IMG/VR virus record: IMGVR_UViG_3300018063_000004
Span: 1-64,000 of that record
Reading direction: 5' to 3' (one strand)
Source of the DNA: a virus
Length of the DNA: 64,000 nt
The notes under the pieces were generated by a model. That model was not told the DNA's origin. It was given only the letters and a program-made list of their open reading frames with translations, and did not search any database. The position numbers and the translations under genes are program-made. This document shows positions 1-64,000 of this stretch, in pieces (position 1 is the first letter of the stretch; the number at the start of each line of letters is the position of its first letter).

Positions 1-27
1 ACGTGAGAAGCGCCGCTTACGACTTCA

Positions 28-1025
28 TCATCGTTTCTTGCCTGGCATTCGCACCAGCGGGATACTCGACAGCAAGGTCGCGATCATCGTGAGCTGGCCG
101 GCCTGATCTCGTTCCCGATCGATCGGCGCCATTTCCGCTTCGAGGACCGGCCAGGCGCGCCGGACGATATAGGGTTGATCGAGCACGCCGCCGGCGACGG
201 GCGGAAGTTTCATCGATCGACAGGTCAAAAACAGATCGATCAAATCCCAGACCGGCTCCGGGATGGCGGACACCGGACACGTAAACACCGGGTCCTTGAT
301 CTTCCCGTGCCCGAACGCAAACACCGGATACGTGGCACCCTCGATCGGGAGAAACACGCCGCCGCCGGGATCCCAATCTTGCACGACGTCGCCGTTCAGC
401 CCGCGGCGCTCTTTGGTGACGATCGGCCGTATGGTTACGTGGCCGGGACGGCGTTCGCCCTCCTCGTTCTCGAGCCCGCAATTCCGCTGCGCGCGCGTCG
501 CTTCGGGACAGGTGCGACAGTCCCAAGCGGGCTCGTGTGCGACTCGAGCAAAGTGGAGAGCCAGTCGAAAAAACGTGGATCAATCTCCGACTGCGCGGAA
601 ATCCGCGCGACGGCGAGCGCCAGCTCATACGACAACACCGGCCAGAACCCGCAGATCATCGAATATTCAAATCCCGTCTTGATCGGGATCTGGCTCGTCG
701 GATCCAAGCCAGGCGGGATGTCTGCGATCAGGCCACGCTTTTTGCAGAGCACCGCCGGCGCCGTCAGATTGCGGACCGCCGTCACGCCTTCGGCGAAGAC
801 CGCGGCGCCGGTCTCGAACGCCTTGATCACGGACTCTTGGACATCCGGCGTCCATGCGCCGCCTTCAGCCAGTCCGTGTGTCGCCACGATGATCGATTTC
901 AGGCGCGCGCGCCCTGGCCCGCCGACGGCGCAGAGATCAAACTCGGTCGGTGCGTCGGTTGTGTCATTGCCTTTGATGCACAGCGGCCGGAAGGTTTCCG
1001 TCGTGAATGGAATTGAGGCAGACAT
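28..1025 (-). CDS. Tail assembly chaperone, long frameshifted form (GT type)
   Basis: Reading from the ATG at 1025, the zero-frame codons CGT TTT TTC (575-567) contain the slippery heptamer TTTTTTC. A -1 slip moves ribosomes into an open frame ending at the TGA at 28-30, giving about 332 residues instead of 196. The -1 frame has a TGA at 580-582 just upstream of the slip site and no good start of its own. Soon after the shift it encodes AWDCRTCPEATR and QRNCG, a Cys-bearing stretch like the T domain of siphovirus chaperones. In lambda, gpG and gpGT coat the tape measure protein and recruit tail tube subunits; the same role is inferred here. It follows the major tail gene, and the tape measure gene is expected next, beyond the left edge. 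Confidence 0.8.
435..1025 (-). CDS. Tail assembly chaperone, short form (G type)
   Basis: This is the zero-frame product, 196 residues, starting at the ATG at 1025 behind GAGGAGGAACC. The last 43 residues after the slip site (KRRARSG and similar) are low-complexity and basic, as expected of the tail of a form that does not shift. The body (residues 1-153) is shared with the long form. Its place between the major tail protein (1174-2319) and the window edge, where the tape measure gene should follow, supports the chaperone call. No motif was used beyond the gene order, the slip site and the T-domain character of the alternative frame. Confidence 0.75.
   Translation of the reverse strand: MSASIPFTTETFRPLCIKGNDTTDAPTEFDLCAVGGPGRARLKSIIVATHGLAEGGAWTPDVQESVIKAFETGAAVFAEGVTAVRNLTAPAVLCKKRGLIADIPPGLDPTSQIPIKTGFEYSMICGFWPVLSYELALAVARISAQSEIDPRFFDWLSTLLESHTSPLGTVAPVPKRRARSGIAGSRTRRANAVPAT
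567..573 (-). promoter_or_regulatory. Programmed -1 ribosomal frameshift slippery site
   Basis: TTTTTTC fits the X XXY YYZ rule in the zero frame (last T of CGT, then TTT TTC). After slipping, both Phe tRNAs re-pair with TTT and the next codon is CGA. The flanking frames agree: the zero frame ends at 435, and the -1 frame stays open to 28 and encodes the T domain. Confidence 0.8.
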
Positions 1026-1173
1026 GGCGAGAGGTTCCTCCTCTGCAAAACACTGACCGGCGCGAGCACTCGAGCAGGACGCTCCGAGGCCGGGGCAGCC
1101 TCGGTTCCCAGTGCCTCCTCTCGAATAGCTCGGCCGATCAGCGACGTGAACGAATCGCGCCCCTCCGAAATTC

Positions 1174-2319
1174 TTAATGCTCGCCGAGGAACATCGCCGC
1201 ATTCCCGAGCCCTGGATCATAGGCGACGCCCTCGATCGTCACGATCTTCGGTCCGCCGGTTGTCGGAATAGACGGAATCTCGAACTCGACGGACGGCAGG
1301 ACGCACCCAACCATGAGCCCGTTCGCGTTACCCACGAGCAACCGCAGCACGGCTTTCGTGAAGGTCTCGGCTTTCGCGATCAGGTTCACGTCCTCGAGGT
1401 AGAACTGCACCGAGACGGTCACGTTGCGAAAATCCGTATGGTGAATGATGCCCGAGGCGACCGAGCTGCCGAGTTCGCGGTTCCGCAGCTCGCTGTTGTT
1501 CTCCATCGTGATTTCGGCGGAGATGACGAGAAATGCCGTGCCGTCGACGAACAGATTGCCCACGAGACCACTCGCCGGTGTGCCGACGGTCGTGAAGCCA
1601 GCCGGCGGATTGAAGCCGGTCCGGAACTTGTCCTTTGACGGGCCCGAGACCGCGATGCCGACTTCGCGCGAGCCGTCGAAGGTGAGCTGGATTCGATTGA
1701 CGATCGCGCCGTTGACCGCTTCCTTGAAGGCGCCGGCCGTATGGAATTTGAAGACCCGGAGGCTGCCAGGATGCAAGCTGGCCAGCTTGTAATTGACGCC
1801 AGAGACCGCGGCGCCAGGCACATCAGGCGCCACGCTGAGCGCATCGAACGTGATCGCCAGGCCCGCGACTGTTTTGACGCTCGTGATCTCACGCCGCGCG
1901 CCGGCGGCCACGGTGAACACGATCGTATCGCCGACAGCCAGCGTGCCCGCGCTGATCAACGTGGCCGACGTGGTCGTCGGCGCCGGCGCCGCGTTCACGG
2001 TCGTGGCGAGGTTGACAATCGTCCGCGTGCCCATCCCGTTCTTGAGGAACTTCGACAGATAGGACTGCGTGCCGAGTGTCCCACTCGGTTCCCAGAACGC
2101 CGTGCTCAGATCCCAATTGGAATCTGGCCGCCGCGGCAAACTCTGCGAGCGATCCGGCGTGCCGCGCTTCTCCGGCGATGGTTCTCGATTGTTCTTTTTA
2201 TCCAGGTCTAGCTCCTGGTGTCGGAAGCCATCGGTCGCCGACGGATCCACGAGGGTCTCGCCGTAGGCCCCCTCTTCGACAACATAGGCTTGCTCAAGTA
2301 AGGTCGATTCCACGGTCAT
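1174..2319 (-). CDS. Major tail protein (tail tube)
   Basis: 381 residues, start ATG at 2319 with GAGGA about 9 bases upstream. The protein is beta-rich with many Thr, Val and Gly residues, no signal peptide and no membrane segment. The central part (TVNAAPAPTTTSATLISAG) resembles an inserted Ig-like or SH3-like strand-rich domain, and the C-terminal third has the alternating hydrophobic pattern of tube subunits. Its position directly before the frameshifted chaperone is the standard siphovirus order and is the main evidence. Its expected leader appears to have been separated from it by a plus-strand gene at 2364-3083. Residues 20-75 are charged and low in predicted structure. Confidence 0.7.
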   Translation of the reverse strand: MTVESTLLEQAYVVEEGAYGETLVDPSATDGFRHQELDLDKKNNREPSPEKRGTPDRSQSLPRRPDSNWDLSTAFWEPSGTLGTQSYLSKFLKNGMGTRTIVNLATTVNAAPAPTTTSATLISAGTLAVGDTIVFTVAAGARREITSVKTVAGLAITFDALSVAPDVPGAAVSGVNYKLASLHPGSLRVFKFHTAGAFKEAVNGAIVNRIQLTFDGSREVGIAVSGPSKDKFRTGFNPPAGFTTVGTPASGLVGNLFVDGTAFLVISAEITMENNSELRNRELGSSVASGIIHHTDFRNVTVSVQFYLEDVNLIAKAETFTKAVLRLLVGNANGLMVGCVLPSVEFEIPSIPTTGGPKIVTIEGVAYDPGLGNAAMFLGEH

Positions 2320-2363
2320 GTGCTGTTCCTCAAGAAAACAGATTTGGAGTTACCCTTGCGGGC

Positions 2364-3083
2364 ATGAAGGTGAACCTGCCCAAGATCGGCGCTCGGTTTG
2401 GACGTTGGACAGTCCTCGGACGGCCTCGGGTCTGGAGCTACCGGTGGTCTGTAAATTGTCGGTGTCGATGCGGAACGCGCCGCCGCGTGAAGGTCCAGAA
2501 CCTGACGCGCGGCCTGAGCCGATCCTGCGGCTGCCTGAGCCGAGAGATTCAGCGCCGTCTGAAGACGCGTTATCGAGTGCCGCGGAAGGGCACGCAGTTT
2601 GGCCGACTCGTCATTACAGGCGGCGCGATTCGTGACGCCGGTGATCGGAAGATCCGGGTTCCGTGTCGTTGCGCCTGCGGCAAGAAGTGCGTCAAGGATA
2701 TCTACTCGCTGCGCTCTGGCGCGATTCGATCGTGTGGTTGCCGACGAGGCAACATCACACACGGTGAATCGAGACGAACCGTCGAATACCGAGCCTGGCG
2801 CGGCATGCTGACGAGGTGCTACAACCCAAAAACGCAGTTCTGGCGCTACTACGGCGGCCGACGGCCGCCAGTTCGCGTCTGTGCCCGCTGGCGCAAGAGC
2901 TACGAGGCCTTCCTGGCCGACGTGGGTCGTCGGCCGAGCCGCCGGCACTCCCTCGACCGCAAAGACAACGACGGCCATTACGAACCCGGCAATGTGCGCT
3001 GGCGAACGGCTACACAGCAGGCCCAGAACCGCCGCCCCATGCGCCGATCGAGAACTGGTCGAACGCTGCATCGTGCTCCCTAA
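2364..3083 (+). CDS. Zinc-ribbon / HNH-like protein, putative homing endonuclease
   Basis: 239 residues from the ATG at 2364. The start is chosen because MKVNLPKIGARFGRWTVLG begins the conserved domain; the longer upstream reading is antisense to the tail gene. Two zinc-ribbon-like units are visible, each a CxCxCG pair followed by SCGC (about residues 30-55 and 92-122). The C-terminal half carries W..M..RCYNP, YYGGR, VCARW and SLDRKDNDGHYEPGN.RW, the signature of a phage family related to AP2/HNH selfish endonucleases. It is the only plus-strand gene in this part of the tail cluster and lies between the major tail gene and a hairpin leader, which suggests insertion. Nuclease activity is inferred from family resemblance only. 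Confidence 0.65.
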   Translation: MKVNLPKIGARFGRWTVLGRPRVWSYRWSVNCRCRCGTRRRVKVQNLTRGLSRSCGCLSREIQRRLKTRYRVPRKGTQFGRLVITGGAIRDAGDRKIRVPCRCACGKKCVKDIYSLRSGAIRSCGCRRGNITHGESRRTVEYRAWRGMLTRCYNPKTQFWRYYGGRRPPVRVCARWRKSYEAFLADVGRRPSRRHSLDRKDNDGHYEPGNVRWRTATQQAQNRRPMRRSRTGRTLHRAP

Positions 3084-3147
3084 AACAAAGAGCGCCCGGG
3101 CGGCAATCTCAATTGAGATCGCCGAACCGGGCGCTCGGGTCCTCCGT
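3080..3147 (-). terminator. Hairpin with T tract and upstream GGAGGACCC, copy A
   Basis: On the minus strand GGAGGACCC is followed by a long stem, GAGCGCCCGG (3136-3127) with CCGGGCGCTC (3099-3090). An inner GGC/GCC stem encloses the palindrome ATCTCAATTGAGAT. A tract reading TTTGTTTT follows at 3089-3082. It has the form of an intrinsic terminator for the gene ending at 3178. The same outer stem and flank recur before the capsid gene (8904-8966), so it may instead be a leader element that once preceded the major tail gene. Confidence 0.7.
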
Positions 3148-3177
3148 CACGCCCATGCGAGATCGTGTGGCGCCGGC

Positions 3178-3468
3178 TTACGCTGCCGGCTTCGTGAGAG
3201 CTTTCTTCTTACCCGCGCCCTCCTCCGGCCCGGGCTCAGTCGGCGCCGGCGGCGCGAGTCGCTCACACCGGAAGTGCGGCGCCAGACTACTGTCCCGTTC
3301 GATCCCCACGGCAACTTCGGCCGGCACGTCCTGTGGCGAGCCGGGCGCCTCTGGTGTGCCCTCGTCCCATTCGAGCGATCGCCCGATGGGATTGAAAAAG
3401 ATTCGCCAGGATCCGGGCGGGCTCTCCGGCGCGCTCGTGATTCTCGACACGCGATGCGTGTAGCTCAT
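3178..3468 (-). CDS. Hypothetical tail/connector-region protein
   Basis: 96 residues from the ATG at 3468, which overlaps the stop of the preceding gene as ATGA (3465-3468), so translation is probably coupled. The N-terminal half (RIFFNPIGRSLEWDEG) may be folded. The C-terminus is rich in Pro, Glu and Lys and ends GKKKALTKPAA, probably flexible. No recognised family. It sits between the tail-terminator candidate and the major tail protein. Confidence 0.55.
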   Translation of the reverse strand: MSYTHRVSRITSAPESPPGSWRIFFNPIGRSLEWDEGTPEAPGSPQDVPAEVAVGIERDSSLAPHFRCERLAPPAPTEPGPEEGAGKKKALTKPAA

Positions 3469-3956
3469 GGGGCCACCTGTCCGATAAAGCGGCACGTCAG
3501 CCGCGCGTAGTGAACGTGATAGAGACTCGCCAAAATCAAATACCCGAAGCGTTCCCATTGCATCGGGTCCTGGTGCACCACGTCGACGGTCAAGAGTCCG
3601 ACCTTGTTGAACTCGAGCGCCACGGACCAGCACAACGTCCGGAAGGTTTTCTCGCTGGCCGCAACATCGTCGATGCCGAAGACTCCTTCAACCGCGACAC
3701 CGAAATCGGTCAAGACGCGCCCGGCCTGGCCGGACCCGACGGCGCCGAAACCTGGCCCGCGCGTCGAGCGCGCCGGCGGTTCGGCGAGTGTCACGCTCCA
3801 GGCATGGATCCGACCCTGGCCCGTGTGATACCACAGCGCCCGCGCGCCTGGTTCGTCCCGGACCTCGCGCCGGTAGTCATAGACCAGCCCGACGCCGGCG
3901 ATCGATTCGAGCTTGATCTTGACGGCCGTGATCAGACCATCCGGCGTGAGCGCCAT
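3465..3956 (-). CDS. Putative tail terminator / tail completion protein
   Basis: 163 residues, ATG at 3956, which overlaps the end of the upstream gp10-like gene. The compact alpha/beta pattern (LITAVKIKLESIAGVGLVYDY near the N-terminus, ending in LYHVHYARLTCRFIG) fits the tail-terminator slot between the neck protein and the major tail protein. In lambda-like phages this protein caps the growing tail tube. The assignment rests on size, fold pattern and gene order, not on a diagnostic motif. Confidence 0.5.
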   Translation of the reverse strand: MALTPDGLITAVKIKLESIAGVGLVYDYRREVRDEPGARALWYHTGQGRIHAWSVTLAEPPARSTRGPGFGAVGSGQAGRVLTDFGVAVEGVFGIDDVAASEKTFRTLCWSVALEFNKVGLLTVDVVHQDPMQWERFGYLILASLYHVHYARLTCRFIGQVAP

Positions 3957-4546
3957 TAGGCCACGCCGCCGCCCTGGCCTTCCGGTTCTGTGAGCGCCCG
4001 GCCCATCGCATCGGCCATGATCTCAAACACCCCCTCCACGTTCGGGAGCGCGTTCTTCAGTCCACGGTCCACGAAATGCCGCGCCTCAATGCCTTTTTTC
4101 GCGATCGATTTCGCGATCGCCCATGCCGTTTCCTCGAGTTCAAAATCATCACTCTCCGCAATCCCGAGCACACGTTCGACCCACAACATGATCGCGTCGA
4201 CCGGAGGCATTCGTTGGCCTGGCGTCCGGCCCTGGTCGATCACGATCGCATACGGGAGCGAGCTGAATACGCGGCCGTGAAGGTCCTCGATCGTCTGCCC
4301 GAGCAGCTCGATCCCTCCCGTGACTGCCGCCGGCGACGCGCCGAAGCTCTGCGCCAGGTTGCCCGTCACGCCCACGGGCGCCTCGTCGCTGATTCGGCCG
4401 GCGATTTCCTGAAGCGCCAAACTCATATACGCCCGACCGATAGTCGCCAACACGCGTCGGGCTCGAACCCCTTCGAACAGCGGCACGTCCCGATACCGAA
4501 TCTCGATCTGGTCGCCGAACTTCCGGACGATCACGCCGCCAGCCAT
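3956..4546 (-). CDS. HK97 gp10-like neck / minor tail protein
   Basis: 196 residues from the ATG at 4546; an in-frame GTG at 4561 would add 5 residues. Typical features of this family are visible: DEAPVGVTGNLAQSFG, then PYAIVIDQGRTPGQRMPP, then a helix with W and a C-terminal IAKSIAKKGIEARHF. These proteins lie at the head-tail joining region of siphoviruses. It overlaps the flanking genes at both ends, in a head-to-tail operon order. Confidence 0.7.
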   Translation of the reverse strand: MAGGVIVRKFGDQIEIRYRDVPLFEGVRARRVLATIGRAYMSLALQEIAGRISDEAPVGVTGNLAQSFGASPAAVTGGIELLGQTIEDLHGRVFSSLPYAIVIDQGRTPGQRMPPVDAIMLWVERVLGIAESDDFELEETAWAIAKSIAKKGIEARHFVDRGLKNALPNVEGVFEIMADAMGRALTEPEGQGGGVA

Positions 4547-4548
4547 GA

Positions 4549-5292
4549 CTAGACGTGCCACAGTCGCCCGCGGCCGTGCCGCGTGGCAATCTCGAACTTC
4601 TTGATCACGTGCGCACCCGGGATCTCGCCGGCGTCGCCCTTCCCGACGAGCGCGTTGTAGGCCTTCATCAATTCTTTTGCGCGTGAGGCCATGATGTCTG
4701 ACTGCGTCCGCCGATCGATGGTTTCGTTCTGAAATGTGCTGGTGCCCGTGTTTTGCACGTATCGCCGCGCCGTCATCTCGCAGAGCTTAACCGCGTCCAG
4801 GACGATGAAGGCTTTCACGTCGCCAGCGAGAATCGAGGATTGCGCGATATCTGTCGCGTGAATGACGTGCGGCCGGACATACTCGAGGCGGAGCACACCA
4901 GAGGACGGCGTCAACGACAGCAGTTTCAGAACGACCAGCGCGCTCGGTTCCCGCTGGACGAACCAGTGATTGCGATCGAGTGGGTCATTGTCTTGGCTGG
5001 TGATGTCGAACGGGTGAAAGACGTCCTCGAGACGTGAGCCGCCATCGATCCATTGATCGAGTCCGCTCGTCGGCAGGATGGTCCCGGCGCCCGAGAGCAC
5101 GAACCGGAACGCGGCGCTTGGCACGGTGTAGTGAAAGATGCGGAGATTCGGCCGATCGGTCTTGAAGGTCTCGAGCGCCTGATCGATGGCGAGGTCGTAG
5201 TCCGGATCCGCGAGGAGCAGCTTGGCGCCGCCGCCGGGATCTTGCGCCACTTGTTTGGCTTCGGCCGTGACGGTTGTGCGTGCGACGGACAA
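4549..5292 (-). CDS. Putative head-tail connector protein
   Basis: 247 residues with a TTG start at 5292; GGAG lies 9 bases upstream and an in-frame TGA upstream blocks any earlier start. The N-terminal part contains DYDLAIDQALETFKTDRPNLR, an adaptor-like helix, followed by strand-rich sequence. A helix near the C-terminus (SRAKELMKAYNALVG) may pack in a ring. No catalytic motif. The call comes from position between the capsid genes and the gp10-like protein. Confidence 0.5.
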   Translation of the reverse strand: MSVARTTVTAEAKQVAQDPGGGAKLLLADPDYDLAIDQALETFKTDRPNLRIFHYTVPSAAFRFVLSGAGTILPTSGLDQWIDGGSRLEDVFHPFDITSQDNDPLDRNHWFVQREPSALVVLKLLSLTPSSGVLRLEYVRPHVIHATDIAQSSILAGDVKAFIVLDAVKLCEMTARRYVQNTGTSTFQNETIDRRTQSDIMASRAKELMKAYNALVGKGDAGEIPGAHVIKKFEIATRHGRGRLWHV

Positions 5293-5313
5293 ATCAACAT
5301 CTCCAGACCATCA

Positions 5314-5598
5314 TTAGACGTAGACGATGCAGCTCGCGCCGGCGCCCGTGACCGTCACGTGTAACGCCTTCTTGAAAATGACCGGGATCGTGAGTTCGTC
5401 ATTGCCGTTCACGACCGCCGCCAGCTCCGCGATGATCGCGCCGGCGCCGTCCACTTCACGAATGACCACGGTCGCCGCCGCGGCCGCCGCTACAACGTGC
5501 GCCCCGAGCATCACCAGATCGAGGTTGCCTCCGGGGCCCGCGTCAAAGACGATTGCACCAGCGCCGGCCGCCTGCCGAAATGGTCTGCCTGGTCTCAC
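5314..5598 (-). CDS. Small beta-rich structural protein candidate
   Basis: 94 residues dominated by Ala, Val and Gly. From residue 30 on it alternates hydrophobic strands (VVAAAAAATVVIREVDG, IPVIFKKALHVTVTGAG). No Cys pairs except one near the C-terminus, and no signal peptide. Its place just after the capsid gene suggests a decoration, stopper or head-fibre-like protein, but no family is recognised. Confidence 0.5.
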   Translation of the reverse strand: MRPGRPFRQAAGAGAIVFDAGPGGNLDLVMLGAHVVAAAAAATVVIREVDGAGAIIAELAAVVNGNDELTIPVIFKKALHVTVTGAGASCIVYV

Positions 5599-5660
5599 GT
5601 CCGAATCCTCCCGTCGTCGAAAACGACCGGAGTGGTGTTATGCCCACCCCGGTCTCGCCG

Positions 5661-5680
5661 CCCGCGCTATCTTCCGCGGG
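5661..5680. other. GC-rich inverted repeat between capsid-region genes
   Basis: CCCGCG and CGCGGG flank an 8-base loop in the gap 5599-5698. No T tract follows on the minus strand, so it is more likely an mRNA stabilising or pausing hairpin than a strong terminator. Nothing else is seen in this gap. Confidence 0.4.
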
Positions 5681-5698
5681 CCTCAGCCGCGACGCGCG

Positions 5699-6112
5699 TT
5701 AGTCGCCGAGTGACACGTAATCGATCTGGAGCGTGGCATCCGAGTAGGTCGGCGCCGTGCCGCCCGCCTCAGCCAACACGATCGACAGCACACTGTCCTT
5801 CGCCACGGAGGCCGCGCCGCCGGCGAGCGCCGTGCCCTCCTTGTCGACCGGCGTGCCCGCGGTCAGCGCATCCACGTCAAACACTGCCGCCAGCAGGCTG
5901 ACGCCATCGTCGAGCACGTCGACTGAGCTGTCCACGTGCGTGCCGCCTTTCACGCCGACATTGAGCGTCATGCCGATGATCTTGCCTGTTTCGGGCATCC
6001 GCACTTTCGCCGTATGCGCCGCAAACGCGACGAGCGGGCCCATCGCCGCCAGCGTGATCGGGCCGATGGTGTTCACCCTCCCGACCGCCAGACTGAATGC
6101 TGGTCTTGCCAT
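5699..6112 (-). CDS. Putative capsid decoration protein
   Basis: 137 residues, ATG at 6112 with AGAAGGAGA 7-8 bases upstream, a strong ribosome binding site. The protein is rich in Ala, Gly, Val and Asp with evenly spaced strands (VRMPETGKIIGMTLNVGVKGG and similar), which suggests a jelly-roll or beta-sandwich. It is the first gene after the capsid protein and follows a strong hairpin. That position and ribosome binding site fit an abundant virion protein such as a decoration or head-fibre protein. The family is not recognised. Confidence 0.5.
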   Translation of the reverse strand: MARPAFSLAVGRVNTIGPITLAAMGPLVAFAAHTAKVRMPETGKIIGMTLNVGVKGGTHVDSSVDVLDDGVSLLAAVFDVDALTAGTPVDKEGTALAGGAASVAKDSVLSIVLAEAGGTAPTYSDATLQIDYVSLGD

Positions 6113-6140
6113 GTTCTCGATCTCCTTCTGTGAGAAAGTT

Positions 6141-6168
6141 CGCCGGCCGCATCTTCGGGCGGCCGGCG
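6141..6168 (-). terminator. Strong hairpin after the capsid gene
   Basis: CGCCGGCCGC and GCGGCCGGCG form a perfect 10-bp stem with an 8-base loop. On the minus strand it is followed by AACTTTCTC, a weak T tract. It lies between the capsid stop (6212) and the next start (6112), and probably causes partial termination or protects the capsid mRNA 3' end. Confidence 0.55.
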
Positions 6169-6211
6169 GTGTTTCAAGCGTTCAGCATCGATCAGGTCGC
6201 CGCGATCCACC

Positions 6212-8899
6212 TTACGGGACGATCGCGCCGGCGAATGGCCGGAAGTCCATGATCGCGCCGCCGTAGATTTGGCGGATCTTATACGTGAGCTGATCGTTCG
6301 AGAACATCGACCCCTGGCTCGGCAAATCCTGCACGAACAACTCCGGGGTTTCTTGGCCGTCCAGGAAGCCGATCTCGAGCATCGGCGCTTGATCGATCGA
6401 GGCCGAGACCCAATAGTTGTTCACGTCCGACCAATATTCAACTACGATCGTCGTGAGATTCAGCTTCTTGACGAAGTTCGGATCATTGTTGTTTGAGCCG
6501 AGCACGCGATCCGACGTGGTGAGCTGAAACGCCAGCTCCTCGAGTTCCGATGGCACGATCAGATAGCGCGCCGCCAGGCCGATGCGCTTCGCGTTCGACA
6601 TATCGGCTTGCTGTTTGATTCGCAGCCGGAGCGTCGAGACGTTCGCGCCCGAGAGCGCCGTGGTCACGATGTTGTTCCCGTGGCCGGCCGCGGCCAGCGC
6701 CACGCCGTCATAGATGAGCGCGTTGTTGTTCAGGAAATCCCACGCGAACTCATGCAGCGTTTGCGCGGCCGCACGCGCGAGCTTGTTCGGGACTCGGCGG
6801 ACGGCGCCGACATCGTCGTTCTTGATCATCTCAAGCGTGATCTGCTCGGTCCCGCCGCGCTTCGCCGGCGAGTAGGTCGCCTCTTCGTCCGTCGGGCTCG
6901 TCATGGACGGATACGGCCCGCCCTGCGTGACGATCGCGAGGTTCCCGTAGCCGCCGAACCGCATACGCCGCACGGTCCGGAAGTCGGAGAGTGGGACGAC
7001 CTCGGCGATGGTGCCGCGCCAATTCGCCAGGCCGCTATCCGCGTAGTCCTTGAGCATCCGGCGCGTGATGCTATCGCCGAGGATCTGATCGAAGCTCGAC
7101 GTCGTGAGCGATTCCGTCAGTCTGATTTCCGACAAGCGCCGCAGAACAGCTTCGCTGATCTTGCCGTTGACCTTTGTATCGCCCGTGATGTCAACGTAGA
7201 TTTCCTTGAAGCTCTGGAGCGGCTTCATCGGATCGAAGAAGTTGGCGAGCCGTTCCCGGACTTTGGCCGTCCCGTCCGTCACGATTTGCACGCGCGGGAG
7301 GCCGACGTGTGGCATGACGAGGTTCGCTTCGCGCAGCGCGCCCACGTCCTCGACCGCTTCCTTGATCGCGAGTGTGACCTCGTCCTCGGTCGGAAGCTGG
7401 CCTTTGCCGATTCGCTCCGTGAACTTTTTCCGCAGACGTGTTTTGAACACGTCGGGCAGCGCGCACTCGAGCAGCGATCGCTCGAGCATCATGCCGGCGA
7501 AGTTCCGAGCCCCGGACTGATTGCTCGTCTCGAGTGCCGTGATGCGCTCGAGCAGCGCGGTGCGATCGGCCGCCTCGGTGATCGTCGCGGTTGCGCCGGC
7601 AGCCGGCACGGCGGCCGCGGCAGGCACAACAGCAACGACAGGAACGACAGGTCGAGCGGCGAGCGCCTCAGTGAGCAGACGAGTCGCCGTGGCCTCGTCG
7701 CACCCTTCCGGCACGGTCACGCCGGCCTTTTTCAACGACTCGATCAAATGCTGCAACATGCGAACGTCCTCCTGAAGCTGTGGATTGGCCGCTTCGGATG
7801 CCACGAGACGGAGCACGCGCCCGCCCGCGGACGGATTCAGAACCCAATCGACCGATTCGACTTTGCGGATGGCGTTGACGTCGTAGGCCGCGCCGTCGGC
7901 GAGCTGCACGACCTGGCTCTCGGCCCGCACGTCATGTGAGAGCCCGAAAAAGTCGGGATGGCCTTCCTGGTAGGCGTCGAGTAATTCCTCCCGGAAGTGT
8001 TTCTTCGTGACAACGGCGGTGCCCGCCAGCGCCAGAAGGCTGGCGCCGCCATCGGCTTCGGTGGTGCTCGAGAGCACGACCGGCCGGATGTTTTTCGCGA
8101 AGCCCATCGCTTCAGCGCCCGAGCGGCCGAACGGCCCGGTCTCGAGCTTGTGATCGAGAAACATCCGCGCCTTGTCGTAGAGCGGCGCGGCTTCGGCCAG
8201 GACCTTCCGGTTGTAGCGGTTGCGGTTCTTGCTCATGCCTTCTTGAATGAGCAGCACGTCCCACAACTTGCCCGTTGGCGCGCTCCCGGCGGCCTCCGCC
8301 ACGGGCCCGAGGACCTCGGCCTGGATCCGGATCAGGTTGCCGGCCGCGGTGGTGATGATGGACTCGAGAAAAGCGCCCTCGCGCACGGGCGCGTATTTTT
8401 GAACGACTTCGATCGGTTCGCCCTTGAGTTCAACCGTGCCATCGATCGTCCAGGTGTAATCGATCCGCCAGAAGCCTGGCTTCCCGACGCCGATGCTTTC
8501 CTTCCGGAAGATGACGTAGTCGTCATAGGTCGCGACGGGCCAGACATAGCCCATGCGACCGTTGTCTTTGGGCAGGAAGCGTTGCCGAAGAGCATCCGAC
8601 ACGCGCGACAGGCGTTCGTCCAGCGAGAGCCCGTTCTTCGCCTCAGCCGTGCGTTGAAGGATCGCTTCGAGGATCCAACTATTCACACTCGACTCCTTGT
8701 TGCGTCGGATGAGGTCACCGATTGGATTGCCAGCACGATCGAGGACCTGCACAGAAACCATGTCGGCGGCGATGATTTCTTCGGCTTCCGCCTTCGCTTT
8801 GATCGCGCCGCAGATCCGACGCGCGCGCTCGGCCGATTTGCCCTGACTGACGTGATCGGCCACGCACGCATCAAAATCCGTGTAACCGGCAAACGGCAT
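6212..8899 (-). CDS. Prohead protease fused to major capsid protein
   Basis: 895 residues from the ATG at 8899 (MPFAGYTDFDACVADH), chosen because this opening is a recurrent start in capsid proteins of this type. A GTG at 8986 is in frame but would translate the hairpin. An N-terminal region (1-200) is followed by a serine protease-like domain (about 220-360) with NRNRYNRKVLAEAAPL, a FLDH histidine and a GLSHD serine. Next come an Ala/Pro/Val linker (about 430-460), a coiled helical segment, and a C-terminal capsid domain resembling Mu gpT (about 500-895; FAWDFLNNNALIYDG, LIVPSELEELA, WSDVNNYWV). The protease presumably cuts itself free during maturation. No Shine-Dalgarno lies in the normal window; eight Ts and GGCC precede the ATG. 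Confidence 0.8.
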   Translation of the reverse strand: MPFAGYTDFDACVADHVSQGKSAERARRICGAIKAKAEAEEIIAADMVSVQVLDRAGNPIGDLIRRNKESSVNSWILEAILQRTAEAKNGLSLDERLSRVSDALRQRFLPKDNGRMGYVWPVATYDDYVIFRKESIGVGKPGFWRIDYTWTIDGTVELKGEPIEVVQKYAPVREGAFLESIITTAAGNLIRIQAEVLGPVAEAAGSAPTGKLWDVLLIQEGMSKNRNRYNRKVLAEAAPLYDKARMFLDHKLETGPFGRSGAEAMGFAKNIRPVVLSSTTEADGGASLLALAGTAVVTKKHFREELLDAYQEGHPDFFGLSHDVRAESQVVQLADGAAYDVNAIRKVESVDWVLNPSAGGRVLRLVASEAANPQLQEDVRMLQHLIESLKKAGVTVPEGCDEATATRLLTEALAARPVVPVVAVVPAAAAVPAAGATATITEAADRTALLERITALETSNQSGARNFAGMMLERSLLECALPDVFKTRLRKKFTERIGKGQLPTEDEVTLAIKEAVEDVGALREANLVMPHVGLPRVQIVTDGTAKVRERLANFFDPMKPLQSFKEIYVDITGDTKVNGKISEAVLRRLSEIRLTESLTTSSFDQILGDSITRRMLKDYADSGLANWRGTIAEVVPLSDFRTVRRMRFGGYGNLAIVTQGGPYPSMTSPTDEEATYSPAKRGGTEQITLEMIKNDDVGAVRRVPNKLARAAAQTLHEFAWDFLNNNALIYDGVALAAAGHGNNIVTTALSGANVSTLRLRIKQQADMSNAKRIGLAARYLIVPSELEELAFQLTTSDRVLGSNNNDPNFVKKLNLTTIVVEYWSDVNNYWVSASIDQAPMLEIGFLDGQETPELFVQDLPSQGSMFSNDQLTYKIRQIYGGAIMDFRPFAGAIVP

Positions 8900-8903
8900 G
8901 GCC

Positions 8904-8966
8904 AAAAAAAAGAGCGCCCGAAGGGCGAGCTGTGAAGCTCGAGTCCTTCGGGCGCTCGGGTCCTCC
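8904..8966 (-). promoter_or_regulatory. Terminator-like hairpin leader of the capsid gene, copy B
   Basis: On the minus strand GGAGGACCC (8966-8958) is followed by a stem of GAGCGCCCGAAGG (8957-8945) and its partner (8924-8912), with an inner GAGC/GCTC stem. Eight Ts (8911-8904), GGCC and then the capsid ATG follow. It has the form of an intrinsic terminator but leaves no room for a promoter before the start codon. The outer stem and flank match copy A at 3080-3147. It may be an attenuator, a processing site, or a structure that bridges the distant GGAGGA to the start codon. Confidence 0.65.
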
Positions 8967-8997
8967 GCCGCGCCCGGCGGGATCACGATCGATCGAC

Positions 8998-9198
8998 TTA
9001 CGCGGCCGGCAGCGTGTAGCGCCCGGTCCGCATCATCTCAACCGCTTGCGGATCCTCCACGGGAAGGCCGTCGGCCTCCCACGTTTCCTCTCGCTTGACG
9101 ATCCCGATCTGGCCCTTGCGGAACTGAATATGGATCGTCCCGTAGAAGTCCCGCCGGACGCATTCGAGTAAGAACTGCACAAGACGCGCGAAATGCAC
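8998..9198 (-). CDS. Small DUF2292-like protein
   Basis: 66 residues, GTG start at 9198 with GGAG about 9 bases upstream. The core FYGTIHIQFRKGQIGIVKREE resembles small YezD/DUF2292-type proteins, short alpha-beta-beta units of unknown function found in phages and bacteria. It lies between the upstream 136-residue gene and the capsid leader hairpin. The family match is by eye and tentative. Confidence 0.5.
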   Translation of the reverse strand: MHFARLVQFLLECVRRDFYGTIHIQFRKGQIGIVKREETWEADGLPVEDPQAVEMMRTGRYTLPAA

Positions 9199-9201
9199 CC
9201 G

Positions 9202-9612
9202 CTAGACTCCGGCCAAAAAATGCACCCGCGAACACTGACACCCGAAGCCAGGATCTGGTCCGCCAGCGTCCTCTCTGAACAAAATCTCGCCGCACGCACC
9301 CGGGATGTCCTCGGTCATCAACACCTTGACTGTGACCCCAGTCGCCGCGTCGACGACCTCCCGCGGCCGCTGCCGGCGTTGCTTGCACGCCAGAATGAGC
9401 GCGAGGTCTTGTCGATCGAGTTCTTCGGCCAGGCCGACGAACATCCGACGGACTTTCTTGACGAGCACAAGGCGCCGGCGGCCGTCCCCATCCCGACCTC
9501 CTTCGGCCGCCTTGCCGTCCTCGGTGCCGCCCTCTGGGAGAGCAGCCAGGTGCGCCGGCACAATGAGACCGCTGGCACGTTCGGCGAGTTGTCCCGAGAG
9601 CGACGCGTTCAT
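9202..9612 (-). CDS. Hypothetical protein in head operon
   Basis: 136 residues; the ATG at 9612 overlaps the stop of the sigma-like gene (9609-9612). The first 60 residues are basic and low in complexity. The middle contains LAEELDRQDLALILACKQR, and the C-terminus GFGCQC could bind a metal. No family recognised. Coupling to the sigma-like gene suggests they act together. Confidence 0.5.
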   Translation of the reverse strand: MNASLSGQLAERASGLIVPAHLAALPEGGTEDGKAAEGGRDGDGRRRLVLVKKVRRMFVGLAEELDRQDLALILACKQRRQRPREVVDAATGVTVKVLMTEDIPGACGEILFREDAGGPDPGFGCQCSRVHFLAGV

Positions 9613-10121
9613 GTCACACGAGGATCGCGAATGAGATACGCGCGCAACCGTTGCCGGGCCCTCGAGAGCGCCCGTCGGTCGGTTGCGTCATGTGCTACAT
9701 AGACCGTGCCGAGCCCCAAACTGTGACAGATCAACGTTTTGTCATGGGATTTCAACCGGTTCAGCGCGTCCGTGAAGGCCTCGTGCCGACGTGCGTTTCG
9801 GAGATGTTCGTCTGGATCGACCACGGCCTCATGGGGATTCGTGAAGGCCGCCAGGCGGTCGCGCGTGCGCTCAAATCGGGCGCGGTCCGCGTGCGTATCT
9901 CGAGCGACAGACACCGTCACGCGGTAGATCCAGGTGCGAATGGCGCCCGGATCCCGAAGGCCGTTCATGCTCTGACAGAGCCGGAGGCCGACCTCGGCGA
10001 CGACGTCGGGCGCTTCATCGTGCCCAACCTCCTGCACGGCAACGGCTTCCACGAAGCCGCGGTGCTGCGCGAACACGTCGCCGATGCGTTTGCGATCGGC
10101 TTCATTCAATCGCACGCGCAT
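9609..10121 (-). CDS. ECF-type sigma factor-like protein
   Basis: 170 residues, ATG at 10121. Residues 10-75 match the layout of sigma region 2 (DVFAQHRGFVEAVA, then VVAEVGLRLCQS, and RTWIYRVTVSVARD in the position of region 2.4). After a variable linker, residues 118-165 look like region 4 (ALNRLKSHDKTLICHSLGLGTVYVAHD, ending ALSRARQRLRAYL). The recognition-helix segment is degenerate, so promoter specificity may be altered. It lies upstream of the capsid gene and could direct or modulate late transcription. Whether it binds RNA polymerase is an inference. Confidence 0.6.
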   Translation of the reverse strand: MRVRLNEADRKRIGDVFAQHRGFVEAVAVQEVGHDEAPDVVAEVGLRLCQSMNGLRDPGAIRTWIYRVTVSVARDTHADRARFERTRDRLAAFTNPHEAVVDPDEHLRNARRHEAFTDALNRLKSHDKTLICHSLGLGTVYVAHDATDRRALSRARQRLRAYLIRDPRVT

Positions 10122-10140
10122 GATGATATCTGATCTCTTC

Positions 10141-10175
10141 GGCCGGAACCCGCACGCGGTCAGCGAGTTCCGGCC
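10141..10175. promoter_or_regulatory. Perfect hairpin in the leader of the sigma-like gene
   Basis: GGCCGGAAC (10141-10149) pairs with GTTCCGGCC (10167-10175). The 17-base loop contains its own CCGC/GCGG stem. It lies about 20 bases before the ATG at 10121 and has no T tract, so it is more likely a leader structure than a terminator. Confidence 0.5.
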
Positions 10176-10190
10176 TGTTCGAATCCCGTT

Positions 10191-10817
10191 TTACCGGAGC
10201 TTGCCAGCGTCGCGCAGCGCCTTGAGTGTCGCCCGGCGTGCGGTCTCTGCCTTCCCGCCTTCCTTGAGATAGCCGGTCCGATATTGATGCTCCGTCGATC
10301 GCACGATGCCGTCGACTTGTTCCCGTGGCAACGTGAGATTCTCCGGCAACGGCAGCACGACGCGCGTGTGCGTTTTCGGGTCCTCCCGGTAACAGTTGTA
10401 CACGACGCGGAGCCGCTCTTCGGTCTCGTTGTCGATCGGGTAACGGATCTTCACGCCGCCGCCCGTCACGATCGACACGCCGGCGGGGATCGCCGGCGTG
10501 CCATTCGGATCGCCCTGATCGAACCGATGCGCGAGCAGCTCCCGCGGCTTCACCCGCGGATCCGGATTGATGCCGAAGACGTAGCAGGCCTCGGCGAGCA
10601 GCTCGGCATGCACGGGCGAATCGATGAACACACGATCGGCTTTGAAGGCCTCGCGCACGTCGGGCGGGAGAATCTTGTCGACGAGCGTTGGTTCGCTTGG
10701 CGCCGAGGCCTCACCCTGGCCCTCGCCGGTGTCGCCTTCGTCCTCGCCCGGTTTTCGAAGCTCAGCATCCTCGGCCTCGGCGGCCTGGCGCCTGGCTGGT
10801 GCTTGACGTGGTGCCAT
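10191..10817 (-). CDS. Hypothetical head-module protein
   Basis: 208 residues from the ATG at 10817 with AGGAG upstream. Residues 5-50 are an acidic, disordered-looking segment (EAEDAELRKPGEDEGDTGE). From about residue 55 the sequence is folded (LPPDVREAFKADRVFIDSPVHAELLAEACY) and ends in a basic helix (ETARRATLKALRDAGKLR). No known family. Its place between MuF and the capsid protease fits a scaffold-associated or ejected protein, but this is a guess from position. Confidence 0.5.
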   Translation of the reverse strand: MAPRQAPARRQAAEAEDAELRKPGEDEGDTGEGQGEASAPSEPTLVDKILPPDVREAFKADRVFIDSPVHAELLAEACYVFGINPDPRVKPRELLAHRFDQGDPNGTPAIPAGVSIVTGGGVKIRYPIDNETEERLRVVYNCYREDPKTHTRVVLPLPENLTLPREQVDGIVRSTEHQYRTGYLKEGGKAETARRATLKALRDAGKLR

Positions 10818-10936
10818 ATAGAAATCGACTCCTGCCGGCGTGAAGGTGGACTGTCGAGGCCGCGCACACGCCAGCGATCGGCAACCTCGAGACGGTCGAG
10901 TTGACGTGAACCGGGCCATATCCTACGCTCCGAGGC

Positions 10937-11173
10937 ATGGCCGTGACGATCCAGAATGGCAACGATCAGGCGACGTTCGATAACAGCCGATGGACCTCGG
11001 CCGATCCCCGGCTCGAGGCGTTCCTGAACAGCATCATTCCGATCGATCGGATCTCGCCCTCGGTCGGCCGGCCTGATGTGTTTGTCGCCAGGGACGCGAT
11101 CGCGCGTCTCGGCGATGGCGCAAAGATCGTCACGGTCAGCACAGAGACACTCCCTCCGGACGCCATACCCTAA
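10937..11173 (+). CDS. Small plus-strand protein convergent with MuF
   Basis: 78 residues; ATG at 10937 preceded by CCGAGG. The sequence is well folded-looking (RLEAFLNSIIPIDRISPSVG, then VFVARDAIARLGDGAKIV). It is one of few plus-strand genes, divergent from 10817 and overlapping the end of the MuF gene tail-to-tail by 4 bases. The 119-base gap 10818-10936 would hold its promoter, but I see no clear -10/-35. Possibly a moron. Function unknown. Confidence 0.55.
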   Translation: MAVTIQNGNDQATFDNSRWTSADPRLEAFLNSIIPIDRISPSVGRPDVFVARDAIARLGDGAKIVTVSTETLPPDAIP

Positions 11174-13125
11174 CGGAACTTCCCGCGCAGTAGCTCGAAG
11201 ATGAAATCGAAATACTCCGGATCCGCTTTGGCGAGCGCCGCCGGATCCGCAAAGAAATATTCGATGCCCATCGAGACGATCTCCGTAGCCTGCAGACCGT
11301 AGTCCTTGCCCATATAGGGATCGAGGAACTTATCCTTCCGCGCGCGCTCGTGCGGTTCATAGCCGTAGCCTGGCTTGAGCGTCGACAACGGCGTGAGCGC
11401 CTCGCCCTTCGTGCGCGCCTCGAGGAACCGGAACGCCGCGGCCTTCACGTCCGGCGCGTTGAACTCGAGGATATGCCCGATCTCATGCGCGATCGTTCTG
11501 GCGGTTTCGTTCATGTTCAGATTGATCGAATTGTTTTGCTGCCTCGCGAATGCCCTCGAGACGAACGTGCCGGACCCATCCCGCGCGCGATCGACGACGA
11601 TTGAGCTGATCGTGCCGTGGCCAACGAGCTTTCCGACTTCCTCAAGCGTTTGACGGATCCGCTTTGTGACTTCAGCGCCGTTAATTGGCCGGAACCGGAT
11701 CGTTCGTTTATTGAATGCCTGATCAGTGCCAAACTCGGCGCCGGGCGCGATGTGAAATTCGATCGTCCGCCGGTCTGTAACCGGAACGGCCAGGCGCCGA
11801 CGAAGCGCCCTGGTTTCTGCGTCAAGGTTCGCCTTGAGCTGTCGCTGGAGCCGGTTCATTTCTCCGAGGAATCGATCCACGTCCTCAGCCGCGGCGATAT
11901 AGCGTGGATCGGCACGAATCACTTCATCGGCGAGCTTCTCGAGGCGCGTGTTGGCCGCCAGCCATTCGTGTTGCGCGCGTAGATGACTGTCCGCCAGGTT
12001 GCGGCGTTGCTGATCAAACCGATCGGCGACCTTCGTGAGCGAGTGACGCACGTCGGCCGCTGACCGCGGCGGCCGCGGTGGCCGCGGCGCCGGCCTCGGC
12101 ACGACGGGCGGTTCCCCCACCACAGCGGGCGACGGTTCTGGGGTGACACGGCTCCTCGAGGTCGAGAACGCCCGGAGTTCGTCCAGGTTGAAATCGACGA
12201 AGGCTCCACAGCGGCACATAATTGTTGCCCCCGCGGCCAGCCGGCCCGCCGGCGTCGCGTCTGGATCTATTGGAAAACGCAAGAGCGCCACACCGAGCAG
12301 CTTCGGCGGTTTGCCTGGCGCTTCGCTGTGAACATTGATCCGGAACCGATCACGCACCGGGATCCCGTGCCCGCGCGCGTAGGTCTGCGCGGCCTCCAGA
12401 TGCCCCTGACGCACCCGCGCATCTCGAGCGGAACGCCAGCCCTTGCGGAGAAAGGGGAACTGATTCGCCAGGCCGAGCAAGCGATCGAAGGTGGATTCGT
12501 TCAGCACGCGACCAAGTTCCGTTCGCACCATTCGCTCGGCCTTGAATTCGGCCGCATCGAAGCCCGCGTCCCCGATGTTCGCGGCGAGCTTCCGGAGTTC
12601 ATCGAAACTGGCCTCGCCAGCGATCGCCGCACGCCGCACGCCCTGGACGAGCTGATTCCGGAACCGTTGCATGGGTTCGGAGAGCAGATCGGCCGTCAAG
12701 TCAAACGCGCGTGTGGCCAGCGCGCGATCGAGCTGCGGCGCCCGGCTGAGTGCCACGCGCGCTGCCCGAAGCGGTTCATCCGCGCTCGAAGCTCCGAGGT
12801 CCTGTGCCTGGCCGAAGGCAGCCTTGGTGCCCGCGAGGAGATCGGCTTGCGCTTCGGCAATCAAGCGATCGATATCAAGGATCAGACTCGAGGCCGTGAA
12901 GCGTCGGAACTGGGAGGCCCCGGCGGAGGCGAGCACGCCCTGCAGCTCGCGCTTGAGTTGCTGAAGGCGAGCCAGTAGTCGCTGGACGACGTCGCGCTCG
13001 AGCCCGAGCGCGGACCGTTGGACCTCACGTCCAGCCGAGGCGCCGGCTGCCGCCCGCCTGGCCGGCGAGTTCGGATCAGAGGCCTCATAGGCCGGCGCGA
13101 GCGCCAGGTTGCCCCGTGTCAACAT
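11170..13125 (-). CDS. MuF-type minor head protein with C-terminal metallopeptidase-like domain
   Basis: 651 residues, ATG at 13125. Residues about 100-330 carry the MuF (SPP1 gp7) pattern: ERMVRTELGRVLNES, then GWRSARDARVRQGHL and a Cys pair in GATIMCRCGAFVDF. A Pro/Arg-rich hinge (about 345-370) and a coiled helical section follow. The C-terminal domain (about 450-651) contains HEIGH at 547-551 followed by a downstream ATEIVSMGIEYFF glutamate, the arrangement of a zincin. MuF proteins enter the head and can be ejected with DNA. A fused protease-like tail resembles MuF polymorphic toxins. The substrate is unknown. Confidence 0.75.
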   Translation of the reverse strand: MLTRGNLALAPAYEASDPNSPARRAAAGASAGREVQRSALGLERDVVQRLLARLQQLKRELQGVLASAGASQFRRFTASSLILDIDRLIAEAQADLLAGTKAAFGQAQDLGASSADEPLRAARVALSRAPQLDRALATRAFDLTADLLSEPMQRFRNQLVQGVRRAAIAGEASFDELRKLAANIGDAGFDAAEFKAERMVRTELGRVLNESTFDRLLGLANQFPFLRKGWRSARDARVRQGHLEAAQTYARGHGIPVRDRFRINVHSEAPGKPPKLLGVALLRFPIDPDATPAGRLAAGATIMCRCGAFVDFNLDELRAFSTSRSRVTPEPSPAVVGEPPVVPRPAPRPPRPPRSAADVRHSLTKVADRFDQQRRNLADSHLRAQHEWLAANTRLEKLADEVIRADPRYIAAAEDVDRFLGEMNRLQRQLKANLDAETRALRRRLAVPVTDRRTIEFHIAPGAEFGTDQAFNKRTIRFRPINGAEVTKRIRQTLEEVGKLVGHGTISSIVVDRARDGSGTFVSRAFARQQNNSINLNMNETARTIAHEIGHILEFNAPDVKAAAFRFLEARTKGEALTPLSTLKPGYGYEPHERARKDKFLDPYMGKDYGLQATEIVSMGIEYFFADPAALAKADPEYFDFIFELLRGKFR

Positions 13126-13159
13126 AGGTCTTGAATATCGCGCGCGAGCGCGGTCGATT

Positions 13160-13528
13160 TCATAGCTCTCCCAGGAGAACGATGATGTCGTCGTCCGCTT
13201 TCAGGCTCGCACGACCGCGCACCGGGATCCGTGTGCTCTCGAGCACCACGCCTTCGTCGAGCAGCCAGCCCTGGAAGGCTTCCACCCGCACGCGGATCGG
13301 CACAATCATCGCGAACAGTTCGAGCGCCTCGCCGACGAGCGCGGCCGTGTGGCTGTGAATGCGACGCCGGACCAGCTCACTTGAGAGCGTGACGGCGTCG
13401 GTGTCGAGCTGGCCGAGGAACCGATGGATCGTGAACCGAACACGCGCGATCGGACGCCTGAACAGATCGCCGGCGCTCTGACCGGCTGAGACGACGACTT
13501 CCCACAGCGAACGGAGCCCGAGTAGCAC
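13160..13528 (-). CDS. Hypothetical protein between secreted paralogue and MuF
   Basis: 122 residues with a GTG start at 13528 and GGAGA 5 bases upstream. The sequence is amphipathic without a signal peptide (VRFTIHRFLGQLDTDAV, ELFAMIVPIRVRVEAF) and ends in an acidic strand (KADDDIIVLLGEL). No family recognised. It is co-transcribed with the exported paralogues upstream and MuF downstream. Confidence 0.5.
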   Translation of the reverse strand: MLLGLRSLWEVVVSAGQSAGDLFRRPIARVRFTIHRFLGQLDTDAVTLSSELVRRRIHSHTAALVGEALELFAMIVPIRVRVEAFQGWLLDEGVVLESTRIPVRGRASLKADDDIIVLLGEL

Positions 13529-13539
13529 TATGTCTCCGT

Positions 13540-14127
13540 TCAGATGATCGTCAATTCGATACGCACCGTCGTTAGGCCCACAGGCGCCAGTGCCGTCGTT
13601 TTGACCATGACGCCTTGGCCTTCTCGCAACACGATCGGTTGACCGCCGCTGTTCTGAAACTCGTAACAGGGTGGCGGGTTCATAATCGCCCGCGCTTCTT
13701 CCAGATCCGTCGCACAGCCGCCTACGTCAAAGGTCACCACGGGATCGGTCGTGCAGGTATGGGACGACGTGATCTGCGCGGGAACGGCCGGGTTTTGCGA
13801 ATCCAGCGGCTGGATCGTGATCGCCGTGCAGGTCGTGCCGACCGTAGACGTGACCGAGTAGGTGAAGTGCGCCGCGATGCCAGTGACTGTGGCCGTATTC
13901 GCCGGGCTGATATAAATCCCGACAATGCGGACGATTCGCCCAGACCCACTGTCGTTGAACAGATTTAAATAGTCTTTCGACGCCGCCGCCGTCGCGCTGA
14001 TGATCGTCGTGTTGTAGGTAGGCGCTTGACTCGGGTAGGTCGCTTGACTCTGGCCAGGCTGAACGCCCTGGGCCACCAGAGCAGCCATGCACACAACGAG
14101 CGCGATCATCCGTTGGAGTCTCGTCAT
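13540..14127 (-). CDS. Exported beta-rich protein, paralogue 1
   Basis: 195 residues; the ATG at 14127 overlaps the stop of paralogue 2 as ATGA. A basic start followed by MIALVVCMAALVAQGV looks like a signal peptide. The mature part is rich in Thr, Val and Ser and has four to five Cys. It shares with the next gene (14124-14711) the same length and order of motifs: FN.SGSGRIVRIVGI, LDSQNPAV, a VGGC with following acidic residues, and QPIVLREGQGVM. The two are clearly duplicates. Export of a protein encoded in the head module is unusual; surface or periplasmic action is inferred. Confidence 0.65.
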   Translation of the reverse strand: MTRLQRMIALVVCMAALVAQGVQPGQSQATYPSQAPTYNTTIISATAAASKDYLNLFNDSGSGRIVRIVGIYISPANTATVTGIAAHFTYSVTSTVGTTCTAITIQPLDSQNPAVPAQITSSHTCTTDPVVTFDVGGCATDLEEARAIMNPPPCYEFQNSGGQPIVLREGQGVMVKTTALAPVGLTTVRIELTII

Positions 14128-14711
14128 CGAATCTCCACCATCATCGTCTTCCGCACGAATCCTGATTCAGAAGAAAACAAGTTGTGCAACATGGCCCCTT
14201 CACCAGGTCGAAGAATAATCGGCGTTTGTCCTTTGACTTTGTAGTCAAAACACCAAAAGGGCGGGGCCTTTGTCGCAGATTCTTCATTCAACAGGCTGCA
14301 CCCGCCATAGCGAAAGACCTGTGTTGGGTTCGCGGTGACGCAGTTGCCTCTGCTAAACGTCACCCCGGTCACGCTCGGATTTGTCGAATCAAGCGCGTTG
14401 ACTGGAAGCGTGACGCAATCCACTCCGGCAGTGGAAATGTGCGTCAGGGTGTAGACCACCTGGACGCCAGCATTCACGCCAGTCGGCTGCGTCGCCATGT
14501 GAATCCCTAAGAGGCGCACGACCTTTCCGGAACCAGCCGTGTTGAAGATGATCAGGCAGGGAAGGACGGGACAGCCGACCGTAGACGTAAAGGTGTAGGT
14601 AAACGCCTGCTGCCGCGACCAGTCCGGCGTCAGTTGACCGCGCGCAGGCCGGACCAGGGCGATCCCGAGTCCGACGATGACCAGCGCCGTCGTGAATCGC
14701 GTCCAGGTCAT
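14124..14711 (-). CDS. Exported beta-rich protein, paralogue 2
   Basis: 195 residues, ATG at 14711, overlapping its neighbours as ATGA on both sides. The N-terminus MTWTRFTTALVIVGLGIALV ending ARGQ is a signal peptide with a plausible cleavage before Gln. Mature-region landmarks shared with paralogue 1 are FNTAGSGKVVRLLGI, ALDSTNPSV, GGCSLLNEE and TPIILRPGEGAML. Six Cys residues fall in the exported part, so disulfides are possible. No known family. Its fold may be that of a virion decoration protein adapted for export. Confidence 0.65.
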   Translation of the reverse strand: MTWTRFTTALVIVGLGIALVRPARGQLTPDWSRQQAFTYTFTSTVGCPVLPCLIIFNTAGSGKVVRLLGIHMATQPTGVNAGVQVVYTLTHISTAGVDCVTLPVNALDSTNPSVTGVTFSRGNCVTANPTQVFRYGGCSLLNEESATKAPPFWCFDYKVKGQTPIILRPGEGAMLHNLFSSESGFVRKTMMVEIR

Positions 14712-15367
14712 TGCTTCCCCTTGAATGCGTAGTTGATGACTGACGCGGCACCAGCCTGCACGCGGATCCCGCCGGTGAAGATTTTCCCGTTCGGGTGCCA
14801 TTCGATCTGCGAGTTCGGCGGCACGAAAATGCTGTTCACGTAGGTGAACGGCGTGCCGGCATTGTCCTTGATGATCACGGTCGTCGTCTGCGTGCCGATG
14901 TTCGTCACGAACATCCAGTCCAGGCACGTCGCCGTGGCCGTGACCACCGTATCGGTCGAGGGCATCGCCGCGTTCGTCTCAAAGTTCGTGGACCCACAGC
15001 CGGATGGATCGCCGCCGGCTCCCGACAGCACTTCCACTTTGAAGCCCCCCGCCGCACCCAACGCCGTCGGTAGGGGCACGACTGTGCCGCCGGAAAAGAG
15101 TTCCGACGCCAGATTGAAATTCGTAGCCGTTTGCTTAAGTTGTTGCCCTTGCGATCCGAAGACGACACCCAACAGCCGCGCCCCCCGATCCGACACATCG
15201 CGCGGATCGATGTGCGCCCCGCCAAAGACGATCTTGAACGGCCAGGCGTTCGCGTCCGATGTCGTCGCCGCTTCGCCTTGACCGACGACTTGCGCGTGAG
15301 CGGCTGCGGCGAGCAAGAAGAAGAGTCCGAGCACGATTGCGACCATTCGATAAATCGCGTTCATCAT
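14708..15367 (-). CDS. Exported virion-like protein
   Basis: 219 residues from the ATG at 15367, which overlaps the preceding stop. The signal peptide MVAIVLGLFFLLAAAAHAQ has an AHA-Q cleavage site. The mature part is beta-rich. Near the C-terminus PFTYVNSIFVPPNSQIEW and IFTGGIRVQAGA resemble strands of phage head or tail surface proteins that normally lack a signal. It is the first of three consecutive exported products. Function unknown; a role at the cell surface during infection or lysogeny is inference. Confidence 0.65.
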   Translation of the reverse strand: MMNAIYRMVAIVLGLFFLLAAAAHAQVVGQGEAATTSDANAWPFKIVFGGAHIDPRDVSDRGARLLGVVFGSQGQQLKQTATNFNLASELFSGGTVVPLPTALGAAGGFKVEVLSGAGGDPSGCGSTNFETNAAMPSTDTVVTATATCLDWMFVTNIGTQTTTVIIKDNAGTPFTYVNSIFVPPNSQIEWHPNGKIFTGGIRVQAGAASVINYAFKGKQ

Positions 15368-15843
15368 TTCTCTCCTACTAATTGCGCGTTGACGGCTGGC
15401 GCGCTCCCGGCGTTCCATTTGGCCCCGACCATCGTCGCCCGGCCAAGCAGCTTGAACTCGGTCATGTTTCGTTGCAGCTCATACTCGTTCAGGTAAAAGC
15501 TTCCGGCCGTGTTCGTCAGCGTCACCTTCTGTTTCGTCGTGGTTAGGTTGCAGAGCAAAATCCCAATCGCTCGGATTGTGTCGGTCGTAATCGCGGTCAG
15601 TGCAGCCGGTAGAGTTGTGATCCCGCTGTCGTAGCCTGGCGCCACGTCGCGCACGGCGGCACCAAAATCCGTCGGCGCTGGCAGCGCGTTCGAGACTTTC
15701 TGGCGTGCGCCGGCTGTTTCTGGATCCCCGACCGAGACGACTTCCCGTTCAACCTCGCCCGCGGCGGTCGTGAGTCGAACCGTCTCCATTTTCTTGCCGG
15801 TCGAATCCGGCGCGACTTGAATGAAGGATTCCGTCACGGCCAT
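15364..15843 (-). CDS. Hypothetical structural protein
   Basis: 159 residues, ATG at 15843. No signal peptide. The N-terminal part is polar (SFIQVAPDSTGKKMETV). The C-terminal part is strand-rich (IRAIGILLCNLTTTKQKVTLTN, FKLLGRATMVGAKWNAG) as in virion surface proteins. It lies directly before the exported protein at 15367 and probably shares its operon. No family recognised. Confidence 0.5.
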   Translation of the reverse strand: MAVTESFIQVAPDSTGKKMETVRLTTAAGEVEREVVSVGDPETAGARQKVSNALPAPTDFGAAVRDVAPGYDSGITTLPAALTAITTDTIRAIGILLCNLTTTKQKVTLTNTAGSFYLNEYELQRNMTEFKLLGRATMVGAKWNAGSAPAVNAQLVGEK

Positions 15844-15847
15844 GCGC

Positions 15848-16288
15848 TTATCTCTGTGTCAAGACGATCGTGATCTTTTCGAGATCGCCGATGTGCTCGA
15901 CCGTTCGCGGCGCCGGAACTAACAAGCCAGTGGCTTTGTCGAGTGTTGTGAATTGTTCGCCGCCGACCAGTAGGACCGTATCTTTGGTGACGATGAAATA
16001 GCCGGCGATCGGGCGATTCGTTGGACCCTGAAACATGAACACGACTTCCGGGTAACGCGCGATCGCCGGCCGATTCGAGCGCGCGTCGTCGATCGTCCAT
16101 TCTCGAGGATCGAGACGGACCGCGGCATAGCCCGGGCCCTGGACTTCGGTATAGCGCGCCGCGGTATCGGTCGGTTGAGGCGTGCGTTCGTTGGTGAAGA
16201 GCTTCAAGATCAATTCTTCCGGCTGCCGGCGCGCGAGCTGCACCTCGAGCCGGTAGGTCGTCCAGGCATGCGTCGTCATGCCTGGCAT
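15848..16288 (-). CDS. Hypothetical virion-associated protein
   Basis: 146 residues; the ATG at 16288 abuts the portal stop, and AAGGAG inside the portal 3' end serves as ribosome binding site. An internal ATG three codons in is possible. It contains YAAVRLDPREWTIDDARSN and VVFMFQGPTNRPIAGYFIV, a well-conserved-looking core that also suits tail or head decoration proteins. No enzymatic motif. Confidence 0.5.
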   Translation of the reverse strand: MPGMTTHAWTTYRLEVQLARRQPEELILKLFTNERTPQPTDTAARYTEVQGPGYAAVRLDPREWTIDDARSNRPAIARYPEVVFMFQGPTNRPIAGYFIVTKDTVLLVGGEQFTTLDKATGLLVPAPRTVEHIGDLEKITIVLTQR

Positions 16289-18091
16289 CTACAACTCCTT
16301 GACATTCTCGGAGCCAATAATCTGGCCGTTGCTATCCCTCACGACCTTTCTCGGCGGCGACGTGAGATCGACATTCACGCGAGCGCCCTCCACGGTGACG
16401 GCCGCCGGCGCGACGTTGACGGTAATCGGCGCCGCCTGTGCCGACCGCCGGTCAGCGAGACGGCCCCCGAGGTCCTCAAGCTGCCGACTGATGGTCTCGA
16501 GCCTGCCGTGGCCGTTCCCGCCATGGGGTTCCAGCCGCTCCGCCTCCTCCCGCTGCGCGTCCTCATCCGGATCCGGCCGGCCGAAGGGGGGATTCGTCGG
16601 CCGCCCAGGCCGAGCGGCCGCGGCCGCGGCCATGGCTGCTTGCATCTCGTCCGCGCGCCCCTGGCGTTCTGCGGCGTCCGCGTCCGCCTCGTCCATGACG
16701 TCTTGCGCTTTGAAATCGAAGCCCGATCCGAGATGTTTCGTGAGCGCCAGCGTGATGATGGACGCGACACGCCGGCTGATCGTCTTGTTGTTCATGGCCG
16801 TATCCATCGCGGCGACGATCTGCGAGAGTGCGCTGCCCACGCGCGAAATGTCCTTCGCCGCAATCTCCGGCATGTTCACGCTGAATACGTCGGTCGTCAG
16901 ATGGCGGAACAAGATCGGATTCAACCCGCGCTGTTGCTCGATCCCGAAGCGGAGGATCTGAGTCAGAAACCCGCCGAACTCCTTCTGCCGCGCCGCCGGC
17001 GTTTTCATGGCCACGTCGTTCTGTCCTTCGATGGTTGCGCGGTTGCTGTCCTGCCAGCCGAACCAGGCGATCGGCATGCCGAGCGAGCCGGCAATATGGA
17101 TGGTCAAGAGGCGCGCGGTTTCTGATCGGTCCGTCGCGTTCAAGGCGGGCGAGAGTGCGGTGAGCTTCTCGTGCTGATTGCGGCCGAACACCGAGCCGGC
17201 TGATGGCGTGCCGATCTCGGCCATGCGCTCGGCGATCTGCACTTTCGTGGCGTCCTTGATCTCGAGATCCCACACGAAGGCGGAGAGCAACCGGACGCGC
17301 TCCACCTCCGCAAACATATATTGATCGAAGAGATCCAGCCAATCGGCCAACGGGAGGTAGTCCGAGCGCCCGCGGCTCGAGTTCGGCAGATTGTTGATCG
17401 CGAAGTAAAAACACTCGCCCTCGAGGCGGCCGGTCAGCGGATTCTCCTGGATGATCGTGATCCGCCGCGACTCGGCCTCATGCGGTTGTCGTTTGAGCCG
17501 GACGAACTCTGGGACGAGGACGTTATCCGGGCGCGTCTCGACTTCCTCAATCTGATAGGGATCGATGAACCCGATCGTCGGCACACCCGTCACGTCGTTG
17601 ACCGCCACGGGCAGGACCAGTTCGCCGTTCAACATCAGCGCATTCGAGAGCTTGCGCGCGCGTTCGCCGAGCCGATTGATGGGATGGTTCCAGACCTTGC
17701 CGACCGCCTCCGCGATCTTCGGGTCTTGCGCGTCAAAGCTGAGGCCTTCGCCCACGACCAGGTCGGTCTGAGCGGTGATCAGGCGGCGCGCGAAGGGATT
17801 CGTTTCGTAGAGAAACCAGGCGATTTCCAGCATCCGATCTTGTTGCATGGGCTGGAGATCGCGCTTTTTGAACTTCGTCCCGCTCGAGAGCCGGCGGAAT
17901 TGATAGTCGTCGCTATCGATCATGCCGGCGATGGGTGAGAGCGTGAGCGCCTCGGCGCGCCTGGCGGCCGCGGCCTCTGACGCCTCCGACCGCCGGAGCG
18001 GCAGATCGAGGAACGGTTCCTCCACGGTGGCCACCGCGGTGACGAAGATGGGCGGATGCATAAACGCGCGGACGCGATCGCGAAAGCTCAT
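16289..18091 (-). CDS. Portal protein
   Basis: 600 residues, ATG at 18091 overlapping the HTH gene stop (ATGA). The portal core is visible: PMQQDRMLEIAWFLYETNPFARRLI near residue 80, then IAEAVGKVWNHPIN, and AGSLGMPIAWFGWQDSNRATIEGQ (about 350), which is characteristic of portal proteins that contact the DNA channel. The C-terminal 100 residues are rich in Ala, Arg, Pro and Glu and probably extended. It is followed by head genes and preceded by the terminase, the usual packaging order. It forms the dodecameric DNA entry ring. Confidence 0.85.
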   Translation of the reverse strand: MSFRDRVRAFMHPPIFVTAVATVEEPFLDLPLRRSEASEAAAARRAEALTLSPIAGMIDSDDYQFRRLSSGTKFKKRDLQPMQQDRMLEIAWFLYETNPFARRLITAQTDLVVGEGLSFDAQDPKIAEAVGKVWNHPINRLGERARKLSNALMLNGELVLPVAVNDVTGVPTIGFIDPYQIEEVETRPDNVLVPEFVRLKRQPHEAESRRITIIQENPLTGRLEGECFYFAINNLPNSSRGRSDYLPLADWLDLFDQYMFAEVERVRLLSAFVWDLEIKDATKVQIAERMAEIGTPSAGSVFGRNQHEKLTALSPALNATDRSETARLLTIHIAGSLGMPIAWFGWQDSNRATIEGQNDVAMKTPAARQKEFGGFLTQILRFGIEQQRGLNPILFRHLTTDVFSVNMPEIAAKDISRVGSALSQIVAAMDTAMNNKTISRRVASIITLALTKHLGSGFDFKAQDVMDEADADAAERQGRADEMQAAMAAAAAARPGRPTNPPFGRPDPDEDAQREEAERLEPHGGNGHGRLETISRQLEDLGGRLADRRSAQAAPITVNVAPAAVTVEGARVNVDLTSPPRKVVRDSNGQIIGSENVKEL

Positions 18092-18447
18092 GAAGCCCTC
18101 TCCAGTGTCAAGACCGCGATCGCTTTTCGGCGCGCGGATTTCTCAAGTTTCGAGACGGTGACAATCGAGAGCTGAAGACGTCGCACGATTTGCGCCTGTG
18201 TGACTGGCACATCTGACCCAATACCGAGCCGCAGCTCGAGCACGCGCGCTTCGTTCGCCGTGAGGCGTGTCTTGATCGTCGGCCAGTGCGGCTTGAGGAA
18301 GGCGCGCCAGCGCCGACGGGAGGCTTCGCGAGCCGCGGTAGTCAAACGCTCCCCCCTGGTCAGAGAAGGTCCGACGCCCGCGCGAGGTTCTTCCTGTGGC
18401 GCGTTCGTGGAAGGATGTCGGCTGAGTGTAGCAGAGCTGTCTCGCAT
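18088..18447 (-). CDS. Sigma-70 region 4-like HTH protein between terminase and portal
   Basis: 119 residues from the ATG at 18447, just past the terminase stop. The first 60 residues are polar and basic. Residues 65-115 follow sigma region 4: LTANEARVLELRLGIG, then TQAQIVRRLQLSIVTVSKLE and a basic end (KSARRKAIAVL). It lacks region 2, so it is not a full sigma factor. It may be a late-gene regulator, an anti-sigma-like competitor, or a DNA-binding helper of packaging. Overlap with the portal start indicates coupling. Confidence 0.55.
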   Translation of the reverse strand: MRDSSATLSRHPSTNAPQEEPRAGVGPSLTRGERLTTAAREASRRRWRAFLKPHWPTIKTRLTANEARVLELRLGIGSDVPVTQAQIVRRLQLSIVTVSKLEKSARRKAIAVLTLERAS

Positions 18448-18451
18448 GGGC

Positions 18452-20026
18452 CTATCGCCGGCGATTACCGAAGATGAATCCGGACAGCCGTCGATAGTTC
18501 TGATCCGCACGTGGCGCCGGCGCCGGCGGCGCAAACGATCCGACGGCCAGCGTGGCGCCCGTCGATGCGTGATACGCAATCACAACGGCGTGCGCGCGAT
18601 CTGGTGAGGCCTTCAGCCCCTTCGGCATATCGGCCGCGGCAATACTCGGATCATCCGGATCCTTGATCGCGAGCTGGCCCTTCGGCATGTGCCGCGTCCG
18701 GAGGTTCGAGAGCTGGCCCTTCAGGCGATCGTCGTCGCAGAGCCCGAACGTCCCGACCTCGCCGCGCTCCCGAGCCCGGAAGTTGTCCTCGAGCGCCATG
18801 CGGAACTTCCAGCAGAGCCAGGCTTTGTTATTCTGGAAATGTTCCTTCCGATCGTCGGTATCGAGCGCGGACTTCGATCCAAAAATCACGGGCATCGTCG
18901 GGATCTGGTGCAGTTTCATGAGCATATCGGTCACGCCGCCGCCGAGGCCTGTGTCATCCACGCCGATCGTTTGCGCGCCGAGCGCCTCGCCCTCATACAA
19001 ATCGACGAGCCGCTGCGTGGTCGTGACCAGGTCCGTCTTCGTCCACGTTTTGATCCAATCGATCCGCGTGCTCGAGCCGAAGGCCGTGGCCGTTTCGTCC
19101 ACACCGAAGCGCGCCACGTCGCACCCGAGGACCTTGCGCGAGGCGTGCTTGATCGCCGGCTCGAGCGTCTCGTGCTCGCACTCGCCCTCGAGCTTGCCGC
19201 ACGTCGCGCAGCGTTGCGCCTGGCCGGCCAGCTCGGCGGCGAGGATCCAATCGAGCCGGATCAGAATGTCATCGCCTTCGTTCGGGAACTCGCCGAGGAC
19301 TTTTGCCTGGTAGATCGGCGACGTGACGCCCCATTCCTCGGCTTTTTGCGCCAGCCACTTCCGATCGACGCGCGGCGCATCCTCGCCGTTGATATGAATC
19401 TGCCGAAAGAACTTCGCGATGCGGCCGAAATGTGATTCATAGAACTTGCCCTGGCGGGATCCCGGCGTCGACGTATAGAGCCGCTGGCCGCCGGTGGTGA
19501 GCGCGCCATCGATGGCGTCATAGATCGGATTCGACACGCCCTTCGCTTCGTCCACAATGAACAACACGAACGGCGCGTGGAAGCCTTCCATGTTTTGCGG
19601 CTTGTTCGACGCGATCCCGATCGCGTGCCAATCGGCTTCATGGCCGCGCACGCTCATTTTCGTTTTCGAGAGCACGAGATGCTCCTTGAGGCGAAAGCCT
19701 TGATGCCATTTCGCGATCTCGGCCCACAGAATGTCTTTGACCTGGCGGAGCGTCGGCGCCGTCGTCGGCACTTTCGAAAACGGCCGCGTCAGGAGATACC
19801 AATAGACAATGAAGGCATCGACGGTCGTTTTCCCCACGCCGTGTCCGCTCCGGACCGTGACGTCGTCGCCCGCGGCGATCCCCTCCATGATCGCCGCCTG
19901 ATAGTCCTCGAGTTCGACCGGTTGGCCGTTCTTGTCGCGGAAGAGATCGTGGACAAACGCCCGCGGATTCGCGTGATAGCTCTTCCACTTGGCGACCGCA
20001 AAGTCGCGGACCTCCGCCGTCAACAT
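18452..20026 (-). CDS. terL: Terminase large subunit
   Basis: 524 residues, ATG at 20026. ATPase: Walker A SGHGVGKT at residues 60-67, Walker B VLFIVDEA near 154-161, then a coupling motif around STPGS. Nuclease: a first acidic residue in GCDVARFG (D303) and a second Asp in IGVDDTGLGG. A CxxC..C cluster (CATCGKLEGECEH, about 273-285) lies between the two domains. The enzyme pumps DNA into the prohead through the portal and cuts it. The small subunit is not adjacent; the best candidate lies at 25696-26265. Confidence 0.92.
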   Translation of the reverse strand: MLTAEVRDFAVAKWKSYHANPRAFVHDLFRDKNGQPVELEDYQAAIMEGIAAGDDVTVRSGHGVGKTTVDAFIVYWYLLTRPFSKVPTTAPTLRQVKDILWAEIAKWHQGFRLKEHLVLSKTKMSVRGHEADWHAIGIASNKPQNMEGFHAPFVLFIVDEAKGVSNPIYDAIDGALTTGGQRLYTSTPGSRQGKFYESHFGRIAKFFRQIHINGEDAPRVDRKWLAQKAEEWGVTSPIYQAKVLGEFPNEGDDILIRLDWILAAELAGQAQRCATCGKLEGECEHETLEPAIKHASRKVLGCDVARFGVDETATAFGSSTRIDWIKTWTKTDLVTTTQRLVDLYEGEALGAQTIGVDDTGLGGGVTDMLMKLHQIPTMPVIFGSKSALDTDDRKEHFQNNKAWLCWKFRMALEDNFRARERGEVGTFGLCDDDRLKGQLSNLRTRHMPKGQLAIKDPDDPSIAAADMPKGLKASPDRAHAVVIAYHASTGATLAVGSFAPPAPAPRADQNYRRLSGFIFGNRRR

Positions 20027-20032
20027 AAAAAA

Positions 20033-20995
20033 TCAGTGTGTCCTCGGCGGCGGGTGAGTCATGGCCATCGCGTGAAGAGGGAGATTGCGCCATTGCAGCG
20101 TGTGCCAGACCGGATCGGTCCGGGACGTGCGGGCATCGTAGAGACCCCATCCGTTCTGCCCATCGGGCCCCTGGTCCGCCTCGAGCACGAAGTGCCGCGC
20201 CCCGAGCTGCCCGGCCTGTGTGTAGGCCTCCAGGATCCAGCGCCGGCGGATGCTGCGCGTGAGGCACTCGGAGGCCTGAACGGCGTCTGAGCGGCCGGCC
20301 CACGCCAGACGCGCCCATTCCTGGATCCGCGGCCAGGTGGCCAAGCGTTCCTCGAGTTGCCAGCCGATGCGGGTGAACGTGATCGGGAGATTGAGCCGCT
20401 TGCCGACCATGTAGCGGACCGCGGCGAACAGCCGCCGGCGGAACGGTCGGCCGGGTGTCACGGCATGGCAGGACAGGCCGTGACAGCGCGTCACGAAGTC
20501 CCGGACGACGCCGGCCGTCGCGTGCGCGCGCGCGCAGCGCAAGAGCCCTATCAGCCAAGCCGAGGCCGCGGGCGATCCGTCAAACCCGGCGCCGAGCAGG
20601 ATCGGCCGGTTCACCGTAAAGGCGCGAACGGTCGGGATCTGCGGATCATGCGCGAAGGCGAGCAGCTCGAGGACGGCGGAGGCCTGGTCGACAAAGGCGA
20701 GTGGCGAGAGGTGTCGCCACGGCACGCAACCGATCTCGAGCCCGGCTGTCACGCCAAGGCCATGTGTCGCAATCAGTCTGGCGGCCAGGCGTGCGCCGGC
20801 GACACCGATGCACTCCACGGGTAAGCACCAGAGCACATTGAGCTGGTGCGTGTCGGCATGGCGGATCCAGGTGAGGGTATTCGGGGGATCGCACAGCACG
20901 TGCCGGACGATCGTCGGACGGAGGCCGAGGACCGCGGATCGATCGAATCCGATCCCGAGCCTCGGCGCATGGGCGAAATTCACACCGAGCTGCAT
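20033..20995 (-). CDS. Hypothetical protein upstream of terL
   Basis: 320 residues from the ATG at 20995 with AAAGG upstream. It has no recognised domain. Landmarks are an early strand (MQLGVNFAHAPRLGIGFDR), several Trp-containing segments (LTWIRHADTHQLNVLWCL), a helical Arg/Trp-rich half (LEERLATWPRIQEWARLAW) and HFVLEADQGPDGQN near the C-terminus. No signal peptide or nucleotide-binding motif. It ends 6 bases before the terminase start and is probably co-transcribed. A link to packaging is inferred only from position. Confidence 0.55.
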   Translation of the reverse strand: MQLGVNFAHAPRLGIGFDRSAVLGLRPTIVRHVLCDPPNTLTWIRHADTHQLNVLWCLPVECIGVAGARLAARLIATHGLGVTAGLEIGCVPWRHLSPLAFVDQASAVLELLAFAHDPQIPTVRAFTVNRPILLGAGFDGSPAASAWLIGLLRCARAHATAGVVRDFVTRCHGLSCHAVTPGRPFRRRLFAAVRYMVGKRLNLPITFTRIGWQLEERLATWPRIQEWARLAWAGRSDAVQASECLTRSIRRRWILEAYTQAGQLGARHFVLEADQGPDGQNGWGLYDARTSRTDPVWHTLQWRNLPLHAMAMTHPPPRTH

Positions 20996-21065
20996 GGATG
21001 ACCTTTGTTGTGGAACCAGCCGGATGTCCACGAGAGACGGCCGATCGCCGACCCCGGGTCGAACG

Positions 21066-21263
21066 TCACGCGCGGGTCACGTGTGTCGCGCGTGGACCCT
21101 TCGGGCTCTTTTCGGTCTCGAAGGACACGCGCTCGCCTTCCTTCAATTGATCGAACAGCGTGCCCGTGCAACCGGACTGATGAAAGAAATACTCCGTGCC
21201 GTTCTCGGCGGCGATGAACCCGAATCCTTTGTCTGTCAGCAATCGTTTAATCGTGCCTGTCAT
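21066..21263 (-). CDS. Cold-shock domain protein
   Basis: 65 residues, ATG at 21263 with AAAGGAGCG upstream. RNP1 (KGFGFI, residues 12-17) and RNP2 (EYFFHQ, 24-29) are both present. Its length is that of a single CspA-type domain. It binds single-stranded RNA or DNA and can melt RNA hairpins or act as an antiterminator. That is notable in a genome with terminator-like hairpins before its capsid and tail genes. It lies next to the tRNA-like gene. Confidence 0.88.
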   Translation of the reverse strand: MTGTIKRLLTDKGFGFIAAENGTEYFFHQSGCTGTLFDQLKEGERVSFETEKSPKGPRATHVTRA

Positions 21264-21326
21264 CGATCGTCGCTCCTTTGGATGATCGTCACAGCTATCA
21301 CAGCGCCTAACCGCCAGGCCGAACAG

Positions 21327-21398
21327 TGGAGCGGACGGAGAGGTTCGAACTCCCCTCTGCGCTTGGAAGCGCCGCAACGCCTTCTTTGCTTCGCCCGC
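21327..21398 (-). tRNA. tRNA-Gly(UCC)-like gene with encoded CCA and contracted anticodon loop
   Basis: On the minus strand the acceptor GCGGGCG (21398-21392) pairs with CGTCCGC (21337-21331, one G-U), followed by T and CCA (21329-21327). The D stem is GCAA/TTGC with loop AGAAGGCG. The T arm is GGGAG-TTCGAAC-CTCTC. The anticodon stem GCGC/GCGC encloses TTCCAA, only 6 bases, so U33-UCC-A37 is present but one loop base (position 32) is missing. Position 8 is A instead of U. Either a degenerate phage tRNA or a tRNA-like element. Confidence 0.75.
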
Positions 21399-21428
21399 CT
21401 GCACGGTCTCTTGTCTTTCATGCCCGCG

Positions 21429-21641
21429 TCAATCGCTGGTCGGTTCCACTTGTGAGACGGTCCGCTTCACGTAGGACGGCAAGGCCGGTTCGCCCTTCGC
21501 TTGGCGCGTTTTGTTTTCGCTGATCACGCGATCCTCGGCTTGCTGTTCGAGCGTCTCCACGTGGCGTTCAGCCTCGGCCTGGTTTGGCGCGTTGATGTCG
21601 AGCGTTGAATCATCGGAGAGTGTTGCGCGAAACTTTGGCAT
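21429..21641 (-). CDS. Small acidic helical protein
   Basis: 70 residues, ATG at 21641 with AGGAG 7 bases upstream. A short strand start (MPKFRATLSDDSTLDINA) is followed by a long charged helix (EAERHVETLEQQAEDRVISE). No Cys and no membrane segment. Function unknown. The gene lies just upstream of the tRNA-like gene in transcription order. Confidence 0.5.
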   Translation of the reverse strand: MPKFRATLSDDSTLDINAPNQAEAERHVETLEQQAEDRVISENKTRQAKGEPALPSYVKRTVSQVEPTSD

Positions 21642-21652
21642 GTTGGCTCCTG

Positions 21653-21952
21653 TCAGAATAATCGGCGGAGAAGTTCCGCGATTAGAAGTGGCACGACGAT
21701 CGCTCGTAGGCAATAGACACACAGACAGCGGCCTGGATCCCCGCAGTTCACGCACGGCCGGTTCCACCAGCGGGGCGCGATCGCCCCATAGGCATCCCGC
21801 ACGGCAATCACATCTTTTTTCCACTGTTCGTTTGCGAACCACAGCCAGTCCCGAATGTGCGCCGCGCGCGAGAGTTTCCAGATCCCGAGGATGATGAAGC
21901 CGCCGGCGGCGCCGCCGAGCACGTTGATCGCGAGCAGCTCGGGCCAGGTCAT
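21653..21952 (-). CDS. Small membrane protein with a tape-measure-derived segment
   Basis: 99 residues, ATG at 21952. One N-terminal membrane helix (LLAINVLGGAAGGFIILGIW), then NEQWKKDVIAVRDAY, then a CxxC..CxC..C cluster (PCVNCGDPGRCLCVYC) and a second hydrophobic segment (IVVPLLIAELL). The 15-residue block is identical to one in the tape measure protein, and its DNA matches 43 of 45 bases at 61103-61147. Two membrane segments around a Cys cluster suggest an inner-membrane protein; a holin-like or exclusion role is only a guess. Confidence 0.6.
   Translation of the reverse strand: MTWPELLAINVLGGAAGGFIILGIWKLSRAAHIRDWLWFANEQWKKDVIAVRDAYGAIAPRWWNRPCVNCGDPGRCLCVYCLRAIVVPLLIAELLRRLF
21788..21832. 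repeat. 45-bp repeat shared with the tape measure gene
   Basis: This segment matches 61103-61147 at 43 of 45 positions. In both places it is read in the same minus-strand frame as NEQWKKDVIAVRDAY. The two differences are silent C/T changes in Lys codons. Confidence 0.9.
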
Positions 21953-22167
21953 TCGAACCCTACTGTCCGCGCGTCCTGGAACTCTCGTTCGAGGATCTGT
22001 CGGAGTGTGTCCGCAAACAGCCGCGCCGCTTCGAGACGTTCAATCGTCAGCACGCCGAGCGGTTCGATTTCGATTTCCGCTCGTGCCTTGATCCTTCGAC
22101 CGAATGCTTGATCGCTCTCTAATTCAATCGTGAACGTCGCGCCCTGTTGTTTTACGAAGATCGCCAT
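21949..22167 (-). CDS. Hypothetical small protein
   Basis: 72 residues; ATG at 22167 with AGGAGG upstream, stop overlapping the next start as ATGA. Short strand pairs (FVKQQGATFTIELESD, IKARAEIEIEPLG) are followed by a helix (RLEAARLFADTLRQIL). No family recognised. Confidence 0.5.
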   Translation of the reverse strand: MAIFVKQQGATFTIELESDQAFGRRIKARAEIEIEPLGVLTIERLEAARLFADTLRQILEREFQDARTVGFE

Positions 22168-22190
22168 ATGCCAGCCTCCTGAAGCCACGG

Positions 22191-22397
22191 CTATCGACGG
22201 CCAAGTGCAGCAACTTGACGCCGGCGCGCTCGAGCCTCGAGGATCTCGAACGCCTGGCGGTCCGCCAGTTCGTAGATCCCGCGGATCGTCTCAGCCGCCA
22301 TCTGGTCGTCGAGTTTGATCTCCACACAGACGTGAACTTCCTCCGTCGCAATCCCGGTCGGTGTCGCGCCGCCGACGATTCGCTGTTCGTGTCTCAT
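22191..22397 (-). CDS. Hypothetical small protein
   Basis: 68 residues from the ATG at 22397 with GAGG nearby; an ATG at 22454 in the same frame would add 19 residues and overlap the upstream gene. It contains VHVCVEIKLDDQMAAETIRGIYELADRQAF, an alpha-beta unit with an acidic middle. No family recognised. Confidence 0.45.
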   Translation of the reverse strand: MRHEQRIVGGATPTGIATEEVHVCVEIKLDDQMAAETIRGIYELADRQAFEILEARARRRQVAALGRR

Positions 22398-22422
22398 GCC
22401 GTGGTCGAGCCTCGAACGCAAG

Positions 22423-22677
22423 TCATGTGCAACGTGGTGAGCCTGCCGGCACAAATAGCATGCCTTCAGCCCAGATTTCCTTCCGAACCGGCACAGAGAG
22501 GGTTAGGTTGATCAACTTGATGCCAGCGTCCCAATCGGTCGGACGTTTCACGAGCGGGAAGCCTCGATAGCTCTCGGCCTCATATCCAGCCGTCTTGAGT
22601 TCCGTGATCACTAACTCAGTCCAAGCTTTGAGAGTCATCGGCGCGTTGTCGCTTTCCGGATGAAGGTGATGCGTCAT
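22423..22677 (-). CDS. Hypothetical small protein
   Basis: 84 residues; ATG at 22677 overlaps the upstream stop (22674). The segment LVITELKTAGYEAESYRGFPLVKRP, followed by INLTLSVPV, looks like a compact alpha/beta domain. Unknown function; part of the run of small co-transcribed genes. Confidence 0.5.
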   Translation of the reverse strand: MTHHLHPESDNAPMTLKAWTELVITELKTAGYEAESYRGFPLVKRPTDWDAGIKLINLTLSVPVRKEIWAEGMLFVPAGSPRCT

Positions 22678-22928
22678 GCGGTCGGCCTTTCGAGTAGTCG
22701 TCGCGCTTTTCCGATCGCCAGACGGACACTGTCTCGTTGCGCCGCCTCGTTCGTGTGAGGTCCAAAGAGACCAGCGGTCGTCATCGCTTCGCAGAGCTGA
22801 TTGAGCTGCGCGCGCCCGGCGTCGGTCACGTCCTGGGCCATACTCGGCGCGCCCTGCCAGGCTTCCGGATGCTTGAGCAGCCAGGCAATCCGGTCGTCAT
22901 GTTTTCCCCACTTCGACCTCGAGGCCAT
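22674..22928 (-). CDS. Hypothetical helical protein
   Basis: 84 residues, ATG at 22928. A basic start (MASRSKWGKHDDRIAWLLKH) and helical body (AQLNQLCEAMTTAGLFG, SVRLAIGKARRLLE) suggest a small DNA-binding or regulatory protein, but no HTH is evident. It overlaps the upstream gene by 32 bases. Confidence 0.5.
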   Translation of the reverse strand: MASRSKWGKHDDRIAWLLKHPEAWQGAPSMAQDVTDAGRAQLNQLCEAMTTAGLFGPHTNEAAQRDSVRLAIGKARRLLERPTA

Positions 22929-23205
22929 CGAAGAGATCCTTTTTTGGTGTGCGTGGCGTCTCGACCACGCGCACGCCGGCGCCGAGACCGATCAGGGTCT
23001 CGGGATCTTTGTTCTTGAAATAGACCGTGGCTTCTTCGCCCTGGCCGAGCGCAAGGCGGAGGCCGTCGATCTCCACAAACGACGGCGCCAGCAACGTATT
23101 GAGCGCCGTCAATTCGCCGTTGCTGAAGTCCTTCGCCCGAAACGTATACGCGATTGGTTTCCCGCGGATGGCATAGTCGAGAAACCGTTCGATCTGCGAT
23201 TTCAC
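22897..23205 (-). CDS. Hypothetical small protein
   Basis: 102 residues with a GTG start at 23205 that overlaps the stop of the 41-codon ORF upstream (GTGA). The first 60 residues are helical (MKSQIERFLDYAIRG, ELTALNTLLAPSFV); the end is charged (TPKKDLFDGLEVEVGKT). No family recognised. Confidence 0.5.
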   Translation of the reverse strand: MKSQIERFLDYAIRGKPIAYTFRAKDFSNGELTALNTLLAPSFVEIDGLRLALGQGEEATVYFKNKDPETLIGLGAGVRVVETPRTPKKDLFDGLEVEVGKT

Positions 23206-23327
23206 CTCAGCCGGCCAAACTTCGGATGCCTACCGAAGATCGCCTGCAGCCGGATCTTTTCTATGATGGTCGCTTTCAACCAACGTGCGAACCGTCGGTT
23301 CCATTTTCGATTACTGGAACGACCCAT
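23202..23327 (-). CDS. Basic 41-residue micro-ORF
   Basis: Starts at the ATG at 23327, three bases after the upstream stop, and ends in a TGA that overlaps the next start (GTGA at 23205-23202). The product is strongly basic (RKWNRRFARWLKATIIEK and further Arg/Lys), helix-forming, 41 residues. The tight coupling on both sides is the main support. Confidence 0.5.
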   Translation of the reverse strand: MGRSSNRKWNRRFARWLKATIIEKIRLQAIFGRHPKFGRLR

Positions 23328-23330
23328 CGT

Positions 23331-23528
23331 TCAACACCCTTTCGCCAACATGAACCCGAGCAGCATCGCGATGAAGGGCAGCGCAAGCAGCTCGCCGCCG
23401 GCGCCTCCTTCGCGCATTTCGCGATTCGGTGGAAACTCTGGCCGCCGCGGGCCACGCCAGCCTGGAGGCGGAGGCGGAGCCGGAGGCCTCCTCCCGGGCG
23501 GAGGCGGAGCCGAAGGCCTCCTCCCCAT
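23331..23528 (-). CDS. Proline-rich tail-anchored small membrane protein
   Basis: 65 residues; ATG at 23528 overlaps the upstream stop as ATGA. A Pro/Arg-rich N-terminal half (PPPPGRRPPAPPPPP) is followed by a C-terminal membrane segment LLALPFIAMLLGFMLAKGC. Cytoplasmic-tail topology is likely. Low complexity makes the reading less certain, but both ends are coupled to neighbouring genes. Confidence 0.45.
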   Translation of the reverse strand: MGRRPSAPPPPGRRPPAPPPPPGWRGPRRPEFPPNREMREGGAGGELLALPFIAMLLGFMLAKGC

Positions 23529-23752
23529 CAGAGCATCAGCCGCGTCGGAATGACGGCGGCCAGCTCTGGTCGCAGCGGCGCCGTTTCCTGGAGCGCGATC
23601 TCGAACTCGCTGCTGTCCTCTGTGCGCTCGACGCCGATCCGCGTGATGTAGGCGTGACACGGGATCCCGTGCTCAGTCGTGCCCTGCCAGATCCGCGCGG
23701 GCACGCCGTTCAAGGTCACCGTCCGATCCGTGGGTTCCAGCGTGACTTTCAT
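23528..23752 (-). CDS. Conserved-looking small phage protein
   Basis: 74 residues, ATG at 23752. VTLNGVPARIWQGTTEHGIP, then HAYITRIGV and LQETAPLRPE, match a pattern I associate with small accessory proteins in many siphoviruses. Beta-rich, no Cys pair. Function unknown. Confidence 0.6.
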   Translation of the reverse strand: MKVTLEPTDRTVTLNGVPARIWQGTTEHGIPCHAYITRIGVERTEDSSEFEIALQETAPLRPELAAVIPTRLML

Positions 23753-23782
23753 CGCTGATCGCTCCTTTCCGATTCATCTTGT

Positions 23783-24193
23783 TTAGGCGGCGCGTTGCCA
23801 TACGAACCGCCGCGGTGTGTTCAGAATCGGGCCCGCGGCCCGTGTGTAGATCCGACGTGCCTCAGCGCCGGCGTCGTGACCCTCACGCCAGAACCGTTGC
23901 CAGGCGCGCGAATACGTGACGCCCCGCCGATTGTTGGTTCGATAGTCTCGATACGGATTCGCCGCGTTGACCTTGAACCATCCGACGACGAAGGCCTTGT
24001 GGAAGGCGACAAAGAATGGCGACGCGCCGAGGCGCCGAGACGGCATGAGCTTCGTCCAGGCCTCTCGCTCGGCCAGATTCGCCGCGGAACATTCCGTGCA
24101 GACCATCTGATTGGAGCCGGCCGCCCAATCGCAACCTTCCGGACAGGGATCGAAATGGGAACAGCCGCAGAATCGACACACGCCTTTCGTCAT
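23783..24193 (-). CDS. Zinc-finger-like protein
   Basis: 136 residues, ATG at 24193. The N-terminus has C.FCGC, HFDPCPEGCDW and CTEC, a treble-clef-like cluster seen in small phage proteins. The rest is aromatic and basic (FVVGWFKVNAANPYRDYR, WQRFWREGHDAG), as in a nucleic-acid-binding domain. Unknown role. Confidence 0.6.
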   Translation of the reverse strand: MTKGVCRFCGCSHFDPCPEGCDWAAGSNQMVCTECSAANLAEREAWTKLMPSRRLGASPFFVAFHKAFVVGWFKVNAANPYRDYRTNNRRGVTYSRAWQRFWREGHDAGAEARRIYTRAAGPILNTPRRFVWQRAA

Positions 24194-24417
24194 GGAATCC
24201 TCCTTTGTCGCTGAGCTGTGAGACCGTTGGCCTCAATCCAGACGCGCTGGCCTTTCTGACGAAGCATGATGGCAATCGAGAACATCTCCTGGCGATACCC
24301 GAAGGGTCCGAGTGCCAGCGTGCCTCGTGTGGCACCAGGCTCGAGGCGCATGATCAGAAACAGGCCGGGCCCACAGAGAAGCCCGTGCGTGCCGCGGCGG
24401 ATGCGCTTCACGATCAC
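24190..24417 (-). CDS. Hypothetical small protein
   Basis: 75 residues; overlaps both neighbours as ATGA. Beta-rich (LFLIMRLEPGATRGTLALG, MFSIAIMLRQKGQRVWIEA) with a basic end. No family recognised. Confidence 0.45.
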   Translation of the reverse strand: MIVKRIRRGTHGLLCGPGLFLIMRLEPGATRGTLALGPFGYRQEMFSIAIMLRQKGQRVWIEANGLTAQRQRRIP

Positions 24418-24788
24418 TTCACCTCAGTGTCAGGAACCGGCACGCACCCGGCCGTCTCACACAAAAAGGTTCGCGGATGCGGATTGAACCGATCGCCCTC
24501 CACGCCGATTTCATACATGAGCGGCGGCTCATCGACACGCTCGAGCGCCGACGCCGTGACTTCGCGAACGTCGTCCGGATGCGCGCCGGCGAGCGCCCCT
24601 ACGGTTGCCAGATTCGCTTCGATGAGTGCCCGCTCGAGCTGCGTGAGGAACTCGACGCACGCGATCCCATCATCGGTATAGCCCATCAGCTCATGCGAGA
24701 ACCGACGGACCACGGCAGCCGCCATCGTTCGCGGAATGCTGATCGTGACGTGAAGCTCAATTGCTGGCTGACGGCCCTCGTGTGCCAC
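24414..24788 (-). CDS. Hypothetical protein
   Basis: 124 residues, ATG at 24788 with AAGGAGG upstream. It starts with a strand (IELHVTISIPRTMAAAVVRR), contains a central acidic helix (VEFLTQLERALIEANLATV) and has one Cys pair near the end. No recognised domain. Confidence 0.5.
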   Translation of the reverse strand: MAHEGRQPAIELHVTISIPRTMAAAVVRRFSHELMGYTDDGIACVEFLTQLERALIEANLATVGALAGAHPDDVREVTASALERVDEPPLMYEIGVEGDRFNPHPRTFLCETAGCVPVPDTEVK

Positions 24789-24798
24789 GGTTGCCTCC

Positions 24799-25326
24799 TT
24801 ACGGTTTCACGAACGGCCGAACCGCATCGCAGAGCAGACAGCGCGGCTGTTCGTGCGGCGACCACCATTCGGCGCATTCATGGCCGGCGCCCTGACTCAC
24901 GGCTTGCCGGAGTTTCGCGATCTGCGTCAACGGGATCGACGTGTCATCACGCCGAATCGTGAGTCGGCCATCCTCGCCGCGCCGGCGGCCGGTCAGAAGA
25001 TGTCGCGTCCAGCCATCAGGTTCCCCCTCGCCGTTCCAGGTATTCATGTCCTCGAGCGCCGCCGCCCTGGAGGCGTAATCCCACACGTCGTTGTAGCCGC
25101 TGTTGAAACTCTCTGCGGATGTATCGCCGGGGAGCTGTGAAAGGGCGAGACGCGCACGCTTGAACGTCTGCGGTTCCACGGCCAGCCAGAATCCGGTTGC
25201 GTTGCCGGCGTCGAGCTGGCGCGTGCCATAGAACCCGAGGTCGTCGACAGGCCCCTCGAGGCCGAAGGTCTCGGGATCAGCCGCGGCGAGTTGCTCGAGA
25301 TGGTCCTTCAACGCTTGATCAGACAC
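24799..25326 (-). CDS. Hypothetical protein with C-terminal Cys cluster
   Basis: 175 residues, ATG at 25326. The N-terminal half is polar (DHLEQLAAADPETFGLEG). The C-terminus carries GHECAEWWSPHEQPRCLLC, a possible zinc site near a Trp pair. Unknown function. Confidence 0.5.
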   Translation of the reverse strand: MSDQALKDHLEQLAAADPETFGLEGPVDDLGFYGTRQLDAGNATGFWLAVEPQTFKRARLALSQLPGDTSAESFNSGYNDVWDYASRAAALEDMNTWNGEGEPDGWTRHLLTGRRRGEDGRLTIRRDDTSIPLTQIAKLRQAVSQGAGHECAEWWSPHEQPRCLLCDAVRPFVKP

Positions 25327-25678
25327 GGACTTCTCTCGTCAGCAATTGGAACGCGGTCTTGGCGTGCGCGATCGCTTCGGGTGTCGAGCCGGCGAATGTG
25401 GCGATGCTGTGCAGCCAGGCCAGGACATCGCCGCGTCTAGTTACGTCCTCCACCAGGCGATCGGTCTCGTTCATGAATTCCTGAACCGGATCGCGGCCGG
25501 CCTGGAGATCCTCCCATCGGCGTTGCGCGCCTTTTGCGGCGCCGCCGATCATCTCGCCGATATTGAGCGTGAGGCAGACGACGACGCCGTCCGGGAATTC
25601 GAGCCGGAGATACGGCTTGCCGGTTCCCGGATCGGATTCGGTGAGATCCATCTGACAGACACCATGAATGATCGGCAT
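25319..25678 (-). CDS. Hypothetical small protein
   Basis: 119 residues from the ATG at 25678 with AAAGGAGC upstream; an ATG at 25699 overlapping the upstream stop is the alternative. VRLEFPDGVVVCLTLNIGE near the start is beta-rich; the rest is helical (RWEDLQAGRDPVQEFMNETD). No family recognised. Confidence 0.5.
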   Translation of the reverse strand: MPIIHGVCQMDLTESDPGTGKPYLRLEFPDGVVVCLTLNIGEMIGGAAKGAQRRWEDLQAGRDPVQEFMNETDRLVEDVTRRGDVLAWLHSIATFAGSTPEAIAHAKTAFQLLTREVRV

Positions 25679-25695
25679 GTGTGCTCCTTTTACCG

Positions 25696-26265
25696 TCACC
25701 TCGATTGCGGTCCCGGCTGTTGTTTGTCCGCCTGTGCGAGTTCGTAGGCTTCCTGGATCAGACTCACGAGATCAGAGCCCATGCCGCCGCCGCCCTCCGC
25801 GTGAATATGCGGCCACAGATGCGCGATCGCCGCACGAATCTGCACCCGTTCATCTTTGGAATCGAGCAGTCGACCGAGCACGCGCGCCGCGTGCGCTTTG
25901 TTCTTGTCGAGCACTTCGATCGCGGATCGATTCGCCTCATGAATCGCCCGCTGGAATTTGGCGGCATTGATCCGCACATTGACGGCCTCACGACCGAGCC
26001 CAACGATTTGGCCGATCTGCTCCTGCGTGAGTTGTGGCTGTTGCAGAAGCAATCCGAGGATCGTCGCGTCGACATGATCGAGTTCGAACGCCGCCCTGGC
26101 GATCGAGGCCTGGCGGCGCGCTTCAAAATCCGCCCGTTGTTTCTCGAAAAGCCCTTTCGCGGTCTGCTCCGGAGTCTGCGGCCCTCGTGCCACGATCCGG
26201 AGCGTGCGTCGTCTCCGGGATCTGTGGCGTTGTGTGGTTTTGCGTGACCCGCGTTTCTTGCTCAC
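25696..26265 (-). CDS. Putative terminase small subunit
   Basis: 189 residues with a GTG start at 26265 overlapping the upstream stop (GTGA). After a very basic start (KKRGSRKTTQRHRSRRRR) comes an HTH-like unit (LTQEQIGQIVGLGREAVNVR) and a long helical region with a LLDSKDERVQIRAAIAHLW repeat-like end. HTH plus a helix ending in RAA is the layout of several TerS families. It lies 5.7 kb before terL, which is unusual. A general DNA-binding regulator is the alternative. Confidence 0.5.
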   Translation of the reverse strand: MSKKRGSRKTTQRHRSRRRRTLRIVARGPQTPEQTAKGLFEKQRADFEARRQASIARAAFELDHVDATILGLLLQQPQLTQEQIGQIVGLGREAVNVRINAAKFQRAIHEANRSAIEVLDKNKAHAARVLGRLLDSKDERVQIRAAIAHLWPHIHAEGGGGMGSDLVSLIQEAYELAQADKQQPGPQSR

Positions 26266-26447
26266 GTGAGCGCTTTCCGCTTCCGTGGTGTCCAGATCGG
26301 ATCCCGCGAACGCTTTTTCCCTGGCGTCGGTTGCGCCACGAGTTTTGCCTGGCGGGCCCGTGTCCACGTGGGTTGCGGCAACTTCGCCACGCGCTGACAG
26401 AGATCGCACTTCGGATCATGGCAAGTGCCGAGCGCGCAGCAGCCCAT
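26262..26447 (-). CDS. Cys-rich small protein
   Basis: 61 residues, ATG at 26447. MGCCALGTCHDPKCDLCQRVAKL contains five Cys and a His in a zinc-like spacing; the remainder is Pro/Arg/Lys-rich. Coupled to the TerS candidate. Unknown function. Confidence 0.5.
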   Translation of the reverse strand: MGCCALGTCHDPKCDLCQRVAKLPQPTWTRARQAKLVAQPTPGKKRSRDPIWTPRKRKALT

Positions 26448-26449
26448 CG

Positions 26450-26644
26450 CTACGTCGTCATCGCTAGCCGCTGAATCTCTGCATCGATCAGCCGTTGGCG
26501 ATCCTTAGACAGTGCGAGCACAACCAGAATCAGTGCTTCCTCATGTGTGGCGTGCCCACTCTCCACCAGCGTGATTGCGTGATGTAGGAATGGACAGCGC
26601 AACGCAGCAACCTGAACATCTAGCCAAGCGTTCTTCTCGGTCAT
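26450..26644 (-). CDS. Hypothetical helical protein
   Basis: 64 residues, ATG at 26644. Alternating helices (LDVQVAALRCPFLHHAITLV, EALILVVLALSKDRQRL) without a signal peptide; could be a small four-helix dimer. No family recognised. Confidence 0.45.
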   Translation of the reverse strand: MTEKNAWLDVQVAALRCPFLHHAITLVESGHATHEEALILVVLALSKDRQRLIDAEIQRLAMTT

Positions 26645-26686
26645 AAGGCCCCGCAACCGTTCGAGCGCGCCGCGGCCGATAGCTGA

Positions 26687-26938
26687 TTACGGTTCGCCGT
26701 CGACGTAGTCGGGGATCTTGCTGCCGTGCGTCGCTTGCCAGGCGCGCATGTCCTCCGCAATCTGCCGAGCCCGCGCGACTTTCTTTGGATTCACGTTCGC
26801 CACTTCCGCGTGGTTACACCAATCGTCGACGCGGCCTGGCGCGAGCACGTCATGGCCGGCGAGCAGGAACACGGGTTCTTCGTCCTGACACCGATTGATC
26901 GTGCTGTCCAGCCGTCCGAGTTCCTCGCGTTTCGTCAT
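26687..26938 (-). CDS. Conserved-looking small phage protein
   Basis: 83 residues, ATG at 26938 with TAGGAGG upstream. EELGRLDSTINRCQDEEPVF, then LLAGHDVLAPGRVDDWCNHAE, suggests a metal-site-like His/Cys/Asp set, but the role is unknown. The operator-like copy 26987-26999 lies 50 bases upstream. Confidence 0.55.
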   Translation of the reverse strand: MTKREELGRLDSTINRCQDEEPVFLLAGHDVLAPGRVDDWCNHAEVANVNPKKVARARQIAEDMRAWQATHGSKIPDYVDGEP

Positions 26939-26986
26939 GCCCCTACCTCCTACATTCATCGCCCGGTTTCGCTCAGGTGCGACTAG

Positions 26987-26999
26987 CCTTGCGGCACGG
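26987..26999 (-). promoter_or_regulatory. Operator-like near-palindrome, copy 1
   Basis: CCTTGCGGCACGG on the plus strand (minus: CCGTGCCGCAAGG followed by CTAG). It lies between the end of the broken methyltransferase and the start at 26938. A possible minus-strand promoter precedes it: TTGCTG and CATACT with 17 bases between. One of four related sites. Confidence 0.5.
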
Positions 27000-27012
27000 T
27001 CAGTATGCGGCG

Positions 27013-28273
27013 TCACGAATCCTCCAGCAAGCTCAGTTGCGTCACCGTTGGCAATTCGGCCTGCGATTCGAGCCCTTCACATAAAGCCAACATGGCCGGC
27101 CGTTCGGTGGCCGCGATGCGGCGGCGCGCAATCTCGAGATACTCCGCCTCGCGCTCGATCCCGACAAACTCGAGACACTCCAGCTTGGCGGCCATGCCCG
27201 TGGTGCCAGAGGTGTTCCGGTATTGCGCGAAGGCGACCGCCGACGAGCTCGGCGACAGGACAGCCCGGCACGCATTGCCAGGCCTGGACGCTTTCGCCGT
27301 CGGCCGAACGCGACGTGAGCCCATCCTGGCCAGGATGGCCGCCATACACGCCGGCGCCGCCTCCGCTTGGCGGCCGTTTCGTCGGCCAATGGCCCGAGAC
27401 CGTGACCGAGACATTCCAATCCAGCGGCCGGCAGTCTGGCATGTGCGACAACAGCACATTGGGCGGCCAGCGGCCGATCTCTGATTTCACCAGGCTATCG
27501 CCTCGAGGTTCGATCCAGCTTCGGAGGCCTTCAGCCCCAAGCCGGCAGGCGTCCACCTGAAGCCCGCCGGTGCCTGAGCGCAGCAAGTTGGCGCCGAGCG
27601 TCCCGCTGAAGGGTTTGCGCGCGACGACAATCGGTTCATGCGCCGGCTTGAGCCCAGAACCGACGCCGTCGAATTGTTCCGACTCGGGTGACGGTTTACA
27701 CACGTGATCGCCCGGCTGCAGCATATGCTCCGCCGGCAGCTTCCGGAGGAAATGCCGACCAGTGTCCTCGCAGAGACAGCGCGCCGCCTCGCGTTCGCCG
27801 TCGATCGATTTCGGAAAGCCCGTGCCATAAATCCAATCGATCGAATCACGGATCTCAAATCCCGCGTCCTCGATCGCACAGACCATCCGGTGATACGTGC
27901 GTGCCCCCCCAAACGCCAGAAGATGCGCGCCAGGTTTAAGGACGCGCAACACAGCTCTCGCCCATTGTTCACACCACACCTGGAAAGCCTGATTCCCTAC
28001 AAATGAGAAATCATACGATCCAGCTTGGCTCGCGCGATTACCAAACGCCGATGAACTGCGCGGCGCCGTCCGGCCAGCGCGTGAACTCGAATGTGGCCCT
28101 AGTGAACAGCGCCGTTCGACATCTTTTAGAGCCGCTTCGTCGATCAATTTGCCATCCCATGCTTTTCCCATAAATCTGATCCCGTAGGGCGGATCGGTCA
28201 CGCAGGCATCGAACGTCTCAGCCTCGAACGTTTCGAGGACCTGAAGACAATCGCCGAGCAGAATCGTTGACAT
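27013..28273 (-). pseudogene. Broken DNA methyltransferase (beta-type), frameshift plus missing segment
   Basis: From the ATG at 28273 the protein opens with LLGDCLQVLETF and DPPYGIRFMGKAWD, and continues as a typical adenine/cytosine N-methyltransferase to GCPVAEL near 27265. Past that point the same frame turns to nonsense. Another frame, open from 27459 to 27013, resumes with SGTTGMAAKLECLEFVGIERE, AEYLEIARRRIAA, the end of motif I and the C-terminus. Between the two parts the expected HPTVKP and VLDPF.G segment is absent. So the gene has lost about 100 codons and a frame, and is probably inactive; an assembly error is the alternative. Confidence 0.7.
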
Positions 28274-28550
28274 CCGGTTTGTCCGTCTGATGTTTCGGGC
28301 AATGATCGCGATCGTCGCCGACGCGCGTGCGATGTCGTTCACACATCGGCGCGTCGCAGGTTGACGCCTTGCCGCCGCGAAGGTGCCCGACGACGAAATC
28401 GCAGAGATACGGTGCCATTCGCCCGCAACGTTCACCGACTTCGAGATTGTCGCCCTCGAGCGCCGGCGACATACACGACGCCGGCGAGCCCTTGCCGCGA
28501 ATCAGCAAGTGCATCGTGCCCGAGCCGTCCTCAGTCCGATACCAGGGCAT
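28218..28550 (-). CDS. Cys-rich small protein
   Basis: 110 residues, ATG at 28550, overlapping the methyltransferase start by 56 bases. CGRMAPYLCDFVVGHLRGGK, then TCDAPMCERH, forms a zinc-like cluster typical of small phage accessory proteins. Unknown function. Confidence 0.55.
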   Translation of the reverse strand: MPWYRTEDGSGTMHLLIRGKGSPASCMSPALEGDNLEVGERCGRMAPYLCDFVVGHLRGGKASTCDAPMCERHRTRVGDDRDHCPKHQTDKPDVNDSARRLSSGPRNVRG

Positions 28551-28714
28551 CAACGATCCTCTTCCGTGGCCGGCGTCGTCAGGCGCGCCTTCCACACGTC
28601 CGCCGGCGGCGCCGTGTGTTCCTCCTCGAGGATCTCGCTCTCGGCGTTTCGCCAGCGAATCAACACCGTCTCGCCGACGTGCGCCTTCACAGCCCGAACG
28701 ATTGTCTGTGTCAT
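28550..28714 (-). CDS. Small hypothetical protein
   Basis: 54 residues from the ATG at 28714 (MTQTIVRAVKAHVGETVLIRW), then an acidic helix. Below the usual size cut-off but well placed between coupled genes. No family recognised. Confidence 0.45.
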   Translation of the reverse strand: MTQTIVRAVKAHVGETVLIRWRNAESEILEEEHTAPPADVWKARLTTPATEEDR

Positions 28715-28725
28715 CGTTGGAATCG

Positions 28726-29013
28726 TCAGAGCGTCCGAATCCCGCACAGATTCTCAACGAGATCGGTGAGTTGTGAGATCGCCCGATAGAGATGCGCTGT
28801 CGGATCGAGGCGCGTCCGGACGTATCCGAGGTCCTCGGCACGCTCGAGCGCCCGCAACGTCTCAACGCCGAGCGCGCCTTTCGCCAGTTCGAGCTGCTCG
28901 CGCACGCGCGTCAGGTATTCCTGTTGAACCATGTCGCCTCCGTCGTCCTTTCGATGAATGGCGCACGGGACCGGTAACTGATGCGCCGCGCACCAAACGT
29001 AGATGCAGCTCAC
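28726..29013 (-). CDS. Small protein with N-terminal Cys/His site
   Basis: 95 residues; ATG at 29013 overlaps the upstream stop. MSCIYVWCAAHQLPVPCAIH carries a CxxxxxC..H..C..H set, followed by a charged helix (LTRVREQLELAKGALG). Possibly zinc binding. Unknown function. Confidence 0.5.
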   Translation of the reverse strand: MSCIYVWCAAHQLPVPCAIHRKDDGGDMVQQEYLTRVREQLELAKGALGVETLRALERAEDLGYVRTRLDPTAHLYRAISQLTDLVENLCGIRTL

Positions 29014-29252
29014 TGTCCCGTCATCTTTTCGGCGACCAGACTGGCCGCGTCAACGTAACGTGAGACGGTTTGGATTCGGCCGCCGATACGAGAGAAGTCG
29101 AGCGTCAACCGCACACGGGTCCGCGTCGGTGAGTGTCCGATCACGATTCCTTCGATCCGGCCATCAGCGCCGAGCACGTCCTCATAGCCGAATGTGCCGG
29201 ATCCAGGCTTGTAGCGGACCGCCTGCCCGACAGGTAATCGTCGCGCGCTCAT
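29010..29252 (-). CDS. Small beta-barrel-like protein
   Basis: 80 residues, ATG at 29252 overlapping the acyl carrier protein stop. VRYKPGSGTFGYEDVLGADG and IVIGHSPTRTRVRLTL resemble a KOW/SH3-like fold. Often such small proteins modulate nucleic-acid binding; no specific role can be given. Confidence 0.55.
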   Translation of the reverse strand: MSARRLPVGQAVRYKPGSGTFGYEDVLGADGRIEGIVIGHSPTRTRVRLTLDFSRIGGRIQTVSRYVDAASLVAEKMTGQ

Positions 29253-29506
29253 GCGCGGGCCTCGGCCAGCCGACGATCGAGATAGCTCCGCACGTCGCCG
29301 ACCGTGTAGAGCGTCCATCCTTCGATCTCTTGATCCGAAATCTCGATCCCGAATTCCGCTTCGAGCGCCATCCCGATTTCGACCATATCGAGTGAATCCG
29401 CGCCGAGGTCCTCGACGAGCGTCGCCGTCGCCGTGAGCGCATCAGCTTCCACGCCGAGCGCATCGATCAAGACTCTCCGAATGCCCGCCTCGCGATCGAT
29501 CGTCAT
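29249..29506 (-). CDS. Acyl carrier protein
   Basis: 85 residues, ATG at 29506 overlapping the methyltransferase stop (ATGA). The 4'-phosphopantetheine site is intact: GADSLDMVE with Ser at residue 38, preceded by LVEDLG and followed by EFGIEISDQE. The protein is acidic with helices in the ACP order. Acyl carrier proteins shuttle fatty-acyl groups on a Ser-linked pantetheine. No partner synthase or acyltransferase is visible in the window, so the substrate would come from the host. Its place between a ParB-methyltransferase and a beta-barrel-like gene gives no clear pathway. Confidence 0.85.
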   Translation of the reverse strand: MTIDREAGIRRVLIDALGVEADALTATATLVEDLGADSLDMVEIGMALEAEFGIEISDQEIEGWTLYTVGDVRSYLDRRLAEARA

Positions 29507-30858
29507 CGTCGCACCGCCTTTCTCGGCCGCTCATGCGGCCGGATTCGCCGGGCCCCATGCACATGTGTAGAGGTCTGGCCTTGTCCTTCTTCGAGTTTGT
29601 CGGCTTGCTTCCCGGTGAACGTTTGCCAGCGTTCGACGCACACTTGCGCGAAATAGGGCGATAGCTCCATCGCGTAACACGTCCGGCCAACCTGTTCACA
29701 CGCGATGATCGTGGAGCCGGAGCCAGCAAACGGATCGGCGACAATTCGCGCCATGCCGGTCACGTCGAGGATCGTTTTGAGTAGCTCGACTGGTTTCTCC
29801 GTCGGGTGATGTTCGTTCCCCGATCGATCGCATCGGACGACGTTCCCCTTCGCTTCCTTGTGGGTGAATGGCGCCTTGACGCGCGTGCCGCACGCGACCA
29901 GCTCATGTTGTGAGCGCCAGCCGATCCCCATGCCCGGTGTGCCTTTGTCCCAGACCACCATCGCGCGAATCCCGTAACCCTGGCTCTCCATGAGGTCGGT
30001 GAGGTTCGTCCACATCCGCCAGTCGGTGAAGATGTAGGCGAGTTTCGCGTTCCAGGTATCGAGGACCGACTTGATCAGCTCTTTATAGCCGCGCGTGCTG
30101 AGCACGTCATTCGCGATCGAGACCGTCTGGCCCGTGAAGTCTTTTTTTGTGGTCCCGATCGATCCCTGAATCCGGTCCGCTTCCTGGAACCCGCCGGAGC
30201 AATAGGGCGGATCGGTCAGCAGCGCGTCGATCTTTTCCCCTTGCGTGAGGAGTCGCACATCGAATCGTTGCGTGGAATTACCGCAGAGTAATCGATGGTT
30301 GCCGAGGCCGAACAGATCGCCGACCTTCACCCACGGGTCGATCGGCATCGGCGGCGCCATGGCGCTGCCTCGCTGTGTTTCGAGATTCGCGATCAAGTCT
30401 TGGACGTCGTTGGAATCGAACCCGACGCCGGCGAGGCCTGCGGCCGTGCCCTGAAGCGAGACCAGCACGTCCTTCAGGATCGGATCGATGAACCCGCCGG
30501 CAATCACGGCCTGATTACTCGCGACGAGATAGGCCTCGTGCTCGCCGTCATCCTGGAACGCGACGCCCCGCACGACTGGAATCATCCACTCGCCATCCTC
30601 GCGCACTTGAATGTGCTCGGGCGCCTCTTCGCTGGAGAGTTTCATGGCGTTGAGTGTTTTGAGGCGGCCGTGGCCCGCGGCCAGGCGCCCGGATCGTTCG
30701 TCCACGAGGATCGGCTCCACGAACCCGAACCGCTTGAAGCTCGAGTTCAGGAGGCCGAGATCGTGATCCTTCGGATTGCGAGGCCATTCCAACACATCGG
30801 CGAGCGGCCAATATTCGATCTGGAGCGCCTCGCCCGTTGCCGGCCGTTTATTGCTCAC
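29503..30858 (-). CDS. ParB-like domain fused to DNA N-methyltransferase
   Basis: 451 residues with a GTG start at 30858 that overlaps the upstream stop by 11 bases. The N-terminal 100 residues form a ParB/Spo0J-like nuclease domain (EYWPLADVLEWPRNPKDHD, RLAAGHGRL). The C-terminal part is a D12/N6 type methyltransferase with DPPYC at residues 216-220, then a WDKGTPGMGIGWRS target part, HPTEKP, and DPFAGSGST (about 388-396). Motifs appear intact. It may protect phage DNA from host restriction or regulate its own promoter. The ParB part may bind a DNA target. Confidence 0.85.
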   Translation of the reverse strand: MSNKRPATGEALQIEYWPLADVLEWPRNPKDHDLGLLNSSFKRFGFVEPILVDERSGRLAAGHGRLKTLNAMKLSSEEAPEHIQVREDGEWMIPVVRGVAFQDDGEHEAYLVASNQAVIAGGFIDPILKDVLVSLQGTAAGLAGVGFDSNDVQDLIANLETQRGSAMAPPMPIDPWVKVGDLFGLGNHRLLCGNSTQRFDVRLLTQGEKIDALLTDPPYCSGGFQEADRIQGSIGTTKKDFTGQTVSIANDVLSTRGYKELIKSVLDTWNAKLAYIFTDWRMWTNLTDLMESQGYGIRAMVVWDKGTPGMGIGWRSQHELVACGTRVKAPFTHKEAKGNVVRCDRSGNEHHPTEKPVELLKTILDVTGMARIVADPFAGSGSTIIACEQVGRTCYAMELSPYFAQVCVERWQTFTGKQADKLEEGQGQTSTHVHGARRIRPHERPRKAVRR

Positions 30859-31048
30859 GGATGCGCCCTTCGACCACTTCAGCACCCGTCGCTTCGACCA
30901 GCCGAGCGCGGTGAACGACATCGCCAGGGCAGAGCCAGACGATCATCGATCCCGTGCGGAAGCGTTGCCAGCCCGCAGCGAATGCGAGATCGACGGTCTC
31001 GAATATTTCTTCCTTCAAACAATGCCAGCAGCGTGTTCCAATCGTCAT
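30848..31048 (-). CDS. Small Cys-containing protein
   Basis: 66 residues, ATG at 31048 with GGAGG upstream. RCWHCLKEEIFETVDLAFAA has a CxxC and a helix. The rest is strand-rich with one more Cys. Likely a small zinc-binding accessory protein. Confidence 0.5.
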   Translation of the reverse strand: MTIGTRCWHCLKEEIFETVDLAFAAGWQRFRTGSMIVWLCPGDVVHRARLVEATGAEVVEGRIREQ

Positions 31049-31088
31049 GTGGCATCCTCCGCGGCGAACCCGCGCCGTGCGTTCGATC

Positions 31089-31439
31089 TCACGATCCCTC
31101 CCGTTGAAGTTGGCCGCACGCCGGCCAGAAGGCGCGCCAATCGCTGCCTTCATACCCGTTCACGTTGTAGAGTTCGCACTTCAGAAATGTCTTGCCGTGG
31201 AGGACCTGGCCGGCCCGTTCCGCTGATCGTTGCGACATGCCCCCATGCGCGGCCTTGCGAATCAGGTGCGCGCATTCCTTACACGTGACGCCTTCGGGCC
31301 CATGTCCATGTTTGGCGTGCATCGATCCGAGGCGACGGAGCTGGCCCTGGCGATCCGCCTCGGTGCGTTTCGAGACCTTGCCCGGGAGAAACCGGATCAA
31401 GGATCCGCCGGTCTCGAACAGGCGCGGCTCGTCGCTCAT
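31089..31439 (-). CDS. Hypothetical Cys-containing protein
   Basis: 116 residues; the ATG at 31439 overlaps the HerA-like stop. A central GVTCKECAHLIRK and a later KTFLKCELYN suggest a metal site. The first 30 residues are polar. A conserved-looking phage protein without an assigned role. Confidence 0.5.
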   Translation of the reverse strand: MSDEPRLFETGGSLIRFLPGKVSKRTEADRQGQLRRLGSMHAKHGHGPEGVTCKECAHLIRKAAHGGMSQRSAERAGQVLHGKTFLKCELYNVNGYEGSDWRAFWPACGQLQREGS

Positions 31440-33415
31440 TGGAAAAACGTCTCGGCCGCGCGAAGGCCGCCGCCGCCACTATCTTCAAGCCAGCCGAGCT
31501 TGAGAAACTTCGCAATCGCCGTAGACGTGTCGCCGCTCTGTTTGTAACCGGCGTCCTCATGCGCTTGCTTGCGGCCAACGACATGCGGATAGGCGTTGAA
31601 CCAGACGCCGAGAAGCCGACGTTCAGCTTTGTTGAGTTTGCCGGCGCCATCCAGGAGATGTTCCCGGAGCGCGGCGCCGGTCGGTAACGGCTCATACGGC
31701 CCGAGCACGTCGAGGCCAACTGCGGAGATCGCCAGAGTGAACCCGCCGCTGAGCACGATCCAGCCACACTCCAGCATGGCGGCGATCGCCGTGGACGTGT
31801 CGCCACTCGGTTGATAACCGGCCAGGATCAAGAGCTGCGTCCGCGTGAGCCCCTTGCCGTGTTGTGCGAGCGCCGTGAGCATCGCTCGCGCGTGGCGCTT
31901 CAAGTCCCCACTGCGACTGTAGACCGCCGCGCCACCTTCGCTGGCCTCTCGAGGAACACTCGGCCGCGGCGCCGACGGCGGCGGAGGTACTGGTGCAACA
32001 TCACGCTTCATCGGCGGACCAGGCCGGCGAAGAAACGGCGCGCCAGGCTCGGCGATCGCCGGCGTCGGCACGTGTGCGAGCGCCCGCTTGACGCTGGCGC
32101 GATCGAGGACCGTCTCAATCGTCTTGCGTGCTCGATCAGTTTCGGCCGTGATGTTCGTGTTGATTTCCTGTAGGCTGCCGTGAACCGCGTTCTGCGTGCT
32201 GACGAGCACGTTCTGTGTGCCGGCAAGTAGATCAACCAAATTTTGATGAAATAACATCCGGACTTCCTCGATTCGGATCGTGAAGTCTTTAAGGACTTCA
32301 CGATCGCGATCGGTCAAGGCCGGCGCCGGCGGCTTCGCTTTCTGTTGTGAGACGCCGAGTTCGAGGTGTGCCGCGTGAATCTGAAGATCGGCGTGTTGTT
32401 TTTCAAGCTGCGCGATCCGCTTACTGGCGAGTGTGCGTTCTTGCTCGAGCTGCGCACGAAGCTTCCGTGGATCGGAGGCCTCGGCCTTTTGAATCGTGTC
32501 GGCCATCCGAGCCCGGTAATGATCGAGGTCCGGCTTTTTCGCGCGGCCAGCCAGGCGTTGTTCGGTGCCTGTCGGCGTTTTTGAGCTGTCAAAGGTCTGA
32601 CGGAGGCGGATGCTGGCGACGCCTTCGTAGTGCAGCCAGCCCGGCGAGACGACAAGCGCCTGACCGCGCGGCAGTTTCCGGAGCTGTTCGATCAGTGCCT
32701 TCCAGCGGCCTTTCTCGACATGTTCGCCGAACCAGTCCAAGATCGCCTCGACCGAGTTTGGGCCGATCGTCCGAAAGGCAATCATCAGCTCGGCCAGCTC
32801 GGACACGCTTTTCGCCATCCGCGCCGATCGCTGCGTGATCAATGTGACGCCGACACCGACGTTCCGGCCCTCTTCCACCAGGACCTCGAGCGCGCCGAGG
32901 CAACGCGCCTGGTCGACGGCGCCGTGCGGAATCGTTTGTGGCGCGAACCTGGCCGCCTCGTCGATCAGTTGCATGAGCGGCCGCCGGCGTTCGCCCTGGC
33001 GTTCCATGAGACGCGCCAGGTAATCGGCCACGAATCGGATTTTCTCGCCGATACTCCATCGGCGGCCGTCGGCCCGGGAGCTGATATCCACCAGGACATT
33101 CTCGGATTCATCGACGACAAAGTCGGCCACGACCGCGCCCGCCGTCGGCTCGATCGGCAGATCGCCGTGCCGGCCGCCGAGAATCAAAATCTTGAGGCCT
33201 TCGCCCTTGCCGTCCGCCGAATGCCGGAGGCCCCATGACACGCCGACGGGATCAAGGAGCGCGAACCGGAAGCCGGCCGCGGCGAGTTCCTCGCAGAGCA
33301 CGGCCGCCAGATTCGTCTTCCCCATGCCCTTGCCGCCGTAGACGACGATCGTCTGCGTCACGGCCTCGAGCGCCGGCGGTGTGATTTCCGCGGAGAGTTG
33401 GAGTCGCTTCGCCAT
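31436..33415 (-). CDS. HerA/FtsK-like ATPase with duplicated winged-helix-like end
   Basis: 659 residues, ATG at 33415. Walker A GGKGMGKT at 27-34 and Walker B LMQLIDEAARF near 150. GALEVLVEEGRNVGVGVTLITQRSA fits the HerA helicase fold. A coiled stretch with EKQHADLQIHAAHLELG follows (about 335-400). The last 160 residues are a tandem pair sharing QSGDTSTAIA (first copy PSGDTSTAIA), probably two winged-helix units. HerA-type ATPases pump or remodel DNA, often with a nuclease. Near the SbcC-like ATPase and a Cas4/RecB-like nuclease, a role in replication or recombination is likely. Confidence 0.75.
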   Translation of the reverse strand: MAKRLQLSAEITPPALEAVTQTIVVYGGKGMGKTNLAAVLCEELAAAGFRFALLDPVGVSWGLRHSADGKGEGLKILILGGRHGDLPIEPTAGAVVADFVVDESENVLVDISSRADGRRWSIGEKIRFVADYLARLMERQGERRRPLMQLIDEAARFAPQTIPHGAVDQARCLGALEVLVEEGRNVGVGVTLITQRSARMAKSVSELAELMIAFRTIGPNSVEAILDWFGEHVEKGRWKALIEQLRKLPRGQALVVSPGWLHYEGVASIRLRQTFDSSKTPTGTEQRLAGRAKKPDLDHYRARMADTIQKAEASDPRKLRAQLEQERTLASKRIAQLEKQHADLQIHAAHLELGVSQQKAKPPAPALTDRDREVLKDFTIRIEEVRMLFHQNLVDLLAGTQNVLVSTQNAVHGSLQEINTNITAETDRARKTIETVLDRASVKRALAHVPTPAIAEPGAPFLRRPGPPMKRDVAPVPPPPSAPRPSVPREASEGGAAVYSRSGDLKRHARAMLTALAQHGKGLTRTQLLILAGYQPSGDTSTAIAAMLECGWIVLSGGFTLAISAVGLDVLGPYEPLPTGAALREHLLDGAGKLNKAERRLLGVWFNAYPHVVGRKQAHEDAGYKQSGDTSTAIAKFLKLGWLEDSGGGGLRAAETFFQ

Positions 33416-33424
33416 AGCTGGTCC

Positions 33425-33652
33425 TCAGTGCTGGCGCACGTTCGTGAGCATGTCCTGGATGATGCCCGCTTCTTCCGTATAGAGCACGGACGCCAGGACG
33501 ATCGCTATGTACTGAAGTCGAATTCCATCACCATCGAATGTCGCCATGTGATCCACGATCTCTTCGGCCATCGTCAGCGCCCGGAGGTATTCCTGCGGCG
33601 TGAGTTTCGCGCGGAGCGCGGCCAGGAATGTCTCGGCATTCGCCGACATCAT
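33425..33652 (-). CDS. Small helical protein
   Basis: 75 residues, ATG at 33652 overlapping the upstream stop (33652-33654). Regular helices (AETFLAALRAKLTPQEYLRAL, IRLQYIAIVLASVLYTEE). No family recognised; part of the replication operon. Confidence 0.5.
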   Translation of the reverse strand: MMSANAETFLAALRAKLTPQEYLRALTMAEEIVDHMATFDGDGIRLQYIAIVLASVLYTEEAGIIQDMLTNVRQH

Positions 33653-33876
33653 CAGTTCCGATAGGCGCCCTGCGCGAGCGCCAGGCGCCCTGGCACCGGG
33701 CAGCGTGATTCGTGCCCAAGGCCAAGCGTGACCCGACCAAGCCATCGATTGTGCGGATCGACTGGCGACGTGTAATACGCGCCACACATGAGGCACGTGA
33801 TCTCGAGTCGATCGACGCCGCCGTCCTCGGTCGTCGGCCAGACTTTCACGGCGAGCCACGGCGTTCGGTTCACCAT
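33652..33876 (-). CDS. Small protein with Cys pair
   Basis: 74 residues, ATG at 33876 overlapping the stop of the membrane ORF. It contains VDRLEITCLMCGAYYTSP, a likely zinc knuckle, followed by a basic part. Unknown function. Confidence 0.5.
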   Translation of the reverse strand: MVNRTPWLAVKVWPTTEDGGVDRLEITCLMCGAYYTSPVDPHNRWLGRVTLGLGHESRCPVPGRLALAQGAYRN

Positions 33877-34046
33877 GGCATTCGCTCAAGGCGACGCCGC
33901 CGCGATCGCGCCTCAGCCCGGCCGAGACCGTAGCGGCGCAGCTCGCGCCCGAGCTGCCAGCGCCGCAGCATTCGCACACATAGGTGCCGCGCCAGGAGCA
34001 GCCCGATCAAGAGCATGATGGCTGTGATAATCCACAATGCGGTCAT
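33870..34046 (-). CDS. 58-residue membrane protein
   Basis: ATG at 34046 with AAGGAA 6 bases upstream; the stop overlaps the next start. A single N-terminal membrane helix (ALWIITAIMLLIGLLL) is followed by a long Arg-rich helical tail (RMLRRWQLGRELRRYG and more). Topology: inside-facing basic C-terminus. Too short for most gene callers, but coupled at both ends. Confidence 0.55.
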   Translation of the reverse strand: MTALWIITAIMLLIGLLLARHLCVRMLRRWQLGRELRRYGLGRAEARSRRRRLERMPW

Positions 34047-34132
34047 CAGCGTTCCTTGCTGGTGAGTTCGAAGCCGCCGCCGAGAAATGATCGCCGCGTC
34101 GCCACATGCGCGCGACAGCGTTCATGCGCCAC
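34046..34132 (-). CDS. 28-residue micro-ORF after the initiator gene
   Basis: GTG at 34132 with GAGGAGGCGAAC immediately upstream; ends in a TGA that overlaps the next ATG (TGATG). Product MAHERCRAHVATRRSFLGGG with a charged end. Good ribosome binding site and coupling are the only evidence. Confidence 0.4.
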   Translation of the reverse strand: MAHERCRAHVATRRSFLGGGFELTSKER

Positions 34133-34150
34133 GTTCGCCTCCTCGCCGGC

Positions 34151-35095
34151 TCATCCGGCCCTCTCCGTCTGACTCCTGGTGCGCAGCGCGAGCGCGATCT
34201 GTTTCAGGCACTCGTCCGTCGTCGAGCACGCCGGGCCATGCGGACACCGCCCGACGTAAACCCGTCGCCGATAGCGGCCGGCTTCCTTGAGTTCGGTCTG
34301 GCTCACCGGCGCGACATCATCGGTCGCATCGGTCCAGCGGCGGTCCTTCAGCCAACGCCACAAATGCGGGATGAATCGCGGTTCGCAGCCGCCCCAGACC
34401 GTGCGCTTCTGGTGCTCCACGGCGGCGACCATTTGGTCGACCTGGGCGTCAGTCGGCTTGAGGCTGAGGAATACTCGCCAGGCCCGATCGAAGGCGGCCC
34501 CACGCGGGTAAATGGCGGTCAGGCGGTCGAACCGGACGCGAAGCCCGTGCTCGACGTCCCCTTGGGCGGCGTCGGTGGCTTCTCCGGGGATCAGCGTGAA
34601 CGCGGGCGCGTCAGCGCCACGTTCTTGTTTAACTGACGGATCAGATGACGGATCTTCCTTTAGAGCGATACGTGTTTTTTCACTATTTAGTGAAAAATCC
34701 TGCACGATCGGTGTCGCCGTTTTCACTGTTTGTGAAATCTTTTCACTCGCCGACCGTGAAATCTTTTCCCTTCGTGGGAAATCTTTTCCCTCTGGCGGAA
34801 CATCTTTTCCCTTCACACACCGCACATGGATAAAGGTTTTGGGCACATACCCGCCTTGGACTTCCTTCCGATCGACGTTGGGCTCGATGGTAATTTCGCC
34901 AGTCGCCTCGAGCTGCTTCAGGATGAACCGGATCGCCCGCGTGGTCATCCGGCTCTTGGCGGCGAGGGTATTGATGGTCGGCCAGGCGTTGCGTCCATCG
35001 TCATGGGCATAGTCAGCAATCGCGAGCAGCACCAGGAGCGGCCCGCCTTTGGCCTTCGAGGATTTCCACACCTGACTGATGGCTGCCACACTCAC
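34151..35095 (-). CDS. Replication initiator-like protein (lambda O type architecture)
   Basis: 314 residues with a GTG start at 35095 and AAGGGAGCC 8 bases before it. An N-terminal winged-helix domain (AAISQVWKSSKAKGGPLLVLL, PTINTLAAKSRMTTRAIRFI, about 1-95) is followed by a repetitive polar linker (about 95-165). The C-terminal helical part with many Trp/Arg (HLWRWLKDRRW) resembles DnaD/O-type domains that recruit a helicase. Iteron-like DNA repeats lie within the linker region (34675-34810), as in phages with an origin inside the initiator gene. The helicase would come from the host. Confidence 0.7.
   Translation of the reverse strand: MSVAAISQVWKSSKAKGGPLLVLLAIADYAHDDGRNAWPTINTLAAKSRMTTRAIRFILKQLEATGEITIEPNVDRKEVQGGYVPKTFIHVRCVKGKDVPPEGKDFPRREKISRSASEKISQTVKTATPIVQDFSLNSEKTRIALKEDPSSDPSVKQERGADAPAFTLIPGEATDAAQGDVEHGLRVRFDRLTAIYPRGAAFDRAWRVFLSLKPTDAQVDQMVAAVEHQKRTVWGGCEPRFIPHLWRWLKDRRWTDATDDVAPVSQTELKEAGRYRRRVYVGRCPHGPACSTTDECLKQIALALRTRSQTERAG
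34675..34810. other. Iteron-like repeats within the initiator gene: candidate replication origin
   Basis: Four copies of ATCTTTTC start at 34737, 34761, 34781 and 34802 (spacing 24, 20 and 21), most within GAAATCTTTTC. An AT-rich perfect inverted repeat, TTTTTTCAC..GTGAAAAA (about 34675-34697), lies beside them, with another TTTTCAC/GTGAAA pair near 34720. The bases lie in the codons of the polar linker. The arrangement parallels the lambda origin inside gene O. No initiator-binding test is possible here. Confidence 0.6.
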
Positions 35096-35442
35096 GGCGA
35101 TCGGCTCCCTTTCCCTCTCACGTTCGAACGGGAGGGTTCCGCTGCCCCGTGGGTGTGGCGATCCGCCTGATCGGTCGCGGGAACGCCGCCTGGGTGCGGC
35201 GTGTGTCCTGTGCGAATCGATCCGGATGACTGCCCGTCGTGCTCACGGAGGACCGCGCGCCATTGCCTCGTGCTCGGTTTCGGATAGCGCCCGGCTTTTG
35301 CGGGACCGGATACTAGCGAGTGAACCCCGGTCTCCCGTCCTCTGACGTCTCTACCTGTGACTCGTTGTCCTACCTGTGTCGCTCGATCAACATGCCTCGT
35401 CTTTCGTCATGATCCCGGCCACGACCCCGGCGCCTCTGTTCG
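35096..35442. promoter_or_regulatory. Non-coding 347-base gap with CTACCTGTG direct repeats
   Basis: Between the initiator start (35095) and the SbcC-like stop (35443). I see no convincing gene; small ORFs lack ribosome binding sites. CTACCTGTG occurs at 35351-35359 and 35370-35378, 19 bases apart, that is on the same DNA face. These could be operator sites controlling the initiator operon. A clear -10/-35 pair was not found. Confidence 0.45.
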
Positions 35443-37413
35443 TTACGCTGTCACGGTGGCCAGCGCCGAGGCCACAACCGTGACGTCGTCGCGCAGCTCG
35501 AGCCGATACATGGCCACGCCCGCCGGAAGCTCCGCCGGCATTTCGTAGTCGGGATCCTTCGTCGCCGCCAGAATGATCTGTCCGGGCCAGCCGTCGATCA
35601 CGTCGGCGAGAATCGTGCGCCGTTTACTATCCAGCATATCGACGGCATCGATCGCGACGAGCCAGGTTCCGGTGATTTCCGCGATCGCGAGCTGTAACGC
35701 CACGCCCGCCCGGAGCCGCTCCGAGACGGCGAGCTGGTTGGCTTTGCGGCCGTTGACGCGCACGGTCCACGGATCGATTTGAAATTCGAGATGGTATCCC
35801 CATTTGTCGAGCGCCTGATTGACTGTCTGTTCAAACATCACGCGCGCCTGTTCGAGCACGTCCACGATCACGCCTTTCGGTCCGAGCTGATCGCACAGAT
35901 GTTCACACCGCGCCACGCGCTGTTCAAGCTTCAGGCGTCGTGCAGAGGCCTCGCGCCAGGCGCCCGCGGCCGTCTGATAAACCTCCACGTCGCGAATCAA
36001 TTGCTCGCCGCGGAGAATCCTGTCCCGGATGGCAACGATCCCTGACGGGAGTTGCACGTCGCCGATGGTCGCCAGGTCGCTGTCGATTCTGGCGAGCTGT
36101 GCCCGAAGGTCGGTGAGCCGTGCCGTGTCGTCCTGGAGGCGCGTGAGCGTTGACCGGAGAGTGCTGGCCTTCAGTTCGAGCCCGCGGCGATCGCTGTGGG
36201 CTTGCTGGCGCTTGCGCGCGGCTTCCCGATCGGCGGCGATTTGCATGTCTAACTCAGCCTCGATCTCGGCGATTCTGGTTTCGGCGGCCTTGATCGACTT
36301 CTGAAGTTCGCGCCGATCTTTTTTCGAGTCGGTCAGGTAATCCTTGAAGTCCTTCGCCGGCGTTTTGCAGGGAATCCCACCCTGAAGGACACACCCTTTG
36401 GCCGGATCGTGTTCCTCCACACGCCCGATTAAACTTTCGAGCATCCGGAGGCGTCCGCGTTCGTCGGCGAGCCCACTCTTCGTGTGCTCATGTTCATGCT
36501 CGATCGGATTCTCAGCCGGCGCCGCCTCGTCATCGATCAGGCTGCCCTGTTCTGGCGTCGCGCCATCGGTCATCAGTGCCAGGCGTTCGTCGAGTTCGTC
36601 GAGTTGTGTATGGATGTCGTGTTCGCTGTAGGTCGGGAGTCGGCGTTGAATGTCCGCGATCGAGGCCTGCACGTCGTCTTTGTTGAGCACCAAGGCCTCA
36701 CGCCGACCGCGCGTCTCGGCGTTGTCGGAGAACAGCGCCCGTTCTTCGCCTCGGACTCCCTCGAGCTGCCGGCGGAGGTCCTCCACGGGCGGAGGTTCGT
36801 CGCCGCCGAAGGCCTGAAGCGACGGCTCGGCCGGCATGAGCTGTTGCGCCAGCGTCGCTTTTGCCCCACGCCGATCGGCCATGACCGATTGATACCGCGC
36901 GTCAAGTTCGTCCGGAGAGAGCGGGCCGGCCACGCCGAGCGGCTCGAGCGCCGCGGCCGGAATCCGGACGTTCAACACACCCATGATCAATCGCTTGGCG
37001 TCGGCATGATGCAAATTCAGGAAGGCGGCGTTATCGAGACACGCCTGCAGGACCGCTTCGGTTGTCGCGAGTTTCTCGTAGAGCGCCTCCTGTTGTTTGG
37101 CGTTCGGTCCTTCCCATTCCTTCACTTTCAGGAATACTTCGCGCCCGTTTGTTTGCCGTTGCACGCTGCCGAAGTCCGCGAGCGTCACACGCACGCCGAG
37201 GCCGGTCTGCTGCCCTTCCCGGACCAGTTCGGCCATATCTCGATTCGATCCGTCCAGGCCGCGGCACCGGCCGGTCAGCGCCCACAGGAGCGCGTCGATC
37301 GCGGTGCTTTTGCCGGCGTTGTTTTCGCCGACGATATACGTCTGTTGTTTCAGCGTGAATGTCGCGCGTGCATAGCTCCGAAAATTCACCAGCTCAAGTG
37401 TGTCAATCCTCAT
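35443..37413 (-). CDS. SbcC/Rad50-like SMC-family ATPase
   Basis: 656 residues from the ATG at 37413, overlapping the nuclease stop by 11 bases. Walker A GENNAGKS at 29-36. The central part is long and coiled with a Cys pair (GCVLQGGIPCKTP, about 335-347) that could act as a zinc hook. The C-terminal lobe carries a signature-like AVSERLRAGVAL and Walker B WLVAIDAVDM. No Mre11-type nuclease is adjacent; the nuclease at 37403-38557 may be its partner. It is expected to tether or process DNA ends in replication or recombination. Confidence 0.78.
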   Translation of the reverse strand: MRIDTLELVNFRSYARATFTLKQQTYIVGENNAGKSTAIDALLWALTGRCRGLDGSNRDMAELVREGQQTGLGVRVTLADFGSVQRQTNGREVFLKVKEWEGPNAKQQEALYEKLATTEAVLQACLDNAAFLNLHHADAKRLIMGVLNVRIPAAALEPLGVAGPLSPDELDARYQSVMADRRGAKATLAQQLMPAEPSLQAFGGDEPPPVEDLRRQLEGVRGEERALFSDNAETRGRREALVLNKDDVQASIADIQRRLPTYSEHDIHTQLDELDERLALMTDGATPEQGSLIDDEAAPAENPIEHEHEHTKSGLADERGRLRMLESLIGRVEEHDPAKGCVLQGGIPCKTPAKDFKDYLTDSKKDRRELQKSIKAAETRIAEIEAELDMQIAADREAARKRQQAHSDRRGLELKASTLRSTLTRLQDDTARLTDLRAQLARIDSDLATIGDVQLPSGIVAIRDRILRGEQLIRDVEVYQTAAGAWREASARRLKLEQRVARCEHLCDQLGPKGVIVDVLEQARVMFEQTVNQALDKWGYHLEFQIDPWTVRVNGRKANQLAVSERLRAGVALQLAIAEITGTWLVAIDAVDMLDSKRRTILADVIDGWPGQIILAATKDPDYEMPAELPAGVAMYRLELRDDVTVVASALATVTA

Positions 37414-38557
37414 GATCGCCGCCTTCCTCCTCGCCGTTCTCGTCGTCCGGAGCCATGTTGCCGAGTTTCTTCGCTGAAAACTTCGTCTTGCTCTCTGAGC
37501 GCGCCGCCGCACGTAGGATGGTCACCAGCTCGGGATTCGATCGTTCCATGCGCTTGGTCCCGATCAGCGGTCGGAGGATCGTTTTACCGCATTCAAACCG
37601 CGGAGGGGTAATCTCCGCTTTCGCACATTCCGCCAGGACGAGCGGAACCGGCCAGCGGAGCCGGTCGCTCGGCCGGTGTGCAAACTCCATCGCGCCGGCG
37701 CGTGCCGGTCCTTCAGTCATCGTCCAGGTTCGCAGCGTCGTCTCGTCCGACTTGAGCATCCGCCGGAGCACGAGCACGCGGCCGGCCACAATACTGGCCT
37801 CCTCAGCACTCAGGATCCGCCGATCGAGCACGCGCGGATCGTCGGCCACGTCACACTCCAGGCGACAGAACCCGCAATGTTCACCCGGTTGTGCCGGCCA
37901 GTCGCCGGTCTGTCGCGCATCCTCGATCGTCGCAAGCGTGGCCTTGACGCGGCGTTCGAGACTTTCAAGATCCTCTGGCGTGTATTCCACCGGCACGGTC
38001 ACCCCGTAGCGAACGAAGGTCATCGCAAATTCATACACGTCGAAACCAGGCCAGGCCTGCATGGCGCGCCAGATATAAAATTGCCCCTGAAACTCGCGCC
38101 GGACGGCGTCCTCGTCCAGGATGGCCCAATAGGTTTTCAGGTCCTCCACGCGCAGCACGGAGCCGCGCGGTGTGAATTGGTGCGCGAACGTGAGATCCGG
38201 CTTCCACGTATACCCGTCGCCGCGTTGCCGCTGTTCGGCAGCCATGAAGGCCTCCAGGTCCAGGCGGAAGTTGATCCCCCATCGAAAGACGATGTCTTCC
38301 ACTTCCCGGATCAAGTGCGCCGGCGTGTGACTCGCCACGATCCCACGTTGGAAGGCCTTGCTCAGTTCGTCCGCATCCTGCTCTCGTTCGAGCTGCACGA
38401 GCCGCGGGATATATTCTTCGAGCGCGATCCGATGAAAGGCCGAACCGCGGCGCGCTTCGTCGCTGTTTTCCTCGAGGCCGAGTTCATAAATCTCGTGATA
38501 GCGTTTCAGACAAGATGCGGCTGCGATCGCGCTCTGCCGGAGTTCGATCGTCTCCAT
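37403..38557 (-). CDS. PD-(D/E)XK nuclease, Cas4/RecB-like
   Basis: 384 residues, ATG at 38557 with AAGGAGGG upstream. Family features: an early Cys and His (ASCLKRYHEI, GSAFHRIALEEY), the VEDLKTYWAILD active-site strand (Asp and Lys), a following Gln-containing helix (REFQGQFYIWRAMQ), and a Cys trio near 232-238 (EHCGFCRLEC) that could hold an iron-sulfur cluster as in Cas4. It lies directly after the HNH gene and RecT. An exonuclease that produces single strands for RecT is the likely role. Confidence 0.75.
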   Translation of the reverse strand: METIELRQSAIAAASCLKRYHEIYELGLEENSDEARRGSAFHRIALEEYIPRLVQLEREQDADELSKAFQRGIVASHTPAHLIREVEDIVFRWGINFRLDLEAFMAAEQRQRGDGYTWKPDLTFAHQFTPRGSVLRVEDLKTYWAILDEDAVRREFQGQFYIWRAMQAWPGFDVYEFAMTFVRYGVTVPVEYTPEDLESLERRVKATLATIEDARQTGDWPAQPGEHCGFCRLECDVADDPRVLDRRILSAEEASIVAGRVLVLRRMLKSDETTLRTWTMTEGPARAGAMEFAHRPSDRLRWPVPLVLAECAKAEITPPRFECGKTILRPLIGTKRMERSNPELVTILRAAARSESKTKFSAKKLGNMAPDDENGEEEGGDHED

Positions 38558-38973
38558 AGAGCCCTCCTTCGATAGCCGGCATCGCGCCGGCGTTTACAGG
38601 TTCGACAGATTCGTTTCCGCTTCCAGCGGTAAGTATTCTCGCGCGTGAATGGATGCCCGGCGAGACAGCCCTTCAACCCCTGATAGGGTGTGCGGATTCT
38701 CCGGCCATTCTCGATCGCGTCGCGCGCGTTCCTGCTCTGTGTGGCGTCATACACATGTCGCGCCGAGATTCGGACGCACGCCGGCGTATTGCATTTGTGG
38801 CAGCCGTTGAATCGCGGCCAATGTCCACGGATGAGCTTGTAGGCGTAGCGGTGAGCCCGAATGCGCCGGCCCTTAACGACCACAAGGCCATAACCATGAG
38901 ATTTGGCACCGAGCCAGAGCCAGCACGAGCGCGTCCGCCGAACCTTCGACCAGAACGTCGCCGGAGTCATCAT
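38506..38973 (-). CDS. HNH endonuclease, putative homing enzyme
   Basis: 155 residues; the ATG at 38973 overlaps the RecT stop. FWSKVRRTRSCWLWLGAKSH and IRAHRYAYKLIRGHWP, with CHKCNTPACV, are the typical opening of phage HNH enzymes. The usual CVNP.HLF.GT segment is replaced by CVRISARHVYDATQ, with the expected His shifted by two residues. The C-terminus has GHPFTRENTYRWKRKRICRTC. It lies between RecT and its presumed exonuclease partner and overlaps the nuclease start by 52 bases, as an invading gene would. Confidence 0.72.
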   Translation of the reverse strand: MMTPATFWSKVRRTRSCWLWLGAKSHGYGLVVVKGRRIRAHRYAYKLIRGHWPRFNGCHKCNTPACVRISARHVYDATQSRNARDAIENGRRIRTPYQGLKGCLAGHPFTRENTYRWKRKRICRTCKRRRDAGYRRRALWRRSNSGRARSQPHLV

Positions 38974-40187
38974 CAGATCCGGAAGCGGCCCTGGCCGCCT
39001 GACGTGTGAGTTTTTCCGCCTTTCGTCTCTGGATTTGGCGCTTTCTGTTCAGGCTCCGAGGTTTTTGTTCCAGGATCCGCGGTTTTCGTCTCAGTTGCCG
39101 CTGGTTCGCTGGTCCCGGATCCGGCCGGCTTCGCGCGCTTCGCTTGTTCGGCCTGGAGCCAGTCGGCCAGCTCCGGCAGCCGGCCGCGAAATTCCTGCAT
39201 CTTGACCGTGCGTTCCGCCTGTTTGAATCCGAGCGCGAGGAACAACCCATCGAGTTTCTTCACCAGCTCGGGATCGCTTGGCTCGCTCTGACCGTTGCCT
39301 TCCGGTTCGTCCTCGTCAGTCGCATCGAATGACATCCCGAGACTTTCCGCGGCCAGGATCCCGAGGTTCTGTGACTTGCCGGCGATCGCGCGTTCCTCGA
39401 GCGAGACGGCCATCTGAAGCTCGATCGAAAATGGCAACAGCTTCGAGCCGCGGCGAATCGCGGTCTTGGTCCGCATGGCGTCCGGATGCTCGATCCAGGT
39501 GCCGGTGATTTCGCCCTCCTGTGTTCGTGACTTCGTGAACTGTTTGGCCTTGTCCAGCTCTGGCCGAGCCATCACGTGAAACTGAAAGTCTCGGCCCGTC
39601 GGTGCGCCTGAATAGAACGCGATCATGTAGGCCGCGATCGTTTCCGGTTCGGCGCCGTTCTTCGTGACCATCGGCACATAGATCCCGGTTTTCTCATCGA
39701 GTTTCATCCCCATCGCCGGCTTGTGTTTGAGGAATTGCCCGGATCCGTATTCGTAATCAAAGAGGTCGCCTTCCTTCACGACGCGCGCATCGAATGCTTT
39801 GATCTCCTTCGATCGCCGCGCAAGCATCATCAGCCCGCGATAGCCCGGGATCAGATTGCACTCCATTCGATTGTTTTTGGTATTCCAGAACGGCACGAGA
39901 TAGGCCTGGCCCGTGATGTTGTCGGGCTCGAGACCGAGCTGCGCGCTCTGCATGATGGCGCCGACGACCGTGACCGGGTGACAGGTCAAGAGTTTCGGCA
40001 CGCGCTGCACGGTGGTGACGGCCACGCGGATCATGCGGTCCGCCGTGATGAATTTCGGCAGCGCCGCTTCGAGCTGCTTTTGCATTTTCTGGAGCATGTC
40101 TTTGAGGGTGACGAGATTCTGCTGTTGCGCCGCGGCGCGCGCGTCCTGACCGCCCCGCGGGCGTTCTTGCTGTTGTGGTTGAGCCAT
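38973..40187 (-). CDS. RecT-family single-strand annealing protein
   Basis: 404 residues, ATG at 40187. The RecT core is visible from about residue 30 to 285: LPKFITADRMIRVAVTTV, then TVVGAIMQSAQLGLEPDN, CNLIPGYRGLMMLARRS, and DAMRTKTAIRRGSKLLP. The C-terminal 120 residues are disordered and rich in Pro, Glu, Thr and Lys. It anneals single strands during recombination with the downstream nuclease. Length exceeds the usual family because of the tail. Confidence 0.88.
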   Translation of the reverse strand: MAQPQQQERPRGGQDARAAAQQQNLVTLKDMLQKMQKQLEAALPKFITADRMIRVAVTTVQRVPKLLTCHPVTVVGAIMQSAQLGLEPDNITGQAYLVPFWNTKNNRMECNLIPGYRGLMMLARRSKEIKAFDARVVKEGDLFDYEYGSGQFLKHKPAMGMKLDEKTGIYVPMVTKNGAEPETIAAYMIAFYSGAPTGRDFQFHVMARPELDKAKQFTKSRTQEGEITGTWIEHPDAMRTKTAIRRGSKLLPFSIELQMAVSLEERAIAGKSQNLGILAAESLGMSFDATDEDEPEGNGQSEPSDPELVKKLDGLFLALGFKQAERTVKMQEFRGRLPELADWLQAEQAKRAKPAGSGTSEPAATETKTADPGTKTSEPEQKAPNPETKGGKTHTSGGQGRFRI

Positions 40188-40206
40188 CGCTGATCCTTTC
40201 GGATGT

Positions 40207-40287
40207 TTACGCCGCTCGTTCGATGTCCTTGACGACTGCCTGGTCCTCGGCGAGCGCGCCGCCGCCGCGCAACGTCAGCGTGATCAC
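40207..40287 (-). CDS. 26-residue micro-ORF
   Basis: GTG at 40287 overlaps the stop of the Xis-like gene as GTGA; ends at TAA 40207-40209. Product: MITLTLRGGGALAEDQAVVK plus six residues. It could be a leader-like peptide or decayed gene before RecT. Coupling is the only support. Confidence 0.35.
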   Translation of the reverse strand: MITLTLRGGGALAEDQAVVKDIERAA

Positions 40288-40604
40288 GTGGGCTTCGTCC
40301 AGGTAGCTGCCGGCGTGCTTGATAAGGAGGCGAGATTCAATTTACGCTCCCCGTCCTGAGCGCCTGGCGCCTGCGGGACGTGTCTCTTCGCCAGCTCGAG
40401 GGCCCGATCGAGATCGTCCTGGTGGAACCGAAGCTGCCGCCCGCCGCGGAGGCGGTAGGGAATGATCCCCATCCGGGGATAGGCGAGGTAGAACGCGTGG
40501 AGTGTGCCGTTCCCGGACTCGAACCGGAGGTAGGCCGCGGCTTCCTCTGCCGTGAACCACGGCGATTGGATGGCCTTGCCGCTGACGGTGGCGACGGCCC
40601 TCAC
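40284..40604 (-). CDS. Excisionase-like HTH protein
   Basis: 106 residues, ATG at 40604 overlapping the Cro-like stop. The central region SPWFTAEEAAAYLRFESG, with RMGIIPYRLRGGRQLRF then HQDDLDRAL, is a winged HTH of the excisionase/MerR-like type. It probably bends DNA at the attachment site or represses early genes. It follows the Cro-like gene and precedes recombination genes, as in a lysogenic-to-lytic control region. Confidence 0.65.
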   Translation of the reverse strand: MRAVATVSGKAIQSPWFTAEEAAAYLRFESGNGTLHAFYLAYPRMGIIPYRLRGGRQLRFHQDDLDRALELAKRHVPQAPGAQDGERKLNLASLSSTPAATWTKPT

Positions 40605-40897
40605 CGTGCGGCCCCCGATGATCGCGACGTTGTCTTGGGTTCTTGATCGCGGACTGTTCGCGCGCGGCCCTGCGGCAATCGGCTAGCCTCACGCTGATGG
40701 GCGAGAAAGCGACGGATGCGATGCAGGCCAATTTCGTGGTGGAAGTTCTTGTTTCGGATGGCGGTGTGAAGCGTCCGCATCGGGACCGGAAAGCCGGCGG
40801 CCGCCATCTCAGCCGCCAATCGTCGGAACGTCAGGCCGCGATCGAGCCGATACGTTGCGAGTTCCTGCAGCTCGGGGAGTGGAAGTTCTGGCAACAT
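40601..40897 (-). CDS. Cro-like HTH regulator
   Basis: 98 residues, ATG at 40897 with AGGTGG upstream. An N-terminal helical unit (LPELQELATYRLDRGLTFRRLA, VPMRTLHTAIRN) reads as an HTH; the tail is basic. It faces the repressor gene across the 198-base gap 40898-41095, the classic arrangement of a lytic regulator opposite a CI-like repressor. The operator-like copy 2 (40928-40940) lies 31 bases upstream of its start. Confidence 0.55.
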   Translation of the reverse strand: MLPELPLPELQELATYRLDRGLTFRRLAAEMAAAGFPVPMRTLHTAIRNKNFHHEIGLHRIRRFLAHQREASRLPQGRARTVRDQEPKTTSRSSGAAR

Positions 40898-41095
40898 TGA
40901 GAAACCACCTGTTCAGCAAGTGATTAGCCTTGCCGCACGGATAGTGCCATGGCATCGGCCAGCACGTCAAGCGCCCCCTACACTAGCGGCACAGACACGC
41001 GTGGCATTACAAGATGGCGGCCCGGGTGTGGAGCCGCCGCCGGCCTGATTGTGGGAACACCTGAGCGGAAGGAAGACGCTCAGCCGGGACACGCG
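40898..41095. promoter_or_regulatory. Divergent control region between Cro-like and repressor genes
   Basis: Contains operator-like copy 2 (CCTTGCCGCACGG, 40928-40940). A possible minus-strand promoter overlaps it: TTGACG, 18 bases, CACTAT just upstream of the site. TGAGCG (41062-41067) and CGCTCA (41077-41082) form an inverted repeat around GGAAGGA, the likely ribosome binding site of the repressor, which could be hidden in the loop. Confidence 0.5.
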
Positions 41096-41485
41096 ATGAA
41101 CCGAACCACACACACGGAACTGATCCAGCTCCTCAAGGCGGAGATCGACAAGCGCGGCAGCGCGCGCGCCCTGGCCAAACTGATCGGCCTGACCGAAGGC
41201 CGACTCGGGCGCGCGCTGCGCGGCGAATTTTCCTTGAGCGTGGAGAAATGTCTGCGGGTCTCGAAGATCGCGGGGGAGCCGCCCTCGCGCGTGCTCCGGG
41301 CGGCCGGCAAGGGCGGGATTGCCGACCTGATCGAGGACCTCTATGCCGTCGGCGACGATCTGATCAGCCCGTCGGAGCGCGATCTGCTCGCGCGGTTCCG
41401 CGTGCTCGGCCCGAAGGCGCAGCGCACGTTGCGTGATCTCCTTGACGAACTGCCGGACACCGGCTCACGTCAGAAGCGCGCGTAA
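41096..41485 (+). CDS. CI-like repressor (XRE-type HTH)
   Basis: 129 residues, ATG at 41096. Residues 15-65 form an HTH of the XRE type (ALAKLIGLTEGRLGRALRGE). The C-terminal half (LISPSERDLLARFRVLGPKAQRTLRDLL) is a helical dimer-like segment common in small phage repressors. No LexA-like peptidase domain, so release would not be RecA-cleavage dependent in the usual way. It is on the plus strand with the integrase and faces the Cro-like gene. Confidence 0.75.
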   Translation: MNRTTHTELIQLLKAEIDKRGSARALAKLIGLTEGRLGRALRGEFSLSVEKCLRVSKIAGEPPSRVLRAAGKGGIADLIEDLYAVGDDLISPSERDLLARFRVLGPKAQRTLRDLLDELPDTGSRQKRA

Positions 41486-41701
41486 CACGATGACGATCGA
41501 TGAGGCGAGTTGCGAGATGAGGGAGCGCACGATCCGCTTCACGCGGGGAGAGAGTCGCGCGAAGTCTCGAAGGGTGTCTCGATCCTCGCGCGTGGCGACG
41601 CCAGTATTCTGGCTCGATTTGAACGGCACGATCGTCAGAGGCGCGCGGCGTCGCTGAGAGCGATCGGGTTCGACGTTCACGGGCGCGGCAATAAGGCCCA
41701 T
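41465..41701 (-). CDS. Small protein resembling the repressor C-terminal segment
   Basis: 78 residues from the ATG at 41701, chosen because a minus-strand promoter candidate (41733-41762) places the transcript start just upstream. The C-terminal part (DTLRDFARLSPRVKRIVRSL) matches the spacing of the repressor tail LLARFRVLGPKAQRTLRDLL. It overlaps the repressor 3' end tail-to-tail by 21 bases. A competing dimer partner or antirepressor is a hypothesis. Confidence 0.45.
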   Translation of the reverse strand: MGLIAAPVNVEPDRSQRRRAPLTIVPFKSSQNTGVATREDRDTLRDFARLSPRVKRIVRSLISQLASSIVIVLRALLT

Positions 41702-41732
41702 AGACAGATTCTCGGCGCCGGGGGCTCGCATA

Positions 41733-41762
41733 TGTATACTCAAGACAAGCCCGGCTTTTCAA
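41733..41762 (-). promoter_or_regulatory. Candidate promoter for the 41701 gene
   Basis: Minus strand TTGAAA (41762-41757), 18 bases, TATACA (41738-41733). The expected start point near 41726 lies 25 bases before the ATG at 41701, which has GAGA 8 bases upstream. Confidence 0.4.
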
Positions 41763-41794
41763 CCCACGGTTCTGTAATCCGATTGTCGATCTTC

Positions 41795-41821
41795 GTGAAC
41801 CACGTTCACACTCGTGTAAGA
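41795..41821 (+). promoter_or_regulatory. Inverted repeats upstream of integrase
   Basis: GTGAAC-CAC-GTTCAC (41795-41809) is a perfect 15-base palindrome. It is directly followed by CACTCGTG and TAAGAT, a possible -10. Likely an operator for integrase control. Confidence 0.45.
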
Positions 41822-41856
41822 TTCTCTCTGGCAGCGCGCGGAGGACCCGCGCCCGT

Positions 41857-42960
41857 ATGGGCGTTTTTACTCGCCACGATTCGCCGTTCTACTGGATCTG
41901 GCTCGAGCGGCCTGGCCGCAAGGGCAAATCCGAAAGCACGAAAGTGCCGATCGGCGCGCCCACGCCAGGCCAGCGTCGCGATCAGCGGTTCCTCGCCGCG
42001 CAAATCTATCGCGCGCGCATGACGGACCTCGCGCGGCAACGCCATCGGATCCAGGCCGGCGAGCGCGTGACGATCGGCTTTACCGCCTACGCCGAGTGGT
42101 ATCAGGCACACTTTACGGTCCACAAGCGCACGGCCGCGCGCGAACGGTCCGCGATCAAGAACCTCATCGCGCACTTTAAGCCCTACGATCTCGACGAGAT
42201 CGATAAGGGGACCGTCATCGAATGGCGCACCTTCCGGAAGCGCCACGTCAAGGCCTCGACGGTCAACCGTGAGCTGGACGTGCTGAAGCACATGCTCAAG
42301 GAGGCCGTCCCGACCTATCTCGACCACTCGCCGATCGCCGGCCTCAATCGACTACGCTCCGCGAAGGCCGCGATCCGCATTTTCACGACCGAGGAGGAAG
42401 TGCGATTTTTCGCCGCGACGAAGGACCTCGAGGAAGCGGCGATCATGTTGATTGCGCGGGACACGCTCATGCGGTTGTCAGACGTGAAGAGTCTGCAATG
42501 GGCGAACTGCCGCGGCGACTACATCATGGTCATCGATCCAAAAATCGAGGCCTATACCGCGCCGGTCTCGCCACGGCTGCGCGAAGTCCTCGAGGCGCTC
42601 CCGCGGCGCGGCCGGTTCCTCTTCCCGAGCCGGCAGTCCGGCCCCGGCTCGCTGTCGGCGAACACCGTCCATCGGTTGTTTGTGGAGATTTGTCAGCGGG
42701 CAGAGATCCCGCAAGGACGGAAACGCAATGGCGTGACGTTTCATTCGCTCCGCCACACGGGGACGACGCGCGCGCTCGAGCGCGCGGTGCCCGTCCGCGG
42801 CGTGCAAGCGGCCGGCGGCTGGCAGAGCATCAAACAGCTCGAGCGATACGGTCACGTGACTGATGAGAACGTGCGCCTGTTTCGTGAGCGCATCGGCCAG
42901 GGCGACGATCTGACGCAGATTCTGCGCGATCGGATTGACGGCAAGACCTCGATTCACTGA
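41857..42960 (+). CDS. int: Tyrosine recombinase (integrase)
   Basis: 367 residues, ATG at 41857 with GGAGG about 12 bases upstream. The N-terminal 70 residues include a basic arm-binding-like part; a core-binding helical domain (about 70-165) contains FTAYAEWYQAHF. Catalytic residues: Arg in DTLMRLSDV (R206), His-x-x-Arg in HSLRH (H296, R299), a Trp in GGWQS in the place of the usual His (W322), and the nucleophile in LERYGH (Y331). It mediates integration and excision. The candidate attP lies immediately downstream. Confidence 0.88.
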   Translation: MGVFTRHDSPFYWIWLERPGRKGKSESTKVPIGAPTPGQRRDQRFLAAQIYRARMTDLARQRHRIQAGERVTIGFTAYAEWYQAHFTVHKRTAARERSAIKNLIAHFKPYDLDEIDKGTVIEWRTFRKRHVKASTVNRELDVLKHMLKEAVPTYLDHSPIAGLNRLRSAKAAIRIFTTEEEVRFFAATKDLEEAAIMLIARDTLMRLSDVKSLQWANCRGDYIMVIDPKIEAYTAPVSPRLREVLEALPRRGRFLFPSRQSGPGSLSANTVHRLFVEICQRAEIPQGRKRNGVTFHSLRHTGTTRALERAVPVRGVQAAGGWQSIKQLERYGHVTDENVRLFRERIGQGDDLTQILRDRIDGKTSIH

Positions 42961-43337
42961 GCGCGGCGCTGCGGCCTACGTCCCACCTACGCGGTCCGTC
43001 GCCCGTGGCGAAAAGGCCAGAAAACCCACTCGATTTCTGTGGTTGATTGTGCGTTGGGGACGCCAGCCTTCCCCCGTCGCTCACCTACGGATTGTCCGAA
43101 CGAATCCGCGCGATCGTCAATAGAATCTCTGGGAAACTCGGCGATCGCGAGTGCTCGGGAGTGTGGGCGTTCTTCTCAGGAGTTCTCTGGAGTCGCCTAC
43201 GCCGCGCCTACGCCGGAATGATTATGGGTTGTGATTATTATTATTAATGCGCCGCTCGATTTGGCCGACCTTGCGTAGTCGGCCGCTCCGGTGCCACCGG
43301 AGACGCCTCGCAGGCCCAGAGGCGGGCGTGGCGAAGA
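42961..43337. other. attP: Candidate attP with five CCTACG arm-type repeats
   Basis: In the 377-base gap after the integrase CCTACG occurs at 42975, 42986, 43084, 43196 and 43207. The outer ones form two pairs, each with 11-base spacing (one helical turn), about 220 bases apart; the single copy lies between. An inverted repeat CGGATT..AATCCG at 43088-43108 and an AT-rich GTGATTATTATTATTAATG at 43231-43249 are also present. Paired arm sites flanking a core are typical of attP. The core cannot be defined without the host site. Confidence 0.6.
43267..43303. terminator. Two adjacent hairpins after the early operon
   Basis: GCCGAC/GTCGGC (43267-43286) and CTCCGGT/ACCGGAG (43287-43303). They lie downstream of the minus-strand gene ending at 43338 and downstream of the integrase, so may act in both directions. 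No T tract, so efficiency is doubtful. Confidence 0.4.
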
Positions 43338-43640
43338 TCAGACGTGCCCGTGCGAGGGCAGCACCCGGACCAATTGCGGGCGCTCACCTTCTGCACGCGG
43401 AGCGGGCACGACAATCAACTGATACCGCTGCGGGCTCGGACCTCGATAGCGCAACGCACGAGCGCCAGCGGTGTTGATTGGGACGGGCTGGCGGCCGCTC
43501 GCGATCGTCGTCTCCGCCATCGCGATCAGCGCCTCGCTCGCGCGATCGAAAATCGGTCCCTGGGTCACGTCGGGCTGGCCCGTCAGCGCCAAGTAGTCGC
43601 GGACGGCACGCACCGAGATATACCAGGGACCGCGCATCAT
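43338..43640 (-). CDS. Conserved-looking small phage protein
   Basis: 100 residues from the ATG at 43640. PWYISVRAVRDYLALTGQPD, then ASEALIAMAETTIASG and LRYRGPSPQRYQLIV, form a pattern I associate with early genes of several siphoviruses. Beta/alpha mix, no Cys. Function unknown. Confidence 0.55.
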   Translation of the reverse strand: MMRGPWYISVRAVRDYLALTGQPDVTQGPIFDRASEALIAMAETTIASGRQPVPINTAGARALRYRGPSPQRYQLIVVPAPRAEGERPQLVRVLPSHGHV

Positions 43641-43754
43641 GATAGGCTCGTCCTTGCTCCGCGCGCCATTTCCGAGGCGTGATCGGGCCGCGCGCCTCGG
43701 CCCCATTAAAGCGCTGTGTTTGCCCGTTTCAAGCTTTCTCGTCGCACGTGATTT

Positions 43755-43782
43755 CCGGGGCACCGATCGTCAGGTGCCCCGG
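43755..43782. terminator. Perfect 10-bp hairpin after the 43792 gene
   Basis: CCGGGGCACC and GGTGCCCCGG flank an 8-base loop, 10 bases past the stop at 43792. On the minus strand AAATCAC follows, not a T tract. Strong stem but a weak terminator by rule. Confidence 0.5.
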
Positions 43783-43791
43783 CCCTATTCC

Positions 43792-44298
43792 TCACACCCA
43801 ATATTCCCCGCACGTCGGACACTGCACGTCGCGCTGAGGGTCGTCTGTCTGCCAGCGGTGCCCATTGTCGCACTCGCATATCTCTAGGAGCTGGGCTGGC
43901 GTCTCGCTTCGCTTCGGCGCAGACCGCACGAGCAGGACACGGTCGGCGTGCCGCCGCATGTAGGTGACGGTCGAGTCCCCGATGTCGGCCGGCACGAAGG
44001 TCAGCTCCGCGTGCTGCATCGGGTGCATCGAGCCCGGCTCATCGTAGCGGACATACCCATCCCTCAGCCTGCCTCGCGCGTCGACGCTGATACACACGAG
44101 GCCGTGGCAGTGATCGACCCACGCCTGAGCGGCATCAGGGAGGATTCTTGTCTCGGTGGCATGTATGTAAGGATTTGCGAGGTCGAGACCATCATGAGCC
44201 AGCGCCTCCAGGATGCGCCACATATCGGTCGTCTCAATCCGGGAGCGCCGTCCTACGATGCGACGCACGGTGTCGAGTGTGCTTGTCCGATTTCTCAT
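43792..44298 (-). CDS. Hypothetical protein with C-terminal zinc ribbon
   Basis: 168 residues, ATG at 44298 with AGGAGG upstream (an ATG at 44331 would add 11). Helical N-terminus, then beta-rich (LVCISVDARGRLRDGYVRY), ending in a zinc ribbon with CECDNGHRWQ and CPTCGEYW. Zinc ribbons at the end of early phage proteins often bind nucleic acid. Function unknown. Confidence 0.55.
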   Translation of the reverse strand: MRNRTSTLDTVRRIVGRRSRIETTDMWRILEALAHDGLDLANPYIHATETRILPDAAQAWVDHCHGLVCISVDARGRLRDGYVRYDEPGSMHPMQHAELTFVPADIGDSTVTYMRRHADRVLLVRSAPKRSETPAQLLEICECDNGHRWQTDDPQRDVQCPTCGEYWV

Positions 44299-44392
44299 TT
44301 GATCCTCCTGTCGGCTGGCGGGCCGACTCAATAACCCATCTCCGCTTCCCCGCGCTCGTCACGGTAGCACGGACAGCGGATAGTCGGCGCCC

Positions 44393-44608
44393 TCATCGAT
44401 CCCAATCACCTTCCGGTGCTCCGTTCAGCGCGTCGTAGCGGCGTGCCCATCGCTCGCGTGCTTGCTGCCCGCGCCGGCTCTCTGTCCATTCCACCGCTGG
44501 CCGGCATTCCTGCGGCCCGAGGTCAAGTGCTAGTTCGCCCCTGAGTGGCCGCCCGGCCGCGTGTGCAGCTTGGCGCGCCTTTCGCCGTTCGCCCTTCGTC
44601 ATCATCAT
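44393..44608 (-). CDS. Conserved-looking small basic protein
   Basis: 71 residues, ATG at 44608 with GAGGAG 8 bases upstream. KGERRKARQAAHAAGRPLRG then an acidic and Trp/Arg-rich tail. This opening is a recurrent pattern in small phage proteins. Role unknown. Confidence 0.55.
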   Translation of the reverse strand: MMMTKGERRKARQAAHAAGRPLRGELALDLGPQECRPAVEWTESRRGQQARERWARRYDALNGAPEGDWDR

Positions 44609-44611
44609 CAC

Positions 44612-44830
44612 TTAGCTCCTCGAGAGCGCCCATGCGGTCATGTTGATTTCGATCGCGAAGTCACAGGACGAACAGAGTGCCGCCGGCGCCCGTCTCGAGT
44701 GCCGCGGTAGTTCGGCGCCGATCACGTGAGAGCTAGAGCCGGCAGCGTAGGTCTCGGACACTTTGCAGCGCGTGACGACCTCGAGCCGGCCTCCACACTT
44801 CGGACACGGGAACGGCGCCGCCGTCGTCAC
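44612..44830 (-). CDS. Small zinc-ribbon protein
   Basis: 72 residues; GTG at 44830 overlaps the upstream stop as GTGA. FPCPKCGGRLEVVTRCKVSE, then LCSSCDFAIE, forms a four-Cys zinc ribbon. Unknown target. Confidence 0.55.
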   Translation of the reverse strand: MTTAAPFPCPKCGGRLEVVTRCKVSETYAAGSSSHVIGAELPRHSRRAPAALCSSCDFAIEINMTAWALSRS

Positions 44831-45147
44831 TTGGCCTCCGCCGATCGCTCGAATGCGAGATACGCCTCGAGGATCAGATCGCGGATCCGTTCTTGCGCCG
44901 CGACGTCCACGATCGGGCGGAGGAGCGCGAATGATCGCCGCTCGCCATTGACCGAATACTGGCGCGCTGGAAAGGTGACGTTGCGACTGCTGCCGCGGCG
45001 CTCCCAAACGGCGAAGCCGATCAGCTTGAGGCCGGCAAGGGCGGAGCGCGCGATGTCGAGTGAGTCCTCTTCGAAGTGCAGCTCCACATCGGCGAGTTTG
45101 CCGGGCGGATTGCCGCGATCGTTCGGCGTGATCTTGATGGTCATCAT
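44827..45147 (-). CDS. SpoVG-like protein
   Basis: 106 residues, ATG at 45147 with AAGGAGG upstream. FAVWERRGSSRNVTFPARQY with IRDLILEAYLAF at the end has the pattern of small SpoVG-type RNA/DNA-binding proteins. Match is by eye. Plausible role: early regulator of host or phage gene expression. Confidence 0.5.
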   Translation of the reverse strand: MMTIKITPNDRGNPPGKLADVELHFEEDSLDIARSALAGLKLIGFAVWERRGSSRNVTFPARQYSVNGERRSFALLRPIVDVAAQERIRDLILEAYLAFERSAEAK

Positions 45148-45173
45148 GCTGTCCTCCTTTTTTCTGATCTGGT

Positions 45174-45425
45174 TCACTGGCCGGCGCCTTTTACCTGGAT
45201 GCCGCGGTCTTGGCCGTTGACGACGAGGCGGTAAGAGGTTCCGTCAACGTAGGGCATAAGCGCGCGCCAGAGCGCGGACTTCTGCGGTCCGCAGACGTTT
45301 GATCCGAAGCCGCCGCCTTGCGGGTTCGTCACGAACCAATACCAAGTCGCGCGCTCCTTTCGTAGACTCACAACCGGCACACCCGCGTCATTCGCGATCC
45401 GTTCTGTTTCTCTTGATGTCATCAT
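45174..45425 (-). CDS. Hypothetical small protein
   Basis: 83 residues, ATG at 45425; AAGG of the operator-like palindrome lies 8 bases upstream and may double as ribosome binding site. Contains ATWYWFVTNPQGGGFGSNV and a beta-rich end. No family recognised. Confidence 0.5.
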   Translation of the reverse strand: MMTSRETERIANDAGVPVVSLRKERATWYWFVTNPQGGGFGSNVCGPQKSALWRALMPYVDGTSYRLVVNGQDRGIQVKGAGQ

Positions 45426-45431
45426 GCCTAA

Positions 45432-45545
45432 CCTTGCTGCAAGGCACAGTCCAGGCCTGCCGAACGCCGATTGCGGCCGAAATAGAGGCCATTCGCAAGG
45501 CAATCGCCTACTTGGCGTGTGCAGAAATCGGTCGAGGAATCACGA
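45432..45545. repeat. Repeated leader region, copy 1 (with operator copy 3)
   Basis: Holds CCTTGCTGCAAGG (45432-45444), a perfect 13-base palindrome. It shares with 48181-48285 several blocks including an identical 21-base stretch (45514-45534 against 48262-48282). On the minus strand it contains the end of a reading frame (RPISAHA then a stop), a remnant of the 3' end of a gene like the one at 48238-48462. Confidence 0.7.
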
Positions 45546-45561
45546 ACTCGGCATCGCGGAT

Positions 45562-46128
45562 TTATTCGCCCGCCCGGTCCTTATCGCGCAGCCGGCGCTC
45601 CACATGTTCGGCCTGTCTGAGATCGCCGCCGGCAATCTGAAACCGGCAATGATCACAGAGCCCGTCGTCGCCCGTTGCCAGATTCGAGCAGGAATCCGAG
45701 GCGTTCCGACAGACGCGATGGCCACACGTCGGACAATTCATCGTGGGCGAACCATCCATAAACACGCGCCGCGAATCGAGGCAGTTCAAACAGTCGATGT
45801 GCAGCGTCGTCCGGATTGCATCCAGTGACAGGCGGAGCTGCTCGGGATCGAGCGTCCAGGGTGCGTCACCAGGAAGATGCGCAAGGACATCGAACTTGAA
45901 CGCCTGATAGACGGCCGCCGGCGGATCGAAGCCGAGGAAATCCGCCAGGAGCGAGCGCGCCAGGTCCGCGGGCCCACTCCCGCCGTAGCCCCAATTGAAA
46001 CCCGTCGGGGAATGCCGCACGAGATGTTTCAACGGCCGCTCGACGCCGGCGATCGATGTCCGACAGACAAGCGCCGTGCCATCTTGTGCCCGTTCGCCGC
46101 GGTAATGCTTCGCTGCATAGATTGTCAC
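45562..46128 (-). CDS. DUF6166-like protein with zinc-ribbon end
   Basis: 188 residues with a GTG start at 46128 and AAGGAGGA just upstream; a GTG at 46224 overlapping the upstream stop is the alternative. YRGERAQDGTALV, then HSPTGFNWGYGGSGPADLAR, is the mark of the DUF6166 family. The C-terminus carries CPTCG, CRNASDSC and CDHC (several zinc sites). Found in early regions of phages and mobile elements; function unknown. Confidence 0.65.
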   Translation of the reverse strand: MTIYAAKHYRGERAQDGTALVCRTSIAGVERPLKHLVRHSPTGFNWGYGGSGPADLARSLLADFLGFDPPAAVYQAFKFDVLAHLPGDAPWTLDPEQLRLSLDAIRTTLHIDCLNCLDSRRVFMDGSPTMNCPTCGHRVCRNASDSCSNLATGDDGLCDHCRFQIAGGDLRQAEHVERRLRDKDRAGE

Positions 46129-46220
46129 TGGTCCTCCTTCGCGCCTGGAGAGTGTCGGCCTCGCCGGCGCCGGTTCTTGCCGCGACGCGCGGCGCGCTGG
46201 TGGATCCGGAGCCCACACGA

Positions 46221-46460
46221 TCACAGTTCAAACGGGAGCGCGATCGACCGTTGCTTTGGTCGGCGCTTCCGCTCCTGCGTGTGCAGTTTCCGGTCGGTAA
46301 TTTTGTGCGGGTCATCGTCCGGGAGCTGCTCGAACAGCTCGCGCGGCGCGTCGGCCGAGAGCCGTCCCTTGCCATGCAGGGCGCCGCCACAGCGACAACG
46401 GCAACGCGGATGCTCTGCGTTCTCGCAACGGCGCGCCTGTCCCTCAGTCAATCGTTTCAT
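46221..46460 (-). CDS. Small Cys-rich basic protein
   Basis: 79 residues, ATG at 46460. CENAEHPRCRCRCGGALHGKGR has the spacing of a recurrent phage zinc motif; the rest is charged. Unknown function. Confidence 0.6.
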   Translation of the reverse strand: MKRLTEGQARRCENAEHPRCRCRCGGALHGKGRLSADAPRELFEQLPDDDPHKITDRKLHTQERKRRPKQRSIALPFEL

Positions 46461-46659
46461 CGTGCTCTCTCAGCTCACGGCGGCGCTCAGCCTGTTCTTC
46501 GTCATCATCCGGAACAAGGTCGCGCGAGTCTTCGTAAGCGTTCGCGTGCTCGGTCTCGGCCCATCCGGTATGCGGATCGGCGTAAAAGCTGAGCGCCTTC
46601 CGGAGCCGAATCACGACCGCGCGGAGTTCCGCGATCGTCGTTGTGTCATTGGCTGACAT
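46444..46659 (-). CDS. Small acidic helical protein
   Basis: 71 residues from the ATG at 46659 (46665 also possible). A helix (TIAELRAVVIRLRKALSFY) then an acidic tail (DDDEEQAERRRELREHDE). Overlaps the upstream gene by 14 bases. Unknown function. Confidence 0.5.
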   Translation of the reverse strand: MSANDTTTIAELRAVVIRLRKALSFYADPHTGWAETEHANAYEDSRDLVPDDDEEQAERRRELREHDETID

Positions 46660-47056
46660 TTGCAACCTTCTTTGGCGCCTCGAGTGTCGCGAATATTTCC
46701 TCCCACGTGTCGCCGTAAGCCTTCGGCCTGGAGATCCTCAAGCCGCCCATGGCATCGGTTGTCCCGACTTCAAAGCGCCAATAGGCAACCCGGCCAGATT
46801 TGCGGAGATGCTCGCGCGCGTCGTGATTTGTTTTGTATTCCGCCTTGATCGCCTGATAGTCGGCGTCGGCTGCCAGGACAGTCTCGCGCCGCACTTTCAT
46901 GCGCTCCTCGATGTCAACCTGTGCCGCTCGTAATTCCTTCCCTTTCGTGCTGGCGGCCTCTCGATCCTCCGGCCGACTAAGCCGCTCGCCGATGCGCCAG
47001 TAAACGTTCGGCCCGATGATCTTCCGAAGTTTCTTGATCGCTTGTTCGCGCGTCAT
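46646..47056 (-). CDS. Hypothetical charged helical protein
   Basis: 136 residues, ATG at 47056 overlapping the upstream stop (ATGA). Long charged helices (EERMKVRRETVLAADADYQ) and a central beta part (YWRFEVGTTDAMGG). No family recognised. Confidence 0.5.
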   Translation of the reverse strand: MTREQAIKKLRKIIGPNVYWRIGERLSRPEDREAASTKGKELRAAQVDIEERMKVRRETVLAADADYQAIKAEYKTNHDAREHLRKSGRVAYWRFEVGTTDAMGGLRISRPKAYGDTWEEIFATLEAPKKVANVSQ

Positions 47057-47220
47057 GCCGAGGCCGCCTCCTCGATCGGCTCGAATGTCGTGCCGACGCT
47101 CGGCGCCTTTCCAGGCGGACAACTAAAGCCCATCTTGCCGTGCTCATGCTTCGGCCGCCGGCAATGCCGGCAGATAGCGTCGTCGGCCGCTTCGCTCGCC
47201 CGCTGGAATCTCGTGTTCAT
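47053..47220 (-). CDS. Small Cys-containing protein
   Basis: 55 residues, ATG at 47220. AADDAICRHCRRPKHEHGKM with a later Cys forms a zinc-like site. Coupled to its neighbours on both sides. Confidence 0.5.
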   Translation of the reverse strand: MNTRFQRASEAADDAICRHCRRPKHEHGKMGFSCPPGKAPSVGTTFEPIEEAASA

Positions 47221-47381
47221 GCGCTCGCCCTCAGTTGCTCGACGTGATCGAGTTGCCGATTGAGAAGAACCAGGCACTCTGCACAAATCCCGTGCGACAG
47301 GTGGCCATCGCGCGGGCCTTCCGTGATCACGACGGCCGTCACGTTCCGGAGTGTCGGACAATACGCGCACACGGTCAGCAT
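47217..47381 (-). CDS. Small two-CxxC protein
   Basis: 54 residues, ATG at 47381. VCAYCPTLRNV and HGICAECLVLLN provide two Cys pairs for one zinc. Stop overlaps the next start. Unknown target. Confidence 0.5.
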   Translation of the reverse strand: MLTVCAYCPTLRNVTAVVITEGPRDGHLSHGICAECLVLLNRQLDHVEQLRASA

Positions 47382-47746
47382 GACTCGCCCCTCGCGCGTG
47401 CCTGGCGCGCGGCCTCGGCCTCCAGGTCCGCTGCATTGATGACAAGCTGCGGCGCCGCGGTCCATTTCAGATTGCCAAAATACGGCCATTGTGAGCCGAA
47501 CTGAAAACTCGCCATGAGTTCGCCGCGCGGCTCAAAGACACGGACCGTGCCGGACTCCACGCCGGCGTCACAGAGGTCCTGACACGCCAGCCAGATCGCA
47601 CTGGTTAAACTCCGCGTCTGGACAATTTCCCCATCGCCAAACATCCGCCCATCAATCGTGCGCGCGAAATAACCGGCGCCGTGTGTCGCGCCGCCATAAA
47701 GGCAAATATCCGCAACCGGCGCCCTCTGTGTTTTGGTCCTGGCCAT
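47375..47746 (-). CDS. Hypothetical protein
   Basis: 123 residues, ATG at 47746 with AGGAG upstream. Beta-rich core (DICLYGGATHGAGYFARTID, TVRVFEPRGELMASFQFG) and helical end. No family recognised. Confidence 0.5.
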   Translation of the reverse strand: MARTKTQRAPVADICLYGGATHGAGYFARTIDGRMFGDGEIVQTRSLTSAIWLACQDLCDAGVESGTVRVFEPRGELMASFQFGSQWPYFGNLKWTAAPQLVINAADLEAEAARQARARGESC

Positions 47747-47774
47747 CGCTGTGCTCCTGGTCTCGAGTTCCGTG

Positions 47775-48173
47775 TTACTTGGATGCTTCGGCGCGCAACC
47801 GATCCGCCAGGTCTCGCAGCAACGTGCGCGCGAAGGCCTCGGCGGCCGGTTTGCCGGTGAACATGCCGGCGACGTCGTCGCCCTTGAGTCCGCCGCGGAA
47901 TTGCAGTTCGAGCCGTTGCGCGTTCGCCTCAAAATACAGATCCTCAAGCGTGGAATAAGGCGTCGGCTTCGTCACGATCCACAGCGACGAAATCCGGAGG
48001 CCTTCCGCGATCGCCTCGAGCACGGGATCGCTGCTCTCGGGAACCGTCACGCTCACCATGCGGCCGTGGCGATTCGCCACCTTGTAACGTCGCGCGTCGA
48101 CCTTCGCTGCCTTGATCCCTTGGTCGCCTGGTGTCATGGCCATCGTCTCGCTGCCTTTCCTTTGCGTCATCAT
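47775..48173 (-). CDS. Hypothetical protein
   Basis: 132 residues, ATG at 48173; the operator-like palindrome (48181-48193) lies just upstream and includes the AAGG of a possible ribosome binding site. Beta-rich (HGRMVSVTVPESSDPV, LYFEANAQRLELQFRGG) with a helical end. No family recognised. Confidence 0.5.
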   Translation of the reverse strand: MMTQRKGSETMAMTPGDQGIKAAKVDARRYKVANRHGRMVSVTVPESSDPVLEAIAEGLRISSLWIVTKPTPYSTLEDLYFEANAQRLELQFRGGLKGDDVAGMFTGKPAAEAFARTLLRDLADRLRAEASK

Positions 48174-48180
48174 GGTCTAT

Positions 48181-48305
48181 CCTTGTCGCAAGGCACGATC
48201 CAGGCCGCCGAACGGCAAGTTCCTTCGGAATACAGGGTCATTCGCAGCCCAATCGCCTCTCGGCGTGTGCAGAAATCGGTCGTTCGATAACGGAGTCGGA
48301 ATCGG
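48181..48305. repeat. Repeated leader region, copy 2 (with operator copy 4)
   Basis: Holds CCTTGTCGCAAGG (48181-48193) and the blocks shared with 45432-45545, including the identical 21-base stretch at 48262-48282. In this copy the minus-strand reading ending RPISAHAERRLGCE is the intact 3' end of the gene at 48238-48462. So a unit made of a gene end, spacer and operator has been copied. Confidence 0.7.
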
Positions 48306-48462
48306 CTTCCCGGGGTGTCGTCGGTTGGAGCTGTTCGAGGATCTTGAGGACTACACGTTGCGCGCGCGGGTTCAGCACCCGGAACAGTTGCAGGATCAGC
48401 GCGGGATCGATCGAGCTTGGCGCCTGGCGTTCAACCGGCCAGGGCAGGACGCGGGCGGGCAT
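48238..48462 (-). CDS. Small protein resembling the repressor C-terminal segment
   Basis: 74 residues, ATG at 48462 with AGGAGG 6 bases upstream. The middle LILQLFRVLNPRAQRVVLKI matches LLARFRVLGPKAQRTLRDLL of the repressor (41096-41485) in spacing of Arg, Leu and Pro. No DNA-binding part. Could dimerise with the repressor. The downstream operator copy 4 fits a control role. Confidence 0.5.
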   Translation of the reverse strand: MPARVLPWPVERQAPSSIDPALILQLFRVLNPRAQRVVLKILEQLQPTTPREADSDSVIERPISAHAERRLGCE

Positions 48463-48710
48463 CTTGAGGCCTCCTGGCGCGCGGAAATCGCGCCAAAGGC
48501 CGGCGGGCCTGCGCTATAGTGCCGGCCAGGTCCGCCGGCAGGTAGCTGCTACCGGCTGGCTCAGGACCGTTCGGCGCGTCCCCGCGCGCCGGCGGTCCGA
48601 CTTTCTGCCAGAGAGACCAATTGACTCTCTCGTTATCGCTCGGAAGTCAAGCCTAAACAGCACAGGCGGCATGACCGATAACCCCTTCGTCCCCGCGAAA
48701 GGAGGTTCTG
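48463..48710. promoter_or_regulatory. Divergent intergenic region before the lipoprotein gene
   Basis: 248 bases between a minus-strand and a plus-strand start. GGTAGC-T-GCTACC (48541-48553) is a perfect palindrome, likely an operator. TTGACT (48621-48626) and AGTCAA (48645-48650) form an inverted repeat and the first could serve as a -35. No gene seen. Confidence 0.45.
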
Positions 48711-49079
48711 ATGGTCAGCCGCGTCTCTCTCATCGTCGCGTGCTCGGTCTTGCTCGGCGCGTGTTTTCATTCCTCGCCGACCTCGCCGTCCTCAGCAACG
48801 GCCAGCGTGGAATATCGGATTACCGGATCCGCCGTGTCACGTGTCTCGATCACGTATGAGAACGCGACAGGCGGCACGTCGCAGATTTCGAGCGCAGCCC
48901 TGCCCTGGTCCTTTTCCCGATCAGCGAAAACGGGTGATTTTCTCTATGTGTCGGGTCAAATCGCTGAGGGGACTGGGACGATGACGGTGTCGGTTTACGT
49001 AAATGGATCGGTGTTCAAGACCTCGACCAGCTCGGGGTTTGCCGCAATTGCCACGGCCTCTGGATCGTGCTGCTCCTAA
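48711..49079 (+). CDS. MmpS-like lipoprotein (moron candidate)
   Basis: 122 residues, ATG at 48711 with AAAGGAGG upstream. LIVACSVLLGACFHSS is a lipobox signal peptide with Cys at residue 18. The mature domain (VEYRITGSAVSRVSITYENATGG, LPWSFSR, TMTVSVYVNGSVFKTSTSSG) has the pattern of MmpS-type or related beta-sandwich lipoproteins widespread in bacteria. Isolated on the plus strand with its own leader, it could be expressed from a prophage and alter the host surface. Confidence 0.7.
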   Translation: MVSRVSLIVACSVLLGACFHSSPTSPSSATASVEYRITGSAVSRVSITYENATGGTSQISSAALPWSFSRSAKTGDFLYVSGQIAEGTGTMTVSVYVNGSVFKTSTSSGFAAIATASGSCCS

Positions 49080-49386
49080 CCGACGCCACAGGCGGACCGG
49101 CGCCACAATAACGGCGCCCGCTCGCACGTGTTGACGCCTTGGGTCGATCGCTGACGTGGGTGAAGGATGGGACACGTCCGCCAGCCGCGCGCGTTCCTGG
49201 AGCCGCTGAGCGGTCCGGCTGCACAAACGGCACAACTTCCCATTCGCCGCACAGTCCCCGCCGGCACATCTCGAGCTGAAAATCGAGCGACGCGATCAGC
49301 TTCTCGAGCCTCGCCAGACGCGCGCGCAGCTCGGCAATGCAATCGTGCGGCCCCTGGACCTCGAGGCCGCACGCCTCGCATGTCAT
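49015..49386 (-). CDS. Small Cys/helix protein opposing the lipoprotein gene
   Basis: 123 residues from the ATG at 49386. MTCEACGLEVQGPHDCIAEL opens with a Cys site and is followed by a coiled helix (RARLARLEKLIASLDFQLEM) and GLCGEWEVVPF; the last 65 residues are low in complexity. It overlaps the lipoprotein gene antisense by 65 bases, so the true end may be uncertain. Confidence 0.45.
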   Translation of the reverse strand: MTCEACGLEVQGPHDCIAELRARLARLEKLIASLDFQLEMCRRGLCGEWEVVPFVQPDRSAAPGTRAAGGRVPSFTHVSDRPKASTRASGRRYCGAGPPVASVRSSTIQRPWQLRQTPSWSRS

Positions 49387-49439
49387 CGCCACGGCTACGG
49401 CGTTCGCACGATTCGGAGCACGGCCGGGATCACGAAATG

Positions 49440-49697
49440 CTAGGGCGGTGTCACGGTCACGTTGCGTCGGAGACCGGTGGACCCGACGCAACTATCCTCG
49501 TCGAGGGCGGACACGACCAGGTTGTGTGTGCCCGCCACACGGGGGAAGTAGCGGATGCCCGCGATGACGGCGTCTTCGTCGTGCGTTTCAATGGTCCAGC
49601 CGGCTCGACCATCGCCGATCAAATCTGCGGTGACGCTCTGAATCCGTGTCCCCGTCGGGGATGTCACCTGGAACACGACACGCCCTGATTGTCCCAT
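49440..49697 (-). CDS. Ig-like domain protein, possibly the downstream part of a frameshifted gene
   Basis: 85 residues from the ATG at 49697. The beta pattern (SGRVVFQVTSPTGTRIQSVT, ASIRYFP-like strand, HNLVVSALDEDSC) is an Ig-like domain. The same frame stays open upstream of the ATG and gives PVITVESYTPTVLM, the expected first strand, while the upstream gene (49730-50185) stops in the next frame. A -1 shift would fuse the two. Confidence 0.5.
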   Translation of the reverse strand: MGQSGRVVFQVTSPTGTRIQSVTADLIGDGRAGWTIETHDEDAVIAGIRYFPRVAGTHNLVVSALDEDSCVGSTGLRRNVTVTPP

Positions 49698-49729
49698 CAG
49701 GACCGTGGGCGTGTAGCTTTCGACGGTGA

Positions 49730-50185
49730 TTACCGGACCCGCGTGTTCACAGGGACAGGCGGCGGCGTCAGGGCACGATCGAAAGGGTTGCTGAGCGTAC
49801 TCCAGGCGCTCGTCACGGTCGCCCCATTGGCTCTGCTAGCCGCTCGATAAGCCGTTCCAATCGGTAATGCCGTGACCTGTGGAGCTATCGTAAACCGGCA
49901 GTCCAACGTTGCGTTTGATGGATCGTCAAATCGCGCCTCTGTTGGGTTGCTGATCGTCACGGGAGGCACGATCTTGGGCTGGCCGCACGTCACCTGTGCG
50001 ACCGGATAGACGACAGGCGCAGCGACCGGCGGACCGACGTTCGGATCGGTCACGGTTGACGCAAAGATGCCGAGCGAATACGAGACGGTTGGTTCGACCT
50101 GGGCGGCGGCGGGCGTGACCGAGAGGAAGAGCAGAACAAGCATGGTGATCAGACGCAGAGCGATCGCGAGCATGCGGATCCTCAT
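49730..50185 (-). CDS. Exported beta-rich protein
   Basis: 151 residues, ATG at 50185 with AAGGAGAA upstream. Signal peptide LRLITMLVLLFLSVTPAAAQ with AAA-Q cleavage. Mature part beta-rich, two Cys (VTCGQPKIVPP, LDCRFTIAPQ). Fibronectin-like strand pattern near the end. Located between lysis and tail genes. Exported role unknown. Confidence 0.6.
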   Translation of the reverse strand: MRIRMLAIALRLITMLVLLFLSVTPAAAQVEPTVSYSLGIFASTVTDPNVGPPVAAPVVYPVAQVTCGQPKIVPPVTISNPTEARFDDPSNATLDCRFTIAPQVTALPIGTAYRAASRANGATVTSAWSTLSNPFDRALTPPPVPVNTRVR

Positions 50186-50245
50186 CGACGTGTTCTCCTT
50201 GACATTATTGCGGCCGGCCTATCCGGCGCACAGGCAGTCGTGGCC

Positions 50246-50437
50246 TTAGACGCCGGCGCCGTGTTCGGCTTCGCGCGCAGCGATCGCCGAGGTCAGCCGT
50301 GCGTCCAGGTCGGCGAGCTGCTCGTCGGTGGCGCCGGCGGACACGAACCAGGCGCGGATGGTCGATCCGATCACCTGACCCGAGTTGACGAGCGCGGCCA
50401 GGAGCAGCATGTAGGTTTGAAATTCCTGTACGTTCAT
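50246..50437 (-). CDS. Small membrane protein
   Basis: 63 residues, ATG at 50437 with AAAGGAGAG upstream. FQTYMLLLAALVNSGQVIGS is a membrane helix, followed by an amphipathic acidic helix. Next to the holin-like gene, so possibly part of lysis. No family recognised. Confidence 0.5.
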   Translation of the reverse strand: MNVQEFQTYMLLLAALVNSGQVIGSTIRAWFVSAGATDEQLADLDARLTSAIAAREAEHGAGV

Positions 50438-50504
50438 CGGTCTCTCCTTTGAAATACGCGCGCCTCGAGTGAGCGGAGCGCGAGCACACAACGATCGCCT
50501 GGCG

Positions 50505-51230
50505 TCAGACGATCGCCGCAGTCAGATCCTCGAGCCTCGGACGCACAGAGGCTCCGATCCACGTTGTGATCGCGGCTCGCACCGTCGCAATGGCTTTCAG
50601 TAATGGATCACGGACACCGTCAATCGCCGGGAGCGCCTTCGTCAGATCGTCCAGCGCCGCCAGGACGGCCACTTCGGCGACCGTCAAGGCCTCGGTGCGC
50701 GTGTTCACGCCTTCAGATATGGCGGCCGCGGCCCGTTCAAACGCGCGCGCCGCATAGAGCACGCGCAAGACGATCGCGCCGATCCGATCATGATCGGCTT
50801 TTGTGTAGCCCGTGAGTCCGGCTGCATAGACCTGACGCTCAACCTGATCGATCGCCAGCGCGGTTTCACCGATCGACATGGCCGCGACGCGGATCTGTGC
50901 GCGAGGTCCTCGAGCGGCGCACGCTGCGAAGCTCGAGGCCGACAACGTTAGAATGACGAAGGGAATGACGACCCGACTCGCCGGCCCAGAGCTGCTGATT
51001 TCATCTTCTGGTGTGCCCGGACTCGCGTCGAGCGCATTCAAGAACTTGATGCGGCTCTTGTATTTGTCCCACAAAGACCAGCCGACGCCGAGGATCCCGA
51101 GCGAGAGGGCCATGATGTAGTCGTTTGCCTCGGCTGTCGTCCAGATCCCCTTCGAGACAAAATAGCCGGCGCCGGTCGTCAGCACGTGGCGCACGATCGA
51201 TCCGAGGGCCTTTTGAAGTGTCGCGTTCAT
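50505..51230 (-). CDS. Holin-like protein fused to a lipoprotein-like domain
   Basis: 241 residues, ATG at 51230. Residues 1-72 match the Pam3-gp28 holin pattern (MNATLQKALGSIVRHVLTTG, GILGVGWSLWDKYKSRIK). A second hydrophobic stretch at about 84-105 (VVIPFVILTLSASSFAAC) resembles a lipobox signal, followed by a helical domain (about 115-240) that elsewhere occurs as a separate small lipoprotein. So two proteins appear joined. Expected role: membrane permeabilisation at lysis, with the C-terminal part perhaps outside. Confidence 0.6.
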   Translation of the reverse strand: MNATLQKALGSIVRHVLTTGAGYFVSKGIWTTAEANDYIMALSLGILGVGWSLWDKYKSRIKFLNALDASPGTPEDEISSSGPASRVVIPFVILTLSASSFAACAARGPRAQIRVAAMSIGETALAIDQVERQVYAAGLTGYTKADHDRIGAIVLRVLYAARAFERAAAAISEGVNTRTEALTVAEVAVLAALDDLTKALPAIDGVRDPLLKAIATVRAAITTWIGASVRPRLEDLTAAIV

Positions 51231-51275
51231 CGGTTCTCTCCTTGTGTGTGTTTTAGTGGTCCTTGTCTGTCCAGC

Positions 51276-52913
51276 TCATCGCTGTTGTCCTTTCAACAGC
51301 ACCGCGGTCGGAACGCCCTCGAGCGTGAACTCCTGGCCGGCTGCCAGCTCGAGATGGCGGAGGACTTCGCCGGTTAACGGATGGATCACGTCGAACGCGA
51401 TGGCCGCGCGAGGCCTCGCCGTCACGGGCGCGCGGATCCCGAACACCGCGACAACGAAATCGGATCCGCGCGTGGCCGCATAGGCGCGCACGATGCGGTT
51501 CTCGTCAACCGCGCGGTCGAATCCGCTGAAGGGAAATGAGCCCCACTGCGCGTTATGCCTGGCCCAATTCGCCACGCCAGGCGGAAGCGCGGCCGTCATC
51601 GCACGGAACCCGCCGGCGATTTCGGACCAGCCCGGCAGCTCCCAAAAGTTCGCGTGTCGTGGCGGAGCACGCGCCAGGTCCGCGGCGCCGCCGCCGCGGA
51701 TCCCGGGCCCGGCATGGAACACATAGCCGCCGTTTTGAGCGATGAAGGTGACGAGATAGGCCGTGACGAGATCGATCGGTTGATCGTCGGCGTTGATCGA
51801 GGCCTCCGGCCCGATCGGTTCGTTGTTCAGGACGACCGGCGGAAGCTGGCCGTTGCAGCTCGCGTCGTATTCATCCGGATAGCCCCACGGCTGCCGGACC
51901 GGACGAAATTGATATCGCTGCCCGTTGAGCGTGAAGCTATCGCTTCGATCATCCCGCTCATAGTGCATCGTCGCCGCTCGAGCGCCGGCACCGGCATAGG
52001 TGTCGCACGCATCGGCGGCATTTTGCGGAGCCGTGAGCGCGACGATATTCGGGACACGATCCTGAAGGCGTCGGCCGAGCGCGCGCAATTCGGCGTGTCC
52101 GGGGCCGCCGGCGAACCCGTTCTGCCAGCCTTCGTTCGCGACTTCATAGGCGAAAATCTTGTGTTCCCGGCCGGCCGTCATCGCGGCGAAACGATCGACG
52201 ACTTGCTGGCGAATCAGTCCGCTCGGCGTGTGTTCCGATCCGCCGAAGATCGTCCATTGCACGCGGAGGCCGAAACGGTCATACGCATAATCGGTGAAGC
52301 CGGCGATCGTCTCGTTGTAATCCGGCCAATTGATATCCGTCGTCCGGTCAGCCCATCCGCCGACGGGCCCGACGGATCCGAGCACCCGGAGATACGCAAC
52401 GCCGGCATCCTTTAAGGTGGAGAGATTCAGATCGAGGCGATCGCGATCGAACTTGTAACCCCATGCGCCCCAAAACACCGTGGCGCCGAGCGGATTGAAA
52501 CAGCCATCGTCATCGCACGCCGCGTGCGCTTCGCGACGGACGAGCCCGCGGCGTGCCGACGCCGCCGGAGGTCCGCGCGGTTCGATCCCAATCGGCACGT
52601 CCATGTTCGCGACGAAGGGATCCGCCGAGACTGTCCGTTCGATGTAGCCATCGCGCGTGATCGTGACGCCCCGGCCGCCGATCTCGAGTTCCCATGCGAG
52701 ATAGCCGTCGCCGTTTGTCGTGCCGGTCTCGCCCGTATGCAAGGCCACCGCGGCGCCCTCGAGCGGACGGCCGCTCCGCGCATCCGTGACGATCACGGCA
52801 AGCGTTGCGCGTGCGGGTTCTGGCGGAAGAGGAGGCGGGCGCGGCCCGGGATTGATGGCGCAGCTTAGCGTGACGCTCAGAATGGCAAGCGGACATGAGA
52901 CACGACGGAGCAT
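51276..52913 (-). CDS. Secreted glycoside hydrolase-like lipoprotein
   Basis: 545 residues, ATG at 52913 with GGGAGGAGG upstream. LAILSVTLSC is a lipobox (Cys at 18). Residues 35-110 form a carboxypeptidase-regulatory-like beta domain (VIVTDARSGRPLEGAAVALH). From 135 to about 430 a TIM-barrel glycosidase pattern is seen: WTIFGGSE, FAYEVANEGWQNG with the NE pair (acid/base), and VVLNNEPIGPEA as possible nucleophile strand. A C-terminal beta domain follows. Probably a host-surface polysaccharide hydrolase carried on the outer membrane or released at lysis. Confidence 0.65.
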   Translation of the reverse strand: MLRRVSCPLAILSVTLSCAINPGPRPPPLPPEPARATLAVIVTDARSGRPLEGAAVALHTGETGTTNGDGYLAWELEIGGRGVTITRDGYIERTVSADPFVANMDVPIGIEPRGPPAASARRGLVRREAHAACDDDGCFNPLGATVFWGAWGYKFDRDRLDLNLSTLKDAGVAYLRVLGSVGPVGGWADRTTDINWPDYNETIAGFTDYAYDRFGLRVQWTIFGGSEHTPSGLIRQQVVDRFAAMTAGREHKIFAYEVANEGWQNGFAGGPGHAELRALGRRLQDRVPNIVALTAPQNAADACDTYAGAGARAATMHYERDDRSDSFTLNGQRYQFRPVRQPWGYPDEYDASCNGQLPPVVLNNEPIGPEASINADDQPIDLVTAYLVTFIAQNGGYVFHAGPGIRGGGAADLARAPPRHANFWELPGWSEIAGGFRAMTAALPPGVANWARHNAQWGSFPFSGFDRAVDENRIVRAYAATRGSDFVVAVFGIRAPVTARPRAAIAFDVIHPLTGEVLRHLELAAGQEFTLEGVPTAVLLKGQQR

Positions 52914-52985
52914 GGGATCCTCCTCCCAATGCCCGCGTCGGGTCCTCCGTGCGCGGCGGCTGAACGAAAACGAGTGTGGCCTATG

Positions 52986-53513
52986 TTACGGCACTTCGAG
53001 CAGCGAAAAAGTTAATGCCCGATTTTCTAAGCCTTCCTCAAATTTCTTGTCGACGCTCCCGCCTGGATTGGTGCTCATGTCGATCATTTGAAGACGCGCG
53101 CCGATCAGCGCCTGGTTGACAAGCCACTGGTCCGCGTTCGTGAGCGCCGCGATGGTCGGCGCGTCCATCTTACTCGAGCGCGCCACGCGGAGCACGCGCT
53201 GCAGCCAGCGGATCGCGAGGCCTTCACCGGAGTTGTAAGCCATATCGATCGCCTGCAATCGCAGCGGCTCGAACGTGATTCGATCAAGGCCGGCCCGGTT
53301 GGCGAGCTGGCTGAGCTTCCACCGAACGATCGGCCGAGCTGTGTCGACAGCGAGTGCCTTGAGTTCGGCGAGGGTCGCAGGCCGCCCGAGATATTCCGAG
53401 AGCGTCGGCAAGATGATTCCTCCAGCTCCGGTGGGTTGGTCGATTTCCGGCGGTTCTGCGTAGCGATCCCCTTCCTTCCGGAACACGTCATCGATCACTT
53501 GCTCGATCGTCAC
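52986..53513 (-). CDS. Endolysin, GH108-like muramidase
   Basis: 175 residues; ATG at 53513 overlaps the upstream stop. VIDDVFRKEGDRYAEPPEID has the catalytic Glu of GH108 (EG.Y), followed by QPTGAGGIILPTLSEYLGRP, then DMAYNSGEG typical of the family. No signal peptide, so access to peptidoglycan needs a holin. Two membrane proteins nearby (53510-53749 and 50505-51230) may supply this. Confidence 0.78.
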   Translation of the reverse strand: MTIEQVIDDVFRKEGDRYAEPPEIDQPTGAGGIILPTLSEYLGRPATLAELKALAVDTARPIVRWKLSQLANRAGLDRITFEPLRLQAIDMAYNSGEGLAIRWLQRVLRVARSSKMDAPTIAALTNADQWLVNQALIGARLQMIDMSTNPGGSVDKKFEEGLENRALTFSLLEVP

Positions 53514-53749
53514 TTCGATTTCCTGTTTGATCGAATACTGATGATATGCGCGATGAGATTACTCACGAGCGCCACGATCGTGGCCGTCTGATAGTTGTCG
53601 ATCCGATCGAGTCGCAGCGTGATACCCGCCATGCGTTCCACGAGCGTCGCGTTGATGGCCTCCTGGCTTTGACCGGCCAACACGACGGTCAGGATAAAGA
53701 CTAAAGCGAATCCCACGAGCCAGAGCTGCGCGCGATCGCTGTTCGTCAT
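53510..53749 (-). CDS. Small two-helix membrane protein, holin candidate
   Basis: 79 residues, ATG at 53749 with AAAGGA upstream. Membrane helix 1 LWLVGFALVFILTVVLAGQ, then helix 2 TATIVALVSNLIAHIISI and a basic end (RSNRKSK). It directly precedes and overlaps the endolysin, a classical holin position. Confidence 0.6.
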   Translation of the reverse strand: MTNSDRAQLWLVGFALVFILTVVLAGQSQEAINATLVERMAGITLRLDRIDNYQTATIVALVSNLIAHIISIRSNRKSK

Positions 53750-53784
53750 AGGGGGATCCTTTGTCACGAGTCGCCCTCCAGGAA

Positions 53785-54072
53785 TCAGAGGCCGAGCGCC
53801 CGATCGAGCGCCCGACGATCGGCGTCCGCTCGCTCGACGTATTCGAGCCACTGTTCAAACGGCCGGCACGTCAGCGTCCGCGTCATTTCCTCTCCGCAGC
53901 GATTACAGATCGGCGCGTTGCAGCGACCGCAATAGCTGCCGGCGTCCGTCGGGTCCTCCTTCGGCCGGATCGAATAATGCCGGCCACAATGCGCGCATTG
54001 GACCGTGTCTTTTTCGATCGTCGTGGCCCGATCGCCCGACGTGGAAATGATGTAGCCGTGCGGTTTCAACAT
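53785..54072 (-). CDS. Small zinc-binding protein
   Basis: 95 residues, 53785-54072. VQCAHCGRHYSIRP, YCGRCNAPICNRCGEE and CRPFEQWLE provide three zinc-type Cys groups in an order common to a phage family in late regions. No enzymatic motif. Confidence 0.65.
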   Translation of the reverse strand: MLKPHGYIISTSGDRATTIEKDTVQCAHCGRHYSIRPKEDPTDAGSYCGRCNAPICNRCGEEMTRTLTCRPFEQWLEYVERADADRRALDRALGL

Positions 54073-54075
54073 TTC

Positions 54076-54507
54076 TTAGAGGCCGCTCTTTCCTTTCAAC
54101 GCCACAGTCTCGAACGTATTGATCCCGGCCGCGGCGGTAAATTCAATCGTCATGGCTGTCGCCGGTGACCCGACGAGAGTCAAGCCGCACAATTGAATCG
54201 GCGGCGCCGAGCCGCCAGCCGAGACCGTGAGTGCCATCGTGCCTTGCCAGATGATCGTGCCGGCGCCGCTCGCGCCATCACGCACGACGAACGTCACCTG
54301 GACAGCGACCGGCGCGACCGCCCCTGCCGTAAGCGTCACCAGGATACATTCGCTGATATGGCGAACGCCGGTTGCGCCGGCCGCTTTTGTGGCCGTGGCC
54401 TGTGTATTCGCCGCCGGCGCGTGAGAGATCGTCCAGGCTCCTTCTTGCGCGCCGGCAACCGAAGTGTAGAGCAGACACAGCCAGACGAAACACGCGATCC
54501 GTTTCAT
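54076..54507 (-). CDS. Exported virion-like beta-sandwich protein
   Basis: 143 residues from the ATG at 54507. Signal peptide IACFVWLCLLYTSVAGAQ with AGA-Q cleavage. The mature region (VQVTFVVRDGASGAGTIIWQ, LTLVGSPATAMTIEFTAAAG) matches a beta-sandwich type common in phage tail-region proteins that normally lacks a signal. The second example, after the head-module cluster, of a virion-like fold sent to the periplasm. Confidence 0.65.
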   Translation of the reverse strand: MKRIACFVWLCLLYTSVAGAQEGAWTISHAPAANTQATATKAAGATGVRHISECILVTLTAGAVAPVAVQVTFVVRDGASGAGTIIWQGTMALTVSAGGSAPPIQLCGLTLVGSPATAMTIEFTAAAGINTFETVALKGKSGL

Positions 54508-54508
54508 G

Positions 54509-54958
54509 TCAATGCTCCCGGATATACGCGTTGTACACGACGCTCGACGCCGGCCCGACCGGCGTTTCATAGACGAGTCCATTGGCGCCCGTCGCCGGCG
54601 TGAGGATCTCCCGCCCGGGAACCGCCGTCCAGCGGAAGGAATTCCGTTGATGCGTCGGTTCGTCAATCATTTCGCTGTTCGCCGTGATCGTCGGATTGAC
54701 GGTGTGATTCTCGCCAGCGTCGAACTCGGTCTGGAACTCGGCATCGTCGATCCGTCGAGGCGTTGTGGCGGTCGACGTGCCGGCGGTCGTGCAACGTCGG
54801 ACGCGCGCGCGGAACATGTTATCGGCGGGCGAGGCATCGCAGCCAAACATGAGATCCCACAGCTCGAGGCGCCGGGCCCGTGTGGCATCGGCGATCGTAT
54901 TCCCGACAATCAACGTATTGTCGGCCGTGCGTCGCATCGGAACGTGAAAGTCTGACAT
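54509..54958 (-). CDS. Hypothetical tail-region protein
   Basis: 149 residues, ATG at 54958 with AAGGAGG upstream. N-terminal basic part, then ELWDLMFGCDASPADNMFRA and strand-rich end (LTPATGANGLVYETPVG). Probably virion-associated, adjacent to the large tail protein. No family recognised. Confidence 0.5.
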   Translation of the reverse strand: MSDFHVPMRRTADNTLIVGNTIADATRARRLELWDLMFGCDASPADNMFRARVRRCTTAGTSTATTPRRIDDAEFQTEFDAGENHTVNPTITANSEMIDEPTHQRNSFRWTAVPGREILTPATGANGLVYETPVGPASSVVYNAYIREH

Positions 54959-54972
54959 GACAGCCCTCCTTT

Positions 54973-57900
54973 TTAGGCTTCAAGCATCGGCGAGGACGCG
55001 GACGCCGCGGCCATGCCGGCAGTGAACGGCCGCGCTGCGCGCTGGACGTTGAACGTCCATTCAGGCAACCGCGGCATCGGATGCGGTGTGCGATCGATAA
55101 ATTGCAAGAGCGCCGGCGGCAGACCGATCGAGGCCTGCGCGGCGCCGCGTGACATCGACGGCACGGTCCGCTGCATCCGTGCCCGAGCGTTGACCGTCAC
55201 CGTGGTCGAGCTGCCGGCAAGCAGCCCAAAACTCCAGGTATCGCCGGCCTGACCTGTGCCCTTGGTGATGAGGAAGTCCACGAACCGTTGCATGTCGTAG
55301 GCTTCGAGATACACCGACCAGGTCTCGAGGTCCAGCTCATGCCGGAACAATCGCGCCGCGTGATTCGTCCAGCCGATCGAGCTGACGCCGCCATAGTGAG
55401 TCAAGAGCAGATTCTGTCCAAGCTCGAGATTCGATCCGGAGAGCGGCATCCGGAATTTGATCAGCCGCGGCGGATTGAGCGATCGCGCGAGCCGGCGCGT
55501 GATGATATCGGTTGCGACGCCAGGCGCGCGCACCATGAAGAATTCGAGCACGTCGGCGATCTTTTCCTCACCGAGTTCCTCCGCCGCGGCTTCATTGAAC
55601 ATTTCATCTTCGTGTTCCCATCCCTTCTGGCCCCTCGTCACCTTCACCTTCACCGGTTGACCAGGGATCGGAAAGACTAATCCGCCAGACGGAAGAAAGT
55701 GCATCGTCAGCTCTGACGACGCGCCAGGTCCGGCTTCGACCGTGACCGGCTCGGTATAGTCCTGACCGAAACGATAGGACACTCGATTGAATTGCTCCTC
55801 GATTTCATCAGTAATGTCGAACTCGCCGCCGACGATGTCGAGCACGTCGAAGATCGGCACGCCGGCCGTCAACGCGGCCACGGTCTCATCGATCATGGAG
55901 ACCATCCACTGACATTTCCGATTGAAGCCGCCATCCACATCGAAACTCACGTTGAACCGCGCGAGCAGATCGCGGGCGCCGAGGCGTTCCCCGTCATTGC
56001 CGACGATGAAGGCGCCCACATAGCCGCCAGACACGCGCGCTTGGCCGATCGTTTTCGCTGCCGCAAAACTCGTCTCGTCGATGAGTTTGACTTCGGCATC
56101 ATCTGCAAAGCGTGGCGTCGACAGCCAGGCGCCAGCGTCATAGTTCTGGAGCACGAAGTTTTGCAAACAATGAAGATATTGATCGAGGCCATCCGCGATG
56201 AGCGTGCCGGTGCCATTCCCGACCGTCTCGATCCCGCGAAAGTTGACGGTCAGCGTTTTCTCGCCCGACGCGATCTCGTCACCCTTCGAGTCTTTTTTGA
56301 GGTAGAGCAACGTGTAGCGTCGGCCGTTGAAGTCGCGATACGTCGTGCCGAAGATCGCCGTCCAGCCAGGAAAGCCCGGAATCAGATAGTCGGCGCCGCT
56401 GTCGGCTGTCGAATCCTGTTCTCGGACGCCGTCCAGATACCAGCTTGTGATTGGCTTCGTGCCCTGTCCGGCATGGCCGCAGATCACACACTCGTGGTAG
56501 TCAGTGCCATTGATACGTCGGAGGCCCGTAGAAATGACCGGGACCAGTCCGTGGCCCGTATCTATTTTGATCGTGGAGTTTGGCGTGCCTGGATCTCCAG
56601 ATACCACGGTCTGATTGGTCGCCGGCGGATGCGAATCGGTTTTCTCGACATCGATCTCGGTCCGCGTCGGCGCCGGCGTGCCGCCAGGCCCGCCTTGCGG
56701 TCCGGCGCCGTCCCGATAGCGTTCCTCGTTGCCGGCCAACGCCGCGTTCGCCGAGTCGAGCAGGTTGAGGTTCGTGGTCCCACCAGGCGCGCGGCCGTAG
56801 ATCCGATAGTGATGCGCGCCCGGCACGCTGTTCCAGTCGAGCTGGACGTAGCGCGAGACACTCGCCTGACTGGCGCTTGGCGCGTTCGTGACGGTCACAT
56901 AGGCCGCGTCCGTCTCGCCTGCATGATCGGCGCGTTTGGCAAACTGATTCCATTGGTCGTGGCGGTTATCGAGCGCCGTGACGCCGTAGGTGTAGGTCGA
57001 GGTCCCGGCGGCGCCGACGACGACCGCGGTCAAGTTTTGCGGCTTGTTGAGACCGACAGATGCCGGCGTGCCGGAATCTCCTGGCACGACGATGTCGTGT
57101 TCGTTCCGATCGGAGAGTTCGCCATAGATGAACGGCACGGCGAGCGAGTCCTGGCCCTTGCCGGCAATCGTCTCCGGCGCGTTCGGGAAATCATCATGCG
57201 TGAACACGCGCTGCGGAATCTGATCTTTTTTGTTCGCGGATTCAAACCGCACCGCGAGCGTATCGCGCCCGGAGAACTCAAACGCCAGCTCGGATTCGAT
57301 CGCATAGCCGCGAACGAGGCCTCGCGCCACGGTGCGCGGGGTGAGCAACGCGCGGCGATCCTTGTCAGGAATGGCCCGCACGACGGCCGGCCGATTGATA
57401 AATGTTTTTGTGGCCGTCAGCCCGAGGAGGCCGCGGAATTTGCGGTCCACGTCGCTGGCGCGCCAGCCGAAGGTGAGCCCTTCAAATTGACCGAAACGAT
57501 CCGAGAGCGCACGCCGGACCGGGTGCCAGCGCGTGACGCGATCCTCTTTGTAACCGCCAAAATAGGTCGCCGGATCCGGGAGCGTGACTTTCGACATGAG
57601 ATGGAGCGCGCCCGCACGATCGGTGAACTCGGCCCACGCGAGACCTATTTGGGTTTCGGCGACGCCTCCCGGTCCAGGCGGCGTCGGACCGCTACTGAAG
57701 GTGACTTCGCCTTCCGCCGGTCCACCGAGCACTTCGAGCAGAATGTTCTTGATCGTGAGCGTGCTGCCGCCCGTGCCGACCTTCCCGCCGAACTCGAGCG
57801 CCGCAAAAGCGGCCGCAGACAGCGGCGCTTCCTGATAGGACTTGTCCGCGCGGTTCGTCGACGCGTCGGAGTCCCCAGTAAAGGCGTTGAAGTTGAACGA

Positions 57901-59166
57901 CGATTCCTGAGCCCCGATCACAATCTTGTGCTGATTGCCGTTGCTGGTCGCATTCATGTAGCAACGCACGTGATAGACCAGATCGCTCGCATTGGCGAGC
58001 GACGCGTGTCGGTAGGTGGTCGCCTCGCCGAGCACGCTCTCTGAGACGCTCGCAACGTTGTCTCTCGGAATCTCCGCCACATTCGCAAACGCACCTGCTG
58101 GACTGAATTGATCGAACGCGCCTTGGCCGGTGACGGGGAAGGGATACACACGAACAAACGTCGGAATGTGGGCTAACGCCGCATCTGCGCCGGTGCCGAG
58201 ATCCCAGATCACGTCATCGTAATTAATCTCACGGTTGCAGGACGGACCGGCGCCGACCTGGCCGCACCTAACGACGTCCGGCATCGTAAACGAGCTGCTG
58301 TTGTGAAACTTCTCGAGCGCGATGCCTTGCACGGTTCCGAGTTCTCTGAAATGCACGTCCTCGCCGCTTGCTGTCTGAGTCGTGCAACCGAGAGTTTTAA
58401 TCATGGAATGAAGAGGGAACGTATCGACGGTCCATCCCCCTCCATTCGCCAGGGACAAATTCACCGAGTCGAGCAAATTAATGTCATATCCGCTGACCAT
58501 CGCCGCGATTTTATCGAACTCGAATGTGCCGCTCGGTGGAGTCAATCTGGCAGCATTGGTCGGCTCGCTACCGGGGGGAGGACACCCTGGTGCAATTGAG
58601 ACTGAGTTCAGGTCGGCGAAAATTGATTCGTTCGCTTCACTGGTAAAGCCGACCACGAGAGCCGGGCTTGCGAGACCGTTCGTTCCCACGTCATACACAT
58701 CGATCGTTCCGCGAATCCGGAACTCGTTGTCTGTGCCGGCTGTCCGCAAGCCGTGAATCCGAAAATCTGCGTAATACCATCGGCCAAGAGAGGTCGATCC
58801 CTGATAGGCGGATGGCGGCGAGAACCCGCCCGATCCGTTCCTGCGGAGCGCGCCGGTTGTATTCATTTCCAGGCGCAGTTCTGGCACGCCGGAGAATACG
58901 CCCACGTGAAAATCGGTCACGCTTGGGAACGTGATCGGCTGAAAACAGATACGGGCCCGGAGGTCGAACAGCTCGCTGGCGTTCAGTGTCAACGCGGCGA
59001 GGTTCACGTTGACGCCTCCATTGACGGTCGGCGTCGTGATCTTTCCGTTGTAGCGCCAGTTCCCAGAACGCGCCAACGCGGCATCATTGATGAGGCTGCC
59101 GCCGAACATGGCGACCCCTGATTGATCGCCGGCCTCCGCGCCCCAAATACCTCGGACTCTCGCCAT
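54973..59166 (-). CDS. Large tail tip / baseplate hub protein
   Basis: 1397 residues, ATG at 59166. The first 200 residues form a lectin-like beta sandwich (FRIRGTIDVYDVGTNG and others). The middle is hub-like (about 560-1180, including FEFSGRDTLAVRFES and fibronectin-like TYTYGVTALDNRHDQW). About 950-965 has a Cys pair (HECVICGHAGQG). The C-terminal part (about 1180-1397) resembles a baseplate wall. Gene order after the tape measure and Dit-like proteins, and its size, support a tail tip protein that contacts the host receptor. Confidence 0.65.
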   Translation of the reverse strand: MARVRGIWGAEAGDQSGVAMFGGSLINDAALARSGNWRYNGKITTPTVNGGVNVNLAALTLNASELFDLRARICFQPITFPSVTDFHVGVFSGVPELRLEMNTTGALRRNGSGGFSPPSAYQGSTSLGRWYYADFRIHGLRTAGTDNEFRIRGTIDVYDVGTNGLASPALVVGFTSEANESIFADLNSVSIAPGCPPPGSEPTNAARLTPPSGTFEFDKIAAMVSGYDINLLDSVNLSLANGGGWTVDTFPLHSMIKTLGCTTQTASGEDVHFRELGTVQGIALEKFHNSSSFTMPDVVRCGQVGAGPSCNREINYDDVIWDLGTGADAALAHIPTFVRVYPFPVTGQGAFDQFSPAGAFANVAEIPRDNVASVSESVLGEATTYRHASLANASDLVYHVRCYMNATSNGNQHKIVIGAQESSFNFNAFTGDSDASTNRADKSYQEAPLSAAAFAALEFGGKVGTGGSTLTIKNILLEVLGGPAEGEVTFSSGPTPPGPGGVAETQIGLAWAEFTDRAGALHLMSKVTLPDPATYFGGYKEDRVTRWHPVRRALSDRFGQFEGLTFGWRASDVDRKFRGLLGLTATKTFINRPAVVRAIPDKDRRALLTPRTVARGLVRGYAIESELAFEFSGRDTLAVRFESANKKDQIPQRVFTHDDFPNAPETIAGKGQDSLAVPFIYGELSDRNEHDIVVPGDSGTPASVGLNKPQNLTAVVVGAAGTSTYTYGVTALDNRHDQWNQFAKRADHAGETDAAYVTVTNAPSASQASVSRYVQLDWNSVPGAHHYRIYGRAPGGTTNLNLLDSANAALAGNEERYRDGAGPQGGPGGTPAPTRTEIDVEKTDSHPPATNQTVVSGDPGTPNSTIKIDTGHGLVPVISTGLRRINGTDYHECVICGHAGQGTKPITSWYLDGVREQDSTADSGADYLIPGFPGWTAIFGTTYRDFNGRRYTLLYLKKDSKGDEIASGEKTLTVNFRGIETVGNGTGTLIADGLDQYLHCLQNFVLQNYDAGAWLSTPRFADDAEVKLIDETSFAAAKTIGQARVSGGYVGAFIVGNDGERLGARDLLARFNVSFDVDGGFNRKCQWMVSMIDETVAALTAGVPIFDVLDIVGGEFDITDEIEEQFNRVSYRFGQDYTEPVTVEAGPGASSELTMHFLPSGGLVFPIPGQPVKVKVTRGQKGWEHEDEMFNEAAAEELGEEKIADVLEFFMVRAPGVATDIITRRLARSLNPPRLIKFRMPLSGSNLELGQNLLLTHYGGVSSIGWTNHAARLFRHELDLETWSVYLEAYDMQRFVDFLITKGTGQAGDTWSFGLLAGSSTTVTVNARARMQRTVPSMSRGAAQASIGLPPALLQFIDRTPHPMPRLPEWTFNVQRAARPFTAGMAAASASSPMLEA

Positions 59167-59169
59167 AGG

Positions 59170-59976
59170 TCAGACCGCGCTCGGTGTCGGTTTCAAGCCG
59201 CGACTGATTTCTTCAAAAAGAAACGGCAGCGTGTTCCGATCGAGAAAGACGTAGGTTCTGGTTTGTTTCGGATCGATCAACCGCCCGAACCAGGCGTCGT
59301 TCTTCGCCGGATCCGGCACAGCCAGGAACCCGAGGCCTCGGCCGAACGCCCCGCGGCGCAACGAGAGAAAGTCATTGGCGCCTGCGTCCGTCGTGTCGAT
59401 TTCGCCGCGGAAGTTCCGCATCTTCGTGCCAAAGCTGTAAATCGTTGAGACACCGTAATCGGTTCGATGCTCAATGTGCGGATGATCTTCTTCGTCCTCT
59501 GCGCCCCAGATCACGTTATGCACGAGCGTGCGCTTCGTGCCGAGGATGATGATCTCGCCAAGCGCGCAGATCACCGGATTCGTGCCGACGACGACCAGCC
59601 GCCAGAAGCGGAACGTTCTCGAACCGATGCCCGTCAGGTCCAGAAACGGATTCACCGGGAACCCGTCCTCGTGATAGGCGGGAATCGTGAAAGCTTGATC
59701 GATGGTCGGCGCGCCCCAGGAGTCCGTCGCGTTCCCTTGCCAGCGCACGTTGAGACCGGCCTGGAAATTGTGATGAATCAGGGCGACGACGTCGACCTGT
59801 TTGGCCGTCGTGAAATCGAACACCCAATTACCAGTCGGCGTCGTGAGTTTTGCCGGTTTGGCCGGATTGAGATCGATGAGATTCGTCGCCGGATAGGCGG
59901 CATCGGCCGCGCTTGCGACAATCGTGGCTGTTGCCGCGATATTGTCCGTCGTCCGGCCATAGATCAATGTCGCCAT
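59170..59976 (-). CDS. Distal tail protein (Dit-like)
   Basis: 268 residues, ATG at 59976, one base after the tape measure stop. Beta-rich with WVFDFTTAKQVDVVALIHHN, LIDPKQTRTYVFLDRNTLPF near the end. Size, and position between tape measure and tip protein, fit a Dit ring that joins tube and tip. No diagnostic motif was used. Confidence 0.6.
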   Translation of the reverse strand: MATLIYGRTTDNIAATATIVASAADAAYPATNLIDLNPAKPAKLTTPTGNWVFDFTTAKQVDVVALIHHNFQAGLNVRWQGNATDSWGAPTIDQAFTIPAYHEDGFPVNPFLDLTGIGSRTFRFWRLVVVGTNPVICALGEIIILGTKRTLVHNVIWGAEDEEDHPHIEHRTDYGVSTIYSFGTKMRNFRGEIDTTDAGANDFLSLRRGAFGRGLGFLAVPDPAKNDAWFGRLIDPKQTRTYVFLDRNTLPFLFEEISRGLKPTPSAV

Positions 59977-59977
59977 C

Positions 59978-62900
59978 TCAGCGGACTCCCAGTGCCTTCT
60001 GTGATCGCGTCAGGATTTGATCCCGGTTCGTTTCGAGCGCCTCGAGATAAATCGGAATGCCGCGCCGGAGGAACCAGCTTTCGAAATTGTCTACGTCGAT
60101 CGCCTGGACGTTGAAGTTGACGACGGACGGTCCGCCGGCGCCGCCGCCTTGCTGACCGCCGATCCCGAGCGAGCTGAAGATGTCCTTGAAGAACCGTTGC
60201 GGTCCGCCCACTTCGGCCTCGCCGCCTTCGCCGAACCAGGTCAACGTCGGTCTGTTCGCAAAGATCCCGTGTTGCGCGCCTGGAGGCGGCTCACCGTTCC
60301 CATTCGGCGGAGGCGTGAGATCAGGCAAGGGAGGGATATCCCAATTGATCTCCACGTCGATCGGTGGAATGTCGATATTCTCAAAGGCGTCAGCGATTTG
60401 CCCGGCAGATTGCAACGCGTCGTTCGCTAGGAGATCAAACTGTTTACCGAACGGGCCCACGATCCCGCCACGTCGGATCCATTCTTGAATTGTCCTAGAA
60501 ATCGTCTCGGTGAGTTTCTCGCCGCCGGCCTCGCCAGCTTCCTTGAACGTCACCTCGCCAAGTTCAGTAACGTGTGTGCCCGTGTCCTCGATCGCTAAAC
60601 TGATCTGCTCGAACCCTGTGAGAATAGGATCGAGCCCGGCCGGCGCGGACTCGCCCACGGCGGCAATCTGTTGTTCGAGATCCATCAGACTCTTATTGAG
60701 CAGCGCGATTTGTGCCAGCGTGCGTGCCTCGATCACGCCCATTTCGCCGGGCAACGTGATGATCCCGCCCTTGCCGGATCCGGTGTGACGTTGAAGAACG
60801 CGGGCCTGTTCTGGCGCTTCATTGGCAAGGCTCTCTATGAGTTTTTGCCGTTCAGCAGCCACGCCGGCCAATTGCGTCGAGAGTTCATCGAGCCGCGCGG
60901 TGCGCGCGGTATCGGCCTCCAATTCCACGTGCGCCGATTGGTCAACGATCGCGGCCATGTCGATCTGCTTCTGTTTGGCCGCGTCGATCGCCGCGGCCAG
61001 CGGTGCAAAGGCGGCGGCGACGGCCTCCGGCCCTTGTTTCGAGGCCGCCCAAAACTGTTGAACATCTGCCAACGCTTGCTGTTCGGATTTGCCCGTGGCG
61101 AGATAGGCATCCCGCACGGCAATCACATCCTTCTTCCACTGTTCGTTCCCGGCTTCGGCGCGCTGTTGCGCTGTGAGCGTGGAGTCGATCTGTTCTCGGA
61201 TTTCATCCACGGCGAGGCGGCCGGCTTTTTCTTTTTTGCCGGCGCCGAACAATCCGCCGATCACGCCAGACAGGCCGCCGATCAGTGCGCCGACCGCCGT
61301 GCCGATGCCTGGCACGATTGAGCCGATCAACGCTCCTGTGGCCGCCCCGCTCAATCCGCCGCCAACGGTGCCCGCCGTCTTGCCAAACTTCGAGCCCAGA
61401 AAGGTGCCGAGACCGAAACCAGCGCCGCCGGCGGCCGCGCCGCCAAGGAGTCCTGAGACCGCAATGCCGCCGAGTGATCCAAGCCCGCCGGCGGCGCCGC
61501 CTCCGCCGGCCCCGGTCACGGTCGCCGCGCCAGGCAAGGCTCCCGTGCCAAGCGTCGGAATGGCCAAGCCCGCGCCGCCCCCGCCGCCGAGCCCCGGGAT
61601 CCCCCCTTTCAGGATGTCACCGAGGCCTCCGGTGATCCCGGCTTTGCCGCCCGTGATCGCGCCGAGGATCCGGTTCAGGCCGAACTTGATGAAATCGTTT
61701 GCGATGTCGTTGAAGATGTTCAACAGCGAGGCCTTGATCGATTTCCAGATATCGACGAAGCCTTCCTGGAAGCCCTTCGCGCCAATCAGCATTTGCGCAA
61801 AACTGCCCTCGATGGCGGTTTCGAGATTCTTGAGGCTCGACACGACACCAGGCACGACTTGCGTTTGCCAAAAACTTGGGATCTCGCCGTTCGCCGCGTT
61901 GATCGCATCCTTCGCTTTCTTGAAGGCCTCTTTGATCTGCGCGGGTGTCGCCTCGCCAGACGCGCGGATGATCTCGTAATTCCGGACGGCCGCGTCGGCC
62001 GTGTCCTGCAATTCCTTCCGCGTCGAAATGCCGAAGGCTTTGAAGGCGCCTGAGAGCTGCGCCGTCTGTAACTCCGCTTTCATCATTTCCGGCGTGATCA
62101 TTTGAATCCCGGCGAACACGCTCGGATCGAAGGCGCGCGTCGCGTTGCGCTCCCACTCGGCGATGTCATCGATCATCGGGTTCATCGTGCGCCGCGCGGT
62201 TTCGAGTGCCGCGGTCGCCAGATCGACGCCGACGCCGGAGAGCTTCGCCGCCTTCGCGAGCGCCTCGTATTCCGGCCAGAGCGCCCGCACGACGAGTGTC
62301 ACGTCCGCGCCTTCGATCCGGGCCCGTTCGACGAGCGTGTTCAGTTCCTTCAGCCTGGCCTGCACGCCAGGCAGCGTGACGATGCCGAGCTGTTCGAGGG
62401 CGTCGCGTTGCTTCTGAATTTCCGCCGCGTATTCCTCGGCCGATTTCTTGCCGGCCTTTTGCGTTTCGCCGAGTTCCTTCGATTTCTTCTCGAGGAACGT
62501 CGTTGCCTCGGCCGAGAGGTTCAGGCTTTTCGGTAGTTCGATCCCCGCTTCCTTGTATTCATTGAACTTCTGGATGAGGTCTGGTAGCGCGAGGCCGGTC
62601 GCGCCAATCTCTCGCGCGACGCGGTTTTGCGTTTCGGCCAGGGTTGTATTCACCAGCGCTCGGTTCTGCGCGACGGTGAACATAATTTTTTCGTCCTCGA
62701 GCGCAATCCGCCGGCGGATGGCTTCATCGGCGGAAATCTTGCCGGACCGCTCAAGAATGTTGATCTCGGCGGCCTTTTGCAGAATCGTGCGGCCCGCCTC
62801 GTTGTTATATTTCTGCGTCTCGAGGGTGACAAACGCGATCGCGTCCGCATACTCGATATGTTTGCCAGCGCCGAGCGAGATCGCGCGATTGATCACGTCC

Positions 62901-64000
62901 TGGACGGCGCCAGCCGTTTCGGCGGCCACACGCGCATCCGCCTGTGCCTGTTTCCAGGACACCAACGCCACGGCGCCGGCGATCGCGACGGCGCTCACGC
63001 CAAGAAAGGCCAGGCGGAGCGCGCCCAGACTGGTGATGAAGCCTGCCGAGGAAGTCGCCGCGGTCCGGAAATTCGCCCCCAGACCGACGAGTGATCCCGT
63101 GAATAATTGGATGACGCTGCCCACATTGAGCAACGCGAGCGCCTTCATGTGCGTGGCCACACCGCCGATCACGCCGCCCAATCCAGTGAGGCTCGGAATC
63201 CCCAGCGCGGCCGCGGCCCGCATGGCGACCAGCGGCCCAACCAGCGCGCCGACGGCAATCCCGGCCGGCACGAGCACGGGCGCCAATGCGCCGACGCCTT
63301 GCACAAATGGGGTGAGGACCGTGAGCACGGCGCCGAGCACGGGCTGCAGGCCTTTCCCGATCTGTTGCTGTGCGATCGTGACTTGACTGCTGAATTGGGC
63401 TTGCGCGCCGGCGGCCGTTTTCAACAAGCGTTCGGTATCGCCGAGCTGTGGATTCGTTTCCTTGAGGATCCCGTTGAACAGCGCCTGCCGCACGCCGGCG
63501 TCGGTCGTCGCGCGCGAGAGGTCCTGTGCGGAGAAGCCGGCCTCCGTCAAAATGATCGACAGGTTTTTCGTGACGCCGGCGTTGTCCACCAGGATCGAAT
63601 TCCCGTTCTTGATCCCTTCTGTGGCGCTCACAATGGCCTGGCCGAAGTCGAGCGAGCCCTGCCGACCGAACGCCGCCGAATCCTTAAACCGATCCATCAG
63701 CACGATCGCTTGATCGAGCCCGAAGCCCGCGGCGAGGAGATTCTTGAGGCCGGAGGCCGCTTCCCCGACGTTGAGCAAGCCATCCGAGGCCAGGCGTTTG
63801 GCCGCGTCCTGTGCCAGACCAGCGTCCTGGCTGAAGGCCCTGGCGACGCTCGACAGGCCGATCAGGCCCGCGTCCAGGCGGTTCGCTTCCACGATCGAGG
63901 ACTTGAAGGCGCCGACGAGGCCGCGCCCGACCCGTTCGGCGAGCACACCGAGGGCCACGCCGGCGGCCGTGGACGCGACGCCAGTTCCTCGGATGCCTTT
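59978..64000 (-). CDS. Tape measure protein (5' end beyond the window)
   Basis: At least 1341 residues; the frame is open through 64000, so the true start lies off the edge. The first ATG/GTG in the window is GTG 63958, but upstream codons read KGIRGTGVASTAAG, consistent with coding. It has the long alpha-helical layout of tape measure proteins with several membrane-like Gly/Ala segments (about 880-990, GGLGSLGGIAVSGLLGG) and coiled coils. NEQWKKDVIAVRDAY near residue 970 is duplicated at 21653-21952. It sets tail length and may help DNA enter the cell. Confidence 0.85.
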   Translation of the reverse strand, partial: KGIRGTGVASTAAGVALGVLAERVGRGLVGAFKSSIVEANRLDAGLIGLSSVARAFSQDAGLAQDAAKRLASDGLLNVGEAASGLKNLLAAGFGLDQAIVLMDRFKDSAAFGRQGSLDFGQAIVSATEGIKNGNSILVDNAGVTKNLSIILTEAGFSAQDLSRATTDAGVRQALFNGILKETNPQLGDTERLLKTAAGAQAQFSSQVTIAQQQIGKGLQPVLGAVLTVLTPFVQGVGALAPVLVPAGIAVGALVGPLVAMRAAAALGIPSLTGLGGVIGGVATHMKALALLNVGSVIQLFTGSLVGLGANFRTAATSSAGFITSLGALRLAFLGVSAVAIAGAVALVSWKQAQADARVAAETAGAVQDVINRAISLGAGKHIEYADAIAFVTLETQKYNNEAGRTILQKAAEINILERSGKISADEAIRRRIALEDEKIMFTVAQNRALVNTTLAETQNRVAREIGATGLALPDLIQKFNEYKEAGIELPKSLNLSAEATTFLEKKSKELGETQKAGKKSAEEYAAEIQKQRDALEQLGIVTLPGVQARLKELNTLVERARIEGADVTLVVRALWPEYEALAKAAKLSGVGVDLATAALETARRTMNPMIDDIAEWERNATRAFDPSVFAGIQMITPEMMKAELQTAQLSGAFKAFGISTRKELQDTADAAVRNYEIIRASGEATPAQIKEAFKKAKDAINAANGEIPSFWQTQVVPGVVSSLKNLETAIEGSFAQMLIGAKGFQEGFVDIWKSIKASLLNIFNDIANDFIKFGLNRILGAITGGKAGITGGLGDILKGGIPGLGGGGGAGLAIPTLGTGALPGAATVTGAGGGGAAGGLGSLGGIAVSGLLGGAAAGGAGFGLGTFLGSKFGKTAGTVGGGLSGAATGALIGSIVPGIGTAVGALIGGLSGVIGGLFGAGKKEKAGRLAVDEIREQIDSTLTAQQRAEAGNEQWKKDVIAVRDAYLATGKSEQQALADVQQFWAASKQGPEAVAAAFAPLAAAIDAAKQKQIDMAAIVDQSAHVELEADTARTARLDELSTQLAGVAAERQKLIESLANEAPEQARVLQRHTGSGKGGIITLPGEMGVIEARTLAQIALLNKSLMDLEQQIAAVGESAPAGLDPILTGFEQISLAIEDTGTHVTELGEVTFKEAGEAGGEKLTETISRTIQEWIRRGGIVGPFGKQFDLLANDALQSAGQIADAFENIDIPPIDVEINWDIPPLPDLTPPPNGNGEPPPGAQHGIFANRPTLTWFGEGGEAEVGGPQRFFKDIFSSLGIGGQQGGGAGGPSVVNFNVQAIDVDNFESWFLRRGIPIYLEALETNRDQILTRSQKALGVR
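61103..61147. repeat. 45-bp repeat partner of 21788-21832
   Basis: Matches 43 of 45 bases with 21788-21832. Read on the minus strand in the tape measure frame as NEQWKKDVIAVRDAY. Confidence 0.9.

Follow-up and report, generated by a model that had tools for sequence, protein, structure and literature searches.

The window, which is the whole 64 kb stretch of DNA that was analysed, was taken from a 64.4 kb IMG/VR virus record and, as read from its genes, is that of a temperate tailed phage with nearly every gene on the minus strand (Table 1). The interval between the portal and MuF genes was found to contain six genes, namely g146, g159, A, B, C and g122. The sequence-only reading had placed three adjacent genes at 13540-15367 within the head module, and the open reading frames of A, B and C were found at exactly these positions, in the virion module with portal on one side and MuF on the other. 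The stop of A and the start of B, as well as the stop of B and the start of C, were found to overlap by 4 bp (ATGA), and a Shine-Dalgarno-like sequence was present upstream of all three open reading frames.

Table 1. Positions of the genes of the portal-MuF block and of other features in the window.
Feature	Position	Strand	Description
MCP-protease fusion	6212-8986
MuF	11170-13125
g122, 122 aa	13160-13528	-	open reading frame between C and MuF; no signal; absent from L003 too
C, 195 aa	13540-14127	-	signal peptide; C-type domain; 4 Cys in mature part, the conserved four; paralog of B
B, 195 aa	14124-14711	-	probable signal peptide; C-type domain; 6 Cys in mature part, 4 conserved; paralog of C
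A, 219 aa	14708-15367	-	signal peptide (MMNAIYRMVAIVLGLFFLLAAAAHA, then Q); fibre stretch at residues 57-96; 2 Cys in mature part
g159, 159 aa	15364-15843	-	signal-less neighbour; N-terminus PDSTGKK...
g146, 146 aa	15848-16288	-	signal-less, adjoins portal; virion-protein-like by eye only
Portal	16289-18091		phrog_10963, E 2e-37
TerL	18452-20026
Integrase	41857-42960	+
Y	49730-50185	-	small signal-bearing protein, near lysis genes; 2 Cys in mature part
Holin	50505-51230		away from the A/B/C block
Endolysin	52986-53513		away from the A/B/C block
X	54076-54507	-	small signal-bearing protein, downstream of the gene of a 1397-aa (tail-region) protein; 2 Cys in mature part
Tape-measure-like protein	59978-63958

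The head module was also found to contain a gene for a sigma-factor-like protein between MuF and MCP (9609-10121, minus strand; phrog_1740, E 1e-5), and a similar-looking gene was present at the same place in a related phage (L003, 8697-9212). Elsewhere on the minus strand, a single protein was found to contain a ParB-like domain together with a DNA methyltransferase (29503-30921), and a second terminase-large-subunit match (phrog_2666, E 7e-13) was found in the replication region at 31436-33415, far from TerL.

Sec signals were called with a simple rule-based test made for this analysis. The test recognised 10 of the 12 well-known E. coli signal sequences on which it was checked, and 0.7% of the internal protein segments of the phage passed it. 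Seven of the 65 called genes of the window passed the rule, namely A, B, C, X, Y, a gene at 51276-52913 and the replication initiator at 34151, and the last of these is likely a false positive. A run of three passing genes has a probability of about 0.07 at the overall rate of 7/65, a rate that includes A, B and C, and an estimated probability of about 2e-5 at the 0.7% background, and shuffled N-termini of A, B and C passed the rule in 1-3% of the trials. The n-, h- and c-regions followed by a signal peptidase site were present in all three proteins, clear in A and C and weaker in B, which was the least certain with two Arg residues after its hydrophobic stretch. Signal peptides on consecutive genes between MuF and portal had been proposed earlier and were recovered by the rule, as were those of X and Y, which had been named as further exported candidates. 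No homolog of X was found by tblastn against 50,697 phage records, nor of X or Y in the searches made, and a likeness of Y to L086 6808-7164 was rejected as no alignment was obtained. The protein at 51276-52913 (545 aa, minus strand, beside the lysis genes) was found to contain a CarboxypepD_reg-like N-terminal match (below cut-off), followed by a body that is glycosidase-like by eye, so that an enzyme is apparently exported as well.

B and C were found to be 32% identical over 157 aa (84 bits) with four Cys in common, and the 195-residue pair are therefore true paralogs of the same length, as had been read from their motifs. A scan of viral contigs with C was found to recover a 519-aa protein with its own signal (L084; 51% identity), whose gene is separated from that of an internal virion protein by two small genes. 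A scan with C and the L084 sequence as a pair was found to recover a 671-aa fibre-like protein with a classic signal (L086; 58% identity), encoded upstream of the terminase large subunit. Two unrelated phages thus carry the C domain at the C-terminal end of a longer, signal-bearing protein of fibre-like type. Contigs of two archaeal MAGs were found to contain the domain in proteins with no signal (29-36% identity), namely a 282-aa protein encoded between portal and MCP in a Thaumarchaeota MAG (L088) and a protein of another archaeal MAG (L097/L099; 36% to C, 86 bits; 199 aa in L097), the gene of which adjoins a weak tail-protein match. These contigs may be archaeal proviruses or misbinned phage contigs. 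A third signal-less match, in L102, was weak (E 0.003). The search for the pair in other phages, suggested beforehand, therefore met the C domain in other viruses (L084, L086, L088, L097/L099); the single queries C and A found matches in viral contigs, and scans of the same contigs with B alone or with the B and C alignment gave none.

The N-terminus of the L097 protein (PDSSGKR...) was found to be identical to that of g159 at 15 of 31 positions, and the segment that precedes the C domain in L097 is therefore a separate signal-less gene in the window. The g159 protein is a possible virion anchor, a role that is itself putative and suggested by this match. The anchor-like N-terminus was missing from A, B and C, and a signal peptide was present in its place.

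The segment of A at residues 57-96 (VSDRGARLLGVVFGSQGQQLKQTATNFNL...) was found to recur with 75-80% identity in long proteins of fibre-like type from six viral contigs, and two more relatives matched at 73% over residues 45-97; none of these proteins was found to contain a signal. The A-related protein of L100/L101 (550 aa) is encoded between portal and scaffold/MCP, and the fibre-like signal-less protein of L102 contained 575 aa; the label 'fibre' refers here to repetitive sequence and gene position, with no family match. A likeness of A to a 134-aa protein of L086 was set aside as the match covered 16 residues only. The virion-type ancestry that had been suspected is supported by the fibre stretch in A and by the fibre-like proteins in which the C domain occurs.

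The Cys counts in the mature parts of the five exported candidates were all even (Table 1). The four aligned Cys were found to be conserved in all of the signal-bearing C-domain members, which are only four in number, whereas the same positions of the two alignable signal-less members were occupied by G/P/A/I and G/P/A/V, with Cys in none. When both families were pooled, the signal-bearing proteins contained 28 Cys in 1692 mature residues and the signal-less proteins 4 in 3808 (Fisher p 3.5e-11), a figure to be read as a strong trend and not as an exact probability because the sequences are related and few. Such co-variation is the pattern expected from disulfide bonding outside the cytoplasm, and it speaks for genuine export, with oxidative folding, of the signal-bearing members. 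Export, which had been asserted outright, is a prediction supported by the signal peptides and by the Cys residues that co-vary with them across homologs.

No match for A, B or C was found in Pfam or PHROGs or by tblastn against the 50,697 phage records. The three proteins had no Pfam match to the BACON domain, no match to the lysis families of Pfam and PHROGs, and no Sec/SAR endolysin or spanin architecture. A search of solved structures by profile gave chance antibody hits only. Two AlphaFold models (pLDDT 51 and 58) were of low confidence, beta-sandwich or jelly-roll-like in shape and too poor for use, and their Foldseek hits were set aside for high rmsd. The open-licence papers searched were found to contain no description of signal-bearing fibre-like proteins as a class, and no system matching the block was found in these papers or in the libraries, in keeping with what had been supposed.

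The nearest phages (L003/L004; portal 71%, MCP 64%) were found to contain none of the six block genes, with portal running directly into MuF, and the block is therefore accessory and not essential. In other MCP relatives, portal and MuF were separated by anything between no gap and about 3.7 kb; the gap of L061 contained a signal-less repetitive protein of 751 aa. Another MCP relative, L015, was found to contain a signal-bearing 155-aa protein (2244-2711) immediately upstream of MuF that is by eye unlike A, B and C.

Signal-bearing proteins that are fibre-like, or that lie in the head module with no known lysis-gene match, were found to recur in environmental phages. The complete phage genome MW202554 (L089) contained a signal-bearing 846-aa protein directly after portal, followed by a signal-bearing Laminin_G_3/concanavalin-like lectin (8806-9597) in the head module. 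Signal-bearing proteins of 142-158 aa were present directly after MCP in L069 (12284-12760), L076 (12247-12714) and L073 (9968-10396), which are a group of MCP relatives, and L069 contained a further signal-bearing protein of 658 aa (13128-15104) in the head module. A likeness of the three post-MCP proteins to the 137-aa post-MCP protein of the window was rejected by profile comparison, and a signal-bearing gene after MCP in L009 was probably a start-site artefact and was left out of the count.

The signal-less fibre-like proteins of viruses (L100/L101, L102, L088 and L097) resemble the window proteins in a homologous stretch (A) or domain (C) and in their placement among portal, scaffold, MCP or tail genes, but they lack a signal peptide, contain nearly no Cys and are longer or carry an extra N-terminal segment. 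The proteins of L086, L084 and MW202554 share the signal peptide, the Cys pairs and the position beside virion genes, and those of L086 and L084 also the C domain; they are large multi-domain proteins, whereas A, B and C are small and separate, and their annotation, if any, is that of a repeat-domain protein only. Sim of P1 is a superinfection exclusion protein of a phage that is Sec-exported with a cleaved signal and is not known to be a fibre domain; its likeness to A, B and C lies in the Sec-type export. In crAss-like phages, ORFs with BACON and T9SS-sorting domains were found beside the head section, their function being left open by the authors (PMC6949934). They are alike in that exported-type domains are encoded beside head genes and unlike in that they belong to Bacteroidetes phages with T9SS, and the remark on them is the nearest to a signal-bearing head-module class in the papers searched (PMC6949934).

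A reading that stands at about even chances is that A, B and C are fibre- or decoration-type virion domains placed behind Sec signals, which would be exported, oxidised and freed at lysis. In its favour are the signal calls, the C domain in the long signal-bearing proteins of L084 and L086, the Cys that follow the signal, the kinship of A with signal-less fibre-like proteins and the signal-bearing fibre-like proteins in other head modules; against it stand the small number of signal-bearing C-domain members, the simplicity of the signal rule, the Arg residues in B, the missing anchor segment and the absence of the block from the nearest phages. The three proteins would be expressed from the structural operon and would cross the inner membrane via Sec, with presumed cleavage of the signal, followed by the formation of disulfides; the even Cys counts are compatible with one pair in A and with two conserved pairs in each of B and C. 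The oxidised proteins would accumulate outside the cytoplasm and be released by lysis, and would then attach to released virions as a post-lysis decoration and not act on the envelope, which is the least certain step. We infer the processing, the disulfides and the location from sequence, and the word 'periplasm' for this location assumes a diderm host. Release at lysis followed by virion attachment is favoured because the domains are of fibre-type origin and were kept in the virion operon. Attachment is not evident because the L097-type anchor segment is missing, which fits action in the envelope equally well.

Such envelope action, in which the exported fibre domains would remain in the periplasm or at the cell surface and there hide or alter surface glycans or the receptor of the phage, so that other phages are excluded or progeny are kept off cell debris, is somewhat unlikely. 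It is consistent with the export signals on A, B and C and with the loss of the anchor segment, and it has a precedent in Llp of T5, a phage-encoded lipoprotein that contains a disulfide, lies in the periplasm and blocks FhuA (PMC9586334). Llp and the Cor-type proteins are however small lipoproteins, and superinfection exclusion proteins are usually made early (PMC9586334), whereas A, B and C contain no lipobox cysteine, are larger than Llp and are encoded in the structural operon. Moreover, the phage's own tail proteins were found to contain no copy of the C domain that would suggest shared receptor binding.

Soluble adhesins or decoys, freed at lysis to bind glycans, debris or other cells and not joining virions, are a distinctly improbable account. 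The fibre-type domains with no evident anchor would suit it, as would the signal-bearing lectin that adjoins the 846-aa protein of MW202554 and the exported glycosidase-like protein of the same phage as A, B and C, but the three genes lie in the head operon and not near the lysis genes. That the N-termini are no signals, and that what looks like a signal peptide in A, B and C is a hydrophobic tail buried in an ordinary virion protein, is very improbable. The signal-less homologs in comparable gene positions and the rule-based nature of the predictor point that way; against it stand the three consecutive genes that pass at a 0.7% background, the signals on unrelated homologs and the Cys pattern that follows the signal.

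By the usual account, the virions of tailed phages are completed inside the cytoplasm. A more general and tentative proposal, which is rather doubtful, is that in some tailed phages a set of fibres is Sec-exported, folded in the periplasm, locked by disulfides and joined to finished virions only after lysis, as a two-compartment assembly of the virion; the signal-bearing fibre-like genes seen in several unrelated uncultured phages would be the trace left by such a pathway. If fibre-like proteins with Sec signals and disulfide-type Cys do form a recurrent class in head gene modules, then phages either complete their virions outside the cytoplasm or coat the dying cell with adhesins of their own, and either outcome would change the annotation of structural genes in environmental phages.
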